From Blepharisma japonicum (Eukaryota; Ciliophora; Heterotrichea; Heterotrichida; Blepharismidae), in contig CATKHK010000059.1 of the NCBI GenBank assembly GCA_949751835.1, positions 62,001 through 126,000 of the forward strand: a stretch of DNA of 64,000 bases, given 5' to 3'. The translations under genes were made by a program, and so were the position numbers. The notes beneath the pieces were generated by a model, which searched no databases, was not told where the DNA came from, and saw nothing but the letters and a program-made list of their open reading frames with translations. Each line of letters opens with the position of its first letter. Position 1 is the first letter of the stretch. Shown piece after piece: positions 1-64,000 of this stretch.

Positions 1-2830
1 CGATTCCTATTTGACGAGTTTTCCTCTTGGAAATATAATTACTGCTCTTACGCTAGCAAGTCAATATGTGCTTAGTATTGATTTATTGAAGACTCAGATT
101 TCTGGAGCAGCGATTGCACAGTATATTTTGACAAATCCTTCGACGCCTACACTAGATTATTCAATAAAAGTTGACAAAAATGGGATAAAGGTGTCGACTT
201 ACAATATTTACAACATCCAGAACTTCTTAGAAGTAAATGTAGGTAGCTGGGATTCCTCATCAAGAGCTATCAAGACTACTGGAAGTTCAATAATTTGGCC
301 TGGCTTCGCAACAACAGTTCCAAATGATAAAATTCCTCTGGTTACTATTTGCTTGCTTTATCCTGCCCATGACCAAGATGGAAATGCATATAGTGGCGCT
401 ACTGCAATGAAAAACGGCTTTGATCTTGGAGTCAAAGAAGTAAATTCTAAGGGTATCATGGGAGATTATCAAATTATTGTGGAATATAAGGATACGTACA
501 TGAACAAAGATATAGCTGCATCTAACATTAAATCCCTGGCAAGCTTTAACATATTAGCTTACATAGGCCCTTATAGAACAGAAGAATCAATAGCGTACTC
601 TACTGCTATTTCTGTCACTTCAGACCCAAAACCACTGATTTCTTATGGATCTACCTGGACAAATTTGACAAGTACTGATACCTACCCTCAATTCATGAGA
701 TTAATAGAAGCAGATGACCTCGAAGGTGTCGCTCTTGCCTTATTTATTCAGCAAATTGGCTGAAAAACAATTGGTGTTGTATACACAGGTGACGAGTATG
801 GAGTAGATGTGTACAATTCATTTATGAGCAATATAAAAACTCTTGGAATTACCGTAAAAAACGACGAAAGCAAGCGAAAAATTACCTATGACCCAGATGC
901 AGGTCTAACCTCAACAACAAAAAATAGTGTTGATCACGCTTTATCAAACATAGTCAGGCATCAAGTAAAAGTAATTGTATATATTGGATCTTATATTGTC
1001 GGCGTACAAGTGGCACTTACTGCTCACAAAAAAGAAATTTATGGCAGCGATTATGCCTGGGTCGGCCCTAGATGGCTGACTGCAGAGCTTCCATCATTGA
1101 TTACGGCAAGCTATAAAGATGACGCAAGCACAATTTATTCTGTCCTTAATGGCGCTTTTGGGCTAGATTACAGAAGGGCTATTGGTGAAACTGGGGCTTC
1201 ATTTGAAGCTAGTTATGCAAAAGCATATAATTCCAGCTACTCGGTATATGGGATGTACGCTTATGATGCAGTTTATCTAATAGCTTCAACTGTGCAGACA
1301 ATGATTTCGAATGGAGAGGATTTTAACTCAGGGACTGATCTTACAAAAGCTCTGAGATCAGCTGATATTACTGGCGTCAGTGGGATTATAAAATTTATTG
1401 ACGGATCTAATGATAGATCTGGATTTGGGTATTTAGTTGTCAATATGCAAGAAAACTCCATTGTGACTATCCAAACATATGACCCCAGCAACCCAACTGT
1501 TTTTACTAATATAGCAGGTGTTTCTATAGTATTTAGCGGAGACAGAGCAAGCCCTCCATCTGATCATTGGTCAAGCTCTTATGACTGCCCGTTTGCAGAA
1601 AACATGGTATCAATTGACTGGGACGGTGTCGTTATCGTTATTTGCATAGGTTTCTTTTTATTTGCACTTACCTTGCTACTCAGTTATTTTGCTTATAAAA
1701 AATGGAAGCAGATTGAAATCCAAGAAATCACTGAGCCAGTCGTCAGGTCTTGGAAGGACAATTTGGTCATCATTACCATTATTATCGAATTTTTCCAATT
1801 CGTAGCAATTGCTCCTACATTTCCAGCATTTAAAACAGTTATTGAATCAGCAGCAAATATTTTTATGGTCGATGTCCTAAAAATGACTCATGGGAATAAA
1901 AGCACTTACTGGACTATGCTGATTGTAGTATCAGTTTTATGCTATGCCTGGTTCTTTTTGATATTACTTATTATGGCTAACGCAGAAAAGTGGCTTGCAC
2001 AAATACCATTATGCCAGAGATTTATGGGGTTAGTGAATACCATGTATTTGCCGTTTTTTGGGAATACCATGTTTTTGCCTTTTATGACGATGCTGCTTGA
2101 TGTTTTTGTGTGTGACCATAAAGCTCAGGCTAAAGCATTTGTGTGGAGGGATTGTTATATGAACTGCTGGACAAGCAGCCATTATCCGTATATTGTGATG
2201 TCAGCTCTGGCATTATCATGCTACCAGCCTGTAGCTGTATTTTCTCGCCCACTGTGGCAGCAAGCCAAAACTGGTATAAATCTTATGGTAAAGCCATTTT
2301 TCCTGCTCTTTAAAACCTGTGTGCAAATTTTACTTATTGCAGTTGGCAAGTCTTTGCAAGGATCACAGCCTATAGCTCATGGAATTTTATTTTCAATCCT
2401 AATCCTGCTTTTCTCCATCCTTACTTATAAAATCAGACCATTTAACTATGGGAGATGCAATTTATGGGAGCTTTCCTCACTCATTGGGGTATTTTATATT
2501 GCTGTACTTGCAACAATTTCAAATGCAGGAGACTCGAATAATATCGCCTGGTTTATTGTGCTCTTTGTAGGCTGGGGGATAATTGGAATTGTGACTTTAA
2601 TAGTCCAGAAAAAATATTTCCCTAATTTCTTAGTTCCCGCAGCTGGGAAGTCAAGAAGTAAAATTTATGACGCCATAAAGTTCCAAAAAGATGAGTCCGT
2701 GGATGTGGATAACTCTGTAATCGGGCTAAGACAGCACAATCAAAGTCCTGCTGACGAATCTCGTTTTGACAAGGAGAATGATCGTATCAATGATATTGAT
2801 AGCATCGAAAACAGGAAAGGTCTAAGCTAA
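1..2830 (+). CDS. Venus-flytrap receptor with polytopic C-terminus (5' end outside window)
   Basis: The frame is open at the window edge and ends at TAA 2828-2830; it reads through TGA 761-763 as Trp. About 942 residues are visible. The first ~95 look like the end of one ligand-binding domain, closing with IIWPGFATTVP. A full type I periplasmic-binding (ANF receptor/Venus-flytrap) domain follows, from KIPLVTICLLYP to about residue 510. Then come about nine hydrophobic segments, the first at VVIVICIGFFLFALTLLLSY. The membrane part shares LLDVFVCD...WRDCYMNC and RPFNYGRCNLW with the array at 49.5-64 kb (LLSVFQCD...RNDCNQFC; KKPYNYDRCNLW), so it belongs to the same superfamily. It is presumably a surface receptor; ligand and signalling route are unknown. 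The domain call is good, the function is inferred. It converges with the macro-domain gene 74 nt away. Confidence 0.85.
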
Positions 2831-2904
2831 ATTTAAAGTATTTATAAATATTTTTCACTACTAAGTTAGCTCAAAATATTTTTAAGCATATATAAGAAGA
2901 TTAC

Positions 2905-3741
2905 TTATTTTCTATCTTCTTTAAAGGCTACATTTCTCAAAGCCTCTAAGTTAACTCCATCCTTAAGCTCTATGTCTTGCTCATTTTTATCGTTTTTCTT
3001 CCTGCTGGGCTTTGCTCTCGCCTTCTGTGGTTTTGGTGAAGAAACTCTTTGCCTTTCAATTTCTCTCTCAACAAGTCTATCCATTCCTGGTGTCAGTGAT
3101 GATGCTAACTGTCTTGATTTTTTAGCCTTTTTTTTGCTCTGTGGGATTGAGTCCGGCCATCTTCTTTCAAATTCACTGACAAAGACTTCGTAGATAGATT
3201 TTTCTTGGCTTGTGAAGCGAATTAAGTTGTATTTCGTATCTTCATGTGATAAAAGATACTGCTGAACTGTATTTAGCATGACAGGGACCACTAAATCTAA
3301 TGGATACCCAAATGATCCTATACAAAAAGCAGGCAAAGCTATTGAATTAATTCCTAGCTCTTCCCCTTTAGCAAGACAGCTCCATATCAGCTCTCGAAGG
3401 GCTGCGTCTTGGCCCGGAAGTGATCTTTGGTAACTAGGGCTTGATAGGTGAATGATGTGAATTGCTGCAAGTTTTCCTCCTGGGGTGACTGCTATATGTC
3501 CAGGAGCGAGCTGCCCGTTGTCAAGTACCCATTTCCTACAATCTAGAAGCATCTGATGGCTTCCGCTGCTGATGATTTCTTTGGCTACTCCGTCTGGCTG
3601 GTCTAATGTAGCATTTGTAATATTGACTATTGCTCCAACATTTTCTTTACTGATGGAGTTTCGAACGATTTGAAGCTTGGTGGTGCCATGAGTGAATTCT
3701 CGCAAAACCTTAGGTTTCTTCTTACCGAATAAGCCAAACAT
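2905..3741 (-). CDS. Macro-domain protein (278 aa)
   Basis: Residues ~18-180 fit a macro domain, the ADP-ribose-binding fold. Visible hallmarks are IVNITNATLDQPDGVAKEI (the VN-A-N / loop region), GHIAVTPGGKL, IIHLSSPSY and ALPAFCIGSFGYPLDLVVPVM with the second glycine loop. The C-terminal ~90 residues are basic, Ser/Arg/Lys-rich and probably disordered. Macro domains bind or hydrolyse ADP-ribose or its protein adducts; whether this one is a reader or an eraser cannot be told from sequence. The start ATG at 3739-3741 gives a compact N-terminus (MFGLFGKKKPK). It has no TGA codons and no visible intron. A PARP-type transferase lies elsewhere in the window (28.4-29.0 kb), but nothing links the two beyond chemistry. 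Confidence 0.85.
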   Translation of the reverse strand: MFGLFGKKKPKVLREFTHGTTKLQIVRNSISKENVGAIVNITNATLDQPDGVAKEIISSGSHQMLLDCRKWVLDNGQLAPGHIAVTPGGKLAAIHIIHLSSPSYQRSLPGQDAALRELIWSCLAKGEELGINSIALPAFCIGSFGYPLDLVVPVMLNTVQQYLLSHEDTKYNLIRFTSQEKSIYEVFVSEFERRWPDSIPQSKKKAKKSRQLASSLTPGMDRLVEREIERQRVSSPKPQKARAKPSRKKNDKNEQDIELKDGVNLEALRNVAFKEDRK

Positions 3742-3905
3742 TTAATTCACAAGAAAATTTATTAAAATCAGGAGAATAAATGGGATATTCAAGAAAAATT
3801 GAAGAAATTAGCATTTTATTGATTATCATTATAATATTAAGTGAAATTTATTTTAGATTTTGTTTTATAATATACTATTTGATAATTAAAAGAATAACTC
3901 ATTAA

Positions 3906-4493
3906 CTAATCATCATCTCCTCCTATTGTTTTAGCTTTGAATAGCGAGAACCAGTTATCATTTTCTTTGTCCTTATATAAGCTCACTCTTATACTTCCAC
4001 CCATAATAGCAATTTTAGATTTTTCTGGATTGATTTTGCATTGAAGTTTAGGAACAAAAAATTTATAATTTTTTCCTTTGAAATTTCTAATAGAAAACCC
4101 AAAAAATCTTTCCCCAAATTCATGAGAAATTAGTTCTTTTGGATGAGCTCCTATCCCTTCGAATGGAACATCGACCTTTACCCACATTTTTCCAGACTCG
4201 TAAAAGGAATATTGTGACAAGCTTAAGTACTCCAGAGCTTCTCTAGGCTTGCTGCCTACTGATATTGGCGCCTTGCTTTCTTCGCTTCTTACGACCCACA
4301 CATCATCATTTTCATCAAAAAACGAAGAAATCGCGATGTTTTCAGAAATTTCTTGGCCGTTTGGAAACTTGCTAATCCAGACTGAGCAGTTAGAAGTTAA
4401 GCCTGCAATTAGGCCTGCCAGGTACCCAACGCTTCGATGTGGTTCTAGTATTACTGTATATGTGTTTTCTCGATAATGAGCATAGAGCTTCAT
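3906..4493 (-). CDS. CS-domain protein, CacyBP/SIP-like (195 aa)
   Basis: The C-terminal half (residues ~95-190) resembles the CS (p23-like) domain of calcyclin-binding protein: YSFYESGKMWVKVDVPFEG, then FGFSIRNFKGKNYKFFVPKL and SIRVSLYKDKENDNW. The N-terminal ~75 residues look like a small ubiquitin-like beta-rich domain, ending in DDVWVV. CacyBP/SIP proteins are adaptors that link ubiquitin ligases and chaperones; that role is only inferred here, because the canonical N-terminal helical hairpin and the SGS tail are not seen. ATG at 4491-4493, stop TAG. It lies 115 nt from the stop of the Ctf4 gene on the same strand. Confidence 0.7.
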   Translation of the reverse strand: MKLYAHYRENTYTVILEPHRSVGYLAGLIAGLTSNCSVWISKFPNGQEISENIAISSFFDENDDVWVVRSEESKAPISVGSKPREALEYLSLSQYSFYESGKMWVKVDVPFEGIGAHPKELISHEFGERFFGFSIRNFKGKNYKFFVPKLQCKINPEKSKIAIMGGSIRVSLYKDKENDNWFSLFKAKTIGGDDD

Positions 4494-4608
4494 TTTATTT
4501 ATTAAAATTTATTCCTACATAATTATGAATTATTTAATTATTAGCAATCATGATTGGATATAATTATTCATTAGATTGTCGTTATGCTAAAAGTATACTT
4601 AATAATTA

Positions 4609-7032
4609 TTAATTTTCACCTTGTTTTTGTAATTTTCGTTTTTTTGTTGAGCTTGATTCAGGCTCCATTTTCCTTTTAACTGGTTGCTGAGCATCTAAAG
4701 ACTCGAAAAAATTCATGTTTTCTGTTTTTGATTTAGAAAATGGTATAGGAGCTTCTTGCATTGTAGGCTGGGGAGTAGTTTGAACCTCCATCTGCTTAGG
4801 AGTAAAACTAACAGGATTTGTAGGTTCTACTACAACTGGCTTGCTTTCTTTTCTAATTACTTCTTTTTGCTCTTGTTCATATCCTAAAGCTGCAAGAACT
4901 TTCTTCAGGAAGAAAGGAATTTTTAATTGAGTTGCAAATTTATTAGCAAAAGTATATGCAATAGCTTTTGATTTTTTAGTGACTAGCAATTTCGCATATC
5001 CTACAGCTTTTATGTAGTCTCCACTCTCGGCAGCTATTTGCATGCCTTTTAGCGCTAGTTTGTCTATTTCGAGAAATTGCTTCTCACTTACTTCATTGCC
5101 TATTCTATCATGCTCTAAATTGAATTTCGACAAAATAGACTCTTCATCTAGCTCTGATGTCTTGTTTTTGCATACAGGGATTTTGAAAGGCTTTGTCTCT
5201 AGGAGTTCTGATTCTCTGTTTACACCTACTATTTCGTTATTAGAAATTCCTACAATTCTATTAAAATCAAGGACTTCACATAGTGGAGCCCAATGGCCAG
5301 TTCTTCTTCATAAGCCTCTGGCAACCCATCCTGAATCTACTGTACAAAGAAGCCCACTTTCTGAGAAACCAAACCATTGAAGAGATTCGTCAGGACTTAT
5401 TCCTATACTTATTTCTTCTTTTTGAAAGGTTTCAGGCTCGTTTTCAGCTGTCAGAGTATTCATCTGCCAAATTTCGCCTCTTAAAGTTTGGCATCCTAGG
5501 ACTGGTGGTCCAGAGTGATAAACCATTGCAAATTGGTTTTCATAGCTTGCAAGTGAGATAATTGGAAGAGGAAGGGAAACGATATGAGTTTGTATGCCTT
5601 CTATACTAAAAATTCTAAGATAAATAAGAGATGTCACAGCTGCACATCATGTGTTTCCAACAACCAGAGATTCAGGGTTTTCTCGCCATGGAAGTGCAAT
5701 TACCCAGTCATGATCTTCTAAAAAGCTCTTAAAAACAAGTCTTGGTCGCTGATGGGTGGAATCTTCTGCAATAAACCCATCATCCACTTCTTCTTCAGCT
5801 GATTTTGAGCCTAATAATGCTCCACTTTGGCCCATCGTTGCCAAAACCAAGTTATAGTCATTAGAAAAAAAGAGGTTTTTATGAAAAGAAATTTCTGCAA
5901 AGGTGATTTCTATGACTGAGTTGTGGGCTCCTTCAGCAGTAAAAAATTCTTTACTAACGATTTTGCCTGATAAACTCCAAAATAATATAGCGTATGAGGC
6001 ATCAGCAAATACTGGAGCAATTGACTCTTGAGGGAATGCACCAATAGCTCTTTGGAAAAAATACTTGCTCTCATCCTCCTCTTTATCTTCTGTATTTTTT
6101 CCTTCAGGAACCTCCAAAGATGCTTCTTTTTCTTCAATTTCCTTAATCCCCCATTCAATGTTATTATAGACTTCAACTTTTCCATCAAAGCTCCCTACAA
6201 TCAAATTTTTATTGAAAACCAATAAGGAGCAAGGATTTTCAGGGCTATCTATTATCTGCAAACATTTTGATTTTTCTATGTTTCAAACCCTTACCTTTTT
6301 CTCAAGACTAGCTGTAACTATTGTATTAGGAAATGGCCATTTTATGATAGAAATGTTGTTATAGCAGTTAATGCTGGTAGGCTCGTATTTTCAGCTGCCA
6401 TTTTTTAAGCATAGGAACCTAAATCCCATGTCTCCAGGTAGAGCATAGCTAGAGCTGTCTGGACTTCAATCTCCTTGCATAGTCTGCTGGGTAGCACCTT
6501 TCAGTGGCCTTACTACTTCGACAGTATAAACATTTTCTTTTGTTTGAATATCGTAGATTTTCAATTTTCCATCATATCCTATGCTTGCAAGGTAAATGAG
6601 ATTTGGACTTATAGATACACTCATTACACCCCCATTATGTCCTGGTTCTAAAACTTTTATCGAATTATCGACCACTATTAGTGGATTTGACTGTTCTCCA
6701 GAAATTGCTATAAGATTTTCTCTTACAGAAATACAAGTGACTTCCCCAGTCAAGCTAGCTACTAAACTTTTTTCTTTCGTCTCAAGATTATTGATAGAGT
6801 ATACTTTGCCTTCACTGTCACCAAGGATCAGAGAGTTATTAAAAAATCCTAATGCTGTAATCGAATAATCCCAGTCATAAGTTTTCATGCTTTCTGAAGA
6901 AAGGCAATGGATTAATGTGTCATTTCCACCGCTATAGATGAAACTGCATAAATATTACTTGTTTTGACTGTCAGAAGTAAGAGAAACTTTTCCCGCCGAA
7001 TGGGCTATTTTCGAGGCAAAATTTGATGACAT
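4609..7032 (-). CDS. Ctf4/AND-1 (WDHD1) replisome adaptor, 802 aa
   Basis: Four in-frame segments joined through TGA (Trp) plus one 15-nt intron (6944-6958) give one protein starting at ATG 7032-7030. Residues 1-~300 are WD40 repeats (e.g. IYSGGNDTLIHCL, SPNLIYLASIGYDGKLKIYD, VRVWNIEKSKCLQIIDSP). Around residues 460-700 is the SepB beta-propeller typical of Ctf4/WDHD1 (GPPVLGCQ, LQWFGFSESGLLCTVDSGW, RRTGHWAPL). A short helical tail and a basic C-terminus (KRKMEPESSSTKKRKLQK) follow. The protein couples the CMG helicase to polymerase alpha and other clients at replication forks. It is shorter than animal WDHD1 and shows no HMG box, as in yeast Ctf4. Splicing is needed: without it a TAA interrupts the first repeat. 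Confidence 0.92.
6944..6958 (-). other. 15-nt spliceosomal intron in the Ctf4 gene
   Basis: On the minus strand the sequence is GTAATATTTATGCAG. It carries an in-frame TAA. Removing it restores DSQNNFIYSGGNDTLIHC, the start of WD repeat 1. Its length and GT..AG ends match the other mini-introns in this window. Confidence 0.9.
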
Positions 7033-7091
7033 TATTATAAAATTTAACTGTAAATTTTAAAGAATTATGAAATTAAATTTTTTACTATTCA

Positions 7092-9755
7092 CTAGGAGGT
7101 TTTTTTCAACAGTTGGAGAATTTTCGCTTCAGCTTCTCCTGTAATCTCATGCTTTGCTGCGAACTCTCTAACAGAATCTTCTGGGTCTACTCCTTTTTTT
7201 ATTGATAAAAACTCAGTTTTGCCATTTCCTAGATTGATTTGTATATTAAGTGTATTTTCGTCCTCATCAGAGTATTCTTCAGAACTTTCTTCATTTTCTA
7301 TTCCTTCTTGATCCTGATTTTCAAAGCTTTCTTCATGAAGATCTCCTTCTTCCGATGAATTTTCCATTTCTTCATCTTCATAAATTACTTCATTTGAGAT
7401 AAATTTACCGTTTTCTAAACTTGAGCCTGAATTATTTAAGCACTCAGCGTGGACTTCTGATGATGTAGTAGATATTGAGTTGTGAGAGTCTATAGAGTCT
7501 TTTGAATTTTCTAAGCTCTTTATTGGCTTGTCTAATGCTAAAGGCTTTTCTTGCTTAGCCTTAGAAACAGGCATCTTATTTTGAGGTTTGGGAAATGGCT
7601 TTTTGATAGGGATTTTTTTCGCTTTCTCTTCTTTGGGTATCTTTTTAGTTTCTTTATCTTTAACACTTTTATCAGGCACTTTTTGTGGAGGCCTTAATAA
7701 AGGATTTCTCCCTCTCATTTCTTCTTTAACTTCTGGTTGGCGAGATTCTGGAGATCTGGTTCATCCTTTTTCTCTTCACTCTTTTGCTATTTCTCTATCC
7801 CTTCTTGCTTTTACAATTCTCTCCACCGTTTCTTGCACCCCAGCATGCTTTTCTTTATCTTCTTCAATTTTTTCTCTCTGATATAGTTTAGGTTTGAACG
7901 TCAGATCTTCCTTATTTTTTTCCTCTTCTTGTTTTTCATAAGGCTTATAGTTATTTTCTTTTCTATTTTTTTCCAAAGATGCCAAAGAAAACAACACAGC
8001 AGTCCTTTCGACTTTTGTTGGGGCAGAGCTTATAATATTTTTGTAGTCTTTTGATAGTGTTTCTTTTTCTGTTATTTTGGCTTGCTGATAAGATTTAGGC
8101 AATTCCTTTACTCTGGGGGCAAAAGTGCAATCTTTAAGCTCTAATTCACTGAATTTTTGTTTTAAAGCATCTTGTTTCTCTTGGAGTTTTACTCTTTCTC
8201 TATACAGTTCGACTGCTAGTGAATCTGAACTCCTCGGCTTTTTGTCAACTGAAGATGTAACTAACCTTTCAGACATTGCACTTATTTGAGGCTTAAATGA
8301 AAAATCATAGTTTTCCCTATATGTTTTATTGATAGTGCTTTTATTCACAACAGATAAGCGGTTTTCATAGAGCAAGGAATTTCTAAAATGAAGCTTTTTT
8401 GCTTGCTCCTCAGAAAGATTTAGCCTATTAGGAAACTTTTCTTTATCATTCATCCATCCCTGATAAAAGCCCATCACTGCTATGAGCGCTACTACTAATG
8501 ATTCTTTATTCACTGGCTTACAGCTCGATTCTAAAATTTTCCAAAGATCTAATGTAAGCAGCCTTGCTTCTTCTTGTTTTTTAGGATTAGATAAGAAATA
8601 CATGCTTCTAAGTATTTCTAGCATTCTCGAATATGTGACGATATTTGTATCATCAATATCAACAAGATTCCACTCATCTTCAAAGTCATTTTTCAATTTT
8701 TCTATTAGTACTTTTTCTGATTTACTGCATATGACTTTATTAGGGATTCGTGAAGTTGGGGTATCAACGCTTTTGTGGTGTCTTCTTAGGGCATCTTGAT
8801 ATAAAATATTTTCAACTGAGCTTTCTCTCACTAGTTCTTTGGATCTTTTATTCACTGTAGGGTGAAATAATACCTGGGAGTCGTCAGTTGATTGAGTCAT
8901 TTGGGTTGAAGCAAATGATTTTTCTCGCAGAATGCTTTGCAGGCCTTGGTTGTCTTTCGATTTGTGAAGCTGATAAAGTCTTTCATGCCTAGGCATAGTA
9001 TTTTCTGCTTTTGCTGACTCAATTTTCAATGAATACGCGCACAGTGAAGGTGTAAAAGGCAGTTCTAGACTTTTTGTTCTTATAAGCTCTTCATTTTCGT
9101 CTTGCTTATTTTTTATTTTTTTCAGTTTTTCATCTAAATATTTTTTCATATCTTCATAAAATTCATCATGTGACCGGTTTTTGGCTTCAGTATTATTTAT
9201 TTTAGGTTTAAATGGGCATTGCTCCATCTCCTTTTGGTCTGACTGAGCTCTATTTGCTATTTTTTTAGCCTTGACCTTTTCCCAGTTCTCTAAAAGACGG
9301 TTTGCTACATCAGTAGTTTTTGGGGTTGGCTTTGCTTCATTTTCTAAATTCAAATTGAAACTTTTAGGGAGAGAAATTTGCTTTTCTAAGCCTAAAGTTT
9401 GAAGTGCTGCTTTTTGGACTTTTGGATTCAGAAGTTTCTCAATATCATATGTGTCTTTATTTATGGTTTCTTTATTTAGCAATGGAATCCTGCTGAGACT
9501 TAATGATCGGCGGGCTTTTGCTTTTGCAGTTTTTTGTTTTTGAGGCTTTGGGGGTAAAATTCGCTTTATTTCCTCTATTATCTGAGTCATGATAGGTTCA
9601 GCTTTAACGGGAATTTCTGATTGTTTTGGTTCTGGTGGTTTATCAGCTTGAGCGCCGCTTGAAATTCTTGCAACCCCTGCTCCTTCATTTATGTCTAGAT
9701 CTGACTCGTCAGAAAAATCCACATCGCTGTCAAAATCTGAAGGCGAACTTGACAT
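7092..9755 (-). CDS. Repeat-motif ciliate protein, copy 1 (887 aa)
   Basis: Two in-frame segments are joined through TGA 7776-7778. I chose ATG 9755 because the codon two upstream is GTG and the paralogue at 20.5 kb starts equivalently. The acidic N-terminus (DFDSDVDFSDESDLDINEG) is followed by six spaced Phe-Pro motifs: CPFKPKI (~178), FTPSL (~235), FHPTVNKRSKE (~296), FSFKPQI (~485), CTFAPRV (~541), LTFKPKL (~620). Such motif series occur in uncharacterised protist and ciliate proteins. A helical middle part (VDIDDTNIVTYSRMLEILRSM, ESLVVALIAVMGFYQGW) looks vaguely EF-hand-like without clear calcium ligands. The last ~220 residues are Lys/Pro-rich then Glu/Ser-rich (SSEEGDLHEESFENQDQEG) and are absent from the paralogue. 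Function is unknown; structural or cytoskeletal is a guess. Confidence 0.85.
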
Positions 9756-10096
9756 AGCCACTATTTATTAATTTTAATAGGGTTTTCTTAGTTGACTACT
9801 CTTAAGGATGATATTTTAAATTTCGGCAACCTTTTAATCACTTGCAGAAGGCTCATATAATAAATATTGATGGCACTTAAATTAATGCCTAATTTATAAA
9901 AAATACTATATAGCCATTAAACTGTATATTTAAATTTTATCACTATAAATAAATCATTAAGATTATTTTTCTCCAAAATTGAATTGATGAAATGAGCATA
10001 GAGGAAAAAGTACAGTTGGATTCTAGATTTAAAATTAATTTTCATTTATTAAATTTAATGAAATTAAGTTAATTTTAAGCTCTCTTTATTATTAGA
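9756..10096. other. Spacer, 341 nt
   Basis: AT-rich sequence upstream of the repeat-motif protein gene and downstream of the aspartic protease gene. The leader next to ATG 9755 carries AATAAATAGTGGCT on the minus strand, a motif shared with other starts here. I see no gene. Confidence 0.6.
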
Positions 10097-11386
10097 TTAA
10101 TCTATTCTCTGATAATTAAATGGATGAGTTTTTTCATAATTCTTTTTCATATAGCAAATAATTATGCCAATGCACATAAGAGATGCAATAACTGTTGACA
10201 AAATAATTAGCATTATCATCAGTATAGGTGTCTCCTCATCCTTTGAGTTTATTGACAATGAAAACCCTATCATGCCCTCCTCTGCATCAAATATAGAATA
10301 ATATCTCCTTAGAAAAACATCTCCAAGTATCCAATAGTTGCTGATTGGCAATTGACTAAAAAGAAGTTGGCATTTTTTATTTGTCTTTAGGAAATAATCC
10401 TCAGGCCCTAGCGTAAATATAAATTCTGAGCCCAAAGTGAACGATATAACAGGGTAATCTTCAATCACATACGATATTCCGCAATCGCAAATTAGATCTC
10501 CAGAATCTTTTATACATTGTCCTTGGTCTTCTATTTTCTTATGAATATACTCTAAATCAGCTTTTGGAACTGATATCATGCTTCTTCCAGAATCAATAAT
10601 TGCAGCAACAGAAGCAGACTTTAATATAGACTTCCCAACTTTTATTTTTGATAATAAAACAGCTCAATATCCAGTCTCAGAAAGAACTCTCACATATTTA
10701 ACTTCCTCATTTTTTGCATAGCTTAGCAAATCATAGCCACCAAATATTATAGCGGATTTTCTTTCGTACTTATTATTGCTAATATAAATCGAAAATATTT
10801 TCCTGCTGATTTGATTTTGGTTCATCAAATTATCTAAAAAAGTTGGGTATCCATCTGATAACTTGCTAAATCCTAATCCTAAAATGCCATCTGCTCCAAG
10901 ATTTTCTAATCCTTTATCATTATTGATCGAAATAAAAGCTTGGTCAGAAACCGAAAGTTCGCGTGCTTCTTTTGTTGAAACCAATTCGCTACCTAAATTC
11001 CCGACAGCATTTCAAGAGCCGAAATCGACCCTAACTTCTTGATTCAATGACTTGAACGATGAACTCGCTGAAGAATTAAAAAAATTATCACTTTTGTGAC
11101 AAGACGATTTGCATTTTACTGATGGAATCAGCATCCAACTAACTCCAGTATCAAAAACAACGTTGAATTCAATGGGGGGAGTGCCAACTGAAATATTTCC
11201 TCTGTATAGTTTATTGCTCATGTTGTCAATGTAACTCGTTACACTTAAGTCTATTAAGTCTATCGAGCTTTCAAATGGAATTACATATGATAATTCGACT
11301 GTGTTGGTTTTTATTATCTTTTCTAGAGGAATTTTGATATATCCCAACACAATTCCGACAAATAGAAATAGAGTTTGAAGTGTCAT
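10097..11386 (-). CDS. Pepsin-type aspartic protease, membrane-anchored (429 aa)
   Basis: Three in-frame segments joined through TGA encode an A1-family protease. The first active site is VVFDTGVSWMLIP (Asp ~79), the second AAIIDSGRSMISVP (Asp ~265), with normal spacing of ~186. Other family marks are YRGNISVGTPPIEFNVVFD, LGADGILGLGFSKLS and YWILGDVFLRRYYSIFD. ATG at 11384-11386 gives a clean signal peptide (MTLQTLFLFVGIVLG); the frame is open to an ATG at 11506, but that start would place 40 hydrophobic residues first. A C-terminal membrane helix (LMIMLIILSTVIASLMCIGIIICYM) anchors it, leaving a short basic tail. There is little propeptide. Probably a lysosomal/vacuolar or surface protease. 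Confidence 0.9.
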
Positions 11387-11821
11387 GTAATAATAATGTT
11401 TAATCAAATGGATATCTAATATCAGAATGAAATTAAAAATGAAGGCCATTAAAAAAAATAGTAATATCTTGAAAGAATTAGAGCTAGAAATAAAGCAAAG
11501 CCACATCTTTGATGTTTTGGTTAAGTATAAATAATAATGGTATGGAAATATTTTGTGAAAGTAATAATTATTAAATTCAAAAGCAAATTATATTGGATAT
11601 TTGCAATAAAATAAGAAACAGATGGAAATAGATAAATTGCAAGTCACTGCATTCGCATTTAGAGAAATTAAAATACTATTTATCAAATTATTCATTTTCT
11701 TAATTCTCTATAAAGGGAAATATATAGACCTCAAAATCGATTATCCAGAAATACAAACTACTAGTTTTTTATTATATTTGCTTATGCTTATTCTGAAAAA
11801 TTATAAAATAGTTGGTTTTTA
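11387..11821. other. Divergent spacer, 435 nt
   Basis: Lies between the divergent aspartic protease and PhoD genes. Open frames here (for example plus-strand 11622-11822) have no similarity I recognise and the AT-rich composition of leader DNA. It presumably holds both promoters. Confidence 0.5.
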
Positions 11822-12976
11822 ATGAAAATTCAACTAGTTTTAGTAGGAATTATTTGCGCGCTCCCACTCTTGCCTACCAAAACAATATCAAAAATAGCAT
11901 TTGGCTCTTGCTACGGCCAATTCAATAACTCAAATCCAAGAATATTTACAAGTATTAAAAATTGGCAGCCAGATTTATTTCTATGGCTGGGCGATGTCGT
12001 CTATGCTGACGAAATGTACTTACCTTTTATGCATACTACTATGAAATTTTCTGATTGGCAGCAAACTTATAACAACTTAAAAACACTCCCCAGCTATGCC
12101 GAACTCAACAATTCTACCATGATAACTGGAATTTGGGATGATCATGATTATGGGCTAAATGCTGGAAACAAAACTTTTATCCATAAAGAAATTTCCAAGC
12201 AATTTTTTTTGGAATTTTTAAATGAAACTAGAGATCATGAAGGAATTTATCACTCAGTAATGTTTGGAGAGGAGGGGAAAAGGATGAAAGTTATTTTGCT
12301 TGATAATCGGTGGTTTAGTGATGATAAAGATGACCCTGAGGGAGACACTTTTGGAGAAGAACAATGGGAGTGGTTAGGAAAAGAACTGAAAAACCCTGGA
12401 GAAATTACATTAATTCTTGTAGGGATTCAAGTAAATGTGGAGTATAGATATGTGCTTGCTGAGATGATACATGAGAAAAGCAGGGTAAGGCTGCTGAATT
12501 TAATTAAAGACATACCAGGAGTAATATTGGTGACTGGTGATATTCATTATGGAGAGCTATTGCTAAATAAATGTTGGAAGTATCCAATTTATGAAATTAC
12601 TGCAAGTGGGCTCTCTCATACAGAACTTACTACTTATGGGCCTGTTATTATTCCGTATTTTTCGATATATGTCCAGATGCCTTACAATGTTTATCCCAGG
12701 GTACACGAAAAACACTTTTCTACATTTGAAATTGATTGGGAAATTGGGCTTATAGAAATAACACATAAAAACACTTTAGGAGATCTAATTCATTCGCACA
12801 CATTTTATTTAAAAGACCTTTACAAAGAAACATCTAGTAGCTACATTTGCAGTCAGAGTCTTAGTGATCGGCATTACACCCAATTCCTTGCAGGACTCGC
12901 TATTTTTATTTTGCCGATCCTTATTAATGTTATCAGTTTCATAATATTTTTAAGAAAGTTTTCTCACAGCTACTAA
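11822..12976 (+). CDS. PhoD-like metallophosphatase, secreted/anchored (384 aa)
   Basis: The protein begins with a signal peptide (MKIQLVLVGIICALPLLP) and enters a PhoD-type metallophosphoesterase fold: IAFGSCYGQ, LFLWLGDVVYADE (metal-binding Asp ~58), TGIWDDHDYGLN (~106-112), VILLDNRWF, EEQWEWLGKEL and VTGDIHYGELL (~237-243). A C-terminal hydrophobic segment (LAGLAIFILPILINVISFIIF) probably anchors it to a membrane. PhoD family enzymes hydrolyse phosphate mono- or diesters using Fe/Ca; the substrate here is unknown. The stop TAA lies only 14 nt from the stop of the convergent AAA ATPase gene. Confidence 0.88.
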   Translation: MKIQLVLVGIICALPLLPTKTISKIAFGSCYGQFNNSNPRIFTSIKNWQPDLFLWLGDVVYADEMYLPFMHTTMKFSDWQQTYNNLKTLPSYAELNNSTMITGIWDDHDYGLNAGNKTFIHKEISKQFFLEFLNETRDHEGIYHSVMFGEEGKRMKVILLDNRWFSDDKDDPEGDTFGEEQWEWLGKELKNPGEITLILVGIQVNVEYRYVLAEMIHEKSRVRLLNLIKDIPGVILVTGDIHYGELLLNKCWKYPIYEITASGLSHTELTTYGPVIIPYFSIYVQMPYNVYPRVHEKHFSTFEIDWEIGLIEITHKNTLGDLIHSHTFYLKDLYKETSSSYICSQSLSDRHYTQFLAGLAIFILPILINVISFIIFLRKFSHSY

Positions 12977-12990
12977 TCCAAGATTACACG

Positions 12991-14940
12991 CTAATTAATT
13001 TTATTCAAATTTCTCTCAAAAGCTTCATAAAACTGTATTTCCTCTATTGTGGTTCTTGGCTTAATTTTTGCAATAGCCTGCATAAAATGACCTTTGTTCA
13101 CAACTTCTGCGTCTAAGTTTTCTGTGATAGCTAAAATTCCAGCTTCTCTTGGTATTAGCACAACTTCGGCGCCTGAATAACCTTCAAGCATACCAGCAAT
13201 TTCTGTGATATTAACATCGCCAGAAATAGGCATTTTCGACATGCTAAGGCTCAAGATAAGTTCTCTAGCTGTTCTATCTGGAAGCGGAATATAAATCATT
13301 TTATCAATTCTTCCAGGCCTAACTAAAGCTTTATCTATAATATTTGGCCTATTAGTGGCTGCCAAAATGATGACATCTTTAAGTACTTCAATTCCATCCA
13401 TTTCATTAAGAAGCGTTGTGAGCACTTTTTCGTTGACTCCTGAGCTGTCTTCTTCTCTATGAGAACCAATAGCATCAATTTCATCAATAAAAATAATGCT
13501 TGGGGCGCACATCCTAGCTTTTCTAAAGATTTCTCTAATTGATCTTTCTGTTTCTCCAACATATTTTGAAAATAATTCAGGGCCTTTGATAGCCATAAAG
13601 TTCATTTTTGATTCAGTCGCTACAGCTTTGGCGAGCATTGTTTTACTACAGCCAGGTGGCCCGTATAATAAAATCCCTTTTGAAGGTCTTAATGCGAATT
13701 TTTCAAATTTTTCAGGATATTCAAGAGGCCATTCTACAGCTTGCTTTATTTGTAGTTTTACTTCGTCGTAGCCTCCTATATCGGTCCATTTCACTTTTGG
13801 GACCTCAATGATGAGATCTCTTAAAGCACTAGGAGAAACTTCAGACAATGCTCCAACAAAATCATCATACCTCACTTCCAGTTGATTGCCTAATTGATAC
13901 CTTGCAATCGCCCTAATTCCTGCTTCTCTGCACAAACTTACCAAATCAGCACCTACAAATCCATGTGTTTGTTCTAGCAGCATGTCCATTTCTTCAGCTG
14001 ACAACTGAACTTTCTTCATGTTTTCACATATCAAAGTAATAATTTCAAGCCTATCATCTCTTGAAGGGACTGGAATTTCTATTTCTTTATCAAGACGTCC
14101 TGGCCTTCTTAATGCTGCATCTAAAGTATTTTGTCTATTGGTGGTAGCGATTACTAATACTCTAGAATTTGGGGTAACACCGTCAAGTTCTGATAGAAAA
14201 GTTGTCACTATTCTTTTTTGGTATTCCTCAACACCAGAATCTCGCTTAGGGCACAGCGTATCAATTTCATCAATAAAGATTATGGCAGGGGCTGAGCTCC
14301 TGGCCTCTTCAAACAGCTCATGGATTTTTTGTTCACTTTCACCAACAAATTTGCTAAAAATTGAGTTATTGAAGATAATTAATTTTGCCTTAGTTTGTTC
14401 AGCTATATATCTTGCAATCATTGTTTTTCCTGTTCCAGGAGGTCCATAAAGCAGCACCCCTTTTGGTGCTGGGATATTCAATTCTTCATAAATTTCAGGG
14501 CAAACCAAAGAAATCTCCACAATCTGTTTGAGGTTTTGCAGCTGATTATGGAGTCCTCCTATCCTTATAGGCTTCATTTTTGCTTCTTTTTCTGGTTCCT
14601 TTGGTATTTCAGGCTTTGATTTAATATGAAATTGTGTGGCTTTTGTTATAAGATAAGGCAAACTTTCTTCTTCATTGATACTCAACGAATCCAGCTGCAC
14701 TTCTAAAGGAATAGTCAGCTTAAAACTTTGAGGTCTACCATATATTTGGATTTGGATTATTTGGTTATTTAACACACCTTTTCCTATTAAATGCTGCCGC
14801 AAGTAGCAGATAAATAGCCGATTTCCAAGAGAAGTCACATCATCAGTTAATTCAATTGCTTCTAGCTCTACTTCTTGGGCTTCTCCTTTGAACTGTTCTA
14901 TTGAAGATTCTATAGGCTCTGCTTTCTTTTTCGGAGGCAT
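12991..14940 (-). CDS. AFG2/SPATA5-type tandem AAA+ ATPase (649 aa)
   Basis: Two AAA modules are complete. D1 has Walker A GPPGTGKT (~166-173), Walker B IIFIDEID (~220-227) and the Arg-finger region LRRPGRLDKEI. D2 has Walker A GPPGCSKT (~427-434), Walker B IIFIDEID (~482-489) and LVRPGRIDKMI. The Cys-Ser form of the second P-loop is characteristic of the AFG2/SPATA5 group rather than CDC48/VCP. The N-terminal ~115 residues form a short, divergent N domain. AFG2 proteins strip the shuttling factor Rlp24 from pre-60S ribosomes in the cytoplasm; that role is inferred from family. ATG at 14938-14940, stop TAG. It starts 54 nt from a divergent gene. Confidence 0.92.
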   Translation of the reverse strand: MPPKKKAEPIESSIEQFKGEAQEVELEAIELTDDVTSLGNRLFICYLRQHLIGKGVLNNQIIQIQIYGRPQSFKLTIPLEVQLDSLSINEEESLPYLITKATQFHIKSKPEIPKEPEKEAKMKPIRIGGLHNQLQNLKQIVEISLVCPEIYEELNIPAPKGVLLYGPPGTGKTMIARYIAEQTKAKLIIFNNSIFSKFVGESEQKIHELFEEARSSAPAIIFIDEIDTLCPKRDSGVEEYQKRIVTTFLSELDGVTPNSRVLVIATTNRQNTLDAALRRPGRLDKEIEIPVPSRDDRLEIITLICENMKKVQLSAEEMDMLLEQTHGFVGADLVSLCREAGIRAIARYQLGNQLEVRYDDFVGALSEVSPSALRDLIIEVPKVKWTDIGGYDEVKLQIKQAVEWPLEYPEKFEKFALRPSKGILLYGPPGCSKTMLAKAVATESKMNFMAIKGPELFSKYVGETERSIREIFRKARMCAPSIIFIDEIDAIGSHREEDSSGVNEKVLTTLLNEMDGIEVLKDVIILAATNRPNIIDKALVRPGRIDKMIYIPLPDRTARELILSLSMSKMPISGDVNITEIAGMLEGYSGAEVVLIPREAGILAITENLDAEVVNKGHFMQAIAKIKPRTTIEEIQFYEAFERNLNKIN

Positions 14941-14994
14941 TTATTCTAGCCACTATATAATAAATGAATTTATTTGAATTAAATTTATAAAGAT

Positions 14995-16746
14995 ATGGAA
15001 GAACTATTAATTGACCTTCTTGAAGGAGAAGTTACCAAATCAATATTCTGAAAAGTCGGGTCCAAAGGTCCTGTTAACCTTACTTCAGGCCTTAAAAAAA
15101 TCTTACATAAAATTTCTAAAGTATTTAAAGGTGACATAGAGCAGCTAGAAGAGTTTTTTTCAATCCCATTAAATCCACTAGATCCAACTGATACTATAAA
15201 CCCAGAGTAATTTTTATATAGAAATATCACTTGGGAGTCGTTTAAAAAAAGACTAGAAACGATGCTAACTAAAGCAATGGGAGTTTCTTATAGTCAAGAT
15301 GACATCACTTGAACTGAAGATGACTCATCAAAGAAGGAATTTTCAGATTCCCCAAAGCAAAGCAGTATAAATATACTGAAAAGGCCACTTATTAATGCAG
15401 TTATAGAAAGCAATGATTATAAGCAGATAAAATCCTTGGTCACTACTCCAAAAGTGTTGACAAAATCAAGCACAATGAATGAGAAATATGAAAAAAATGT
15501 AAATATTTCGCTTATTAGTGATAATCATAGATATCATAAAGGGAACTGAATAGAGCCTTATTTAAAAGAATATGCAAGTGATATTGAATTAATTTTTCAA
15601 TCAAAAGTGTCAAATCAATCCAATATGATTGAAGCACATGAACTTAAAGATATGCTAAGAGATATGTTATGGCTTATGAAACTGCCTCAAGATAAAGACT
15701 TATTTCTATTTGACAGGATGATTGAAAACAGATTTAAGCATACACAAAACAAATCGCAAACAAAATATCTTAAGCTTACTTATAGCCAATGCATAGAATT
15801 AATAGAAGAATGAGCGAGCAAAGAAAACCTTAATCGGCTGTCCTATGAATCTCAGTTGCAAAATACAATTGATGAATACTCTAATTTGCTTCCCGATATG
15901 AAACCTGATAGTGATTTATCAAGCCATCTCTATGATCTAATAGAAAACCTAAAACTTATCAATACAAGCTTTCCGTCAAAATCTTACTATAAATCTGCTC
16001 CAGAAACTTTAATAGAAAAGCAAGTCAGAGGACTTAAAGAAATTTTTAGCTTTTATGCTAGCCAATACAAAGGAATAGGAAAATCTCCCACTTTTGACCA
16101 AATTACTACTCATAAACAAGTTTTAAATGTCAGCAAATTTATCAAATTTTGCAATGATTTTGGTATTATAGGAAAAAAAGGCTCTCAAAGATTGACAATC
16201 CCTCAAATCTCTCAAATTTTTGTAAATAATCAGGGTTGCACAAGGACAATGGACTTGACACAATTCCTGTCAGCAATTGAAAATGTAGCAGAACAGTTCT
16301 GGGCAGCTCAGATGAGTGGAATTTCAGAAAAAGAGGCAAAAGATATAGGGTTGACCAAAAAAAGGCAGCTGCTTTATCAGTATTTGCAATGTGATGACCC
16401 TAATGCATATAACCAAAAATTGAAAGGTTTTGGTTTACCTTTTAGCATGGAGCAGGCTGGATATAGAATTCCTGAATACGATTTAAGCAAAAAATACAAA
16501 TTTAAAGACCAATCCATGGTAAAGCAAAGGATAAATGAATGAAAACAACAAAAAGAAGACGAAAAGCCCAAAAGGTCTAGTTCTGTGCCTATTGGAGTCA
16601 GAATTAATGCCATAAGAATGAGATTAATGCAGCGAAAAGATAAAATCACATGAAACGAGCTGAGAAATATGGAACATGAGTCCTTTATTAATGCTGACGA
16701 GCTTAAAGGAATTTTAACCGAAGATGATATTAAATCTGCTATGTAA
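14995..16746 (+). CDS. Uncharacterised 578-aa ciliate protein
   Basis: Starting at ATG 14995, the frame runs through several TGA (Trp) codons and one 15-nt intron (15207-15221) to TAA 16746. Residues ~230-290 are helical (MLRDMLWLMKLPQDKDLFLFDRMI). Residues ~350-450 read SFYASQYKGIGKSPTFDQIT...LNVSKFIKFCNDFGI...LTIPQISQIF...MDLTQFLSAIENVAE, an arrangement reminiscent of TPPP/p25-alpha or EF-hand-like helical domains, though without clear calcium loops. The C-terminus ends DELKGILTEDDIKSAM. I do not recognise the family. It could be a microtubule- or cilium-associated protein, but that is a guess. Its stop codon directly abuts the stop of the convergent membrane-protein gene. Confidence 0.8.
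15207..15221 (+). other. 15-nt intron in the 578-aa protein gene
   Basis: The sequence is GTAATTTTTATATAG and carries an in-frame TAA. Splicing gives INPENITWESFKKR and restores a frame that stays open for another 500 codons. Confidence 0.85.
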
Positions 16747-17352
16747 TTATAAAGTCCTTTCAATTAACTTAGTTAAACACTCCTTAGTCAATGTGGTAAT
16801 ATAAGCATAACTAATGCAAATCCATATGTTGACAGCTGGCAGGATCATCATCAGAATTATTTGCTCTGACATAACACCCCATCTTTTCGTGCAAACTCGA
16901 TTATTGTCATAGTCTCCACAATTATCTCTATTATGCTGTATTGCAAAGCCCAGCCCAAATGCTTCATATGCTATGACAACTGCTAAAAAGCCCAGGAAAA
17001 ATATATGCAAATATAAACGATACCTTCTCATTTTTGAGTATCGATTATCAGTTCCTTTTACTACAAAAAATCCTAAGCCGCCAATCGCCAAATGGACAAT
17101 AAAAACACCTAAGCTTGCATAAAAGATGTATCTATGTGGGCCTGCAAACCAGCAGACTAGAGGTAAGATTCATGACGTTGAAAGCAAAAAGATACTGAAA
17201 TATTGAATACGAAGGAGAAAAGGTCTGACCATGAGCTCGCGATCTTCTTGTTGGAATTTTTGAGATGGAGTCATGTCACGAATAATTGATTCACTGTCAA
17301 GGCTGGGACCTGCTGGCATAATTCTAGGCTCAAGTTCTCTGTACTCTGCCAT
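16747..17352 (-). CDS. Four-TM membrane protein (201 aa)
   Basis: Two in-frame pieces joined through TGA 17170-17172. An N-terminal cytosolic stretch of ~45 residues (MAEYRELEPRIMPAG) precedes four membrane helices: LLRIQYFSIFLLSTSWILPL, FYASLGVFIVHLAIGGLGFF, YLHIFFLGFLAVVIAYEAFG and IILMMILPAVNIWICISYAY. The loop between helices 3 and 4 has two Cys (NCGDYDNNRVC), which may form a disulfide as in tetraspanin-like proteins. I do not recognise the family. The stop TAA (16747-16749, minus strand) is immediately next to the stop of the opposing gene, so the two transcripts must overlap at their 3' ends. Confidence 0.8.
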
Positions 17353-17878
17353 TTAATTAATTATTCTCTTCTAAAATAAGACTAATAAATAAAGATTTAA
17401 AACCTACTAAAAGCATCAAAGGTTTTTTTATATTACCAGTTCAATAAATTTTTCAAAAATTGATGCAGCTAAGGATCTTTTACTGTCTCATCAATATATT
17501 TGTATTTTTTCAATAAGCAAACGCATATTAATTTGCAAATGATTTCTATTTATTATATATTGCCCAAAAATCTAGAAATTATAAGTATTTTTATATTTTT
17601 TAATTTATTTATAATGGAATTTTATGCATTTAAATGATATCATTTGTAAAGATTACACTTCTAAAATTGGCTCTCAAAGTATAGCTAAACAATTTATTAA
17701 ATTATGCAAATTTATTGCCCTATTTTAAGCGAAGCTTCTCCAATAGTATCTATTCTGATCAGCTCTACCTCCATTTTATTTCAAAATACCTTTCTTTCAG
17801 TCTATGTAAGCTCGTTGATTTTATGATAAATTTACGAAGAATCATTTTAAACTATCCTAATTAGCTTAAAGAACGAAT
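17353..17878. other. Spacer, 526 nt
   Basis: AT-rich DNA upstream of the four-TM protein gene. On the minus strand at about 17.71-17.78 kb a 20-codon ATG frame (MEVELIRIDTIGEASLKIGQ) has protein-like composition, but it is too short to call. Confidence 0.4.
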
Positions 17879-18061
17879 TTATTTAGATAATTTTTCATTC
17901 ACATAAGTTTTCGCTGCTGCTTTTGTGGCTTCTTTTGCGACTTCCCCTGTAACACTACTTGAGTTTAAGAAGCTATTCGGGCTGAAAATTTCATATCCTA
18001 CGAAGAAAATTGTTAAACCTCCTCCTAGCATGATCAAATAATCTCTTATTTTTGGATCCAT
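17879..18061 (-). CDS. Small single-TM protein (60 aa)
   Basis: ATG at 18059-18061, stop TAA. It contains one membrane helix (YLIMLGGGLTIFFVGYEIF) after a short charged start (MDPKIRD) and an Ala/Lys-rich amphipathic tail (EVAKEATKAAAKTYVNEKLSK). The Gly-rich helix and length recall small mitochondrial inner-membrane subunits, but I cannot assign it. Composition differs clearly from the flanking AT-rich DNA, which supports it being real. It is 95 nt from the divergent ALDH gene. Confidence 0.6.
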   Translation of the reverse strand: MDPKIRDYLIMLGGGLTIFFVGYEIFSPNSFLNSSSVTGEVAKEATKAAAKTYVNEKLSK

Positions 18062-18156
18062 TATTTTTTACAATTAACAAATGTCTATTGAAAATTGTCT
18101 GGATAATTTAAATAGCTTCCATAAAAGAGCTACACATTTTTATTAACTATAAATAG

Positions 18157-19731
18157 ATGAGAAGGGCATTTAATTTTACATGGGCAACAATTGACCCCGA
18201 AACCATTTCCAGCACTAACCCAGCTCAGCTGATGAACCTTGTCGGCGGTAAATGGACGTCTTCATCTGACTATCTCAAATGTTTAGACCCTCTTTTCGGT
18301 GGTGAATTTCTTTATGTCCCAAACACATCTAAAACTGAGCTTGAGCCATACTACAAAAGCATCTCAGCAGTATCAAAATCAGGCCTTCACAATCCTCTGA
18401 AAAACGTTGAAAGATATAGAACTTACGGGCAAATTTGCCAAAGAGTGGCTTCTTATTTAAACCAAGAAGAATATTACAATTACTTCGCTAGATTAATTCA
18501 AAGAGCAGTCCCAAAGCATACAGTTCAGGCAAGGGGAGAAATCGCAATACTTAAAACTTTCTGTGAAAACTTCTCTGGGGATCAAGTAAGATTCCTGGCA
18601 AGAGGATTTTCAGTACCTGGTGACCATTTAGGACAGCAGTCACATGGATATCGGTGGCCATACGGTCCTGTAGGGATTGTTGCACCATTTAACTTTCCAT
18701 TAGAAATCCCTATATGCCAGCTTCTTGGTGCTTTATTTATGGGAAATGCTGTTACAATTAAGCCAGATCCAAAAGCAGCTCTATGTCTTGAGCAGTTTGT
18801 AAGGTTTTTGCATTTTTGTGGGATGCCACTAGAAGATGTAAATATTTTGCATGGAACTGGAGAGCCAATGGAGCAGCTGATTCGTGATGACTTATTCAGA
18901 TGCATTCAATTTACAGGCTCAAGCCGCATTGCAGACCATTTATCAGTAATTACTAAAGGAAAAGTAAAAGTAGAAGATGCAGGATTTGATTGGAAAGTCT
19001 TAGGGCCTGATGTGCATGATTTTGATTATGTCGCTTGGACATCAGACCAAGATGCGTATGCATTCAGCGGTCAAAAATGCTCAGCTCAATCTATTTTATT
19101 TGCCCACAATAATTGGGTTCAAGCCGGAATTCTCGATAAACTTAAACAGCTAGCCGAAAGAAGGTCAATTGAAGACTTATCAATTTGCCCAGTTTTAACA
19201 TGGAATAATGAAAAAATTCAGAGGCATGTAGATGCTTGTGCTGCTATTCCAGGTGCCAGAGTTTTATTTGGAGGAAGACCTTTAGATGTACCACATTCGA
19301 TTCCTGAAATTTATGGGTCATATTATCCAACTGCAGTCTATGTCCCTATAGACCAAATTCCTAAACACTGGGACTTAGTTACAACTGAGCTATTTGGGCC
19401 ATTCCAAATTGTGACTGAATGGAATAACATAGAAGATGTTTTAGCTATTCTGGAAAAATTATCACACCACCTAACAGCTGCTCTTGTCACTAAGGACCAA
19501 CAATTCGCTCAGCATGTGCTTGGAAGAACGGTAAATGGGACTACCTATGCAGGAATCAGAGCTAGAACTACTGGAGCTCCACAAAATCATTGGTTTGGGC
19601 CTTCAGGAGATCCAAGAGCTGCAGGAATTGCTACACCTGAAGCAATACAATTGGTTTGGAGTTCTCATAGAGAAATTATTTCAGACATTGGCCCGATTCC
19701 TGAAAATTGGACAATTCCTCCACCATCCTAA
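18157..19731 (+). CDS. Delta-1-pyrroline-5-carboxylate dehydrogenase, ALDH12 type (524 aa)
   Basis: A full-length aldehyde dehydrogenase of the ALDH12 (plant and protist P5CDH) group. Family marks include GYRWPYGPVGIVAPFNFPLE, FTGSSRIADHLS, VKVEDAGFDWKVLGPDVHD (general base Glu ~273), YVAWTSDQDAYAFSGQKCSA (catalytic Cys ~308) and TTELFGPFQIVTEW. It oxidises glutamate semialdehyde/P5C to glutamate with NAD+ in the mitochondrial step of proline breakdown. The N-terminus (MRRAFNFTWATID) is basic and aromatic and could serve as a targeting signal. The start is preceded by TATAAATAG directly before ATG. No TGA codon and no intron. Confidence 0.93.
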   Translation: MRRAFNFTWATIDPETISSTNPAQLMNLVGGKWTSSSDYLKCLDPLFGGEFLYVPNTSKTELEPYYKSISAVSKSGLHNPLKNVERYRTYGQICQRVASYLNQEEYYNYFARLIQRAVPKHTVQARGEIAILKTFCENFSGDQVRFLARGFSVPGDHLGQQSHGYRWPYGPVGIVAPFNFPLEIPICQLLGALFMGNAVTIKPDPKAALCLEQFVRFLHFCGMPLEDVNILHGTGEPMEQLIRDDLFRCIQFTGSSRIADHLSVITKGKVKVEDAGFDWKVLGPDVHDFDYVAWTSDQDAYAFSGQKCSAQSILFAHNNWVQAGILDKLKQLAERRSIEDLSICPVLTWNNEKIQRHVDACAAIPGARVLFGGRPLDVPHSIPEIYGSYYPTAVYVPIDQIPKHWDLVTTELFGPFQIVTEWNNIEDVLAILEKLSHHLTAALVTKDQQFAQHVLGRTVNGTTYAGIRARTTGAPQNHWFGPSGDPRAAGIATPEAIQLVWSSHREIISDIGPIPENWTIPPPS

Positions 19732-19794
19732 ATAAATATTAGTTTTATGATTATACCTAAATTAATTTTAGAAATTTCAACAGAAAAGCTCATA

Positions 19795-20037
19795 TTAGTT
19801 TATTTCCTTTTTGTTGAGACTTGGAGGTAAAGATTGCTTAAGTTTGTCTGCTTTTTGCACATCATCCAATACCAAAGTATAAAGATATTTATTGCAACGG
19901 AGCTTGAACTTCGTCACTTTCCCTATCTTCTTAATGGTGACAGATTTTGCTTGTGCCTTTTGATTGGTGCCTGGTCTGCACATTTGAACAAACATCCTGA
20001 TGTCTTTAACTTCTTTTGGCTATATAGGTCTTACCAT
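19795..20037 (-). CDS. RPL38: 60S ribosomal protein eL38 (75 aa)
   Basis: Two coding exons: ATG alone at 20035-20037, then 20019-19795 to TAA, separated by a 15-nt intron. The spliced start MPKEVKDIRMFVQMCRPG leads into AKSVTIKKIGKVTKFKLRC, NKYLYTLVLDDVQKADKLKQ and SLPPSLNKKE, which match eL38 along its whole length. eL38 is a structural protein of the large ribosomal subunit. Without the intron the frame has no proper start, so the splice decides the model. The remarkable point is that the first coding exon consists only of the start codon. Confidence 0.93.
20020..20034 (-). other. 15-nt intron directly after the eL38 start codon
   Basis: On the minus strand ATG is followed by GTAAGACCTATATAG and then CCAAAAGAAGTT. 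Splicing yields the conserved M-P-K-E start of eL38. The intron contains an in-frame TAG. Confidence 0.9.
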
Positions 20038-20529
20038 GTCAACAAAAAATGGTTATAAGCCTCTCATTCTTTAAAGAATTTTGAATTAAAGTGAAATTAA
20101 TTATTTTTGACGAAAGCAAAGAACATGTAAAAAATAAAAGAAAAAGGAAGTCATAAAAGACAGAAGAAAAATTAGAAGAAAATAATATGATGGCTTATAG
20201 AAGATTTTTTTGAATTTTAATTATATAATTAAGTTTTTGAATATATATAATATAAACATGCATAATGGAGTTTTAAAATTTTGAAATAAAACAATTTATT
20301 GAGAACATTTTAGTGTTATTTTTTAAAAATCTCAACAAGATGGCAGTCATGTGTTCATTTTACTGCTTCTCATATATCCCTCACAAAACTAGTATTGACA
20401 CTAGCTATTAAAGCACAGATACACTTCTCAAGTCTAAGTTTATTTCAATATTTATAAACATCTTATTATTTAAATGCAGTAAATTATGAGCCAGCCAAAA
20501 ATGTCATTATCATAATATATAAATAGCCA
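20038..20529. other. Spacer, 492 nt
   Basis: Divergent promoter region between eL38 (minus) and the second repeat-motif protein (plus). The plus-strand leader ends in AATATATAAATAGCCA immediately before ATG 20530. No gene seen. Confidence 0.55.
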
Positions 20530-22620
20530 ATGACAAGTTCGTCTTCAAATTGGAATAGCGATGAAGATTTTTCTGATGAGGATTTAGATATCGGTGAAGG
20601 TGATGGAGTTGCCACTGTTTCACAAAGTTCTCCATCTCAAAAGCCAATTGATCAAAATCTATTAAAAACTCCTGTTCAAGCTGAACCGCAACCTTTAACT
20701 GAAATACAAAAAGATCCTGAACCAATATCTAAGCCAAATTCTCCAAAGCCTACTGAAATTCATAAAAGAAAAGAAAAACGCTTGCTTTCAGCATCATCAT
20801 CTAGAATATCATATGACTCAGTCACAATTCCTATATTAAATAAAAATACTTTAAATAAAGAAACTTATGACCTTGATATGCTTTTTGATCCAAAGGTTCA
20901 AGGTGAAGCTTTCAAAAAACTCGGCATAAAGAAAAAATTTGTAAATCCTGACAAACTAACAGAAGATAGCAGCATAGCTGTTAAAAATGAATCAGGCAAG
21001 CGTCTTTTGAGTTTCCAAAATAAATATAAAAACGACATAGAAAAAAATCGCCAAGATCTAGCTAAATTAGAAATGGAGCAATGCACATTTATCCCCAAAA
21101 TAAATCCAACTACCACAAAAAATAGATCTTATGATGATTTTTATTTAGATTCAAAAAAATATCTGGAGGAAAAAATGAAAAAAATTAAGAAGGAGCAAGA
21201 AGAAAACGAGGAACAGTTCAAGAGGACAAGTGAACACTGGTTTAATATTTCGTTGCACGAATCCAAGCTTCCATGGACTCCTTCTTTTCTAAAATCCACA
21301 TCCACTGATGAATTCGAAGAAAAAAGACATGAAAAGCTTTATAATCTCAAGCCAAAAGAAACCAAAAGCAACCAGGATTCTTCAAAAGACAAGTCTTTTT
21401 CTTCATCTCAAATAAGTGAATCAACTGATGACTCTCAAATTCTATTTAAACCAAATGTAAATAAAAGATCAAAAGAAATGATTAGAGATGAAGAAATTAG
21501 TGACCATCTCTATAATGATGCTGTTAGGAGACAAAACAAAAGTCTAACTATGCCTTTGATATCCCAAACAAAAATTATTAGCCATAATTCTGAGCAAGTC
21601 CTTATTGACAAGCTTAAACGAGAATTTGATGAAAAATGGAAATTGGTCGATATTGATGAATCTAATACTGTTAACTATACAAGAATGCTTGAAATATTCA
21701 GACTTATGCATTTTTTACCTGAAAATAAAAATGAAGATGAAGCTAGATTGGTAGCACTATCTTTATGAAAAACTTTGGAAAAAAGTGTTGAGAACGTTAC
21801 AAAAGATTCATTATTTGTGGCAATTAATGCAATTATGAACTTTTATCTGCCATGAATGGATGATTCTGTGAACTTCCCTGATAGATTAAACCTGTCTCAA
21901 CTACAAGCACAAAATATTCATATAAAGTCTACTATTCTTTATAAAAACCGTAATGATATTGTCAACCACAGCAACCTTAATCAAACTTTTAAGCAAAGTT
22001 ATGACTTTTCATTTAAACCTGAAATTTCAGAAAATTCTCAAAAATATGCTTTGAAGTCGAAAAATAAAAGTAAGGCAAGAAACTCTATTTCTCTATCAAA
22101 TGACTTATACCTAGAGAGACAAAAACTTTTAGATAAGCAAGCGGCACTAAAGCAAAAATTTGATGCATTAGAGCTTGAAAAATGTACTTTTAACCCAAAA
22201 GTTTTACCATTACCTAAAATTTATGAAGAAGCTCAAAAGCCTGACCATCAAAATTTATATAAAGAATATAAAGAAAAAGTTGCAGTAGAGCATATAGATA
22301 AAAATATTGCTTTGTATAAGTTCGCCCCAATAGCCACCACCCATAGAGAAAAAATTCAAAAGCCAATTGAGGACCAAGATTTTGAGAAAAATAAAGCAGA
22401 CCTTACTTTCAAGCCGAAGCTTTTTGAAAGAGAAGAAAATGATACTATACCAGAAGAGCAGCCTGGAGTTAAAGAAGCTATTGAGAGAATGAAAATTGGG
22501 AGAGAAAATAGAGACACAATAAAGAAATTAAAATCAAGAGGACTGACAATGACTACATCTCAATTATTCAAGAGTTATAGCACCTCAACAATTGAATTTG
22601 ATAGAGAAATGAGTCTTTAG
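20530..22620 (+). CDS. Repeat-motif ciliate protein, copy 2 (696 aa)
   Basis: Paralogue of the 887-aa protein at 7.1-9.8 kb, read through TGA at 21766-21768 and 21853-21855 (both Trp). It shares the acidic start (NSDEDFSDEDLDIGEGDG) and the six motifs in the same order: CTFIPKI (~184), WTPSF (~248), LFKPNVNKRSKE (~307), FSFKPEI (~493), CTFNPKV (~551), LTFKPKL (~625). The central block VDIDESNTVNYTRMLEIFRLM also aligns. It ends (TAG) near where copy 1 begins its Lys/Glu-rich extension, so copy 1 has ~190 extra C-terminal residues. Function unknown. Confidence 0.85.
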
Positions 22621-22998
22621 ATTCCAAATAACTAATTAATCAAGCAATTATATTTACCCTGGACTTATAAGTGTTTTTCTTCTTGTTGCTATGAATTCAC
22701 TTTTAACAGGTGAATGATGATTGACATTTTTCTTTTTGTATAAGCTGAATATAAATATTTAGCACAGTTTTTCATAAATTCCAGACTCTTAGGAGTTTTT
22801 GATTCTTCAGAATCTGAATCTCGTAAGAGTTCTTTTGATTCCAAAATTAATTAAAATGGGAAATACATTTAATTTAGGGGGGAATTCTGTAAATCAATAG
22901 GGTTTAATGGCATTGGGTAAGGAAAATTTGATATAATTATCTGAAATAATGATATATATTCCTCAAATTTGGGGTGGTCTGGAATTTAGCACAGCATA
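22621..22998. other. Convergent spacer, 378 nt
   Basis: Between the repeat-motif gene and the coiled-coil gene. On the minus strand about 22844-22654 a weak protein-like stretch (LESKELLRDSDSEESKTPKSL, then after a one-base shift HHSPVKSEFIATRRKTLISPG) can be read, but it has no clear start. Confidence 0.35.
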
Positions 22999-23528
22999 CT
23001 AAATTGCATAAATTTTTGAGGATTTACGACTTATGCTCTTTTTCAGAGAGGATAACGTAAGGGAATTTATTTTATTAGTAAATGTTTCATGAGACTTCGC
23101 ACTTTTTGATCTCAGATGAATTTTCTGTTGGGACAATTTTGAGTATTTTTCAATTTCAGCCTGTGTTGTGCGAATAAATTTTTTCAGGGCAAGCATATTT
23201 TGTCTTAATGAGTCAATCTGAGATCTTAGAAGCTGATTTTCATCTAAAATTTCTTGAAATAAAGTATTTGCTGTTTCCAGCTTTTTCTCGAAAATTGATA
23301 ATTCGCTCGAAATTTCTTTATTTTCTAGATATTTTTTAATTTTCTATTAGCTTGCTCAAGCTCTTCTTCAGTCTCATGCACAAGTTGGCTCAACCTAATC
23401 CCTTCTTTTCTTTCTCTTTCGAAACTTCCCAACTCATTTTCGATATCCTTTTGCAGTCTCACAGGTATTTTTTCCTTCAATAAATTACATTTTACGCTTA
23501 AAAACGAGCTGTAAATTTCACTCTCCAT
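22999..23528 (-). CDS. Coiled-coil protein with an apparent -1 frame break (~176 aa)
   Basis: ATG 23528-23526 opens a Glu/Lys-rich coiled coil (KDIENELGSFERERKEG, HETEEELEQANRKLK) that meets TAG at 23325-23327. One base back, the other frame continues seamlessly as KYLENKEISSELSIFEKKLE...ENQLLRSQIDSLRQNMLAL and ends in a basic tail (SSLKKSISRKSSKIYAI, TAG). The junction lies in a run of six A (frame tta-aaa-aat). A 15-, 16- or 17-nt GT..AG intron does not fit, because no GT lies at the required place. One extra A would join the halves. Possible causes are an assembly error, a real indel or -1 frameshifting. Function unknown; its start is only 17 nt from the Rab32-like gene. Confidence 0.6.
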
Positions 23529-23545
23529 TTAAAGTTTCCAAAAAT

Positions 23546-24169
23546 ATGAGCTTTTTCAAAGTTTTAGTCATCGGAGACGTAGGAGTTGGCAAAACTTCTC
23601 TGGTCAACAGAATTGTCTATAACACTTTCACTGAAAAATACAAAGCTACCATAGGTTGCGAATTTGGCCTAAAAATAATTGAAATCAATGGAGAACCAGT
23701 TAGAGTCCAATTATGGGATCTGGCAGGACAAGATAGGTTAGGAGGAATCTCACGGCTTTATTGTAGAGACGCCAATGGCGCATTAGTTGTTACTGATGCA
23801 ACACGTGAGGGGACGCTTGAACAAGCAAGCTTGTGAAAAGGAAGTGTTGACGATAATGTAAGACTTCCTGATGGTTCACCAATACCGATGGTGCTGGTTG
23901 CTAATAAAGCTGATTTGTTAGTACCTGGGAGTGGAATGACAAGTGACGATTTATCGAGGTTTGCGAACCAAAGGCAGTTTGTAGCAAGCTATATGACGAG
24001 TTCTAAGGTAGGAACCAATGCAAATGAAGCTTTAGTTAGACTTGTGGAAGAAATCATGAAAAGAAGTCAAGCTAAAGAAGATACAGTAGAAGATGCAGTA
24101 AGAGGAATGGGAGGGAAAAAACTTGACGCAAACAAGAAGAAAGAGGATTCAGGAAAATGTGCTTGCTAA
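23546..24169 (+). CDS. Rab32/38-like small GTPase (207 aa)
   Basis: Read through TGA 23834-23836 (Trp). All G motifs are visible: GDVGVGKTS (P-loop), YKATIGCEFGLK (switch I Thr), WDLAGQDRLGGISRLYCRDA (switch II), VANKADL (G4) and SSKVGTN (G5-like). A C-terminal prenylation motif ends ...KCAC. The layout, with the SLWKGSVDDNVRLPDGSPIPMVLVANK segment, follows the Rab32/Rab38 group, which traffics cargo to lysosome-related organelles. In a heterotrich such organelles might include pigment granules, but that is speculation. The Glu of the usual WDxAGQE is Asp here. Confidence 0.9.
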
Positions 24170-24307
24170 GCTAATAGATAAGGATATGAATTAATAAAAT
24201 TATTCAATCAATGAGAAATAAATCTAAATTACTTTGTTGGTCATTTTGTGATGAAAATCCAATATATATATCAGGATTTCTACTAAAATATGAATATTTA
24301 TCATAAA

Positions 24308-24903
24308 ATGATGCCTTATAATAGCAGTAATTATCATACATAGATATCAAAACCCTTCAAAAACCAATTTCTAGCAATCGGTTTAATCCCTTATTACATA
24401 GTGGATCTTCAAGTTTATCTCCAGCGAGAAAGTCTCCATATTATCTAGATTCCTCTCATGTCTATGAATTGATTTCAAATCAATCGTTTAACGCTACTCC
24501 TGTCCCAGTTACCCCTACAAATGGCCCTGAAATGAGTCGTCATAATAAAAGCTTTAATCTAAACCCAAGGAAAAATGATTTATTTATTAGAAAAGACCAA
24601 TTTGTTGACAAAAATCCACATCACTTTTTACCTAAAGTTCATTATGGCAATGAAAAGCTGAGAAAACCGTGAGAAGGCTTGTGGAAACAAATGGAACCTA
24701 AGCAGGCATTGATCCCAAAACAGCAAAGAACTCCAAGTCCTATTCCAGATGAAAAAGTGATAATTCCTAATTCAAAGCCTAAGCACCCAAGGGAAAGGTT
24801 TAAAGATCCAGTGGATGCAAAGCATTATGATTTCTTAATGAATGTATATAAGCAGCTAGGAAAGCCTCCTAATTTCCAAAATAAGCCAATTGAAAAAGAA
24901 TAA
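24308..24903 (+). CDS. Uncharacterised basic protein (192 aa)
   Basis: Start ATG-ATG at 24308; a probable 17-nt intron (24327-24343) joins the first 19 nt to a frame that runs through TGA 24670-24672 to TAA 24901-24903. The product is Ser/Pro/Asn/Lys-rich and mostly disordered (RFNPLLHSGSSSLSPARKSP, ATPVPVTPTNGPEM, KQQRTPSPIPDEK) with a more conserved-looking end (HPRERFKDPVDAKHYDFLMN). No domain is recognised. If the intron is wrong, the start must lie in the second exon, but there is no in-frame ATG near its 5' end. Confidence 0.6.
24327..24343 (+). other. Probable 17-nt intron
   Basis: GTAATTATCATACATAG links the only nearby ATG (frame 2) to the long downstream frame (frame 1), a shift that requires a length of 2 modulo 3. 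Its ends resemble the 15-nt introns of this window, but the length is unusual. Confidence 0.5.
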
Positions 24904-25026
24904 ATTTCAATTGATTTTTGTTAATAATTATATTTCCAGTCAATTTTGTTGTTAAATTGTATTGCTAATTCCAAAAACTTATCGTTGTTTTATGCAGAAA
25001 ACTTGCTAATAAAAAACTCCATAAAT

Positions 25027-25869
25027 ATGATAGAGGAATGCAAAAATGACAGACTAGCATCCTCACTAGTATTATGCAGACTTCATAATGGAAATTTTCA
25101 AGTGCTTATGATTAAAAGAAAATCTTCAATGTCCTTTTCAAGCTCATATGTGTTCCCTGGGGGAGCTTTTGATAAAGAAGACGCTGACCCAAAATGATTT
25201 CAATTGATTCAGCAGAACTCTGAAGAAATTCCTGAAACTTCTTATTCGAAAAAGATCAACCTTCAAGATGTAAAAATCACTGCCATCAGAGAAACATGGG
25301 AGGAAGTGGGAATTTTATTAGCTGATAGACAAATAAATAAAACAAAAAATGGAAAAGAGTTTTTAGATGAATGTCTAAGAGAAAACTCGAGACCTCAAAT
25401 AGAAAAACTAGTATACATAACAAGGTTTATAACCCCTATTGGATTTCAACCTCGGTTTGACAACATAATGTTTTTAGCTATTGTTAAGAATGACACAGAA
25501 GTAGTTATTGGAACTGATGAAAGTGATGACTATTTGTGAGCAGAACCACAGGAAATTTTAGACAGGTACCAGAGAAGAGAAATTTTAATTTGGCCTCCTC
25601 AAGCGGCTGTTTTAACGACATTGGCAAGATTCAAAAAATTAGATAAAGTGATTAGTTTTGTGAAAGCTTTTAAAAAGATTCCTCATATGCCAGAGATTAT
25701 TCAAGGAGATTCTTGTGTTTTTTATGGAGATTATAGATACACACGAACTCCTGAAATCATAAAACAGAAAAAATTAGTCCACATGTTGGATTTGACTGGA
25801 AGAAAGGTGAGTATGCAAATTTCTCCTGAAATCGTTGATTTTTTAACAAATTTGTCGCCAAAACTTTAA
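25027..25869 (+). CDS. Nudix hydrolase, NUDT19-like (280 aa)
   Basis: Read through TGA 25195-25197 and 25537-25539 (Trp). The protein starts with LASSLVLCRLHNGNFQVLMIKR, followed by SYVFPGGAFDKEDADP and, after an insertion, ITAIRETWEEVGILL, which completes a split Nudix box. The long insert between the GG and REx2EE parts and the ARLKRYITPIGFQPRF-like block (ITRFITPIGFQPRFD) are typical of the NUDT19/RP2 group, which acts on acyl-CoAs or similar nucleotide diphosphate compounds. I chose ATG 25027 as the first in-frame Met; the upstream frame is open but has no ATG. No peroxisomal tripeptide is visible at the C-terminus (SPKL). Confidence 0.85.
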
Positions 25870-26379
25870 ATAATTGCTTTAGTAATGAAGAATTGCTATA
25901 GATAGACTTTTTTGCGAGTTATAAATAATCGCATAAAGATGGATACTGCCTATAAGATTGGATATTAAATATGGCATGATTTGCCTTTCTTATCAGAAAT
26001 CAATAATATCATCTTGTTTTCTTATCAGAATCAGATTTCAATATTAAAAGAGAATTTCAAGGTACAGGCACTCATTTTCAATCCTTCATTCTTCTCGGAG
26101 TCGCTTCAAACTCGATCATTTATATAACGCAGTATCATTCATGATTTGAATTTGACCTCATACCAGATCAAGGGCTTTTGAGTCAATAATTCACTTCTGG
26201 AATATATAATTCCTATAAACTAGTGCTCTTATGTTATTAAACTTTCAGGAATCTTATAATTGTTTACTATCACTTGTATACTCTTGTAATACTATCGGGA
26301 TAAAATTTACACAAAAATTCAAGAAATTATATGTCATGAGTGAGTTTTTTATAAAGCCAATTTCTAAATAAAATAAAAG
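25870..26379. other. Spacer, 510 nt
   Basis: AT-rich sequence before the zinc-finger gene. It contains TTCTTATCAGAA twice (about 25993 and 26021), a word that recurs at 27633. Short open frames on the plus strand are of a length expected by chance when only two stops are used. Confidence 0.4.
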
Positions 26380-27219
26380 ATGGCAACTGGGGAATCGCAA
26401 GTAGTAATTCATGAATCTCCAAAACAAGCTTCACCTCGAAGCCGTTCAAGATCTCGCTCTCCTCCAAAAACAATAGAAGAGCCAACTGATATGATGGATG
26501 TTGAAGTTGAAGAGAAAAAAGACTTAGGAACTGCTCAAGAAAACACTCAAGAAGTCACTGAAGAACAAGAAGCTCACCCCGCCGAAGTTTTGCCTCCAGA
26601 ACCCCAAGAAGCTATCCAAGAGCAGCCTGCTCCTCAAGTTGAACCAGCCGCTCCTGCCCAAGAAGAAGAAAAACCAGTGCCAATTCAACCATCAGAAATT
26701 GCAGAAGAACATCCAAAGCCAGAACTCGACGAAAAACCGCACAGCCCAGTAATTCCAGCTGATACTCATGAGCACAAGGAGCCTGCAGAACTCCACCCTT
26801 CTCCTAAAAAGGAGCCAAAAGAAGAGAAAAAATCCGAGGCAAAAGCAACTCCCCGTAAAGGAAAAAAAGAAGAAACCAAGCATGAAGAGCCTCATTTGCC
26901 AGCTACAAAGGCTCACAAAGAAGAAGCCAAGTCTCCTACTCGCATTTCCACTAGGGCGCATAAAGAAGAATCCCAATCCCCAACTCCCGCCAAAACTCAT
27001 AAAGAGGAGCCAGCGTCCCATGGGAAGAAAAAAGAAGAGCCTGAGGAGAGTAAAGAAAATTTCACTGGGCCTGACGGAACCAAGTGGAAAGTGGACAAAG
27101 TCAACCCTAGAGATGACGAATTGACGACTGTAACTTGTTTGCTGTGTGATAGAACTGTCAAGAAGAAATCTATCAAGACTCATGTGGGAACGAAATTGCA
27201 TAAGAAGAACAAAGAATAG
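26380..27219 (+). CDS. Acidic/Pro-rich protein with C-terminal C2H2 zinc finger (279 aa)
   Basis: ATG 26380-26382, TAG stop. Residues 1-215 are low-complexity, rich in Glu, Pro, Lys and Ala, with an RS-like patch (SPRSRSRSRSPPK) and repeated AHKEE / KTHKEEP elements. The last ~55 residues hold a compact module (GPDGTKWKVDKV...TVTCLLCDRTVKKKSIKTH...KLH) with CxxC and HxxxxxH, i.e. a single C2H2 finger of the U1/matrin type. Such fingers often bind structured RNA, so an RNA-processing role is possible. It has no TGA codons. The disordered region makes family assignment unreliable. Confidence 0.75.
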   Translation: MATGESQVVIHESPKQASPRSRSRSRSPPKTIEEPTDMMDVEVEEKKDLGTAQENTQEVTEEQEAHPAEVLPPEPQEAIQEQPAPQVEPAAPAQEEEKPVPIQPSEIAEEHPKPELDEKPHSPVIPADTHEHKEPAELHPSPKKEPKEEKKSEAKATPRKGKKEETKHEEPHLPATKAHKEEAKSPTRISTRAHKEESQSPTPAKTHKEEPASHGKKKEEPEESKENFTGPDGTKWKVDKVNPRDDELTTVTCLLCDRTVKKKSIKTHVGTKLHKKNKE

Positions 27220-28390
27220 ATAGTGCTATTTATTTTAATTTTATTTTATAAATATTATTGAACAAGTAATGATATAGTGTCTGATGTACAAAAAGGAGGG
27301 AATATATTATTGCTTTGTTTAATGGTTAATAAAGATGAATGTTACGCATTTTTCTCTCAGTTGATATTAAATTTTATAAATTTATATTTAGGATTTTATT
27401 TCTTCATTGCTTACTAATTAATCCAAATACTTGAGCATAGCTTTCAAAGTTGCAATAGTTCATCATAACTAAATTAATATATTAAAGATCCCTAATCAAA
27501 GATCTAAATAATTATTCTTTACTGGAAATCAGAAATAGCATATTTTTATTATCATGAGCGGTTTAATTTAAAATTTCAGTTTATCAGTATCTATATCTTT
27601 TAAAATCATTTATCAGGGATATTTAATATATTTCTTATCAGAAAGAGGATGCTCAATTTTACAACTTCAGAAATGAAATTATTGAGGACATAAAGTTAAA
27701 ATTTCTATCATTAAACCAGCAAGAAGAGTTCCATAGCGATGCTTTAGATCGGAATATTTAAAATTCTGAAGCTATATTTACCCAAAACGTAATACACAGT
27801 AGAACAATTGGAATTAGTGAAGCTATAAATCAATCTATATATGAAAATATTGATTTAGCAGTATGAAATACAATGTTCAAGGAATCTCTTAATTTTTTAT
27901 TCATGATCTTAAAGCTGCCAAAATATAAAAATTAAAATAATTGCGAGTCTTTTGCATATGTATTCTGAATTGCTTGTTAAAAGACTTGCTTATTTGCTTC
28001 CCACTGTTAAAAATAAATGTGGATAACAAACAAGATTATGGTGGAATAGATCTTCAATTATTTCGAAATTTCCATGGATTTTGATTTTTGAAGTTGATAT
28101 GTATATTATTTTTAATTAATATATATGCCATGTGGGTTGCAATTTAAATATAATTGCTCTATGATTATATAATAAATCTTTTTATAATCTCTCTTTCTTA
28201 TTCGTCATCCTTATATTTGCTCGCCTCTAAGACGTTTATATTAATTCATTTAGTAATTCTAATTTTGATCAATCTAGCATGAGTTTTTGCCATAACTAAT
28301 TCGATTTTGTCTTATGATCAATTATAAGATTTATATTATAATTTCCATAAAATATCATTTAATAAACAAATAAAAAATGATACTTTAATT
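27220..28390. other. Spacer, 1171 nt
   Basis: AT-rich, between the zinc-finger gene and the PARP-like gene (convergent). The plus-strand frame 27627-27935 reads fairly protein-like (YQKEDAQFYNFRNEIIEDIK) but has an in-frame TAA at 27759-27761 and no ATG start. I treat it as chance or decayed sequence. Confidence 0.4.
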
Positions 28391-29035
28391 TTAAAAATCA
28401 ACTAAATACTTTGGGAGCAGTTGTGAACTTGAAAAAAATACTACAACATTTCCACATGAATATGAATGCTCGCCATTTTTTTTCATATCATCCGCTGATA
28501 TTGGAGACTTCCCATTTCCACCTTTGATAGCTTTGCTAAGAATTAATGAATTGGTATTTTTTCTATAGCTAAGCGATGTTGAATAGTTTATGGCTGTATA
28601 AATTCCATTCGCTCGATGTGGTATTGGATCAATTCCTGGCACCTTAAAGCCTTCTTGAGCTATCTTCATATATATAGCATGGCTAGAGCCATGCCAGTAA
28701 TAACCTTCTTCGCACGTGCTTCTGATTTCTCTTTCAATTTCTTGCTTTCTGTTATAATAGCTTTGCTCAAGATCCTCATTTACTATTAATTTTATTGATG
28801 ATACCCGTGTAGAATTTGGAAGAATTCTTTTAATAATGTTCATAGCCTCAATATACTCAAATTCTAATTCTGTTTGAGGGTTATTGATATTATGTGGAGG
28901 AATAAGATCGATAACTTGATGGCCGCTAATGGATTTAGCTCTGCATGTGATTGGCTCATGGTTAGGTCGATGACATTTATGGCAATAATAAGAATTGCTA
29001 CTTGTTGATTTCCCAATATTATGTCTACTTATCAT
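28391..29035 (-). CDS. PARP-type ADP-ribosyltransferase with N-terminal zinc motif (214 aa)
   Basis: Residues ~115-214 form a short PARP catalytic core: EGYYWHGSSHAIYMKIAQEG (His of the triad), ANGIYTAINYSTSLSYRK (Tyr), SLILSKAIKG and VVVFFSSSQLLPKYLVDF. The third triad position, normally Glu in poly-ADP-ribosylating enzymes, is not an obvious Glu, which suggests mono-ADP-ribosyl transfer or loss of activity. Residues ~18-33 (CHKCHRPNHEPITC) have the spacing of half an IBR/RBR zinc site. The mix of a half zinc site with a bare catalytic core is unusual, and the gene could be a trimmed relative of larger PARPs. ATG 29033-29035; upstream codons include a stop. Stop TAA at 28391. Confidence 0.75.
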   Translation of the reverse strand: MISRHNIGKSTSSNSYYCHKCHRPNHEPITCRAKSISGHQVIDLIPPHNINNPQTELEFEYIEAMNIIKRILPNSTRVSSIKLIVNEDLEQSYYNRKQEIEREIRSTCEEGYYWHGSSHAIYMKIAQEGFKVPGIDPIPHRANGIYTAINYSTSLSYRKNTNSLILSKAIKGGNGKSPISADDMKKNGEHSYSCGNVVVFFSSSQLLPKYLVDF

Positions 29036-29190
29036 ATTAATATATTTTAAGACATTTAGGTTTTATATATATATCTGTTCGGACATATTTTTCCTGTTTT
29101 TCTTGTTTAGCCATAAATTTCTTATATATTCATATTATTAAAGTTGATATCATATTTTCATAATCAGCCTCCCGAAGATATATCGACGAA

Positions 29191-29874
29191 TTATGACCTA
29201 ATATCTTGAATTTGCATCTTTGTAATAAAATCTTCAATTCTTTCTCTATTCTTATTTAGATTTGATATATCGGTTTGCTTTGATAGGATTTCACTTGAGA
29301 CTTGCTTTAGTGTTGTTGAAAGCAAATTTAGCTGAGCATTTTCCCGAATAAAATCGTAAAAGGCTAGTGCTCATCTATAAATCCTCAACGTTTCTTCACA
29401 TTTGCACTTATCAAAATATTTTGATTTTTTCATTTTGGCTACAAGCTTATCTAAAATTACAAACTTTTTATCACAAAAATTATCTATCTCTATATCCGTA
29501 GAATAAAATGTAAGTTTATTAAAATAACTTTCCTGGAAAAATCATCAATTTTTATATGAGACATCATACATCTCGCAAACTTTTTCCCTTATTTTTACCA
29601 AAATTCGCGATGGCTCGATATTTTTATACCGTTTATTTATCTTCATATAATAATCCCACATAATGTTGGTGAATGACTTTTTTGCTTGCTCTCATTTAGG
29701 CTGTATCTCACTTATGGCATTCTCAAGTGATATCTGCTGTTCTTTCAAATAAAATACTTGAATTGAAATTCTTTCAGAGCAAGAAGAAAATTCGATAGCT
29801 TTAGTTTTAAAGTCATTTATAAGCTCAGTGAGAGACTTGCCTTTTTCAAGGTCTTTTATGAGGATAGAATACAT
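29191..29874 (-). CDS. Coiled-coil protein (227 aa)
   Basis: ATG 29872-29874 to TAA 29191-29193, read through TGA Trp codons including a tandem WW (YKNWWFFQE). The protein is helical and charged throughout (LEKGKSLTELINDFKTKAIE, LKEQQISLENAISEIQPKWE, LNLLSTTLKQVSSEILS, NLNKNRERIEDFITK), typical of a coiled coil. No signal or membrane segment. The layout loosely recalls BAR or sorting-nexin C-terminal helices (W-E-Q-A-K-K...), but I cannot assign it. It is divergent from the kelch-like gene, with 120 nt between the starts. Confidence 0.7.
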
Positions 29875-29994
29875 CAGTATTAGAAATAATTTTATATTTT
29901 ATTTTAAAACTAAAAAATGCTATCTGAGGCTGTGTAGCCAATAATTCGACTTTTTATTGTTGAGAATAAAATGAAGTAATATCCTATTATATAA

Positions 29995-31272
29995 ATGGAA
30001 ACCAATATTCAAGAGTGCTTCCAATTTGATGATACTACCTGGCATCATGAATATAGCCATTGGAGCATTTTATTTGCAGGCTTTCCTATAGAAGCTAGCA
30101 AATCTCAACTATCATACGGTTTTCATAGCGATTTCGAGCCTAGAAATAAAGGCGCGGTTTTTAATCAAGCACAAGCGGTAATCTCAAAAGCTCGAATTTT
30201 CTTCAACAATTGGATAGAGCAAACTAAAATTCTTATTGAAAAGCATCTGCTAGAAGCAAAAAAGCCAATTAAGTCTCTGGAACAGCTCCAAAAGACCTGT
30301 CAGAGCGTCATCAGCAAAGTCCTTGATGAAATGCCAGTTACTTCTAATTTCACCCCACTTCAAGAAATCAGCCTAAATTGTAAAGAAACAGTTATAAATA
30401 TTCAAGACTGGGTACCAGAAAAGCCATCAAAACTCAAGAAAAGCAAAGAAAACAGCAGCAGCGATAATGGTCCTGTTTTTGAGTTAGACAGGAACATCTT
30501 AGCTATTTTAAATACCAACACGCTATCAAGTTGGAGATATTACAATTGTTTAGTGTTTTTCAAAGATAACCATAGAGAGCTAATCAGCTGGAATTTCAAA
30601 ACAATGAAAACCCAGTCATTCCCTATTGATTATCGTATGACTTTTAGCATGGAAAACACTTCAATGTGCTTGATCCCTGACTGTAGAATTTTTTGTTATA
30701 ATTATTACTCAGATTTCATAATAGAGCAAAATAATGAAATCACTGAGCTTGTATCATCCAAAGTTAACTATCGCCTAAACGTTGTGTATCTTAACAACTT
30801 TGTATATGCAATCGGTGGGGCCTGCAAATTGGCAGAAAAATATAATTTAATTACTAACACCTGGGAAAGTTGTAGAAAGCTTCCCAAAGGAAATTATGAT
30901 AACAGCTTTTCAGCTATTTTTGGTAACTTTATTTTGATTGTGAGTCATAACATGCAAAAATTAGTGGCGTTTAATACAAAAGTAGACGATTTTTATGAGA
31001 TAAAAAGTGTAAAGTTATCGGCTTTTAGGCATAAAGTTATTGCAGTTGACGATCAAAGAGCTTTTATTATTGAGATGGGCGGAAATATATATGAAAGCCA
31101 GCAAGGATCCTTTGCCAAATGGAAATTTGTTGGTTCGAATACTTTAAAGGACGAAAGAATTCCCTCATTTTGTTTAAGCAGCAAAAATCCCGGGCTGTTC
31201 ATCACCTCAAGTTGTAGGCTGATAAAATTCGACTTTCATAAGAAAAAATTAATTGTAAAAAGACATTTGTAG
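29995..31272 (+). CDS. Kelch-like beta-propeller protein (425 aa)
   Basis: ATG is preceded directly by TATTATATAA; the stop is TAG. The N-terminal ~140 residues are helical and charged (NQAQAVISKARIFFNNWIEQ, SLEQLQKTCQSVISKVLDEM). From ~165 the protein reads as a degenerate propeller, best seen in RLNVVYLNNFVYAIGGACK followed by AEKYNLITNTWESCRKLP, a classic kelch blade, then IFGNFILIVSHNMQKLVAFN and DDQRAFIIEMGGNIYESQQG. Kelch proteins are commonly adaptors, often for ubiquitin ligases, but no BTB or F-box is visible. No TGA codons and no intron. Confidence 0.75.
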   Translation: METNIQECFQFDDTTWHHEYSHWSILFAGFPIEASKSQLSYGFHSDFEPRNKGAVFNQAQAVISKARIFFNNWIEQTKILIEKHLLEAKKPIKSLEQLQKTCQSVISKVLDEMPVTSNFTPLQEISLNCKETVINIQDWVPEKPSKLKKSKENSSSDNGPVFELDRNILAILNTNTLSSWRYYNCLVFFKDNHRELISWNFKTMKTQSFPIDYRMTFSMENTSMCLIPDCRIFCYNYYSDFIIEQNNEITELVSSKVNYRLNVVYLNNFVYAIGGACKLAEKYNLITNTWESCRKLPKGNYDNSFSAIFGNFILIVSHNMQKLVAFNTKVDDFYEIKSVKLSAFRHKVIAVDDQRAFIIEMGGNIYESQQGSFAKWKFVGSNTLKDERIPSFCLSSKNPGLFITSSCRLIKFDFHKKKLIVKRHL

Positions 31273-31396
31273 CACTAATTTTGCTTTATATTCTATTATA
31301 TCATAACACAATTTGCCACTACTTAGAATTGAATTCTTTCAAATATCCATTACTTCTCATTCTTTGCAAAAAAAATATTGCCGTAACCAATATTCA

Positions 31397-31933
31397 ATGT
31401 CATTTATAGGTTATCCACAGCTGAATTCCAACAAATCACTATGGACTCCATGAAATAGCTTCTCTAAAAGAGCCTGCACTTCACAGAAGCTCAAACGTAC
31501 ATTTGGTCAATCAAGTCCCTCTAAAAGTCCAAACAGCTCTTATGTAGACCAAAGCTCCTACCTAAATGTCTCTCCTCTGAATATTTCTTCAAAATTTGAT
31601 ACACCTTCTCCAATATCCCTCTCCAAAAAGACTACGATATTCCTAAATCTCCCATCCTTAAAGCATGATTTTGAACTTTTGAAGCCTATTCGAGCATTGC
31701 ATCGACCTCGGCAGCATACTTATTTGAAGCCAATTTCTGCAACACCAGACCCCAAAATTGACAAATTTATAGAGTTTTCTTCAATAAACACAAAAAAGTC
31801 AATATCCCTTGTTACACAAAAAATTCGAATTGTACACACATCACTGATGGATTATCCTAGACAAAGTAAAACGCCAAAAAGTAAAGAAAATAATTCCATC
31901 TCGATAGATGGAAAGAGAATAAATATGCATTAA
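31397..31933 (+). CDS. Uncharacterised Ser/Pro-rich protein (178 aa)
   Basis: ATG 31397 opens a frame that uses TGA 31451-31453 as Trp and ends at TAA 31931-31933. The product is basic and Ser/Pro/Asn-rich (FGQSSPSKSPNSSYVDQSS, KFDTPSPISLSKK, YPRQSKTPKSKENNS), most likely disordered, with many SP/TP sites that could be phosphorylated. No domain is recognised. It ends just 10 nt before the ATG of the TMEM63-like channel on the same strand. Confidence 0.65.
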
Positions 31934-31943
31934 TATAAATAAT

Positions 31944-34001
31944 ATGGATTCAAGAGACTATGCTTTGCTATCTACTTTAGGGTTTGACATTATGGTATTT
32001 GGGATCCTAGTTGTTTTGTTTCTAATTTATCGTCAATATAGAAGTAAGCACATATATTCAAACAACCCTAATATTATCCCTAAAAATGCTGTATTTTCAG
32101 AATCTGATAACTCATTGAAAATTCTGCTAATCAAGGTATGAAATACAAGCCTATATGATATCTATGACAAATGTGGACTCGAAGCCTATATGTATATGGC
32201 TGTCCACATACAAATCATTATTGGGCTTACCGTTATGTGCTTTTTTGGAGTGATTGTGCTGGTTCCAATTTATTCTCAAGGTGATCAAACTGAAGGATCA
32301 ATAATATTGAAAACAGGGATCTCCAATGTATTGGATGACGAAAATTACCTTGTAGCAAGTATCGTATTCTTTATATTTTTTTCTCTTTTAGGCTATAGTT
32401 TGGTATATATTGTATTGAAAACTGTTTCAATTAAAGCTCATCCTAATAACATCAGAAACTTTAATTATGTGCTAGAAATCAGCGGATTTCCGAGGCAAGA
32501 AGCAATTGATAAAATTTATGATAAAATATATTTTACTTTGCAGAAGGAATTTGCTGATGAATTTCTTGGGCTTTATGTCGTACCAAATCTTGCTCAAAGC
32601 TACATTGCCCACAAGAACTTGCTTGATGCAGAAGAAAAACTTGAGCATTATAAAAAATATCAAGAATCGCATCATTCCCGCAAAGAAATTCGCACAGGAA
32701 TTTTTAAAACCCAAGATGCAATTGAATATTATGAATCATTAATTAAAAAATGCCAAAAAGACTATAAGGATAACCTCAAAGAAAAACGAATAGGAAACTC
32801 TGGGTTTGCCTATGCAACTTTTAGGACGACTGAGTCCGCTGCAAGGGCGAAGAGGCACTTGATGGAAATGAAAAAAATGTTAAATTGGATTGTTAGAACT
32901 GCTCCTGCACCTGAAGAGATTAAATGGGAAAATATGGAAGAAGATTATGAAGTGCTAAAATGGCAGAGGTGGCTGCTGATGATCTTTTTTGTTATTTTAT
33001 TTTTTATTTTGGTCACACCAGCTGGATTTTTGTATTTGGTAAAAGAAGGTTTATCAAGTTTTAATGGTGAACAATTTGTGCATGGTTTATTTAAGGATAA
33101 TTTCCCAACCTTAGTTTTATTATTTTTCCAAGCTGTAATTGTGAATTACTCTGTAAGATACATAGTCCAAAAAGAACAAAGAGTTCATCTTTCTGTGGAA
33201 ACTACAAGTAGACTGGTAAAATACCTTCTCTTTATGGGTTTTTATATTTTCCTTCTTCAAGCTTTAGGGTCGCAGACTCTAATTCAGCTGACACTTGAAG
33301 GATTTTGGGGATCATGGGGAATGAGGCTTCCGATCGCAATCACTCAGACCGGGGTATTTTTCACTATTTTTATAATAAACCAAGCATTTCTGGCTAATGG
33401 TTTTGATTTACTGCAGCCGATTATAATTATAGTCACAAAATTTAGACTATCATTTGCAGAAACTGATAAAGAAAAACTTCTTGCCCAAGAAGCTTTACCC
33501 TTTGATTTTGCATATGAATTTGCGCTTTCTCTTAACTCTTTGCTGATTGTTTTGTGCTACTCAATAGTTTTCCCAATTATCATGATCTTTGGGTTGATTC
33601 ATTTTACATTTAAGGTAAGATTTATTTAGTTTTTTGTTCACAAGTATTTGATTTTGTGTGTAAACTACACCAATAGGACCTCAACAGGAATTTCTATGCC
33701 TAGAGTCTGCTTAACTTCAATAGCCACTTCTCTGTTTGTATTCCAATTTTTAACAGGGTTGATTTTTACAGCTAATAGTTCGAGCTCAATTCGAGAGACT
33801 GGAGGAGTTCTTATATTCATATCAGCAGTCCTTTATATTTTCCTTGTATACAATATTCATAGAGTCCTTAAAAAAGCAATGAGTTGGATAAATGTTTTCC
33901 CTAATTCTGAAGAATACATGCTGAGATCATCTTTTATTGAGTATGATGAAAACTTGTATATTCATCCAATTGAAAAAAAGCTTAAAGAATCAGTAAGATA
34001 A
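31944..34001 (+). CDS. TMEM63/OSCA-type osmo- or mechanosensitive cation channel (680 aa)
   Basis: The protein has the TMEM63/OSCA plan: a first helix (LSTLGFDIMVFGILVVLFLIY), a cytosolic link (SLYDIYDKCGLEAYMYM), two helices, then a ~190-residue RRM-like cytosolic domain (NYVLEISGFPR, GFAYATFRTTESAARAKRHL, APAPEEIKWENMEED). A block of about eight helices follows (LLMIFFVILFFILVTPAGFL onward), including the pore region. TGA 32139-32141 is Trp, and a 15-nt intron (33615-33629) lies in the C-terminal membrane region. OSCA/TMEM63 channels are Ca2+-permeable and opened by membrane tension, so this may serve volume or touch responses at the cell surface or contractile vacuole. Confidence 0.9.
33615..33629 (+). 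other. 15-nt intron in the TMEM63/OSCA gene
   Basis: GTAAGATTTATTTAG, ending in an in-frame TAG. Splicing joins HFTFK to FFVHKYLILCVNYTNR within the membrane domain. The downstream frame would otherwise be orphaned. Confidence 0.9.
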
Positions 34002-34063
34002 ATAATTTTAGTTGAATTTAGATTATGAAATATTAAGATCTTACTCTCGTATCTTATAATAAA

Positions 34064-35032
34064 ATGGAAGAGATAAAAGATCTGCCAAACCTCCAAGTCA
34101 AGCTACCACCTTGGTACACTAGAATTCAGCTAGTTCACACTCAGATTGCATCTGCAGTAGTGTTCCTGTCATGCTTCATAATAGAAATCTTCAATTTCTA
34201 CCTGAGTCTGCTCATTTTTTCAACTGACTCCTCAAACTACTTTGCTGTCGGTTTGTGCCTAATAAGCATCTTTACAGGTATTTCTTGCCTCTTAGGAATT
34301 GCTTTGTCTCGAGTTTTCAGCATTTTTGACATTTCCAAGCGTCTTTGGAAAATAATGAGTATTAATTTTGTGCTGAGCTTTATCACTCTTGGAGTTGTCC
34401 ATATCTACTTTGCTGCAACTGTTTCTGCTTACAAGTCCTCACTTATATCAGAGCTCTCTGACCCTTCTTCTTGTGAGAACTCAGAGACTTTTACAAGTCT
34501 TGCTATGGTCTATTATGAAGCTGATAGTTCAGGGTGTAGAGGGGATCTCTCACAATGTTCTTGCTACCAGCAAGGAAAATGTTTCCAAGGAATGGATAAA
34601 GACATAAACACTGTAAAAATGATTGAAAAAACCTTTAAGTGTGGCGGAATATGCGTTTATGATAATCCTGTTTTCTATTCTGGAAAGGCTCATGACAGTT
34701 GCATTGATCAAATTCATGATGCTGTTGAAAATGCTGGAACTATCTGCTGCATTTCTTTAGCGCTTGGAGCTACTTTTTGTTTCCTATGCGTTTTTTCAGT
34801 TTGCTTTATGGCTTTTTATAAGAAAAAGCCTTTATACACCCTTAAGCCACATCGAAATATAAATGAATCCTCAATATGGGAGCTAATGCAGAGTCATTTT
34901 ACAGATAAAACAATAGGGACTATCAACACTCGCCGTCGATTTATTCAGGAATCTCCACCTTCTAACCCTAGTCCAAGTCCTATTGACGTCCCAGATGACG
35001 ATAAAACTGATGAAAATATCTTGGAAGAATAG
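34064..35032 (+). CDS. Tetraspanin-like four-TM protein (322 aa)
   Basis: Four membrane helices are clear: IASAVVFLSCFIIEIFNFYL, VGLCLISIFTGISCLLGIAL, INFVLSFITLGVVHIYFAAT and ICCISLALGATFCFLCVFSV. A large loop of ~95 residues between helices 3 and 4 holds about nine Cys (GCRGDLSQCSCYQQGKCF, KCGGICVYDN). The small-loop/large-Cys-loop plan matches tetraspanins, though the exact CCG motif is absent. The C-terminal ~70 residues are cytosolic, ending Ser/Pro-rich then acidic. Likely a surface or vesicle-membrane organiser. Stop TAG; the next gene begins 40 nt on. Confidence 0.75.
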   Translation: MEEIKDLPNLQVKLPPWYTRIQLVHTQIASAVVFLSCFIIEIFNFYLSLLIFSTDSSNYFAVGLCLISIFTGISCLLGIALSRVFSIFDISKRLWKIMSINFVLSFITLGVVHIYFAATVSAYKSSLISELSDPSSCENSETFTSLAMVYYEADSSGCRGDLSQCSCYQQGKCFQGMDKDINTVKMIEKTFKCGGICVYDNPVFYSGKAHDSCIDQIHDAVENAGTICCISLALGATFCFLCVFSVCFMAFYKKKPLYTLKPHRNINESSIWELMQSHFTDKTIGTINTRRRFIQESPPSNPSPSPIDVPDDDKTDENILEE

Positions 35033-35072
35033 TTTTGTAATAATCTAATAAATAATTTTGAAATAGCGGCAA

Positions 35073-37385
35073 ATGGATCCAGAAAGTGCTAAACGCGTCC
35101 CAGTTCTAATGGAAAGACTGCTTAAACAAGAGCTCCCAGTTGAGGTTATATCTAGATACCAGCCTTATTTTTTACGTTTACTTGCAAGCCGCATAAATCC
35201 GACTGTAGTTGAGGACGAATCTCAGATTCTTAATTCAATTCTAAGAAGGATTAGCCCACAAAATACAGCGAGACTACAAGATTTATATATAAGATTGACA
35301 AGATCAAAAGGACTATCAAGAAGGTGGGCTATTTTATATGTCCTGAGCAAATTAGTTGATGATAATTCAGTAGCGATTCCAGGATCTTCATTAGAACTTC
35401 TTGCTCCAAGACCTCCAGAAGTACCCAAAATTAAAGAAAAAATCCCGATAATACCAAAAAAAGGGCCAGATGCGCAGATGCCTGTGCTTGAAAAAGAAAT
35501 CTTGAGGGACATCTTATTTGCAATACAAGGAATTGAAGGGAAATACATAACTTTTTCAATGCTTGAAGACTCTTTTGTAATTCAGCCAAATATAGGTGTT
35601 CCAGATCCTATTAGGAAGATGGTTGGAGAACTAGCAGAGCTTGGTTGGCTTTATAAAAAAGTCGTAAAATATATTGACACAAATATAGAGCAGCCTTCAT
35701 TGACGAGCCAAAGCTTATGCTATGCTTTGCAAAGCGACTTGGCTGAATATTACAGATTAATCGCACTCTTAGAGCAGCAGAGAGATGAGCTTAAAGATTT
35801 GAATTTAAGAAAAATAATGCTTTGATGCACAGAGCCATTAGAAAGAATGAAGTGGCTTGCTATTATTTCAGATGCAGCTGAAGGTCTTAAAGGAGGGGCT
35901 TTAGTTTCGTCTTTGTATTCTTACACTTTAATAGGCAACCCATCAGTCAAGGCAATTATTATTCGGATTCTTGATGAAGTCTCTATGCCAATAGTACAAA
36001 TGATCCAGCAATGGATGCTTGAGGGAGAAATTAACGACCCTTATCATGAGTTTTTTGTCTCTACGAATCTAGTTACCCCAGATGACAGACTGTGAACCCA
36101 GAAATACAGCTTAAATACAGAAATGGTGCCTTCCTTTTTTACTCCTCAGCTTGCAAATAAGATTTTACTGACAGGGAAAAGTATAAACTTTTTGCGAAGA
36201 TGCTGTAAAGAAGAAAATTGAATAGCAGCTTCACCGTTAGAACTGCCTAAAATCCATGATTTAGTAGGGTTGTCTAAATGGGTAGACTCTGCTGCTAGAG
36301 TTGCTAATGCTGAGCTTGTTAGAGTGTTATTTGATAAATATAGGTTTAAAGAACATTGCAACAGCATTAGAAAATATTTGCTACTTGGACAAGGAGATTT
36401 TCATCATATTTTGATGGAATTAGTTACTGATACACTTAAAGAAAAAGCTGAGAAAATATACAAACATAATTTATTTTCTATATTAGAATCAGCAATAAAA
36501 TCAAGTAATGCACAATTTCATGATTTGGAATTTTTAAATAGGCTTGATGTCAAATTTTTGGAGGTTTCTCCAGGAGACATAGGATGGGATGTGTTTACAT
36601 TAGACTATAAAGTAGATCCACCACTAAATACCATTTTTACTCCACAAGCAATGGAAAAATATTTAAGAATATTTAAGTTCTTATGGAGACTTAAAAGGGT
36701 GCAATTTTCATTGAATTCCTATCAAGCTGGAAGAGAAATTATAATGCTGCAAAAAATGAAAGAAATTGCCCCAATAATTCACAGCTGCTTATTAAGGAAA
36801 ACCGAAATTTTGCATTTCGTTAATAACTTAATGAACTATTTAATGGTTGAGGTAGTCGAAGGATCCTGGGCTGAGTTTATGAAAAGCTTAGACTCTGTCC
36901 AAGACTTAGACCAAATCATAGAAGTCCATAATGCATTTTTAGACAAATTGATCATGAAATCCTTTCTAGGTTCAGAAACTGATGCCATTTTAAAGCAGTT
37001 GTTGCGGCTTTTAGAGCCAGCTTTAAGATTCCGACAGAGCCAAAACACATTATTTTTATCAGCGAAAGAAGAATATGACAGACTATCAAAGATGCTGAGC
37101 GAGGACGAAGGGGAAGATGCGATTTCCAGAATTTCTTTAGAAAGTATTGAAGATATAAAGCAAATTTCAGAAATTTTCTCTGACGGAGTTAATAAATTTA
37201 GGGAGCAACTAGCAGAAACTGATAGAAATCATTTGAAGTTTTTAGCGTTTAGACTTGATTTTAATGAGTTTTATTCTTACTCACAGATGAAGAGAGCTGA
37301 TGAAAACGCGAAAATGATGAATATTCCGTTTTTCAGAGTGGAAGATGACATTGAGGATACAGATCAGGAAGAATTTAAATTTTAG
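35073..37385 (+). CDS. Gamma-tubulin complex protein 3 (770 aa)
   Basis: One frame through several TGA (Trp) codons to TAG. It aligns to the GCP family by eye, most closely GCP3: ILRDILFAIQGIEGKYITF, LAELGWLYKKVVKYID, SQSLCYALQSDLAEYYRLIA, DPYHEFFVSTNLVTPDDRLW, TPQLANKILLTGKSINFLRR (GRIP1 region), then the C-terminal GRIP2 region (LDYKVDPPLNTIFTPQAMEK, FKFLWRLKRVQFSL, LLRKTEILHFVNNLMNYLM) that binds gamma-tubulin. GCP2 and GCP3 form the gamma-tubulin small complex that nucleates microtubules at basal bodies. The length is slightly short of animal GCP3 (N-terminus reduced). ATG follows AAATAGCGGCAA. Confidence 0.92.
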
Positions 37386-37530
37386 ATCATAGTAAATTTA
37401 TCTAATATTAATACACGAAAAAAATTTATTTAATCAGATTATATAATATTATCCTTACCTTCAGATAAGTCCTTATAAAATTCTATATTTTCAATATTAT
37501 AGAGTTATTAAAGGCAGATTTTATATGATT

Positions 37531-39114
37531 TTACTTAGGACATCTTGCGCACCTATTTTCTCCATCCCTCCGAAGTTTGCAATTCCTATGTATTTCATGT
37601 CCACATTCGCCTACAATTGTCGATTTTGCTAGTACAATTTTCTTGCAACTTCCACACAACTCTTTAGGATTTCCTTCTATATCATTTTCCTGCGTATCCA
37701 TCGTACTAGCTTTACGTGACAAAACTTCATCAAAAATATAAGTCTCTTGGGCTTCAATTTTGCAGCTATTTTTATTATCAAACTGCTCCATGCATTTTGT
37801 TTCATTAAGATCCTCAATATGCACATCTTTGATTGGTGTGTCATCTAATATAATTTTCTTTAAACCTCCAATTTTGGTTGCCTTAGGTTGCACAAGAGAC
37901 TTGGCTTTTTCATTTTTATAAAATAAAAAGCAGTAAAATATAGCTGTGAGTGATAGAGAAATCAAACTGATTATGCTAAATACTGCTCCGTTTTCGGCAC
38001 AGAATGATATGTCAGTATCTTCTGAAGCGACGTTGCAATTAGCAGAGAAACTCCCATCAGTAATAGTAAATCAGCCTACAGTTCCCATAAAATGAAACAA
38101 AACACACATGGTTGGCCAAACATAATTTAGCTCAGATATTCCGAATTTCGAATTAAAAATCGTGTATATTAATCCTTCTATTCAGAGAGATAAAAATAGC
38201 AGAGAAATTGTGATCATAGTGATATAAGTGTTTCCGGCATTATAAGCCCTATCAAAAGCATTGCAATATCTTTGTAGCTGAGGAGTTGTGATAGCTTGCG
38301 CGCATGTCGGTCCACTTATACAAGAGTAATTCAAGGAGCTTTTATCTTTAAATTCATTCAAATTCAGAAGAGAGCCATAGTTTTGCTTATTATCTTGATA
38401 ACTGATCCAGTTAAAACCAAAGCTGAGCCCAATAAATAAAATGCTTATAAGAATTGCTGGGAATATTCTCTGAGAAAACCATGCCATTATTTCTTCGTTT
38501 CTTTTATAAGCTGTGCTGTCTCTTGAACTTTCTATCTTATAAATTAGCACTAAGCTTAATATTCCACCTATGCTGGTCAAAATAACAGAAATAACCATCA
38601 ATATAGGGCCGCTCCGATTACAAATCTCATCGTCTATGTCACAACTTCTATTTAAGTTTGATTCTGTCAACCCAAAATAGCAGCTGAATTCAACTAATTT
38701 TGAAACCAAAATTAAAGGGGCCAGCACATAAAATATTCAAGATTTCCCATGATCCTTTTTTAAAAACATGAAGATCAATCTTTCTAATAAAAAGCAAGTA
38801 AAAGTTACTGAAAGAATTTCACAAAAGATCACTATAGAAAATGCGTAATAAAAGTTTTTACCTTTTTCACAAAAATCTGAATTATCAGGACAAGATAGCT
38901 GTGACAAGCAAGTATAGAAGGTTTTCGAAAATTGATTTGAGCAATCTGTGCATTGGAGAAGCGAATAATTAAAAGTTTGACCAGATATTGTAAACTTGTT
39001 TCAGTTGACAAAGAAAATTGAGAGAAGAGAAATCACGATGCTTGCTATGAATGAAATAATACTTCCTGTTACAGCAATAAATTGAAAAACATCTCTTCGA
39101 TTTCGGAATTTCAT
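37531..39114 (-). CDS. Eight-TM protein with C-terminal RING-like zinc motif (527 aa)
   Basis: Joining segments through TGA gives one protein from ATG 39112-39114. About eight membrane helices are visible, from FIAVTGSIISFIASIVISLL to SIISLISLSLTAIFYCFLFY. Extracellular loops are rich in Cys (LLQCTDCSNQF, CLSQLSCPDNSDFC, SCISGPTCAQ, NCNVASEDTDISFC). The cytosolic tail of ~120 residues ends in a compact Cys/His cluster: CGSCKKIVLAKSTIVGECGH, then H-x2-C and C-x2-C. The spacing resembles a RING finger, so it may be a membrane E3 ligase. No known family is recognised for the membrane part. Confidence 0.75.
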
Positions 39115-39889
39115 ATTAACTTATTATATGCTGCCACATTTTAGAATTTTTAAGTATTTGTCCAGTAGAGTTAAATGAAATTAATAAATAAAGGATATGC
39201 TAAATGGATTTAAATGATAAAAAAATTTTAGAAATTGTATTATATACATGAGAAGCTTTGAAGTCTCCTACTAAATTATGGAGAAAGAATTGGCCGTTTG
39301 CAACTATGGCAAAGTTTCGAAAATTTTAAGACTCCACAAGAAAGCCTTATTTGTATCTTTTAATTGGAAGTTTAGATTATTTGATTTCATTTAATCAGGA
39401 ATGCAAAATGCACTATAAATATATCTAAATTAATCCTGAAATTTTCTATCCAAGCTTAATTACCTAATTAGAATTATAATTCATCTTATGAAAATGTTGA
39501 ATTATTGTTATCTATTGCTTTAGGCAGATAAATAATAGCAAATAATGAAATTTAAAAGATCATTGAAAGTCAAAAATAAAAATTAATAAATATATTTTTA
39601 CTTTCTCCTCTCCATTTCCATGAGAGGAAAGATATTAAAAGTTTTAACATTTAGAAAAGCAATTAGCAAGCGAAATTTAATTATACAGATTATAATTACT
39701 TTAAACTATTTTAATGTGTATATCATTTGCTAATTTTTATTTTTTACTTCTAATTAATTCGTAATTTAATTATAATCCATTTTCAGCTTCAAAAGTCCAT
39801 TTGCATACTTTTATTTGATTCTCCTCTTTAATTATACAAATCCTTGGAATGTTTCTCTAGTAGATTCCAAAACTGCCGTTCCATAATAA
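39115..39889. other. Divergent spacer, 775 nt
   Basis: AT-rich region between two divergent genes. A plus-strand frame near 39.24-39.36 kb (WSLLLNYGERIGRLQLWQS) looks mildly protein-like but has no start codon; its length is within chance. Confidence 0.4.
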
Positions 39890-42800
39890 ATGGAAGCTTT
39901 ATTACAAGAGCTAAAAACCCAAGACTTAGAAAAGCTTAAAGAAGTCCTTAAAGCCATGACTTGGCTAGCCATGGTAAATAAAGGCTCAGAAGAACTTTAT
40001 AAAGCTATCGAAGCCGTAAGCATCGAAAACGAAGATCTAGAAGTTTCAGGTCGCTCCTTGCAACTTCTTCAGCAGCTTTTACCTGAATGCACTCCTCGCA
40101 TAATTCATTTGCTCCCTTTAGTAATTAACAAATTTGGCTCACCACACTCAATAATATCGCGAACTGCGTTCAATTGCATTGCATTAGCTTCAAAAGCAGC
40201 CCCAAACGAAGTAATTCAAGCTATAAAAGCTGGATTAAAGCACGAGAACGACCGAGTGAGAAGCTCATGCCTAAGAAGTTTAAGCTTAATGCAAAATTAT
40301 GTAGATCATGAACTTATGATGGATATTGTTCATATGTTTAACGACCCTATTGTGAATAATACAGCTTTACAAACTGCAAGAAGATTAATTGCGATCCCAG
40401 AACTTAGAAATAAATTAAATACTGAATTGGTTGAGACTATTGAAAGTGGAACTGCCCCTGAACAAATTCCATTGAGTCCTTTAAGGAAACCAGATGTACC
40501 AAGAATTTTGGACCCAGAGTTTGCACATCAAATAACTTCAAGCTCAAGCTGGAAAGAAAAATTGACTGCAATGGAAGAGCTGAAGGAAAGCTTGAGTGGG
40601 ATTGGAGGTGAGCTTGATAAATATTTGCCTGGAATTCTGGACTTTTTGAAACATTTGCTAGAAGAAACTAACTATAGAATTGTTATAGGTGCTTTAAAGC
40701 TATTTCAAGAAATGCTAGAAATCAGAGGAATCACAAAAAAAGCCAATTTTACACTTTTGATACAACCTTTTATTGAAAAAATTGGTGACGAGAAGCTTGC
40801 ATTTCGCCAGAATACATTCAAAGTTTTCAGGTCTCTTATGAGACAAATGTTGCCTGATACTTATTTTCCATATTTTTTAGAAAACTTGAAAAATGAGAAT
40901 TGGCATATTCGTGAAGGATGCTTGGTTTTAATTATAACTGCGATACTAGAAAAGAGCAACACTAATTATTTTGACTATTCAAATTTAGTAAGACCAGTTT
41001 CTTTGTTGTTAAGTGATGCAAAAGCAAAAATCAGATTCGTTGCTACTGAGACATTGGTTTTATTGGGACAAAGTGAAGGAATAAACCAAGTCTTAGATCG
41101 AGTTGAAGCTGATGAGGTAGCAATTGAAAGGCTGAAAGCAAGGATGAAGAAAAAAGGAGTTGCATCACTTAGAGATGACTGAGTAGAACTTCCTAAAATA
41201 ATCCCAGGCTCAGCTCCAGTTGCGTCTTATCATAACACAGGAATGTCAATAACTGAAAATTCTGAAGCTCTCTCACCTACTCGTTTTACTACTGCCTTAA
41301 ACGAGAGATTATCATCTTTAGCTCGAAGCTCAAACCTTAAATCTCCAAAACCCCAAGAAAAACCAATAATTGCCCATTCACCTCTTTTGATAAGAAAATC
41401 CAGCATAAGTGGAACTCCTATGAGTCGCTCAGTAAACATAGATCGAGAAGCAGACGATACTTCTCCTAAAAGGCCAGCAATCAAAGCTGTAGATGTCGTC
41501 TATTTGAAGCGAGAAGAGCTTGACCCTATAGAAAACCCAGAACTTGAGTTCATGGAATACCTAAAATCTGACCCTACAGAATGAAGTCAGCAGTTTGAAA
41601 TGCTAAATAAGCTGCGAAGACTTTTAAAATACAACTCATCAATGTTCGCCAATGCCCCAATCCACAGTATGGTAATTCAGGCATTAAAATGAGCTGATTC
41701 TTTAAGGTCCAGCTTATCCAAAAACGCTTTAATTGTCATAGGTGAAATGTGCGCAGCGATTCCAAAATTAATTGACCCAGAGCTGGAGTCGATTTTAAAC
41801 TGTCTGCTGCGTAAAAGCGCTGATACAAATGTATTTATTTCAGAGCAAGCTGAAAAGTCATTAGTAACTGTATGCAAAAATTGCAGTGATACGAGGACAA
41901 TAGGAATTTTATTCCAAGCTGTCAACAGTACAAGGTCTTCACAAATTAAAGCAAAAACTGCTATGTGTTTTCATACAATTTTTGAAAATCGTAGCAATGA
42001 TATTCGAAGAATTAAAGAATTAGAAAGGATGATACAACTTCTGGCTGCCTTATCAAGAGAAGCTTCAGCTGAAGTAAGATTTAATGCAAAAGCAGCGTTA
42101 AACTATCTAAACTCTGTAATTCCTTCGGATTTTGATAAATTATTGAAACGTGCATTAAATACAAACGACTATATTATTACTAAAGAAAGCTTAAGCAAAG
42201 TTGAAGCAGAATCTCCATTTAAAAAAATTTTAAAAAATCAAGAAATGATCATAAGATCTCCTTTCAGGGCCAAATCATCTGAGCCTATTGATGTGATAAG
42301 AGAAGATTTGAATAACGATGACTGGATCAGAAGAGTTGAAGCTATTTCTAAATTAAAAGATTTAGGAATAAAATCAAAAACAATCACAAGTAAGTCTTTA
42401 CATTGCTTAATTACTGGCCTTAATGATGAAGATTCAAGAGTGTCTATGCACACTTTGACTGTGATTTCAAAATTGCTGCCCTGTACCACAAATAAGCCTG
42501 ATATTTCTCCTTTATTACCTGGGCTCGTAAATTTGTTAAACTCTCCAAATAATTTATTGAGAAACAATGCCAAAGATGTATGCAGAATTTTAATACACCA
42601 AGGCGACCTATCACAAATTTTGCCTTCACTGCTGCAGTGCATAAAGAGAGATAAAGATAAAGCGTGGCTGTTTTTATATACACTGTTGATTGACTCTTTA
42701 TCAATTGTTTATTCTCAAAGGCCAAGCTTAATACATAAACATATTATTCCTTATGTTGTAAAGCTACTGGAAGATGGGAATATAGGTGGATCTGAAAGAA

Positions 42801-42895
42801 AGTTACTTGAAAGACTTCATAATGTCATGGGAAGCGATTTATCTGTTTACTTGGGCGATGCTTGGGAAAAGTTTTTGAATTATTGTGATAATTAA
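39890..42895 (+). CDS. TOG-array protein, crescerin/TOGARAM1-like (1001 aa)
   Basis: One frame through TGA codons at 41180, 41582 and 41690 to TAA. HEAT/TOG repeats fill residues ~1-180 (NKFGSPHSIISRTAFNCIAL, HENDRVRSSCLRSLSLMQNY), ~215-430 (SSWKEKLTAMEELKESL, KIGDEKLAFRQNTFKVFRSL, KIRFVATETLVLLG), ~555-700 (EWSQQFEMLNKLRRLL, SLRSSLSKNALIVIGEMCAA) and ~800-1000 (DDWIRRVEAISKLKDLG, NSPNNLLRNNAKDVCRIL). A Ser-rich linker (~445-545) splits the pairs. Two TOG pairs with a long linker is the plan of crescerin/TOGARAM1, which regulates microtubules inside cilia; CLASP is the main alternative. It fits an organism covered in cilia. Confidence 0.85.
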
Positions 42896-43323
42896 TAAAT
42901 AATGATAAAGTAATTAATTATTTTATGATAAGTATAGTATAGAATCTAAAGTAAAATTCTGAGAAATTTAATTATAAAGAGATGGATCAACGTTTTTTGG
43001 AGAAACAATAACAATTAAACGATTTAGGCTAAACATAGGCTTCAATGAACTTGAAAAAATTAATATTAAAAGCTTATTTAATTTTTGGCTTTTTTGAAAT
43101 GTAAAATCTTATCAATTTAAAATTCTAAAGAAAACCAAAATGCGATGTCGTCGGTATCAATAATTGGCCATATATAAAAATCCATATTTAAATTACGAAT
43201 TCCGATTGTCCACCATTTTTAGTTTGCAAGAATATTCCCAGCCATCAGAATTTCCATTATTTAATATAAGACACTAATTAAAGATTTGTAAAAGTAAAAT
43301 CATTCAATTAATAATTATATAAT
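42896..43323. other. Spacer, 428 nt
   Basis: AT-rich sequence upstream of the secreted Cys-rich gene; the leader ends ATAATTATATAAT directly before ATG 43324. No gene seen. Confidence 0.55.
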
Positions 43324-43782
43324 ATGAAATTAGTCATACTAGTCCTATTATCAATTGCTCTCTATGCCCATGCAAATGAGGAAGGAAGAGAATTAAGAGG
43401 CTGCGGATGCCACCGTGCTAAATGCCATCACCATTGGCTAGACGTTTACGACTATGAAATTGATGAGTGTGACGAGCACCACGAATGCCCTCCAGACAGC
43501 TGCTGTGTCGCCAACACCACTTACACTCCAAGTTCTTCTACAAATTTCACAACAATCGGATCAGGAAATTGCACTTGCAGTTGCAGCTGTGTTTGCTTCT
43601 CATGCTCTTGCTCTTGCAATTGCAGCCTTCCAAATCAAACAGTCACCCCTCCAGGGAATAATACAAATAGCACAAACAGCACAGGCTGCACATATCAATC
43701 TGGCGGGTGGCATTTGGAGACAGGTGGGCTCGATCTTTCTGCTGAGCAAGAAGATTTTGAAGAGTTGGGAGGTTTGGTTTAG
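43324..43782 (+). CDS. Secreted cysteine-rich protein (152 aa)
   Basis: A strong signal peptide (MKLVILVLLSIALYAHA) is followed by EEGRELRGCGCHRAKCHHHW, an acidic-His stretch (DEHHECPPDSCC), an N-glycosylation-rich linker (NTTYTPSSSTNFTT) and an unusual run of alternating cysteines, CTCSCSCVCFSCSCSCNC (residues ~84-101). It ends in another Asn/Thr-rich glycosylation stretch and an acidic tail. There is no membrane helix, so it is probably secreted or stored in extrusomes or at the cell surface. Cys-X-Cys runs are typical of metal-binding or heavily disulfide-linked proteins, and His clusters support metal binding. No family recognised. GC content is higher than its surroundings. Confidence 0.8.
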   Translation: MKLVILVLLSIALYAHANEEGRELRGCGCHRAKCHHHWLDVYDYEIDECDEHHECPPDSCCVANTTYTPSSSTNFTTIGSGNCTCSCSCVCFSCSCSCNCSLPNQTVTPPGNNTNSTNSTGCTYQSGGWHLETGGLDLSAEQEDFEELGGLV

Positions 43783-43806
43783 TATATAAATAAACAAATT
43801 TTTATT

Positions 43807-44406
43807 TTAATTTATGTGTACATTTTTAAAATTTATTGAATTTGAAGGACTCTGTAGAGATCTAATGAGCCGGAATTTTCGTTGAGGTGGCATTTTTTCA
43901 TTGAATTTCAAAGGAGAGCTTGGAGGCTTCGGCATTTTCCCTTTAGCTCGGGTATATAAAGTTTTCATTGATTTTACATAAGGCTTTTCGTCTTTAACTG
44001 CTACTAATGCAGGGACAATTATAATAGAAGCTTTATTGTAGTTAATAATTTTTGATTTTGAGCCTTTCGGGGTATAATTGGAGTCGCCTGAAGGACTATG
44101 GCTTCTTCATTTAATTTTTGGGCTTTTGGATTTCGATTTGGCTGATTTTATTCTTGAAGGTCTGTCAAACGATAGGTTTTGATCAATTTTTGGGGTTTTA
44201 GAAGTCTGAAGGAGAGGAGTTTTTGTTTGTTTTGGAGATGGGGTTAAGTGGAATTTTTTGTAAGGAGAATGAAGTATTTTGGACGTCGTTGTAGGTATCT
44301 CTATGGGGCTCTCAAACATATCTTTGCAATAAAGTGAGAAAGAGAGGTCTCGAATGTGGTGTGTGTCCTCGTTGGGCTGCTGCTGGTAAATTGTTTGAAA
44401 ATTCAT
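43807..44406 (-). CDS. Uncharacterised basic, low-complexity protein (199 aa)
   Basis: ATG at 44404-44406 (an upstream TTG is not a likely start); read through TGA 44107-44109 (Trp) to TAA 43807-43809. Ser/Lys/Pro-rich and mostly disordered: KILHSPYKKFHLTPSPKQTK, FDRPSRIKSAKSKSKSPKIK, then a short ordered-looking piece (KASIIIVPALVAVKDEKPYV). No recognisable domain. Its stop is 24 nt from that of the convergent Cys-rich gene. Confidence 0.65.
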
Positions 44407-45238
44407 AATTTTCAACTCTAGAGAATATGCAATATGTTATAATTCTGAATGAATAAAAATTAATAGTATTTATTAAAGAATCTAATAGGCTTATGCATTT
44501 TAATGGTATCTGGCAAAAGATTCAGGTTTATCATTCTATAAAAATGATTATCTATCTCAATTAAGAAAGCAAATAGCCAAAGCTATAGTATTTAATATGT
44601 AAGCATTCTACTAAATTTTATTGAACTTGTCAATGTTTTTTAATTTTAAAATTATTATGAATAGCTAGCTGCTGATAAAAGAAAATAAATTTGTGATATT
44701 GTAAAATTATATAAATTTTAAATAGACTAAATTTGCTTATATTGCAAGAACTTTTTAAGCTTATAAATTCAAAGATTAAAAGCTGTATTTTCTTGAAGAC
44801 TTTGAAAATTTTGCATGATACAGTATCAGTTATATTATTCTCCATAAATGATCCGATATCAATCAAAGAAGTTTTAATCATCTAATAATTAAGAACATAA
44901 TTTAATAAAAACAGAATAAAAATCAGGTTTATATCACAAATTTGACTTTTCAAACCAAGCTTGCCATTAACGCATTTTTCGAAGTATAATATATATTCTA
45001 GCTAAGCCAAAACTCATATTGGTAGCACACTCTATTCTGGATATATAAACTGGTTTCGAAACCATATTTTCTAGCCCTAAAGTCACAATATCTTTTCCTA
45101 TACATATATAAGTAATAATCTATTATCCCTTTTGATTTTTTTGTTTATTCAACTCTCTTAATATAAGTCCACTTTAATTTCTTTTCCATTCTTTTCTATT
45201 GATTTTAATTAATCAATACTTTATTGGCATTCAGAGAC
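44407..45238. other. Divergent spacer, 832 nt
   Basis: AT-rich. A minus-strand frame at 44630-44881 (83 codons) is Ile/Phe/Lys-rich, as AT-rich noncoding DNA would give, and is not called. GGTTTCGAAACC at about 45052 is a short palindrome without a tRNA around it. Confidence 0.5.
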
Positions 45239-47038
45239 ATGGGCTGTAACCATTCTCAAGACAAAATCCTTATTCAAGACCTCATAAAGAGCAATCAAGA
45301 ATTAGTAAAGCGCGAACTTCAGTTCAGAGAAGCTATAACTTCCATAATAGAGCCATGAAAGCAGCAAGTTGATATTTCTTCAGTAGTTGAACAAGATGAG
45401 CTTGAAAACTCGTCATCAACCCCTCAAAAAATCCTTAATATTCTTGCAGTATCCGATCCAATTAACTCTTTTAGTACAGAAGATATAAAAACTGATGCAA
45501 GTTTAGGTCAAAACTTAAGGTTCGAGAAAATACTAAAAGTTTTTGAGAAATTGCTGGTTAGACACTATCAAAATGCTTTGGAATTATGAAATGAAAATAT
45601 CATTTTGGACGTTTCTGATTTAAGCTACTCTCAGAGCAGGAATTTTTCAATAATAAATGAAGAAGACAGGATAAGGGAAGAGCAGGAAAATGAAGCAGCA
45701 AAAGAAATTATTGATAAATTTAATGAAAAATTGTTGCAAAATAGCTTCATTATGGATGAATTTACAAGTCATAAAGTTTCTAATGAAAAATCGATGCCAG
45801 CACGAAACATAGTGGCACTGTTTGAAGAGCTTTTGGATAAGAAACTCGAAATGGATTTGAAAGATTTGTCAGAAAATAGAAAGCCCAAAGATGTAGGGGA
45901 ATATCTACTTGAATTTTTAAATCAGAAGTTTGGGCTGAGAAAGCTTGCTTATAAAACTTTAAGCCAATTAATTCCAGGCCTCGAGATCAATTACCAAAAT
46001 GCTCATCCTTACATTATTTTGTTTTGCAAATTACTAAATATTTATGATCCTGAGCCAATTCCTCTAAATCTTTCTATTTTCCTTACACAAATCCGTTGCA
46101 AATTTAACAAAATAATGATAATTAAAGAAACGATCAAGACAGAAGCAAAAAATAAAAAAGAGCCAATTGAAGAAGTTGAGAGAAAAATGTTGGGTGGATT
46201 TGCAAGACTCATTGATGTGTATTATCTTATAAATGAAAGCTTCTATCATAGATACACCAAAAATCAGCTTTTAAATATCCTCAAACCAGAAAAAATAACA
46301 CAAGAAGCGTTTTTAATTTTCCTCTTGTGCCAAAAAATGGCTAAGCAAGGGTTTTCTACAGAAACTTTATTTAATTCTTTAAGTCCAGTAAACAATAAAC
46401 TTACCACTCAAGATTTCTTCAGGAAATTATATTCAAAAATCGATTTTTGGATGACCCATCAAAATATTGAAATTCTCAGCCAATATTTTGATCCTGAACA
46501 AAAAGGTTTTATTTCTAAATCTACATTTATTGAAAAAACAGACTTAATTGCCCACAACCGGAATTGCAAAAGCCCAGAATATTCAATTTCTAAGTGCCAA
46601 TTTTTAAATGCTCTAATAAAGGTGCATAAGCAGCTACAAATAAGATCAGTGAAAAAATTGAAGAATTTATACGGAATGGATTTTTCAGAGCCAATGGAAA
46701 GAGAAAAGTTTGATGAATGTGCTAAAAAAATAGAAAAAAATATAAATCCAGAGTTTTTAACCAATTTATTTAATGAAGCAATTTTGTATGAGGAACAAGA
46801 AAACGGGCTCAGTTTGAATACTTTTTGTAATATTTTCAATTTTTATGCTGTCGGAAATAATTATTTGAAAGAATTTTGTAAGAAATATTTAGCAATTGAA
46901 AGTTTGAGATATGCTTTTGAAGAGAGAAGAACTAATCTTACAGACATATTTCTAGGCAAAAATGAAGCTATTGATATTTATTCTCCATTAAGGCAAGTTA
47001 AAAGGAAAGAGCTAAAAAGAAGCACGAATGCTAACTAA
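45239..47038 (+). CDS. Lipid-anchored, EF-hand-like protein (599 aa)
   Basis: ATG 45239 gives MGCNHSQDK: Gly2, Cys3 and Ser6 form a good N-myristoylation site with an adjacent palmitoylation Cys, so the protein is probably membrane-tethered. TGA 45356 and 45587 are read as Trp. The rest is helical; around residues 405-430, ILSQYFDPEQKGFISKSTFI has EF-hand character (D-P-E-Q-K-G-F-I), with further helix pairs (DFFRKLYSKIDFWMTHQN, NGLSLNTFCNIFNFYAVG). The calcium loop lacks some acidic ligands, so binding is uncertain. No kinase or other catalytic domain is seen. Stop TAA. It may act as a membrane-bound sensor or scaffold. Confidence 0.75.
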
Positions 47039-47607
47039 ATCATTAATATTAAGATTTATTATGTAAGAAATAATTGAAGTTTCAACATCTTTAATATCTT
47101 ATAATAATTGAATTTTCAACATCTATAATATCTTATAATAATATTAATTTCTTTTAAATATGCTTATATAGATGAGTTGAAATTGTATAAACAATTAAAT
47201 GCAGTAGACAATGATTAAATTCCAACAGCTATATCTCTAAAATATAAATTTATACAAAAATAGATGACATAAAAACTCAGGATAGCACTAGAAAATAGAT
47301 TTAGCAAAATCCAAGTGACAGCTGCAATAATATTCACCTTTCTTGGACTTTAAAAGCATTATATACTAACTGAAATATACTTAATATTAATAGTCTCTTT
47401 AAAGATTTAATAAAATGAAATTTGATTGCAAGTATTGAGATTATGTTTCAATTGCTCTCATTTAATTATGAATTAATTTTTTGACAATAAATTTACATAA
47501 GATCAAAAAATAGATCAAAGCTCTCCCTTTTAATGTAGACATCTACATTTCATTTTCCCGAATTTTCAAACAAAATTTTTGTAACTCAATGAAAATCCTT
47601 ATAAAAA
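47039..47607. other. Spacer, 569 nt
   Basis: AT-rich spacer that contains the 34-bp tandem repeat listed separately. No gene seen. Confidence 0.55.
47072..47139. repeat. Tandem duplication, 2 x 34 bp
   Basis: Two adjacent 34-nt units (47072-47105 and 47106-47139) start AATTGAAG/TTTTCAACATC and end AATATCTTATAAT, differing at two positions. They lie 34 nt after the stop of the EF-hand-like gene. Confidence 0.85.
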
Positions 47608-47991
47608 ATGTACTCTGATGAAGATCTTGATCAGCTTTTTAGTCAACTTTCTATCAATAAAAATTCGAGGTCGATTACTGTTAAAGAATCTCGTGAGTTT
47701 AATAATGTTAAAGTAACTGCTAAAGTAAAAGTGCAGTCAACCACCCCAATATCTCAAAAAATACCTAATAGTCGTGCAGAAACAAGAAATTATGAAACTC
47801 CTGAGAAAAAATTCCAAACAAAAAGTACAAATTATGATGATATCCCAAGAAAAGCAGATGGGACTCCAGACTATAGGTATAAAGCTGCAAGAGATTTTCC
47901 AAGAAAATATGATGGGACTCCAGATCTGCGCTACGGATGCAATAAACCCAAGAAAATCGAATCCTACAGCTATAATTCTGATAGTGATTAG
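47608..47991 (+). CDS. Small protein with DGTPDxR repeats (127 aa)
   Basis: ATG 47608 to TAG. An acidic start (MYSDEDLDQLFSQLS) is followed by a Ser/Thr/Lys-rich middle and two copies of a motif: IPRKADGTPDYRYK and FPRKYDGTPDLRYG, 19 residues apart. It ends in SYSYNSDSD. Short repeats of this DGTPDxR kind occur in uncharacterised eukaryotic proteins; I cannot give a function. The motif block is better conserved-looking than the rest and probably binds something. Confidence 0.65.
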   Translation: MYSDEDLDQLFSQLSINKNSRSITVKESREFNNVKVTAKVKVQSTTPISQKIPNSRAETRNYETPEKKFQTKSTNYDDIPRKADGTPDYRYKAARDFPRKYDGTPDLRYGCNKPKKIESYSYNSDSD

Positions 47992-49539
47992 AAGTTAATT
48001 AACTAAATCGGAATTTATTAACCGTGATTTATTATCTATATTCCATGTTGGCTTATAAAGAAGAAAAGCTAATTGCATTGTTTGATATTAATAAAGATTA
48101 AAACGTTATGAAAAAATAATAATTTCAGCCTAATAAACTAAATTTATAGCAGTTTTTAAAGACTATTATAAAAGAAAATTTTATTGAATTTTTTGTGTGA
48201 GTCTTATTTTAGTTAGGTTTAAGAAAGCATTCCTATGTATAATCCTTACGAAATTTTAACAACTAAATAGAGGAGTTAGACTTTTAGAGTTGGAAAATAG
48301 ATCATTGAGGGCGGTTTTTCCAAAATAATACAAATTTTTCAATTGCTTTTCTTGCTTACTGAGGAAGAAATTAAGGAAATTCTAAGAAGGATATGTCTGC
48401 AAGAGTCTTATTTTAATTATAGTTATTTGCAAAACCACAAGATCTTCATGTGAAAATTATTATTTAAAAGGGAAATATATTCATCTAAAAAAGACTAGAA
48501 ACTAATATAATCATATTGGAATTTATTCACGCGCTTATATTTTACAACCCTAAAAAAAAGGCCTAATACATTTTTAATTGATAAAGGATTTTAACTACCA
48601 AGAACAGGGCTGTAAGAATAAGTAATATTTTAGACAGTTTTTATTAATCAAGATCAATATTACTAATTACTTTGGTACTCAAATCAAATTCGTAGTAGTC
48701 TGTAATTCATGTTGGCTTATCTAAATCTTCAAAACTTATGCAATCTTCTTCAAACTTTATGCAGCCAATATAGTTCATCGGATCTTATAGTATAACGTTT
48801 GAGATATCTTGGAAATGAGACAAAGACCTGAAATGCATCTTAACTGGCTATTAAGCACTATAGATTTTAAAGTCCTTTAATATTTTAATTTTTAAAAAAA
48901 CATCTAACATTGAGAAAAGTAAAACAAAGAGCTTTTATTTGCTATGTGAGGCAAATTAGAAACATCTTGATCTACTGATTTAAATTTATGCTACCAAAAT
49001 AATATTAAAATTTAAAGATAAAAAATGGTTCAATTTTGATACGAAGTTCTTTATGATCAATAGCTTCGTAATTGCGCCTGCAAAAGTAACAGTCAGAAAG
49101 CCAGAGACTATTCAATTTTAAAATAATTTAAAAGTAATAAACAAATCCGTTTAGACCAATAAGAGAGTTATTACTTTCAATCATAAAATAGACAGGCTTT
49201 TAAGTGAGTTTGGTGATTCTAGACCTTAACACGTCAAGTGATTAAATAGATTTTTAAAGAGTTATAATAGATATTATGCAGACTCTCGAATTATCGAGAT
49301 AATCGCTTAGACCTTTTAATCCAAAATATTGAAATAACTGGCAGGAATTGAGAATTAAAATTTTAAAAATTGAGGATTACACTCTTACTCTAAGTTTTAA
49401 TGATTTATTAGTATTCTTAATGAAAATAATGCCTATTAGTTCTGCAATCTTAATGCCATAAGATTTTCAAAGCCTTATGGTAATATTGATGAAGCAAAAT
49501 ATCTCATATCTGAATTTCAGCTGCTATTTAAAATAGAAA
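47992..49539. other. Spacer, 1548 nt, between the housekeeping part and the receptor array
   Basis: No clear gene. The minus-strand frame 48838-48644 reads MHFRSLSHFQDISNVIL, TAA, then from ATG 48778 MNYIGCIKFEEDCISFEDLD and a W-x-TDYYEFDLSTK piece that recalls a kelch blade; a plus-strand frame 48301-48498 (66 codons, no ATG) also looks partly protein-like. Both are within the length expected by chance with two stop codons, so at most they are decayed gene fragments. Confidence 0.35.
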
Positions 49540-52500
49540 ATGATAAGTTTTTTTGCTTTTTTATTCTCTTTTTATCTCAGTCAAGGCCAGCTCTTTATTG
49601 AAGTTCTTTATAGCAGTTATACAGATATTAGCTTTGTTTCCCAATTGTCAGCCTTTCTTAAGCAAACCTTAACTCACCATATCGAGCTCAAAGAAACCAT
49701 AATTATGGACTGCTCTGAGAACATAGTTCGCCTTGATGAAACTCAAATCGTGATAGATTTAACCTTAAGTCTCCCATTAGTAAATTGTATAAAAGATTTA
49801 GCAAATCAAGCTCACTTTATAGTTCTCGATTCAAATACTTATGCAGAAAACTATCATGATTGACAATTTTCGGTGCACTACACTCCTCAAGACCATAATA
49901 ATGCACTGTCAAATTTAATTGAGTTTTTGAGTTGAGATGAATTTATTGTGATTTCTAATATTGATGCACAGCAAAACTATGGTGAATTAACAAAGATATT
50001 TTCCAATAAAATTTTAAAATTTTTTAATTTTGATCAGAATCAAAGTGAAGATTATATTGATCGATTAGTGGGTAAAGTAATCAAGCCAACTGGAATAAAA
50101 AATATTGTAATATTAAATGAAGGAAATAGTGCTGAAAAATTAGTTAAAAGCTTGACGAAAAAAAAAATATTTGGCTCTGGATGTGGAGTCATATTAGGTA
50201 GTAAAAGTTTGTGGAATATTAAAGAAGATGGGGTTTTAGCTTATATTGAGTCTGAACTTGAAGATTCTGTTGATGCTTATAGCTATGAAATCTTAGCATA
50301 TACAAAGTTTATAAAGCTGATTTTAGAATTTCAAGAAATTTCCGATCCTTTTGAATTGAAGCAACTTCTGGAAGAGAATACTGAAAATCATCATCTAAAA
50401 TCTGAATTTTCTGTGATTAATATAAAAAATAATCAAAAAATAAAAATAGGAGAGATATATGATGAGCTATCGCTTTATGGCACTATAATTTTCCCTGGAA
50501 ATTCTACAGCAGTTCCAAACTCACCGACAACTAGTATCACTATATCTATAGCTGATGGTGCAACTAACCCAGGCTACACAAATAGTAGTTACTCTATAAT
50601 TAAGACTGGCGCGAAATATGCATTATCATACATAAAAGAAATCAATTTTCTTGGTGGGTTTGAGATTTTGGTACAGCATACTAATTGTGGAGCTGAGGTT
50701 TATAGCCCTTCCTTTTCTTATGACTGCTTTCATAAATTAAAAAGCCAGCTTGGAGTTGGGTTTTTAACAACTCCATCAGCACCAACATGCATTGGAAATA
50801 TAATTTCATTGAGACGCTTAGGAATTTCAATCCCACAAATCTCTGAAAATTCCCCAGCTCCCATCTTAACTAATAAAACAGCATATCCAGAATTTATGAG
50901 AGTAATTAAAGATGGCAGGTACAACACAGGAGTTCTCTTTAGCCTTTTAGCAGTCTTTAATTGAAAAAATATAATTGTGTTCTATGAGAACTCAACTGGA
51001 CCTATATCATTTTATCAATATTTGGTAAAAATGATAAATAACACAAACATAAATATTGTAAATGATCCGAGCGAAAGGCTGATTAAAATAAATTATAGAC
51101 ATACTGACTATGAGCAATACAGGCCAGCAATGCTTAACGTAATAAATTCAAGAACTAGAATTTTTATAACATTTATAAATGCTCCTTCAGAGTTTTACTT
51201 CATTGAGGATTTATATGACACAGGGTTAAGAAGAGGCGACGCTTTATTTTTGTTTTACCTCAGAACAGCATTTGCTTTATATACTGAGCCGGATCCAGCT
51301 CAAATTAAAAAGCTGCTGGAGCTAATGTATGGCTCAATTGTTATTGACAATCAAGATTGAGTAGGAAGTTATGGACAAAAGCTTAAAGATGGATACATTA
51401 AAATTTATGGCTCAGATACCATATATAGATGCTTTTCATTTGATGCTGCAATGTTACTGCTAAATGGGATTAAATATACAATAGATCAAGGAGAAAATGT
51501 TGAAGACTCAGCAATATTGAATTCCAACCTAAGAGCTCAGAGGTTTATGGGATGTTCTGGAATTGTTTCAGTTGATCCTGGCTCTAATCAGAGGAGTACA
51601 AGCATAATGAATATTTTTAATTTAAAGTGAAATGCAACAACGAATTTATTATATGAGTTTCCTGCAGCAAAATATGACTTAGGAAGTGCTCAGCTTATTC
51701 AATTTTATGAAAATATAATTTGATATGACAATACAACTAACACACCTTCTGACACAATTCCATTATATGTATGCCCATTCGATAAAAGCCTAGAAAAATA
51801 TTCTAAAAAAGGAGCAGGAATCTTGTATTGTATAAGTTTTTTTATTATTATTGTGACAGCTGGGACAACTTTTTATATATGAAAATGATGGTGAAGTGTT
51901 GAAATTCCAATGTTAACTACAAGATCGCTTATTAAATTTGAAGATTATATTGCAATGGCAATGATTTTTATATACTTTCTTCAATACTTAGCTATGGGTC
52001 CAGATATAGATAAATACGATAGATATTCAAATAATCTTACCAGTTATGCAATTATCAATTTTCATTCGCTCACTCAAGGCAAGATATTTTGGGTTTATGT
52101 AGAGTTGGTTATTGGAGCAGTAGGATTATGGCTTTATTTTAGTGTTCACATGATACTAAGACTTGATGCTAAATTTGTGAACTTTTTTTCAACTTACAGT
52201 AAAACTTTAGCGACGCTATTGATGCCATTTCTTGGAAATGCTTGCTTTTTGCCAATAGTCTCAATACTGCTTAGCGTATTTCAATGTGACCAATCCATTG
52301 GAGATGATCTTTCTCAAAGTTTCGTAAGAAATGATTGCAATCAATTTTGTTATAAAAATTATCATTTGCCTATAGCTTTTATCTCATTAGCTGCTTTAGT
52401 TATTTACTTACCTCTTGCTATTTATTTTAGACCATTCTGAGATCACTCAAATGATTATACAAATATAAAACATAGATCACATTTTCTGATGATTAAAAGC

Positions 52501-53109
52501 TTACTCCAAGTTTGTATTATAGTTTTAAACAAGACTGTAAAGGTTTATAGCCAACCTTTGCATGGAGCGTTCTATATTTTACTATTTTTAGGCTTTTTAC
52601 TATTCTGCATAAAGAAAAAGCCTTATAATTATGATAGATGCAACTTATGGTCAATTATTTCTTATGGCGCAATTATTTGAAGTGTGTCTCTTTCCTCTTT
52701 GTTTTGAATTTTGCCAGAAAAGATGTATTCGATATGAATTGCATTGGAATATATAGGATGAGGATTAATGATAACTTTTGGATTATATTTTCAACAAAAA
52801 CTTTACCCAAGCTTGCTTTATTCTGAAGAAGGTCCTGACATTACTCTATTTTTCCGCTTTTTGCTGGGAAGTAAGGTCCTTGCTTCTGAAATAAACCAAG
52901 CCAATCAGGAAAGATCTGACAGAAAAAAATATATGTCATCTGGAAATGAAAAAACGAAACTAAAGGAAAATGATCAATGTGATGCTATAGGCATATCGAA
53001 TATACCAGAAAGCTTATTTTTCCATAGGCCTAACAGTTTATTTGATCAGGGGCAAGAGAATTATCCTATAGATATAAGCTCTACTCGAAAACTTATAGGC
53101 CATTACTAA
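49540..53109 (+). CDS. Double Venus-flytrap receptor, array copy 1 (1189 aa)
   Basis: A single frame with many TGA Trp codons. Signal peptide (MISFFAFLFSFYLSQG), then a first flytrap-like domain (~18-315; GIKNIVILNEGNSAEKLV, GVILGSKSLW, IIFPGNSTAVPN as closing motif), then a second one (~328-735; ISIADGATNPGY, FEILVQHTNCGAEVY, TCIGNI, AYPEFMRVIKDGRYNTGVLF, SEFYFIEDLYDTGLRRGDA, GCSGIVSVDPGSNQRSTS). The membrane part has about nine helices from GILYCISFFIIIVTAGTTFY; between them sit LLSVFQCDQSIGDDLSQSF, RNDCNQFC and KKPYNYDRCNLW. The cytosolic tail has QERSDRKKY. Probably a surface chemoreceptor; ligand unknown. The helix count and motifs do not match class C GPCRs. Stop TAA. Confidence 0.88.
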
Positions 53110-53959
53110 AGCAATAAAATTTTGAATTAAGAAAGTAAAGCTGGACTAATTTATTATTTATTTTTATTTAATTTAACTTAAACATAAAAATGATAATATA
53201 AAAATTTAAGTATATAAGTGTTATAATTGTATCTAATTATAGCTTTTGTTATAATTAAATTATATTTATTCAATAAATACATTTTTAAAAGCTATTTAAT
53301 TTTTAAATATATTGTCTCAATGTCTTATTTGAATTCAATGAGGGATTTTTTTATGATTATATCCGAGAATTTTAACAAATAAATAAATTAGAGCTCCAAT
53401 AGTTAATTAAAATTTGCACCAGATATTTCAAAGCCTTAACAACTTCCATAGTTATGGAATACAAAAAAAATGGTTTTCATATATTGAATTATAAGACATA
53501 TCAAAGAATTATAAATTGATTCCTATGCCTCGTATAAAATGAGCAAGCATTTTTTAAAATTCAATAATTTAAACTTTTTTACAATAAACTATTTGCCTAA
53601 TAAAGATACTTCTACTTACTCATTTTGCTTTCTGATGGGTAGATAGTTCAAAATGATTGATTTGATAATATTTAATTTATGTGACTGCAATTAATTATTT
53701 TAATCATTAATTAACTATTAAACTTATAGATATAGCACTTAAATTATTATAAAATTTAATTTTTCTTGGTAATTCTCTTTAAAAACAAATGGGTTTCAAG
53801 GCTAAATTAACATATACTAATCTTATTAAAAAAAAAACTGACTCACTAAAATGATTTTCCTAATTATTCTTAGATTATTAAACATTATATAAATTGTTTT
53901 GAATAAGAATTAAATAATATACTTTAATTTCCATTATTAATTATTAATAAAAAAAAGTA
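53110..53959. other. Intra-array spacer, 850 nt
   Basis: Very AT-rich sequence between receptor copies 1 and 2. No reading frame of note. Confidence 0.6.
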
Positions 53960-56900
53960 ATGATAGCTATTTTAGCTTTGATCTTCTCATTCTGCTTTAG
54001 TCAAAGTCAGCTATTTATTGAAGTTATTTATAGCAGCAATACAGATCCTAACTTGATTTCATACACATCGAATTTCCTCAAGCAAACTTTAAACAGCCAA
54101 ATTGAGCTCAAAGAAACTATGCTCACACATTGTTCTGATGAGCTAATTTATCGTGTTGAAACTCAGTTAGTAATAGATTTAACATCAAGCCTCTGATTCG
54201 GAAATTGCATAAAACGTTTAGCAAATCAAGCTCATTTTATAGTTATAGGTTCGAACCCAATCTCAGAATTCTATAATGAGTGGAAATTTTATACTCACTA
54301 CCAAATTCAAGATCACTATCATGCTTTATTTAAAATAGTTGAGCTTTTGAATTGGGACAATTTTATAATTATTTCCAGTAATGGCTCTGAAGAAATCTAT
54401 AGCGGATTAGTAAATGGATTTTCTAACAAAAAAATAATGTTTTATAATTTTGCGGAGAATGAAACCCAAGACAATGCAGATCAGCTAATTGGTAAAGTCA
54501 TTCGGCCTACAGGGATAAAAAATATTGTCATCTTAAATGAAGGAAATAGTGCAGAAAAATTAGTCAAAAGCTTGAAGAAAAAAAATGTATTGAGTTCTGG
54601 CTGTGGAATCATATTAGGTAGCAAAAGTTTATGGAGCATTAAGGAAGACGGAGTTTTAGCTTATATTGAATCAGGTCTTGAAAGTTCTGTTGATTATTAT
54701 ACTTACGAAGCATTAGCATTTGCAAAGTTTATAAAGCTAATTTTAGAGTTTCAAGAAATTTCTGATCCGTTTGGATTACGACAATTTTTAGAAAAAAATA
54801 CTGAAAATCATCATCTTAAACCTAAATTTTTGATGATGAACATACAAAATAATTATAAAACTGCAGTCGGAGAAATATATCAAAACCTTTCACTAATTAA
54901 TTCCATTATTTTTCCTGGGAATTCAACAGCGATTCCAAATTCGCCGATATCTGATATCACTATATCTATGGCAGATGGAGTCACAAATCCAGGGTATATA
55001 AACAGCAGCTATTCCTATCCAGTTAAGTGGGGTGCAAAATATGCTTTGTCACATATAAAAGAAAGCCATTTTTTAGATGGGTTTGAAATTATAGTGCAGC
55101 ATACAGATTGCGGAGCTGAGGTTTATAGTCCAGCTTATTCATATAAATGCTTTAGTAAGTTGAAAACTCAACTTGGAGTTGGATTATTGACATCAACAAC
55201 AGCTCCAACATGCATTGGAAATATATTTTCACTCAGGAGCTTAGGAATTTCAATTCCTCATATCTCTGAAAACGCCCCAGCGCCAATTTTGACAGATAAA
55301 AAGGTATATCCAGAGTTCATGAGAGTAATTAAAGATAGCCGATATAATGCAGGAGTTCTATTTAGCCTCTTAGCTATTTTTAATTGAAAGAATATTGTTA
55401 TTTATTATGAAAACTCAACTGGGCCTATTATGGTTTATCGATATTTTGAGAAAATGATAAATAATACAAATATAAACATAATAAACAAGTCTAGTGAAAG
55501 ATTGATTAAAATAAATTATAGACATACCGATTATTCACAATATAGCTCCTGAATGCTCAATGCAATAAATTTAAAAGCAAGAATCTATATCCTATTTATA
55601 AACGCACCATCAGAATTTTACTTTATTGAGGATTTGTATGATACCGGACTACGAAGAGGCGATGCTATTTTTTTGTTTTATAACAGGATTGCTTTTGCTC
55701 TTATGACTGAGCCTGATCCTGTGCAAAGTAAAAAGTTATTAGAGTTACTATATGGCTCTATTGCTGTTGATCAAGAAGATTGGGTGGGAGAATATGGCAG
55801 GCAACTTAAAGAAGGATATGTAAAAATTTATGGCTCGGAAACTGTATTTCGATGCTTCTCATTTGATGCTGCAATGCTGCTGTTAAATGGAATCAAGTAT
55901 ACAATAGACCAAGGAGAAAATGTTGAAGACTCATCAATATTGAATGCCAATTTGAGAATGCAAAAATTTATTGGATGTTCTGGAACCGTTTCAGTAGATC
56001 CCGATTCTAATCAGAGGAGTACAAGCATAATGAGCATTTTTAATCTAAAATGGAATGAAACAATAAATTCATTATATGAGTTTCCAGCGGGAAAATATGA
56101 CTTAGGAAGTGCTCAGCTTATAAAATTTTATGAAAATATAACTTGATATGACAATACAACTGATACTCCTTCAGATATAATCACTTATGGTGGGTGCCCT
56201 TTTGATAAGAGCCTCGCTAAATATTCTGTAAAAGGGGCATCAATTCTTTATTGTGTGGGATTTATTATTATTGTCCTAACAATAAGCACTACATTTTATA
56301 TATGAAGAAGATGGTGGAATATTGAAATTCCTAAATTAACAGCAAAATCATCAATAAAATTTGAAGACTATATCGCAATAACCATGATTTTCATATATTT
56401 CCTCCAATATTTAGCAATGGGGCCAGATTTAGATAAATATGATAAGTATTCTGATTGACTTGCCAGTTATGCTGTAATAAATTTTCATTGACTCACAAAA
56501 GGAAGAATATTTTGGTTTTATGTGGAAATAGTTATTGGGGCAGTAGGACTTTGGCTTTATTTTTGTGCTCACATAATTCTACGGCTTGAAGTAAAATTTG
56601 TGAACTTTTTTTCTACTTACAGTGCAAATTTAGCATCAATATTAATGCCATTACTTGGAAATGCTTGCTTTTTGCCAATAGTCTCAGTTCTTCTAAGCGT
56701 ATTTCAATGTGACCAATCAATTGGAGATGATTTTTCTCAAAGCTTCTCAAGAAATGATTGCAATCAATTTTGTTATAAAGACTATCACCTTCCAATTGCT
56801 ATAATCTCTTTAATTGCTTTAGTTGCTTATTTGCCTCTTGCTATTTATTTTAGACCATTCTGGGATCACTCAAATGACTATGCAAATATAAAGCCAAGGT

Positions 56901-57553
56901 CACTTTTCTTGATGGTAAAAAGCTTGCTCCAAGTTTGTATTATAGTTTTAAATAAAACAGTAAAGGTCTATAGCCAATCTTTGCATGGAGTGTGCTATAT
57001 TTTACTTTTTCTAGGATTTATGGTATTTTGTATAAAGAAAAAGCCTTATAACTATGATAGATGCAATTTATGATCGATAATTTCTTATTGCGCAATTATA
57101 TGAAGCGTGTCCCTTTCCTCTTTGTTTTGAATAATACCAGAAAAGATATATTCGATATGAGTTGCATTAGAATACATAGGATGAGGGTTATTGATTAGTT
57201 TTGGATTATTTTATCAGAAAAAATATTATCCAAGCTTACTTTATTCAGAAAAAGCTCAAGACATTAGTTTATTTTTCCGATTTTCACTTGGAAGTAAAAT
57301 TCTTGCCTCAGAAATAAATAAATCCAATCGAGAAAGATCTGACAGAAAAAAATATTTATCCTCAGAGATTGAAAAAATCAAGTCGAGGAAAATTGTTCAA
57401 GATAATGTTCTTTGCATTTCAAATGCACCAGAAAATTTATTATTCCATAGAGTTAGCAGTTTATCACTTCAAGAGCAAGAAAATCATACAGTAGATCTTA
57501 GCTCTTCAAGAAATCTCATTGACATAAGAAAACAAAAATCATTCAAAATATAG
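53960..57553 (+). CDS. Double Venus-flytrap receptor, array copy 2 (1197 aa)
   Basis: The closest relative of copy 1 along its entire length, including DNA-level near-identity in stretches (for example GNSAEKLVKSLKKKN and KKPYNYDRCNL). Signal peptide MIAILALIFSFCFSQS; first flytrap domain to IIFPGNSTAIPN; second with ISMADGVTNPGY, QHTDCGAEVY, EFMRVIKDSRYNAGVLF, GCSGTVSVDPDSNQRSTS; then about nine helices. Trp codons differ from copy 1 at matching places (TGG 56861 here for TGA 52438 there; TGA 57072 here for TGG there), so both codons mean Trp. Tail motif RERSDRKKY is kept. Stop TAG. Recent tandem duplicate with intact frame. Confidence 0.88.
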
Positions 57554-57916
57554 AATTTTAAATTTTCTATATTGATGAATGATTTATTCTAATTTAATTT
57601 ATTAGCAGCTTTGCTAGCTGATATCTTAATTAAGACAAGTACCCCAGGATAAATTTAATTGCTAAATATTAATCTGATGAAATAATTTGAATTTAAATCT
57701 TTCTTATTTATATCGATAACAATGGATAATTCGGTTCGTTGGAATCACTATAGCATCTCCGTATATTTAAATATAATTAGAAAAATTATTACTTTTTATG
57801 CTATGACAATTCTAAGAAATTTGATAATTGTTCTTTTTAATATTAATGATTTATATTTTAAGAGTTTATAACATTTCAAAATTAACATTGTTTTTTTCAT
57901 TAGATCTTATGTAAAT
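57554..57916. other. Intra-array spacer, 363 nt
   Basis: AT-rich; the shortest gap in the array. It must hold the 3' end signals of copy 2 and the promoter of copy 3. Confidence 0.6.
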
Positions 57917-60900
57917 ATGATTAACTATTGGATTTTTCACCTTTTTGTGCCACTTATTTTGTCTCAAATTCTTGTAGGTATATTTTATAGCAACTTTACA
58001 AGCATGAGCTTGCTTGAAGCTACAGCAAATTCTCTTAGGCAAGCCTTCCCAAAAGAAATAAACTTAAAAAAATATTACTTTTCTTCTTGCGCAGAGCTTT
58101 CAGGTTCAGGAGTAGAAACCGATGTAATTTTTGATATGACTTCAAGCATTTATTTTGAAGGATGCATCAAAGATTTCAGCTCTGAAACTCAATCAATTAT
58201 AGTTAGTATAGAAAACCAAAAATCAATTTATTCAGATTGACAATTTTTTACCCACATCGAAGAGAGATCACACATTGATGCAATGCTTACTTTGTCTGAT
58301 TATTTAAATTGGGATAAATTCATAGTAATTTCTGGTGAAATTCAAAATCAGCTCATATCAAAATTTCGAAATAAAAGCATCTTATTCCACAACATCGCAG
58401 AGACAGCCAACCAAATTTCGGCTGATAACTTTATAGCAAAAGAAATAAAAATAACTGGGGTAAGAAATATTGTAATTTTAAATACTGGAGAAACTGCTGA
58501 AAAATTGGTGAAAAGTTTAAAAAACAAAAACCTTTTTGTTGTTGGAAGCGGAATTATTTTAGGCAGTAAAAGTTTATGAGGAATTACAGAAGATGGCATT
58601 TTAGCTTTTATTGAAGATGGATTGGAGAGTTCCTTTGATTCTAATAGCTACGAAGTTTTGGGTTATATAAAATTTATTAATCTCATTTTGGAATTTGGTG
58701 ATACATCTAGGTTAGAACTAAGGCAATTTTTGGAAGAAAATACTATAAATCATCATCCAATTTCAAAGTTTTCATTAGTAAATATTCAAAATAACCAGCC
58801 AGTAAAAGTCGGAGAAATAATTAAAAAGAGCTTAAAATTGAATGCTCCAATAATTTTCCCAGGAAATTCTTCATCAATTCCTAATTCCATAATTACGAAT
58901 ATCCGTATTTCGATGGCTGATGGAGTAACGAATCCAGGTTTTCAAAATAGTCCTTATGCTCAAATAGTCAAATCGGGTGCAAAATATGCATTATCTTATA
59001 TCAATCAAACCCATTTTTTAGATGGCTTTGAGTTTCAAGTAACTCACACAGACTGTGGGGCTGAAGTTTATAGCAAAACATTTTCTCTGAATTGCTTCAA
59101 ACAGTTAAAAGATAAAATCGGAATTGCACTTTTAACCTCATATAATGCAAACGCTTGCATTGGGAATATTATTTCCTTAAGAAACCTTAATATATCAATT
59201 CCACACATTTCAGATCTGACTCCAGCTGCCGCATTAGCTAACGAAACTGTATATCCTGAGTTTATGAGAGTTTACAAAGACAGCCGATATAACGCAGGAG
59301 TTATTTTTAGCCTAATTTCAGTTTTCGGGTGGAAAAATGTCATTTCATTTTATGAGAATTCACCTGGCTGCATTGCTGCATACAGAGCTTTTGAAGGTTC
59401 AATTAATAACTCAGATATCAGCATCGTCAATAATGCCAATCAACGAATGATAAATACTAATTATAAGCATACTGATGTTACAAAATATAAAAGCTGAATG
59501 GAGGATGCTTTGAGCTCAAAAATAAGAATTTACGCTCTTTTTATCCTTCCTCCTGGGATATTCTATTTCATCGAGGATTTTTATGATATTGGAATGAGAA
59601 GAGGGGATGCAGTTTTTATGTTTTACAATAGAGTTGCTTATGTTTTGCTCTCTGAGACTGACCCTGTACAAATTATGAAGTTGAATGAATTAATGTATGG
59701 GTCAGTTCTTACAGACCAATTAGACTGAATTGGGGAGTATGGTAAATCAATAAAAGATGGCTATGAAAAAATATATGGCTCTGCTGCAGAAAACATTGCA
59801 TTTAGGTGTTTTTCTTTTGATTCTGCAATGCTTCTAGCGAATGGAATTAAGTTTACACTTTATCAAGGAGAAAATCCAGAAGATAACAACATATTAAATA
59901 CAAATTTAAGGAAGCAAAGGTTTACGGGTTGCTCAGGCACTGTTTCAATTGAGCCGGGATCTAATGACAGGAGCATAGCAATCATGGGAATTTATAATAT
60001 TAGATATAATCAAACTATATCTTCTTTATACGAGCACTTAGCAGGAAAATATGATAGGGGAAGCACCCAACTCATTACATTTTTTGAAGACATCATTTGA
60101 TATGACAACACCACTTCCATTCCATTTAATTTTATTACAGAAGGCGAATGCCCTTTTGATAAAAAATTAATTAGATACTCCACAAAAGGTGCAGGAATTC
60201 TTTATGGGATAAGTTTCGGTATCATAATTGTAACAGCTATTATCACTTTTTTCATATGAAAGTTATGGTGGAATATTGATATTGTCCAATTAACATCCCC
60301 AGTGCTCGCAAAGCTTGAAGACTACTTTGCTATGCTCTTGATATTCTTATATTTTTTGCAGTATTTGGCAATAGGCCCAGATATTGGCCAATATGATAGA
60401 CTTTCTAGCTGGCTATCGAGCTATGCTATTATAAATTTAGGATGGATAACTGAAGGAAAAATGTTTTGGTATTATGTGAAAGCAGTCCTAATAGCCGTGA
60501 TTTTTTGGATTTATTTCAGCTTCATCATTATATTTAAGTTTGAAGGAAAATTCAATAATTTCTTTTTTCACTATTCTCAAACCTTTGCTGAATTACTTAT
60601 GCCTATACTTGGGAATGCTGGCTTTCTACCAATTGTATCTGTTTTGTTAAATGTAATTCAATGTGATCAAGCTATTGGCAATGATCTTTCCCAAAGCTTT
60701 GTAAGAAAAGATTGCTCTGTTTTTTGCTGGCAGGGGTCGCACTTAAGCACAGCAATCTGCTCAATTATAGCGCTAATTCTTTACTTGCCTCTAGCAATTT
60801 ACTTTAGACCTTACTGGGATAATTCAAGCGACTATATCAATATAAAGACAAGGCCATTATTCCTTATGGTAAAAAGTTTGCTACAAATTTTTATTATCAT

Positions 60901-61438
60901 TTTAAATAAAACACTAAAAAAACACAACCAATCATTGTATGGGCTGATTTATATAGTTAGTTTTTTGGGATTTCTCTATCTCTGCTTGAAGAAAAAGCCA
61001 TATAATTATGATAGGTGCAATCTATGAACAACTGTTTCTTACTGTGCAATTATTTGGAGTGCGACCTTATCTTCTCTATATTGGATTCTTTCATATAGAT
61101 CATTATCAGCTTGGATCATTCTCCAATATATTGGATGGGGATCAATGATAGCAATAGGAGCTTTTATTCAAAATAAGCGCTACCCAAGCTTACTTTGTAC
61201 AGAAAAAGCGACTGACATTAGCATATTGTTCAAGTTTTCTTTAGGGCACAAAGTTAGAGCTGAAGAAATTAATAGATGGAATAAAGAAAGATCTGATAAA
61301 AAATATCTTGCTTATGATAGTGGGGAAAATATTTTAAAAAGTTATGACTATGTTATTGATATTTCTGGAAGACATGGTGATATTTTTGAACAAAAGAAAA
61401 GCCCAGGTGATGCCAGATTTATTATAAGTGAAGAATAA
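57917..61438 (+). CDS. Double Venus-flytrap receptor, array copy 3 (1173 aa)
   Basis: A more divergent array member with the same order of parts. Signal peptide MINYWIFHLFVPLILSQ; first flytrap domain (GVRNIVILNTGETAEKLVKS, GIILGSKSLW, IIFPGNSSSIPN); second domain (IRISMADGVTNPGF, THTDCGAEVYS, CIGNIISLRNLNISIPH, FIEDFYDIGMRRGDA, GCSGTVSIEPGSNDRS); then about nine helices from GILYGISFGIIIVTAIITFF, with LLNVIQCDQAIGNDLSQSF, RKDCSVFC and KKPYNYDRCNLW. The tail keeps NKERSDKKYL. TGA is used as Trp throughout. Conservation of Cys, KKPYN and ERSDxKK motifs in all copies argues for continued function. Ligand pocket residues vary more than the membrane part. Confidence 0.88.
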
Positions 61439-62746
61439 AAATTATTTAAGAATAAGAAATAATAAATATTTTTATTAAAAATAACTATGCTGAAAGGCAC
61501 ACTTAAGGTTTTATTGATCAGATTTGTATTTGCATTTGGGAGTTTGAAAAATTAATAATTTTGTATCCTCATACTAGAGCTCTCCTTTACCTATCTGAAA
61601 CTCAAATTGAGAATTATGATACTAATTCTACTACACTAAAGGCTTAAATAATTAAAGCAAGATTGCTAAATACTGAAGGCTTTTAAATAGAGAATAAAAA
61701 ACATTAAAGCTGGCTAATAAATTCAACAAGCAAATTCAATTTCATAGCTCAGACTGAAAAGTTTAACACCAAGTAAATTGATTTCTCTGATTTAATTCAA
61801 TATCAAATGTTTAAACTAAACCTGCGAAATTTTATTACTGAATCGATTTAAGTGCATTAAGGCAAGAGCAATTAAATTTAATGCTGAGAATATCTAAAAT
61901 ATCTAATCTTAAATTTTCTGATTAGCATTTTAACTACTCTTAATAAGCCATTTATTTGTATAATATTTTAATTTTGGCATATCGACTACTGAAATTTTAA
62001 GCAAATAATTGCAAATAATGTTAATATTTAGAGTCTTTTATCCTTCTGCTCTTGATATATTTGCCCTTTGCTAAGAAACTATGGCATCTAGAAAGTGGCG
62101 AAATTTTTTCTTCATTTATTTTAAAAAAATTCGAAAATAGAAGCACATAATAAGAAGGAATAAATTTGAAAAGAAATTCTAGTGATCTTTGAGTCACATC
62201 AATAATAAAAAATTTGTGAAATTGATCCATAAGACAAAAAATTTGTAATTAATCCAATCTAAAATGTTTTAAAATTTCAACTGATCTTTGGATAAAAAAT
62301 TTTAATTTATAATCTTCTTTGCATTATAATCTTGAAAATTATTAGAAAAGTTTTAGTTTGTAATTTATATCCTTAATAAACTATTAAAAAAGTTACATAT
62401 TTATTAATTCTTCATTTTATTTCCTGAAAATTTAGGATCAGTCATGTCAAATTCAAATAGCCTTTTTCATAGGAAACAACAGAACAATAACTCTGCGTCA
62501 TTTTTACATCCTTCAAGTACTTACAATGTAAAGATATTTCCTTTTTTGTATAGTGCACTGGACCAAAATGGACTCTCAGTTAATAAATATTACAATTTCT
62601 TCTTTTAAGATCAAGATATGCATTTTTAAACTTAAGATATTTAAAAACAGAAGCATGAAGAAACATTGTTCCTTTTCCATACGTTTCATTAGATTATATG
62701 TGTTATAAGTCTAATATTTAAATTATGAAACTGGTATTATATAATA
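61439..62746. other. Intra-array spacer, 1308 nt
   Basis: AT-rich; wide enough to have held another gene. The plus-strand frame ending near 61650 (TRALLYLSETQIENYDTNS) is protein-like but without ATG. The small ORF at 62444-62608 is listed separately. A minus-strand 69-codon frame (62021-62230) is judged to be chance. Confidence 0.4.
62444..62608 (+). CDS. Possible small ORF (54 aa)
   Basis: ATG 62444 to TAA 62606-62608; reads MSNSNSLFHRKQQNNNSASF and continues with an aromatic end. Composition is less biased than the surrounding spacer, but the length is within what chance gives when only TAA and TAG stop. It may be a gene fragment. Confidence 0.25.
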   Translation: MSNSNSLFHRKQQNNNSASFLHPSSTYNVKIFPFLYSALDQNGLSVNKYYNFFF

Positions 62747-64000
62747 ATGGTGAAATTTATAGCTAGTTTAACTCTTCTGGCATTGGTGCAAAGCCAACTA
62801 CTAGTTGAAATCTTTTTTAGTTCGCTCACGGACACTGGCCTTATGACAAGCATTTCAACTAACTTAAGAATAAAGCTCAACACTCAAATTGATTTAAGAC
62901 AAACGGAAATTAAATCGAGCTCAAGCATTTTAAATCGAAAAGTAAACCCAACTATTGCTCTAGATCTCACTTCTAGCGTTTCATTTTCTCGAATTCTTAA
63001 AGAATTATCAAAACAAAACCAATTTATTTTGGTCTCCTTTTCCCCAAGTGATTATTATGATTTTTGAGAGTTTTTTATACACAACCCTTTATCAGACCAC
63101 GTTGATGCATTTTTTAGCTTAATTTCTTATTTCGAATGAGACAAATTTATTGTCATTTCAGACTTTATTTTTAATCCAATGACTGCTTCTACATCAGCAG
63201 ATGTTTCTAGTAAAGAAATTTATAATTTCCATTTTTCTGATGAAGGCAGCCAAGATTCAGCTGATTTATTGATAGGTAAAGCAATTAAGCCAACTGGTAT
63301 CAAAAACATTATAATTTTCAACAAAGGAGAAGGCGCCACAAAAATAATTTCAAGTTTAAAATCAAAAAATTTATTAACGCAAGGTGCTGGGATTTTACTT
63401 GCAAGTCAAAGCATTTGAGGACTTCAAGGAAGTGGCCTTATAGCTATTATTGAATCAGGCCTACAAAACTCTACCAGTTATTACAATTATGAGGCTCTTG
63501 CCTTTGAAAAATTAATCCGTCAAGTGATTTCTTTTAACGAATTTTCCAATATTGCGATAAGAGAACTCCTGGAAAAAAATACAGTGAATCATCACCCCGC
63601 TCCTAAATTCATGCTAATAAATACTCTAAATTCCACTAAAATCCCTTCAGGAAGCATTACAGCTGGAAATTTAACACTAACTAGACCAATTCTTTTTCCA
63701 GGGAATTCTAGTGTTCCTCCCAATTCTCCTTATACAAATATTACAGTATCTATGGCAGATGGAGTCACAAATCCAGGCGCTGCCAATAGCTCAACAGCGC
63801 ATATTATAAAAGATGGAGCAAGGTATGCTTTTAGCTATTTAAAAGAGACCCATTTTCTAGACAATTTTCAAATTTCGATCACACACACAGATTGTGGAGC
63901 TGAAGTTTTTAATGCAAGTTTCGCAATCCAATGTTTTGCACGCTTGAGAAGACAGCTTGGAATAGCTCTAATCACTGCCAATTATCCTTTGCTATGCATA
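62747..64000 (+). CDS. Double Venus-flytrap receptor, array copy 4 (3' end outside window)
   Basis: Signal peptide MVKFIASLTLLALVQS followed by the array-type first domain (GIKNIIIFNKGEGATKIISS, GAGILLASQSIW) and the closing motif ILFPGNSSVPPN. The second flytrap domain begins at ITVSMADGVTNPG and is read as far as THTDCGAEVFNASFAIQCF and the following segment before the window ends, 418 codons in. TGA at 63065, 63137 and 63416 are Trp at positions where other copies also have Trp. The membrane part is not seen. It is the most divergent visible copy in the first domain. The array probably continues to the right. Confidence 0.85.

Follow-up and report, generated by a model that had tools for sequence, protein, structure and literature searches.

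What kind of receptor, if receptors they are, do the tandem genes that close this stretch of Blepharisma japonicum DNA encode? The window, by which we mean the whole stretch analysed (64,000 nucleotides of contig CATKHK010000059.1), carries at positions 49540-64000 four tandem paralogues on one strand, with products of 1189, 1197, 1173 and 1176 amino acids, the fourth of which runs past the window end. Reading frames were called with TGA as tryptophan. Both this code and the telomere repeat are in keeping with Blepharisma. The translation, which the earlier note had advised, gives four long same-strand double-flytrap frames with in-frame TGA codons in each (14, 12, 7 and 11 in genes B, C, D and E, respectively), and the four consecutive paralogues described in that note are borne out by the open reading frames. 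A fifth member, gene A, is present in addition and is matched in hmmsearch by a profile of the membrane module. Its 3' part lies at positions 1-2830 (plus strand, as for all features below), its start is 854 bases upstream of the window (C59:61147), its product has 1227 amino acids in all, and its membrane module spans positions about 1574-2776.

Gene organization and domain layout

Gene B (49540-53109) is a single frame of 1189 amino acids with the stop codon TAA. By eye and by hydropathy, its N-terminus upstream of flytrap 1 is signal-peptide-like. Flytrap 1 (49591-50493) corresponds to residues about 18-318, with approximate boundaries, and is matched at residues 19-320 by a leave-one-out profile; flytrap 2 (50533-51744) covers residues about 332-735, and the Pfam ANF_receptor match within it residues 356-698. 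The membrane module (51772-52818, residues 745-1093) contains nine hydrophobic segments, at residues 760-778, 803-821, 854-872, 897-915, 943-961, 978-996, 1006-1024, 1040-1058 and 1066-1084. The loop between segments 4 and 5 (52285-52365) carries three invariant cysteines, C916, C933 and C937, and a C[W/Y]xxx[H/Y] motif.

The other double-flytrap genes of the array are gene C (53960-57553, 1197 amino acids; membrane module and tail at about 56183-57523), gene D (57917-61438, 1173 amino acids; membrane module and tail at about 60137-61432) and gene E (62747-64000), which is cut at the window end and continues at L009:248-3778 to a total of 1176 amino acids. In the tree, genes B-E form one clade (100/99), and gene A belongs to another (100/100), together with C133, C52 and C173.

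The same layout recurs in 31 full-length relatives, in which a hydrophobic start is followed by the two flytraps, by a stretch with about nine hydrophobic segments and by a short tail. These 31 genes, picked from match lists and not a random sample, encode 1126-1272 amino acids and can be aligned end to end. One further locus, L037, is present in the 32-row alignment of membrane modules and absent from the 31-row full-length alignment, as a single stop splits its frame into parts of 623 and 512 amino acids.

Two flytraps in series

The claim of two flytraps in series was upheld by three lines of evidence. Firstly, the three complete window proteins each show two ANF_receptor stretches (E up to 10). 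Secondly, the two halves match solved structures separately: a flytrap 1 profile built from 28 of the 31 genes (L033 and both L018 genes were omitted by choice) found the GluN1 N-terminal domain (E 1.1e-11), and the flytrap 2 profile found GLR3.4 (E 2.6e-21) and GABA-B1 (E 5e-18). Thirdly, the two halves are homologues, with an hhalign score of 60.9 (E 1.4e-7) against 11.8 for the reversed control. A search of solved structures with the single gene B protein gave weak flytrap matches (best E 0.001).

Across the 31 members, ANF_receptor (PF01094) was matched in all and Peripla_BP_6 in 19 (E up to 0.01); the only other family at this threshold was Oxidored_q2, in two members at E 0.0016. Profiles that left out the gene under test and were built from the remaining 30 recovered flytrap 1 in 31 of 31 members (133-290 bits). 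Enzyme domains were matched neither in the three complete window proteins (E up to 10) nor in the 31 members (E up to 0.01). The sequence IIFPGNST..PN, which had been taken for the usual ending of a flytrap, found no support in that role; it is a motif of this family, located at the junction of flytrap 1 and flytrap 2. The ectodomains of the four genes contain 8-13 N-glycosylation sequons each. An AlphaFold model of the ectodomain with the four window sequences as input reached a pLDDT of 36.9. Assignment of a ligand class from pocket residues was considered and set aside as too weak; on visual inspection, the mGluR and GABA-B residues had no clean counterparts in gene B.

The membrane module

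The averaged hydropathy of 32 modules has nine hydrophobic peaks, in agreement with the about nine helices proposed earlier, as far as a hydropathy count goes. Gene by gene, nine segments were counted in 20 of 31 members and 8 to 11 in the others at a threshold of 1.0; at a threshold of 1.2 the counts ranged from 7 to 10. In a Pfam scan at E up to 10, with filters that discard most matches above about 0.1, none of the 32 modules reached any family beyond chance (lowest E 0.0066, one member). A search of solved structures with the module profile returned a single chance-level chain, the Lmo2059 protein (E 0.085). The AlphaFold model of the module, from the four window sequences, had a pLDDT of 38.3; for module and ectodomain alike, the confidence is too low for the models to bear on the fold.

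The signatures of this module had been called fixed, which holds for certain columns and not for the strings themselves. Only the first two genes carry exact copies of LLSVFQCDQSIGDD, RNDCNQFC and ERSDRKKY, and three of the four have an exact KKPYNYDRCNLW; across the 32 modules, the C, DC, C and N columns of those stretches are invariant, and ERSDRKKY is local. The segment that follows the last helix is basic, averaging 5.9 K+R over tail columns 1-25. The tails vary fast (dN/dS 0.19-0.74 over four pairs) and give no alignment across clades.

Possible kinship with TRP-like membrane domains

The genome also encodes GCC2/GCC3-type proteins (a set of 11 rows; L047 belongs to the Cys-rich set), and we found a remote likeness between their membrane part and the module. 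The hhalign scores were 41.6-42.4 (E 1.2e-4 to 1.4e-4), against maxima of 21.2 and 23.4 in 20 and 60 column shuffles, respectively, and a reversed control of 22.9; the alignment mostly covers 140-150 columns, which make up the C-terminal half. When the module profile was compared with 40 single sequences, the top seven were all GCC2/GCC3-type, the best of 22 decoys scored 27.2, and four of the 11 GCC2/GCC3-type sequences did no better than this decoy. In the reverse direction, the median of the 32 receptor modules (24.1) was below the best decoy (24.4), with at least 12 modules above it (best 44.1). When the module profile was searched against sequences, GCC2/GCC3-type proteins did not rise above noise.

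In turn, the GCC2/GCC3-type membrane part scores 55-57 (E about 1e-6) against that of Cys-rich proteins. One of these, L048, passes the PF06011 cut-off in hmmscan (31.6 versus 28.5 bits). A genome search with PF06011 gave 35 matches, eight of them above the cut-off, including the GCC2/GCC3-type L050 (31.4 bits). In hmmscan of whole frames, L050 had E 0.0012, under the cut-off, and L051 and L054 were without a PF06011 match; hmmscan of the 11 GCC2/GCC3-type membrane parts at E 1 gave no match to PF06011. None of the 35 genomic places coincides with a receptor locus from the four module searches, none of the 32 receptor modules matched PF06011, and direct comparison of the module with the Cys-rich set gave an hhalign score of 23.2, equal to noise. 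When the membrane profiles of the GCC2/GCC3-type and Cys-rich sets were run against the PDB, nothing useful came back (none at E 1; one at E 0.085).

Short motifs are shared in part. All 32 receptor modules contain C[W/Y]xxx[H/Y], as do 10 of the 11 GCC2/GCC3-type proteins and none of the six Cys-rich ones; P[YF]-x5-N occurs in 16 of 32, 11 of 11 and three of six, respectively. By way of the GCC2/GCC3-type proteins, the module may be distantly related to the membrane domain of the TRP-like family PF06011, a kinship to which these comparisons lend modest support. Ephrin_rec_like (PF07699) proteins were considered as general carriers of the membrane part and rejected: by eye, L022-L025 look like kelch proteins that are also rich in cysteine and have few helices, and L046 has the look of a cysteine-rich, coiled-coil protein with one helix. 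The true carriers came from the PF06011 search.

Family size and divergence

Four genome searches with module queries (100, 94, 110 and 108 rows) gave at least 206 loci with the membrane module, 159 of which have a same-strand neighbour within 7 kb, in line with the tandem expansion suggested earlier. We compared 101 of the 106 genomic PF01094 matches with these loci, excluding five short second fragments; eight of the 101 had no module in reach from the four queries, and two of these eight, C113 and C115, do carry one.

Mean pairwise identity over 465 pairs was 21.8% for flytrap 1, 29.0% for flytrap 2 and 37.1% for the membrane module, a gradient in which the outer domain is varied and the putative transducer is kept. 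For genes B and C, the only pair unsaturated at silent sites, dN/dS was 0.23, 0.11 and 0.15 in the three domains, respectively; by this sequence-based measure, the family is under purifying selection. In the open literature we found no description of this double-flytrap family.

Discussion

We propose, with a probability of about 0.5, that these genes encode a large, tandemly expanded family of plasma-membrane chemoreceptors, their serial flytraps acting on a remotely TRP-like, possibly ion-conducting membrane module. A receptor role is suggested because of the flytrap domains and the expansion of the family. In each protein, a secretion signal would precede two bilobed flytraps placed one after the other on the extracellular side. 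About nine helices would make up the membrane module, whose three-cysteine loop would face outward, and the short tail in the cytosol would carry no enzyme. A ligand would close one or both flytraps, and the movement would be passed to the membrane module. As a remote member of the PF06011-type superfamily, the module might then change the flow of ions, most likely Ca2+ or cations, upon which the cell would alter its swimming, feeding or mating. Blepharisma may thus sense its chemical surroundings in a way not yet described. Tentatively, and with considerable doubt, we also put forward a bolder form of this proposal: a new class of ligand-gated channels, in which two stacked flytraps directly gate a TRP-superfamily domain, invented in ciliates independently of the glutamate-type channels of animals, plants and insects, with more than 200 genes, some of them possibly Blepharisma gamone receptors.

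It is possible, though unlikely, that the flytraps act via a partner in the cytosol that binds the module or tail, without ion conduction and by a logic like that of class C GPCRs. The basic segment past the last helix would suit such a partner, and a pore in the module is itself hypothetical. However, the tails vary fast and do not align between clades, and no convincing heterotrimeric G alpha was found in the genome, in a search that went exon by exon and can miss genes. There were 19 matches to PF00503: 17 fell below the cut-off, in frames of 153-242 amino acids that we take for small GTPases, and two were summed in one frame of 676 amino acids.

Rather improbable, in our view, is that these are recognition or surface-variation proteins (for mate, prey or self, or as variable antigens), with flytrap 1 setting specificity and with no ligand-gated signal. 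Large tandem arrays, a first flytrap that is the most divergent domain and the sequons on each of the four ectodomains are what one would expect of such proteins, and Blepharisma mating goes via gamones, for which the available text of PMC10892320 names no receptor sequence. Yet the best conserved part is the membrane module (37% versus 22 and 29%), which is more than a mere anchor would need, and dN/dS is well below 1 in every domain of the one unsaturated pair.

We consider quite improbable a role in nutrient scavenging, in which the flytraps would catch small molecules and pass them to a transporter-like membrane module. The flytraps are akin to bacterial solute-binding proteins, as the Peripla_BP_6 matches indicate, and yeast Flc1 is a TRP-domain protein that the accessible part of PMC9600462 links to flavin transport as well as calcium. 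Against this, none of the 32 modules matched a transporter family beyond chance, and two serial flytraps on one membrane part with more than 200 paralogues would seem to suit sensing better.

True class C GPCRs, with a 7TM part diverged past recognition and two additional hydrophobic segments, are very improbable: flytrap 2 is indeed closest to iGluR and class C ectodomains and the genome does contain 7tm_3 genes, but its three 7tm_3 matches sit in other genes, none of the 32 modules matched 7tm_3 (PF00003; E up to 10, with filters discarding most above about 0.1), as the earlier note had anticipated for a membrane part unlike that of class C, hhalign of the module with the genome's own 7tm_3 genes gave 14.8 (E 0.43), under the shuffle maximum of 21.2, the segments number nine on average, the NCD3G linker is absent among the families matched in the 31 members, and the evidence for G alpha is poor.

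If the chemoreceptor proposal is correct, ciliates joined flytrap sensing to a different transducer, and a cell classically studied for its behaviour and mating signals would have many candidate chemoreceptors, including candidates for the Blepharisma gamone receptors. The TRP-like superfamily would extend to ligand-gated receptors and, should the channel form hold, one cell's 'nose' would rival the animal olfactory repertoire in size. The available text of a GPCR survey of 27 ciliate species (PMC9960496) reports no family C members and describes a selection based on GPCR models, 7TM_3 among them; because it relied on such models, a flytrap family with another membrane part would be missed.

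Comparison with known receptor classes

Like class C GPCRs (mGluR, GABA-B, CaSR, T1R), the proteins described here place an extracellular ANF_receptor flytrap before a helical membrane domain. They differ in having two flytraps and about nine segments, without 7tm_3 and without an NCD3G match. Membership of class C was rejected on the lack of 7tm_3 (0 of 32) and on nine rather than seven segments by hydropathy.

Receptor guanylyl cyclases of the natriuretic peptide receptor type share the ANF_receptor ectodomain. They have one helix and a cyclase, whereas here about nine segments are present and no enzyme was matched. Membership was rejected, as neither the three window proteins nor the 31 members had a cyclase domain.

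To PF06011 TRP-like proteins (fungal Flc/Pkd2-like), including the Cys-rich and GCC2/GCC3-type ones, the likeness is remote, seen in profile-profile comparison, and lies in the C-terminal half of the membrane domain. Those proteins have a cysteine-rich or repeat ectodomain; the receptors here have two flytraps, and a module below PF06011 detection.

With iGluRs, including plant GLRs and insect IRs, the likeness is twofold: both flytraps match iGluR N-terminal domains best (GLR3.4, GluN1), and two stacked domains stand outside a membrane part. Membership was rejected because no pore or ligand-binding core was matched in the 31 members (E up to 0.01). In iGluRs the second domain is the ligand-binding core, whereas in the Blepharisma proteins it is a type-I flytrap again.

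Receptor genes of the window

Four double-flytrap receptor paralogues lie consecutively on the plus strand, as the earlier note had claimed: genes B (49540-53109, 1189 aa), C (53960-57553, 1197 aa), D (57917-61438, 1173 aa) and E (62747 to past the window end, 1176 aa), each a single frame. A fifth paralogue, gene A, begins 854 bases upstream of the window and ends at 2830. TGA is read as tryptophan in the receptor genes. In the phylogeny, B-E group in a single clade (ultrafast bootstrap 100, SH-aLRT 99) in which B and C are the closest pair, and gene A falls in a different clade (100/100). Stepwise tandem duplication fits the branching order E, D, B+C. Downstream of gene E, a 772-aa ORF (L009:6254-8572) consists, by eye, nearly entirely of TPR-like repeats.

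The assembly comprises 45.2 Mb in 224 contigs, of which the window covers C59:62001-126000, and the AT content of the window is 62-71% in 4-kb steps. The 8-base repeat CCCTAACA gives 77 runs on one strand and 91 on the other, and its reversed pattern 0; the plus-strand runs listed start no more than 421 bases from the contig beginning, and those of contig C4 lie within its final 110 bases. The somatic genome of Blepharisma stoltei, according to the accessible portion of its description, also has the CCCTAACA repeat and UGA as tryptophan, with 41 Mbp and 66% AT (PMC9942806). The host is therefore probably Blepharisma or a closely related ciliate. Pfam identified housekeeping neighbours in the window, namely an Mcl1/WD protein (4609-6888), a two-domain AAA ATPase (12991-14940), an aldehyde dehydrogenase (18157-19731), a gamma-tubulin complex component (35073-37385) and a CLASP/TOG-type protein (39890-42895), and the receptor array therefore sits in normal gene-dense sequence. 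The window also holds a 561-aa ORF (31944-33629) with all three OSCA/TMEM63-type parts in Pfam (RSN1_TM, PHM7_cyt and RSN1_7TM), and two ORFs on opposite strands (7092-9761, minus; 20530-22620, plus) that by eye resemble paralogues, sharing an acidic start and charged, repeat-like stretches.

Two flytraps in series

Pfam matched ANF_receptor in two stretches each of B, C and D, and in all 31 full-length relatives. For the 31-gene profile, the best 60 of 214 matches to solved structures fall into two distinct regions: positions 361-734 resemble plant GLR3.4 (E 2.6e-21) as well as GABA-B1, B2, T1R and mGluR structures, and positions 87-331 the N-terminal domains of GluN1 (E down to 1e-16). Flytrap 1 alone, in a profile built from 28 of the 31 genes, again matched GluN1 (E 1.1e-11), and flytrap 1 can be aligned to flytrap 2 (score 60.9, E 1.4e-7; reversed control 11.8). 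Flytrap 1 was detected in every one of the 31 genes by the profile from the other 30 (133-290 bits). At the level of sequence, the separate structure matches and this leave-one-out detection bear out two flytraps per protein and answer the question, posed by the earlier note, of whether only one such fold is present. The AlphaFold model of the ectodomain was of low confidence (pLDDT 36.9).

The membrane module and its kinship

Averaged over 32 modules, hydropathy has nine peaks, and counted gene by gene there are nine hydrophobic segments in 20 of 31 genes and 8 to 11 in the rest, in agreement with the roughly nine helices proposed earlier. If the flytraps face outward and the helices number nine, the loop between segments 4 and 5, which carries the invariant C916, C933 and C937 (gene B numbering), is predicted to be extracellular and the basic tail cytosolic; K+R counts in the remaining loops agree only weakly with this topology.

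The module is unlikely to be a divergent 7TM_3 domain. The three 7tm_3 matches of the genome all lie in genes other than the receptors, and these genes do not resemble the module (profile score 14.8), in line with the non-7TM_3 membrane part first suspected. Pfam families each matched at most 2 of the 32 modules (lowest E 0.0066), and the sole match of the module profile to solved structures had E 0.085. The 7tm_3 genes themselves (L019-L021; C5:680687, C25:371904, C81:97858) encode 431-433 aa with 7tm_3 in the N-terminal half, over cut-off in one of three, and by eye an RGS-like cytosolic half; the genome that carries them yielded no convincing G alpha.

We consider it probable, at roughly 70%, that the module is akin to the TRP-like (PF06011-type) membrane domain. 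PF06011 gave 35 matches in the genome at E up to 10 (best 2.5e-7; 8 over cut-off). Inspected by eye and profile, 18 of these loci comprise 11 GCC2/GCC3-type and 7 Cys-rich type proteins. In hmmscan, L048 (Cys-rich) exceeded the PF06011 cut-off (31.6 versus 28.5 bits), L049 fell slightly under it (27.6; 31.5 in the genome search), L050 (GCC2/GCC3-type) reached 18.3 (31.4 in the genome search), and L051 and L054 gave no match. In profile-profile comparison the module aligned with the 11 GCC2/GCC3-type membrane parts over 147 columns (score 42.4, E 1.2e-4), against at most 23.4 for 60 column shuffles and 22.9 for reversed and rotated controls. The GCC2/GCC3-type and Cys-rich sets scored 55-57 against each other; the module against the Cys-rich set directly gave 23.2, noise level.

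With single sequences, the receptor profile placed seven GCC2/GCC3-type proteins on top of 40 (30.6-46.9; maximum of 22 decoys 27.2), the other 4 of 11 being no better than the best decoy, and hmmsearch with this profile did not find the GCC2/GCC3-type proteins. Conversely, the GCC2/GCC3-type profile scored at least 12 of 32 receptor modules above the best decoy (24.4), with gene E best (44.1) and the median (24.1) below that decoy; a receptor on contig C173 aligned over nearly its full module (63-359 to 62-329, E 0.007). The motif C[W/Y]xxx[H/Y], picked post hoc from the alignment, occurs in 32/32 receptor modules, 10/11 GCC2/GCC3-type parts and 0/6 Cys-rich ones, and CWxxxH in 27/32, 10/11 and 0/372 other frames.

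The eleven GCC2/GCC3-type proteins (L050-L054, L058, L059, L061-L064; contigs C60, C11, C9, C40, C137 and C85, several on C60 and C11) join a large ectodomain, repeat-like and cysteine-rich, to a TRP-like membrane part poorly covered by Pfam. L022-L025 (C14, C76, C33, C1) appear to combine kelch and GCC2/GCC3-type repeats with few helices, and PF07699 matches cluster on C33, C53 and C117.

Family size and selection

Four module queries from different clades gave 100, 94, 110 and 108 matches; their first-look candidates numbered 269, 280, 265 and 256, and scoring was limited to roughly the top 100 per query. Merged, these make at least 206 loci on 55 contigs, a lower bound as loci that includes fragments and perhaps assembly duplicates (two loci on C217 have identical scores). 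Among the matches listed, the biggest sets are on C93 (27), C19 (24), C112 (16) and C126 (14). A same-strand neighbour lies within 7 kb of 159 loci, which upholds the suggested tandem expansion. Some loci may be non-working genes, for example L037 (C34:7000-11600), where a single stop, which may reflect decay, sequence error or something else, splits the frame into 623-aa and 512-aa parts.

Between B and C, dN/dS was 0.23 for flytrap 1, 0.11 for flytrap 2 and 0.15 for the membrane module; in deeper pairs silent sites are near or at saturation. Mean identity over 465 pairs was 21.8%, 29.0% and 37.1%, respectively; the outer domain is the most variable and the membrane transducer the least.

Proposed mechanism and comparison with known receptors

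The flytraps of class C GPCRs, iGluRs and natriuretic receptors bind small ligands and then close, and a small ligand may likewise bind and close those described here. Since Pfam matched no enzyme domain in the window genes and 31 relatives, and the genome search gave no convincing G alpha, signal transduction most probably falls to the membrane module itself. Flytrap closure would open a cation path if the module is TRP-like, a step to which we give even odds.

In the accessible parts of the open literature on ciliate flytraps/ANF_receptor, receptor families of heterotrichs, TRP-like proteins and receptors of Blepharisma, including PMC10892320, PMC10946202, PMC12716839 and PMC3251606, no description of the family was recognised; the accessible part of a survey of 27 ciliates reports no GPCR family C (PMC9960496). 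The double-flytrap family is probably a flytrap receptor type with a different transducer. Its order of flytrap 1, flytrap 2 and module is reminiscent of iGluRs, in which the ligand-binding domain, topped by an N-terminal flytrap, lies above the pore, although the component parts differ.
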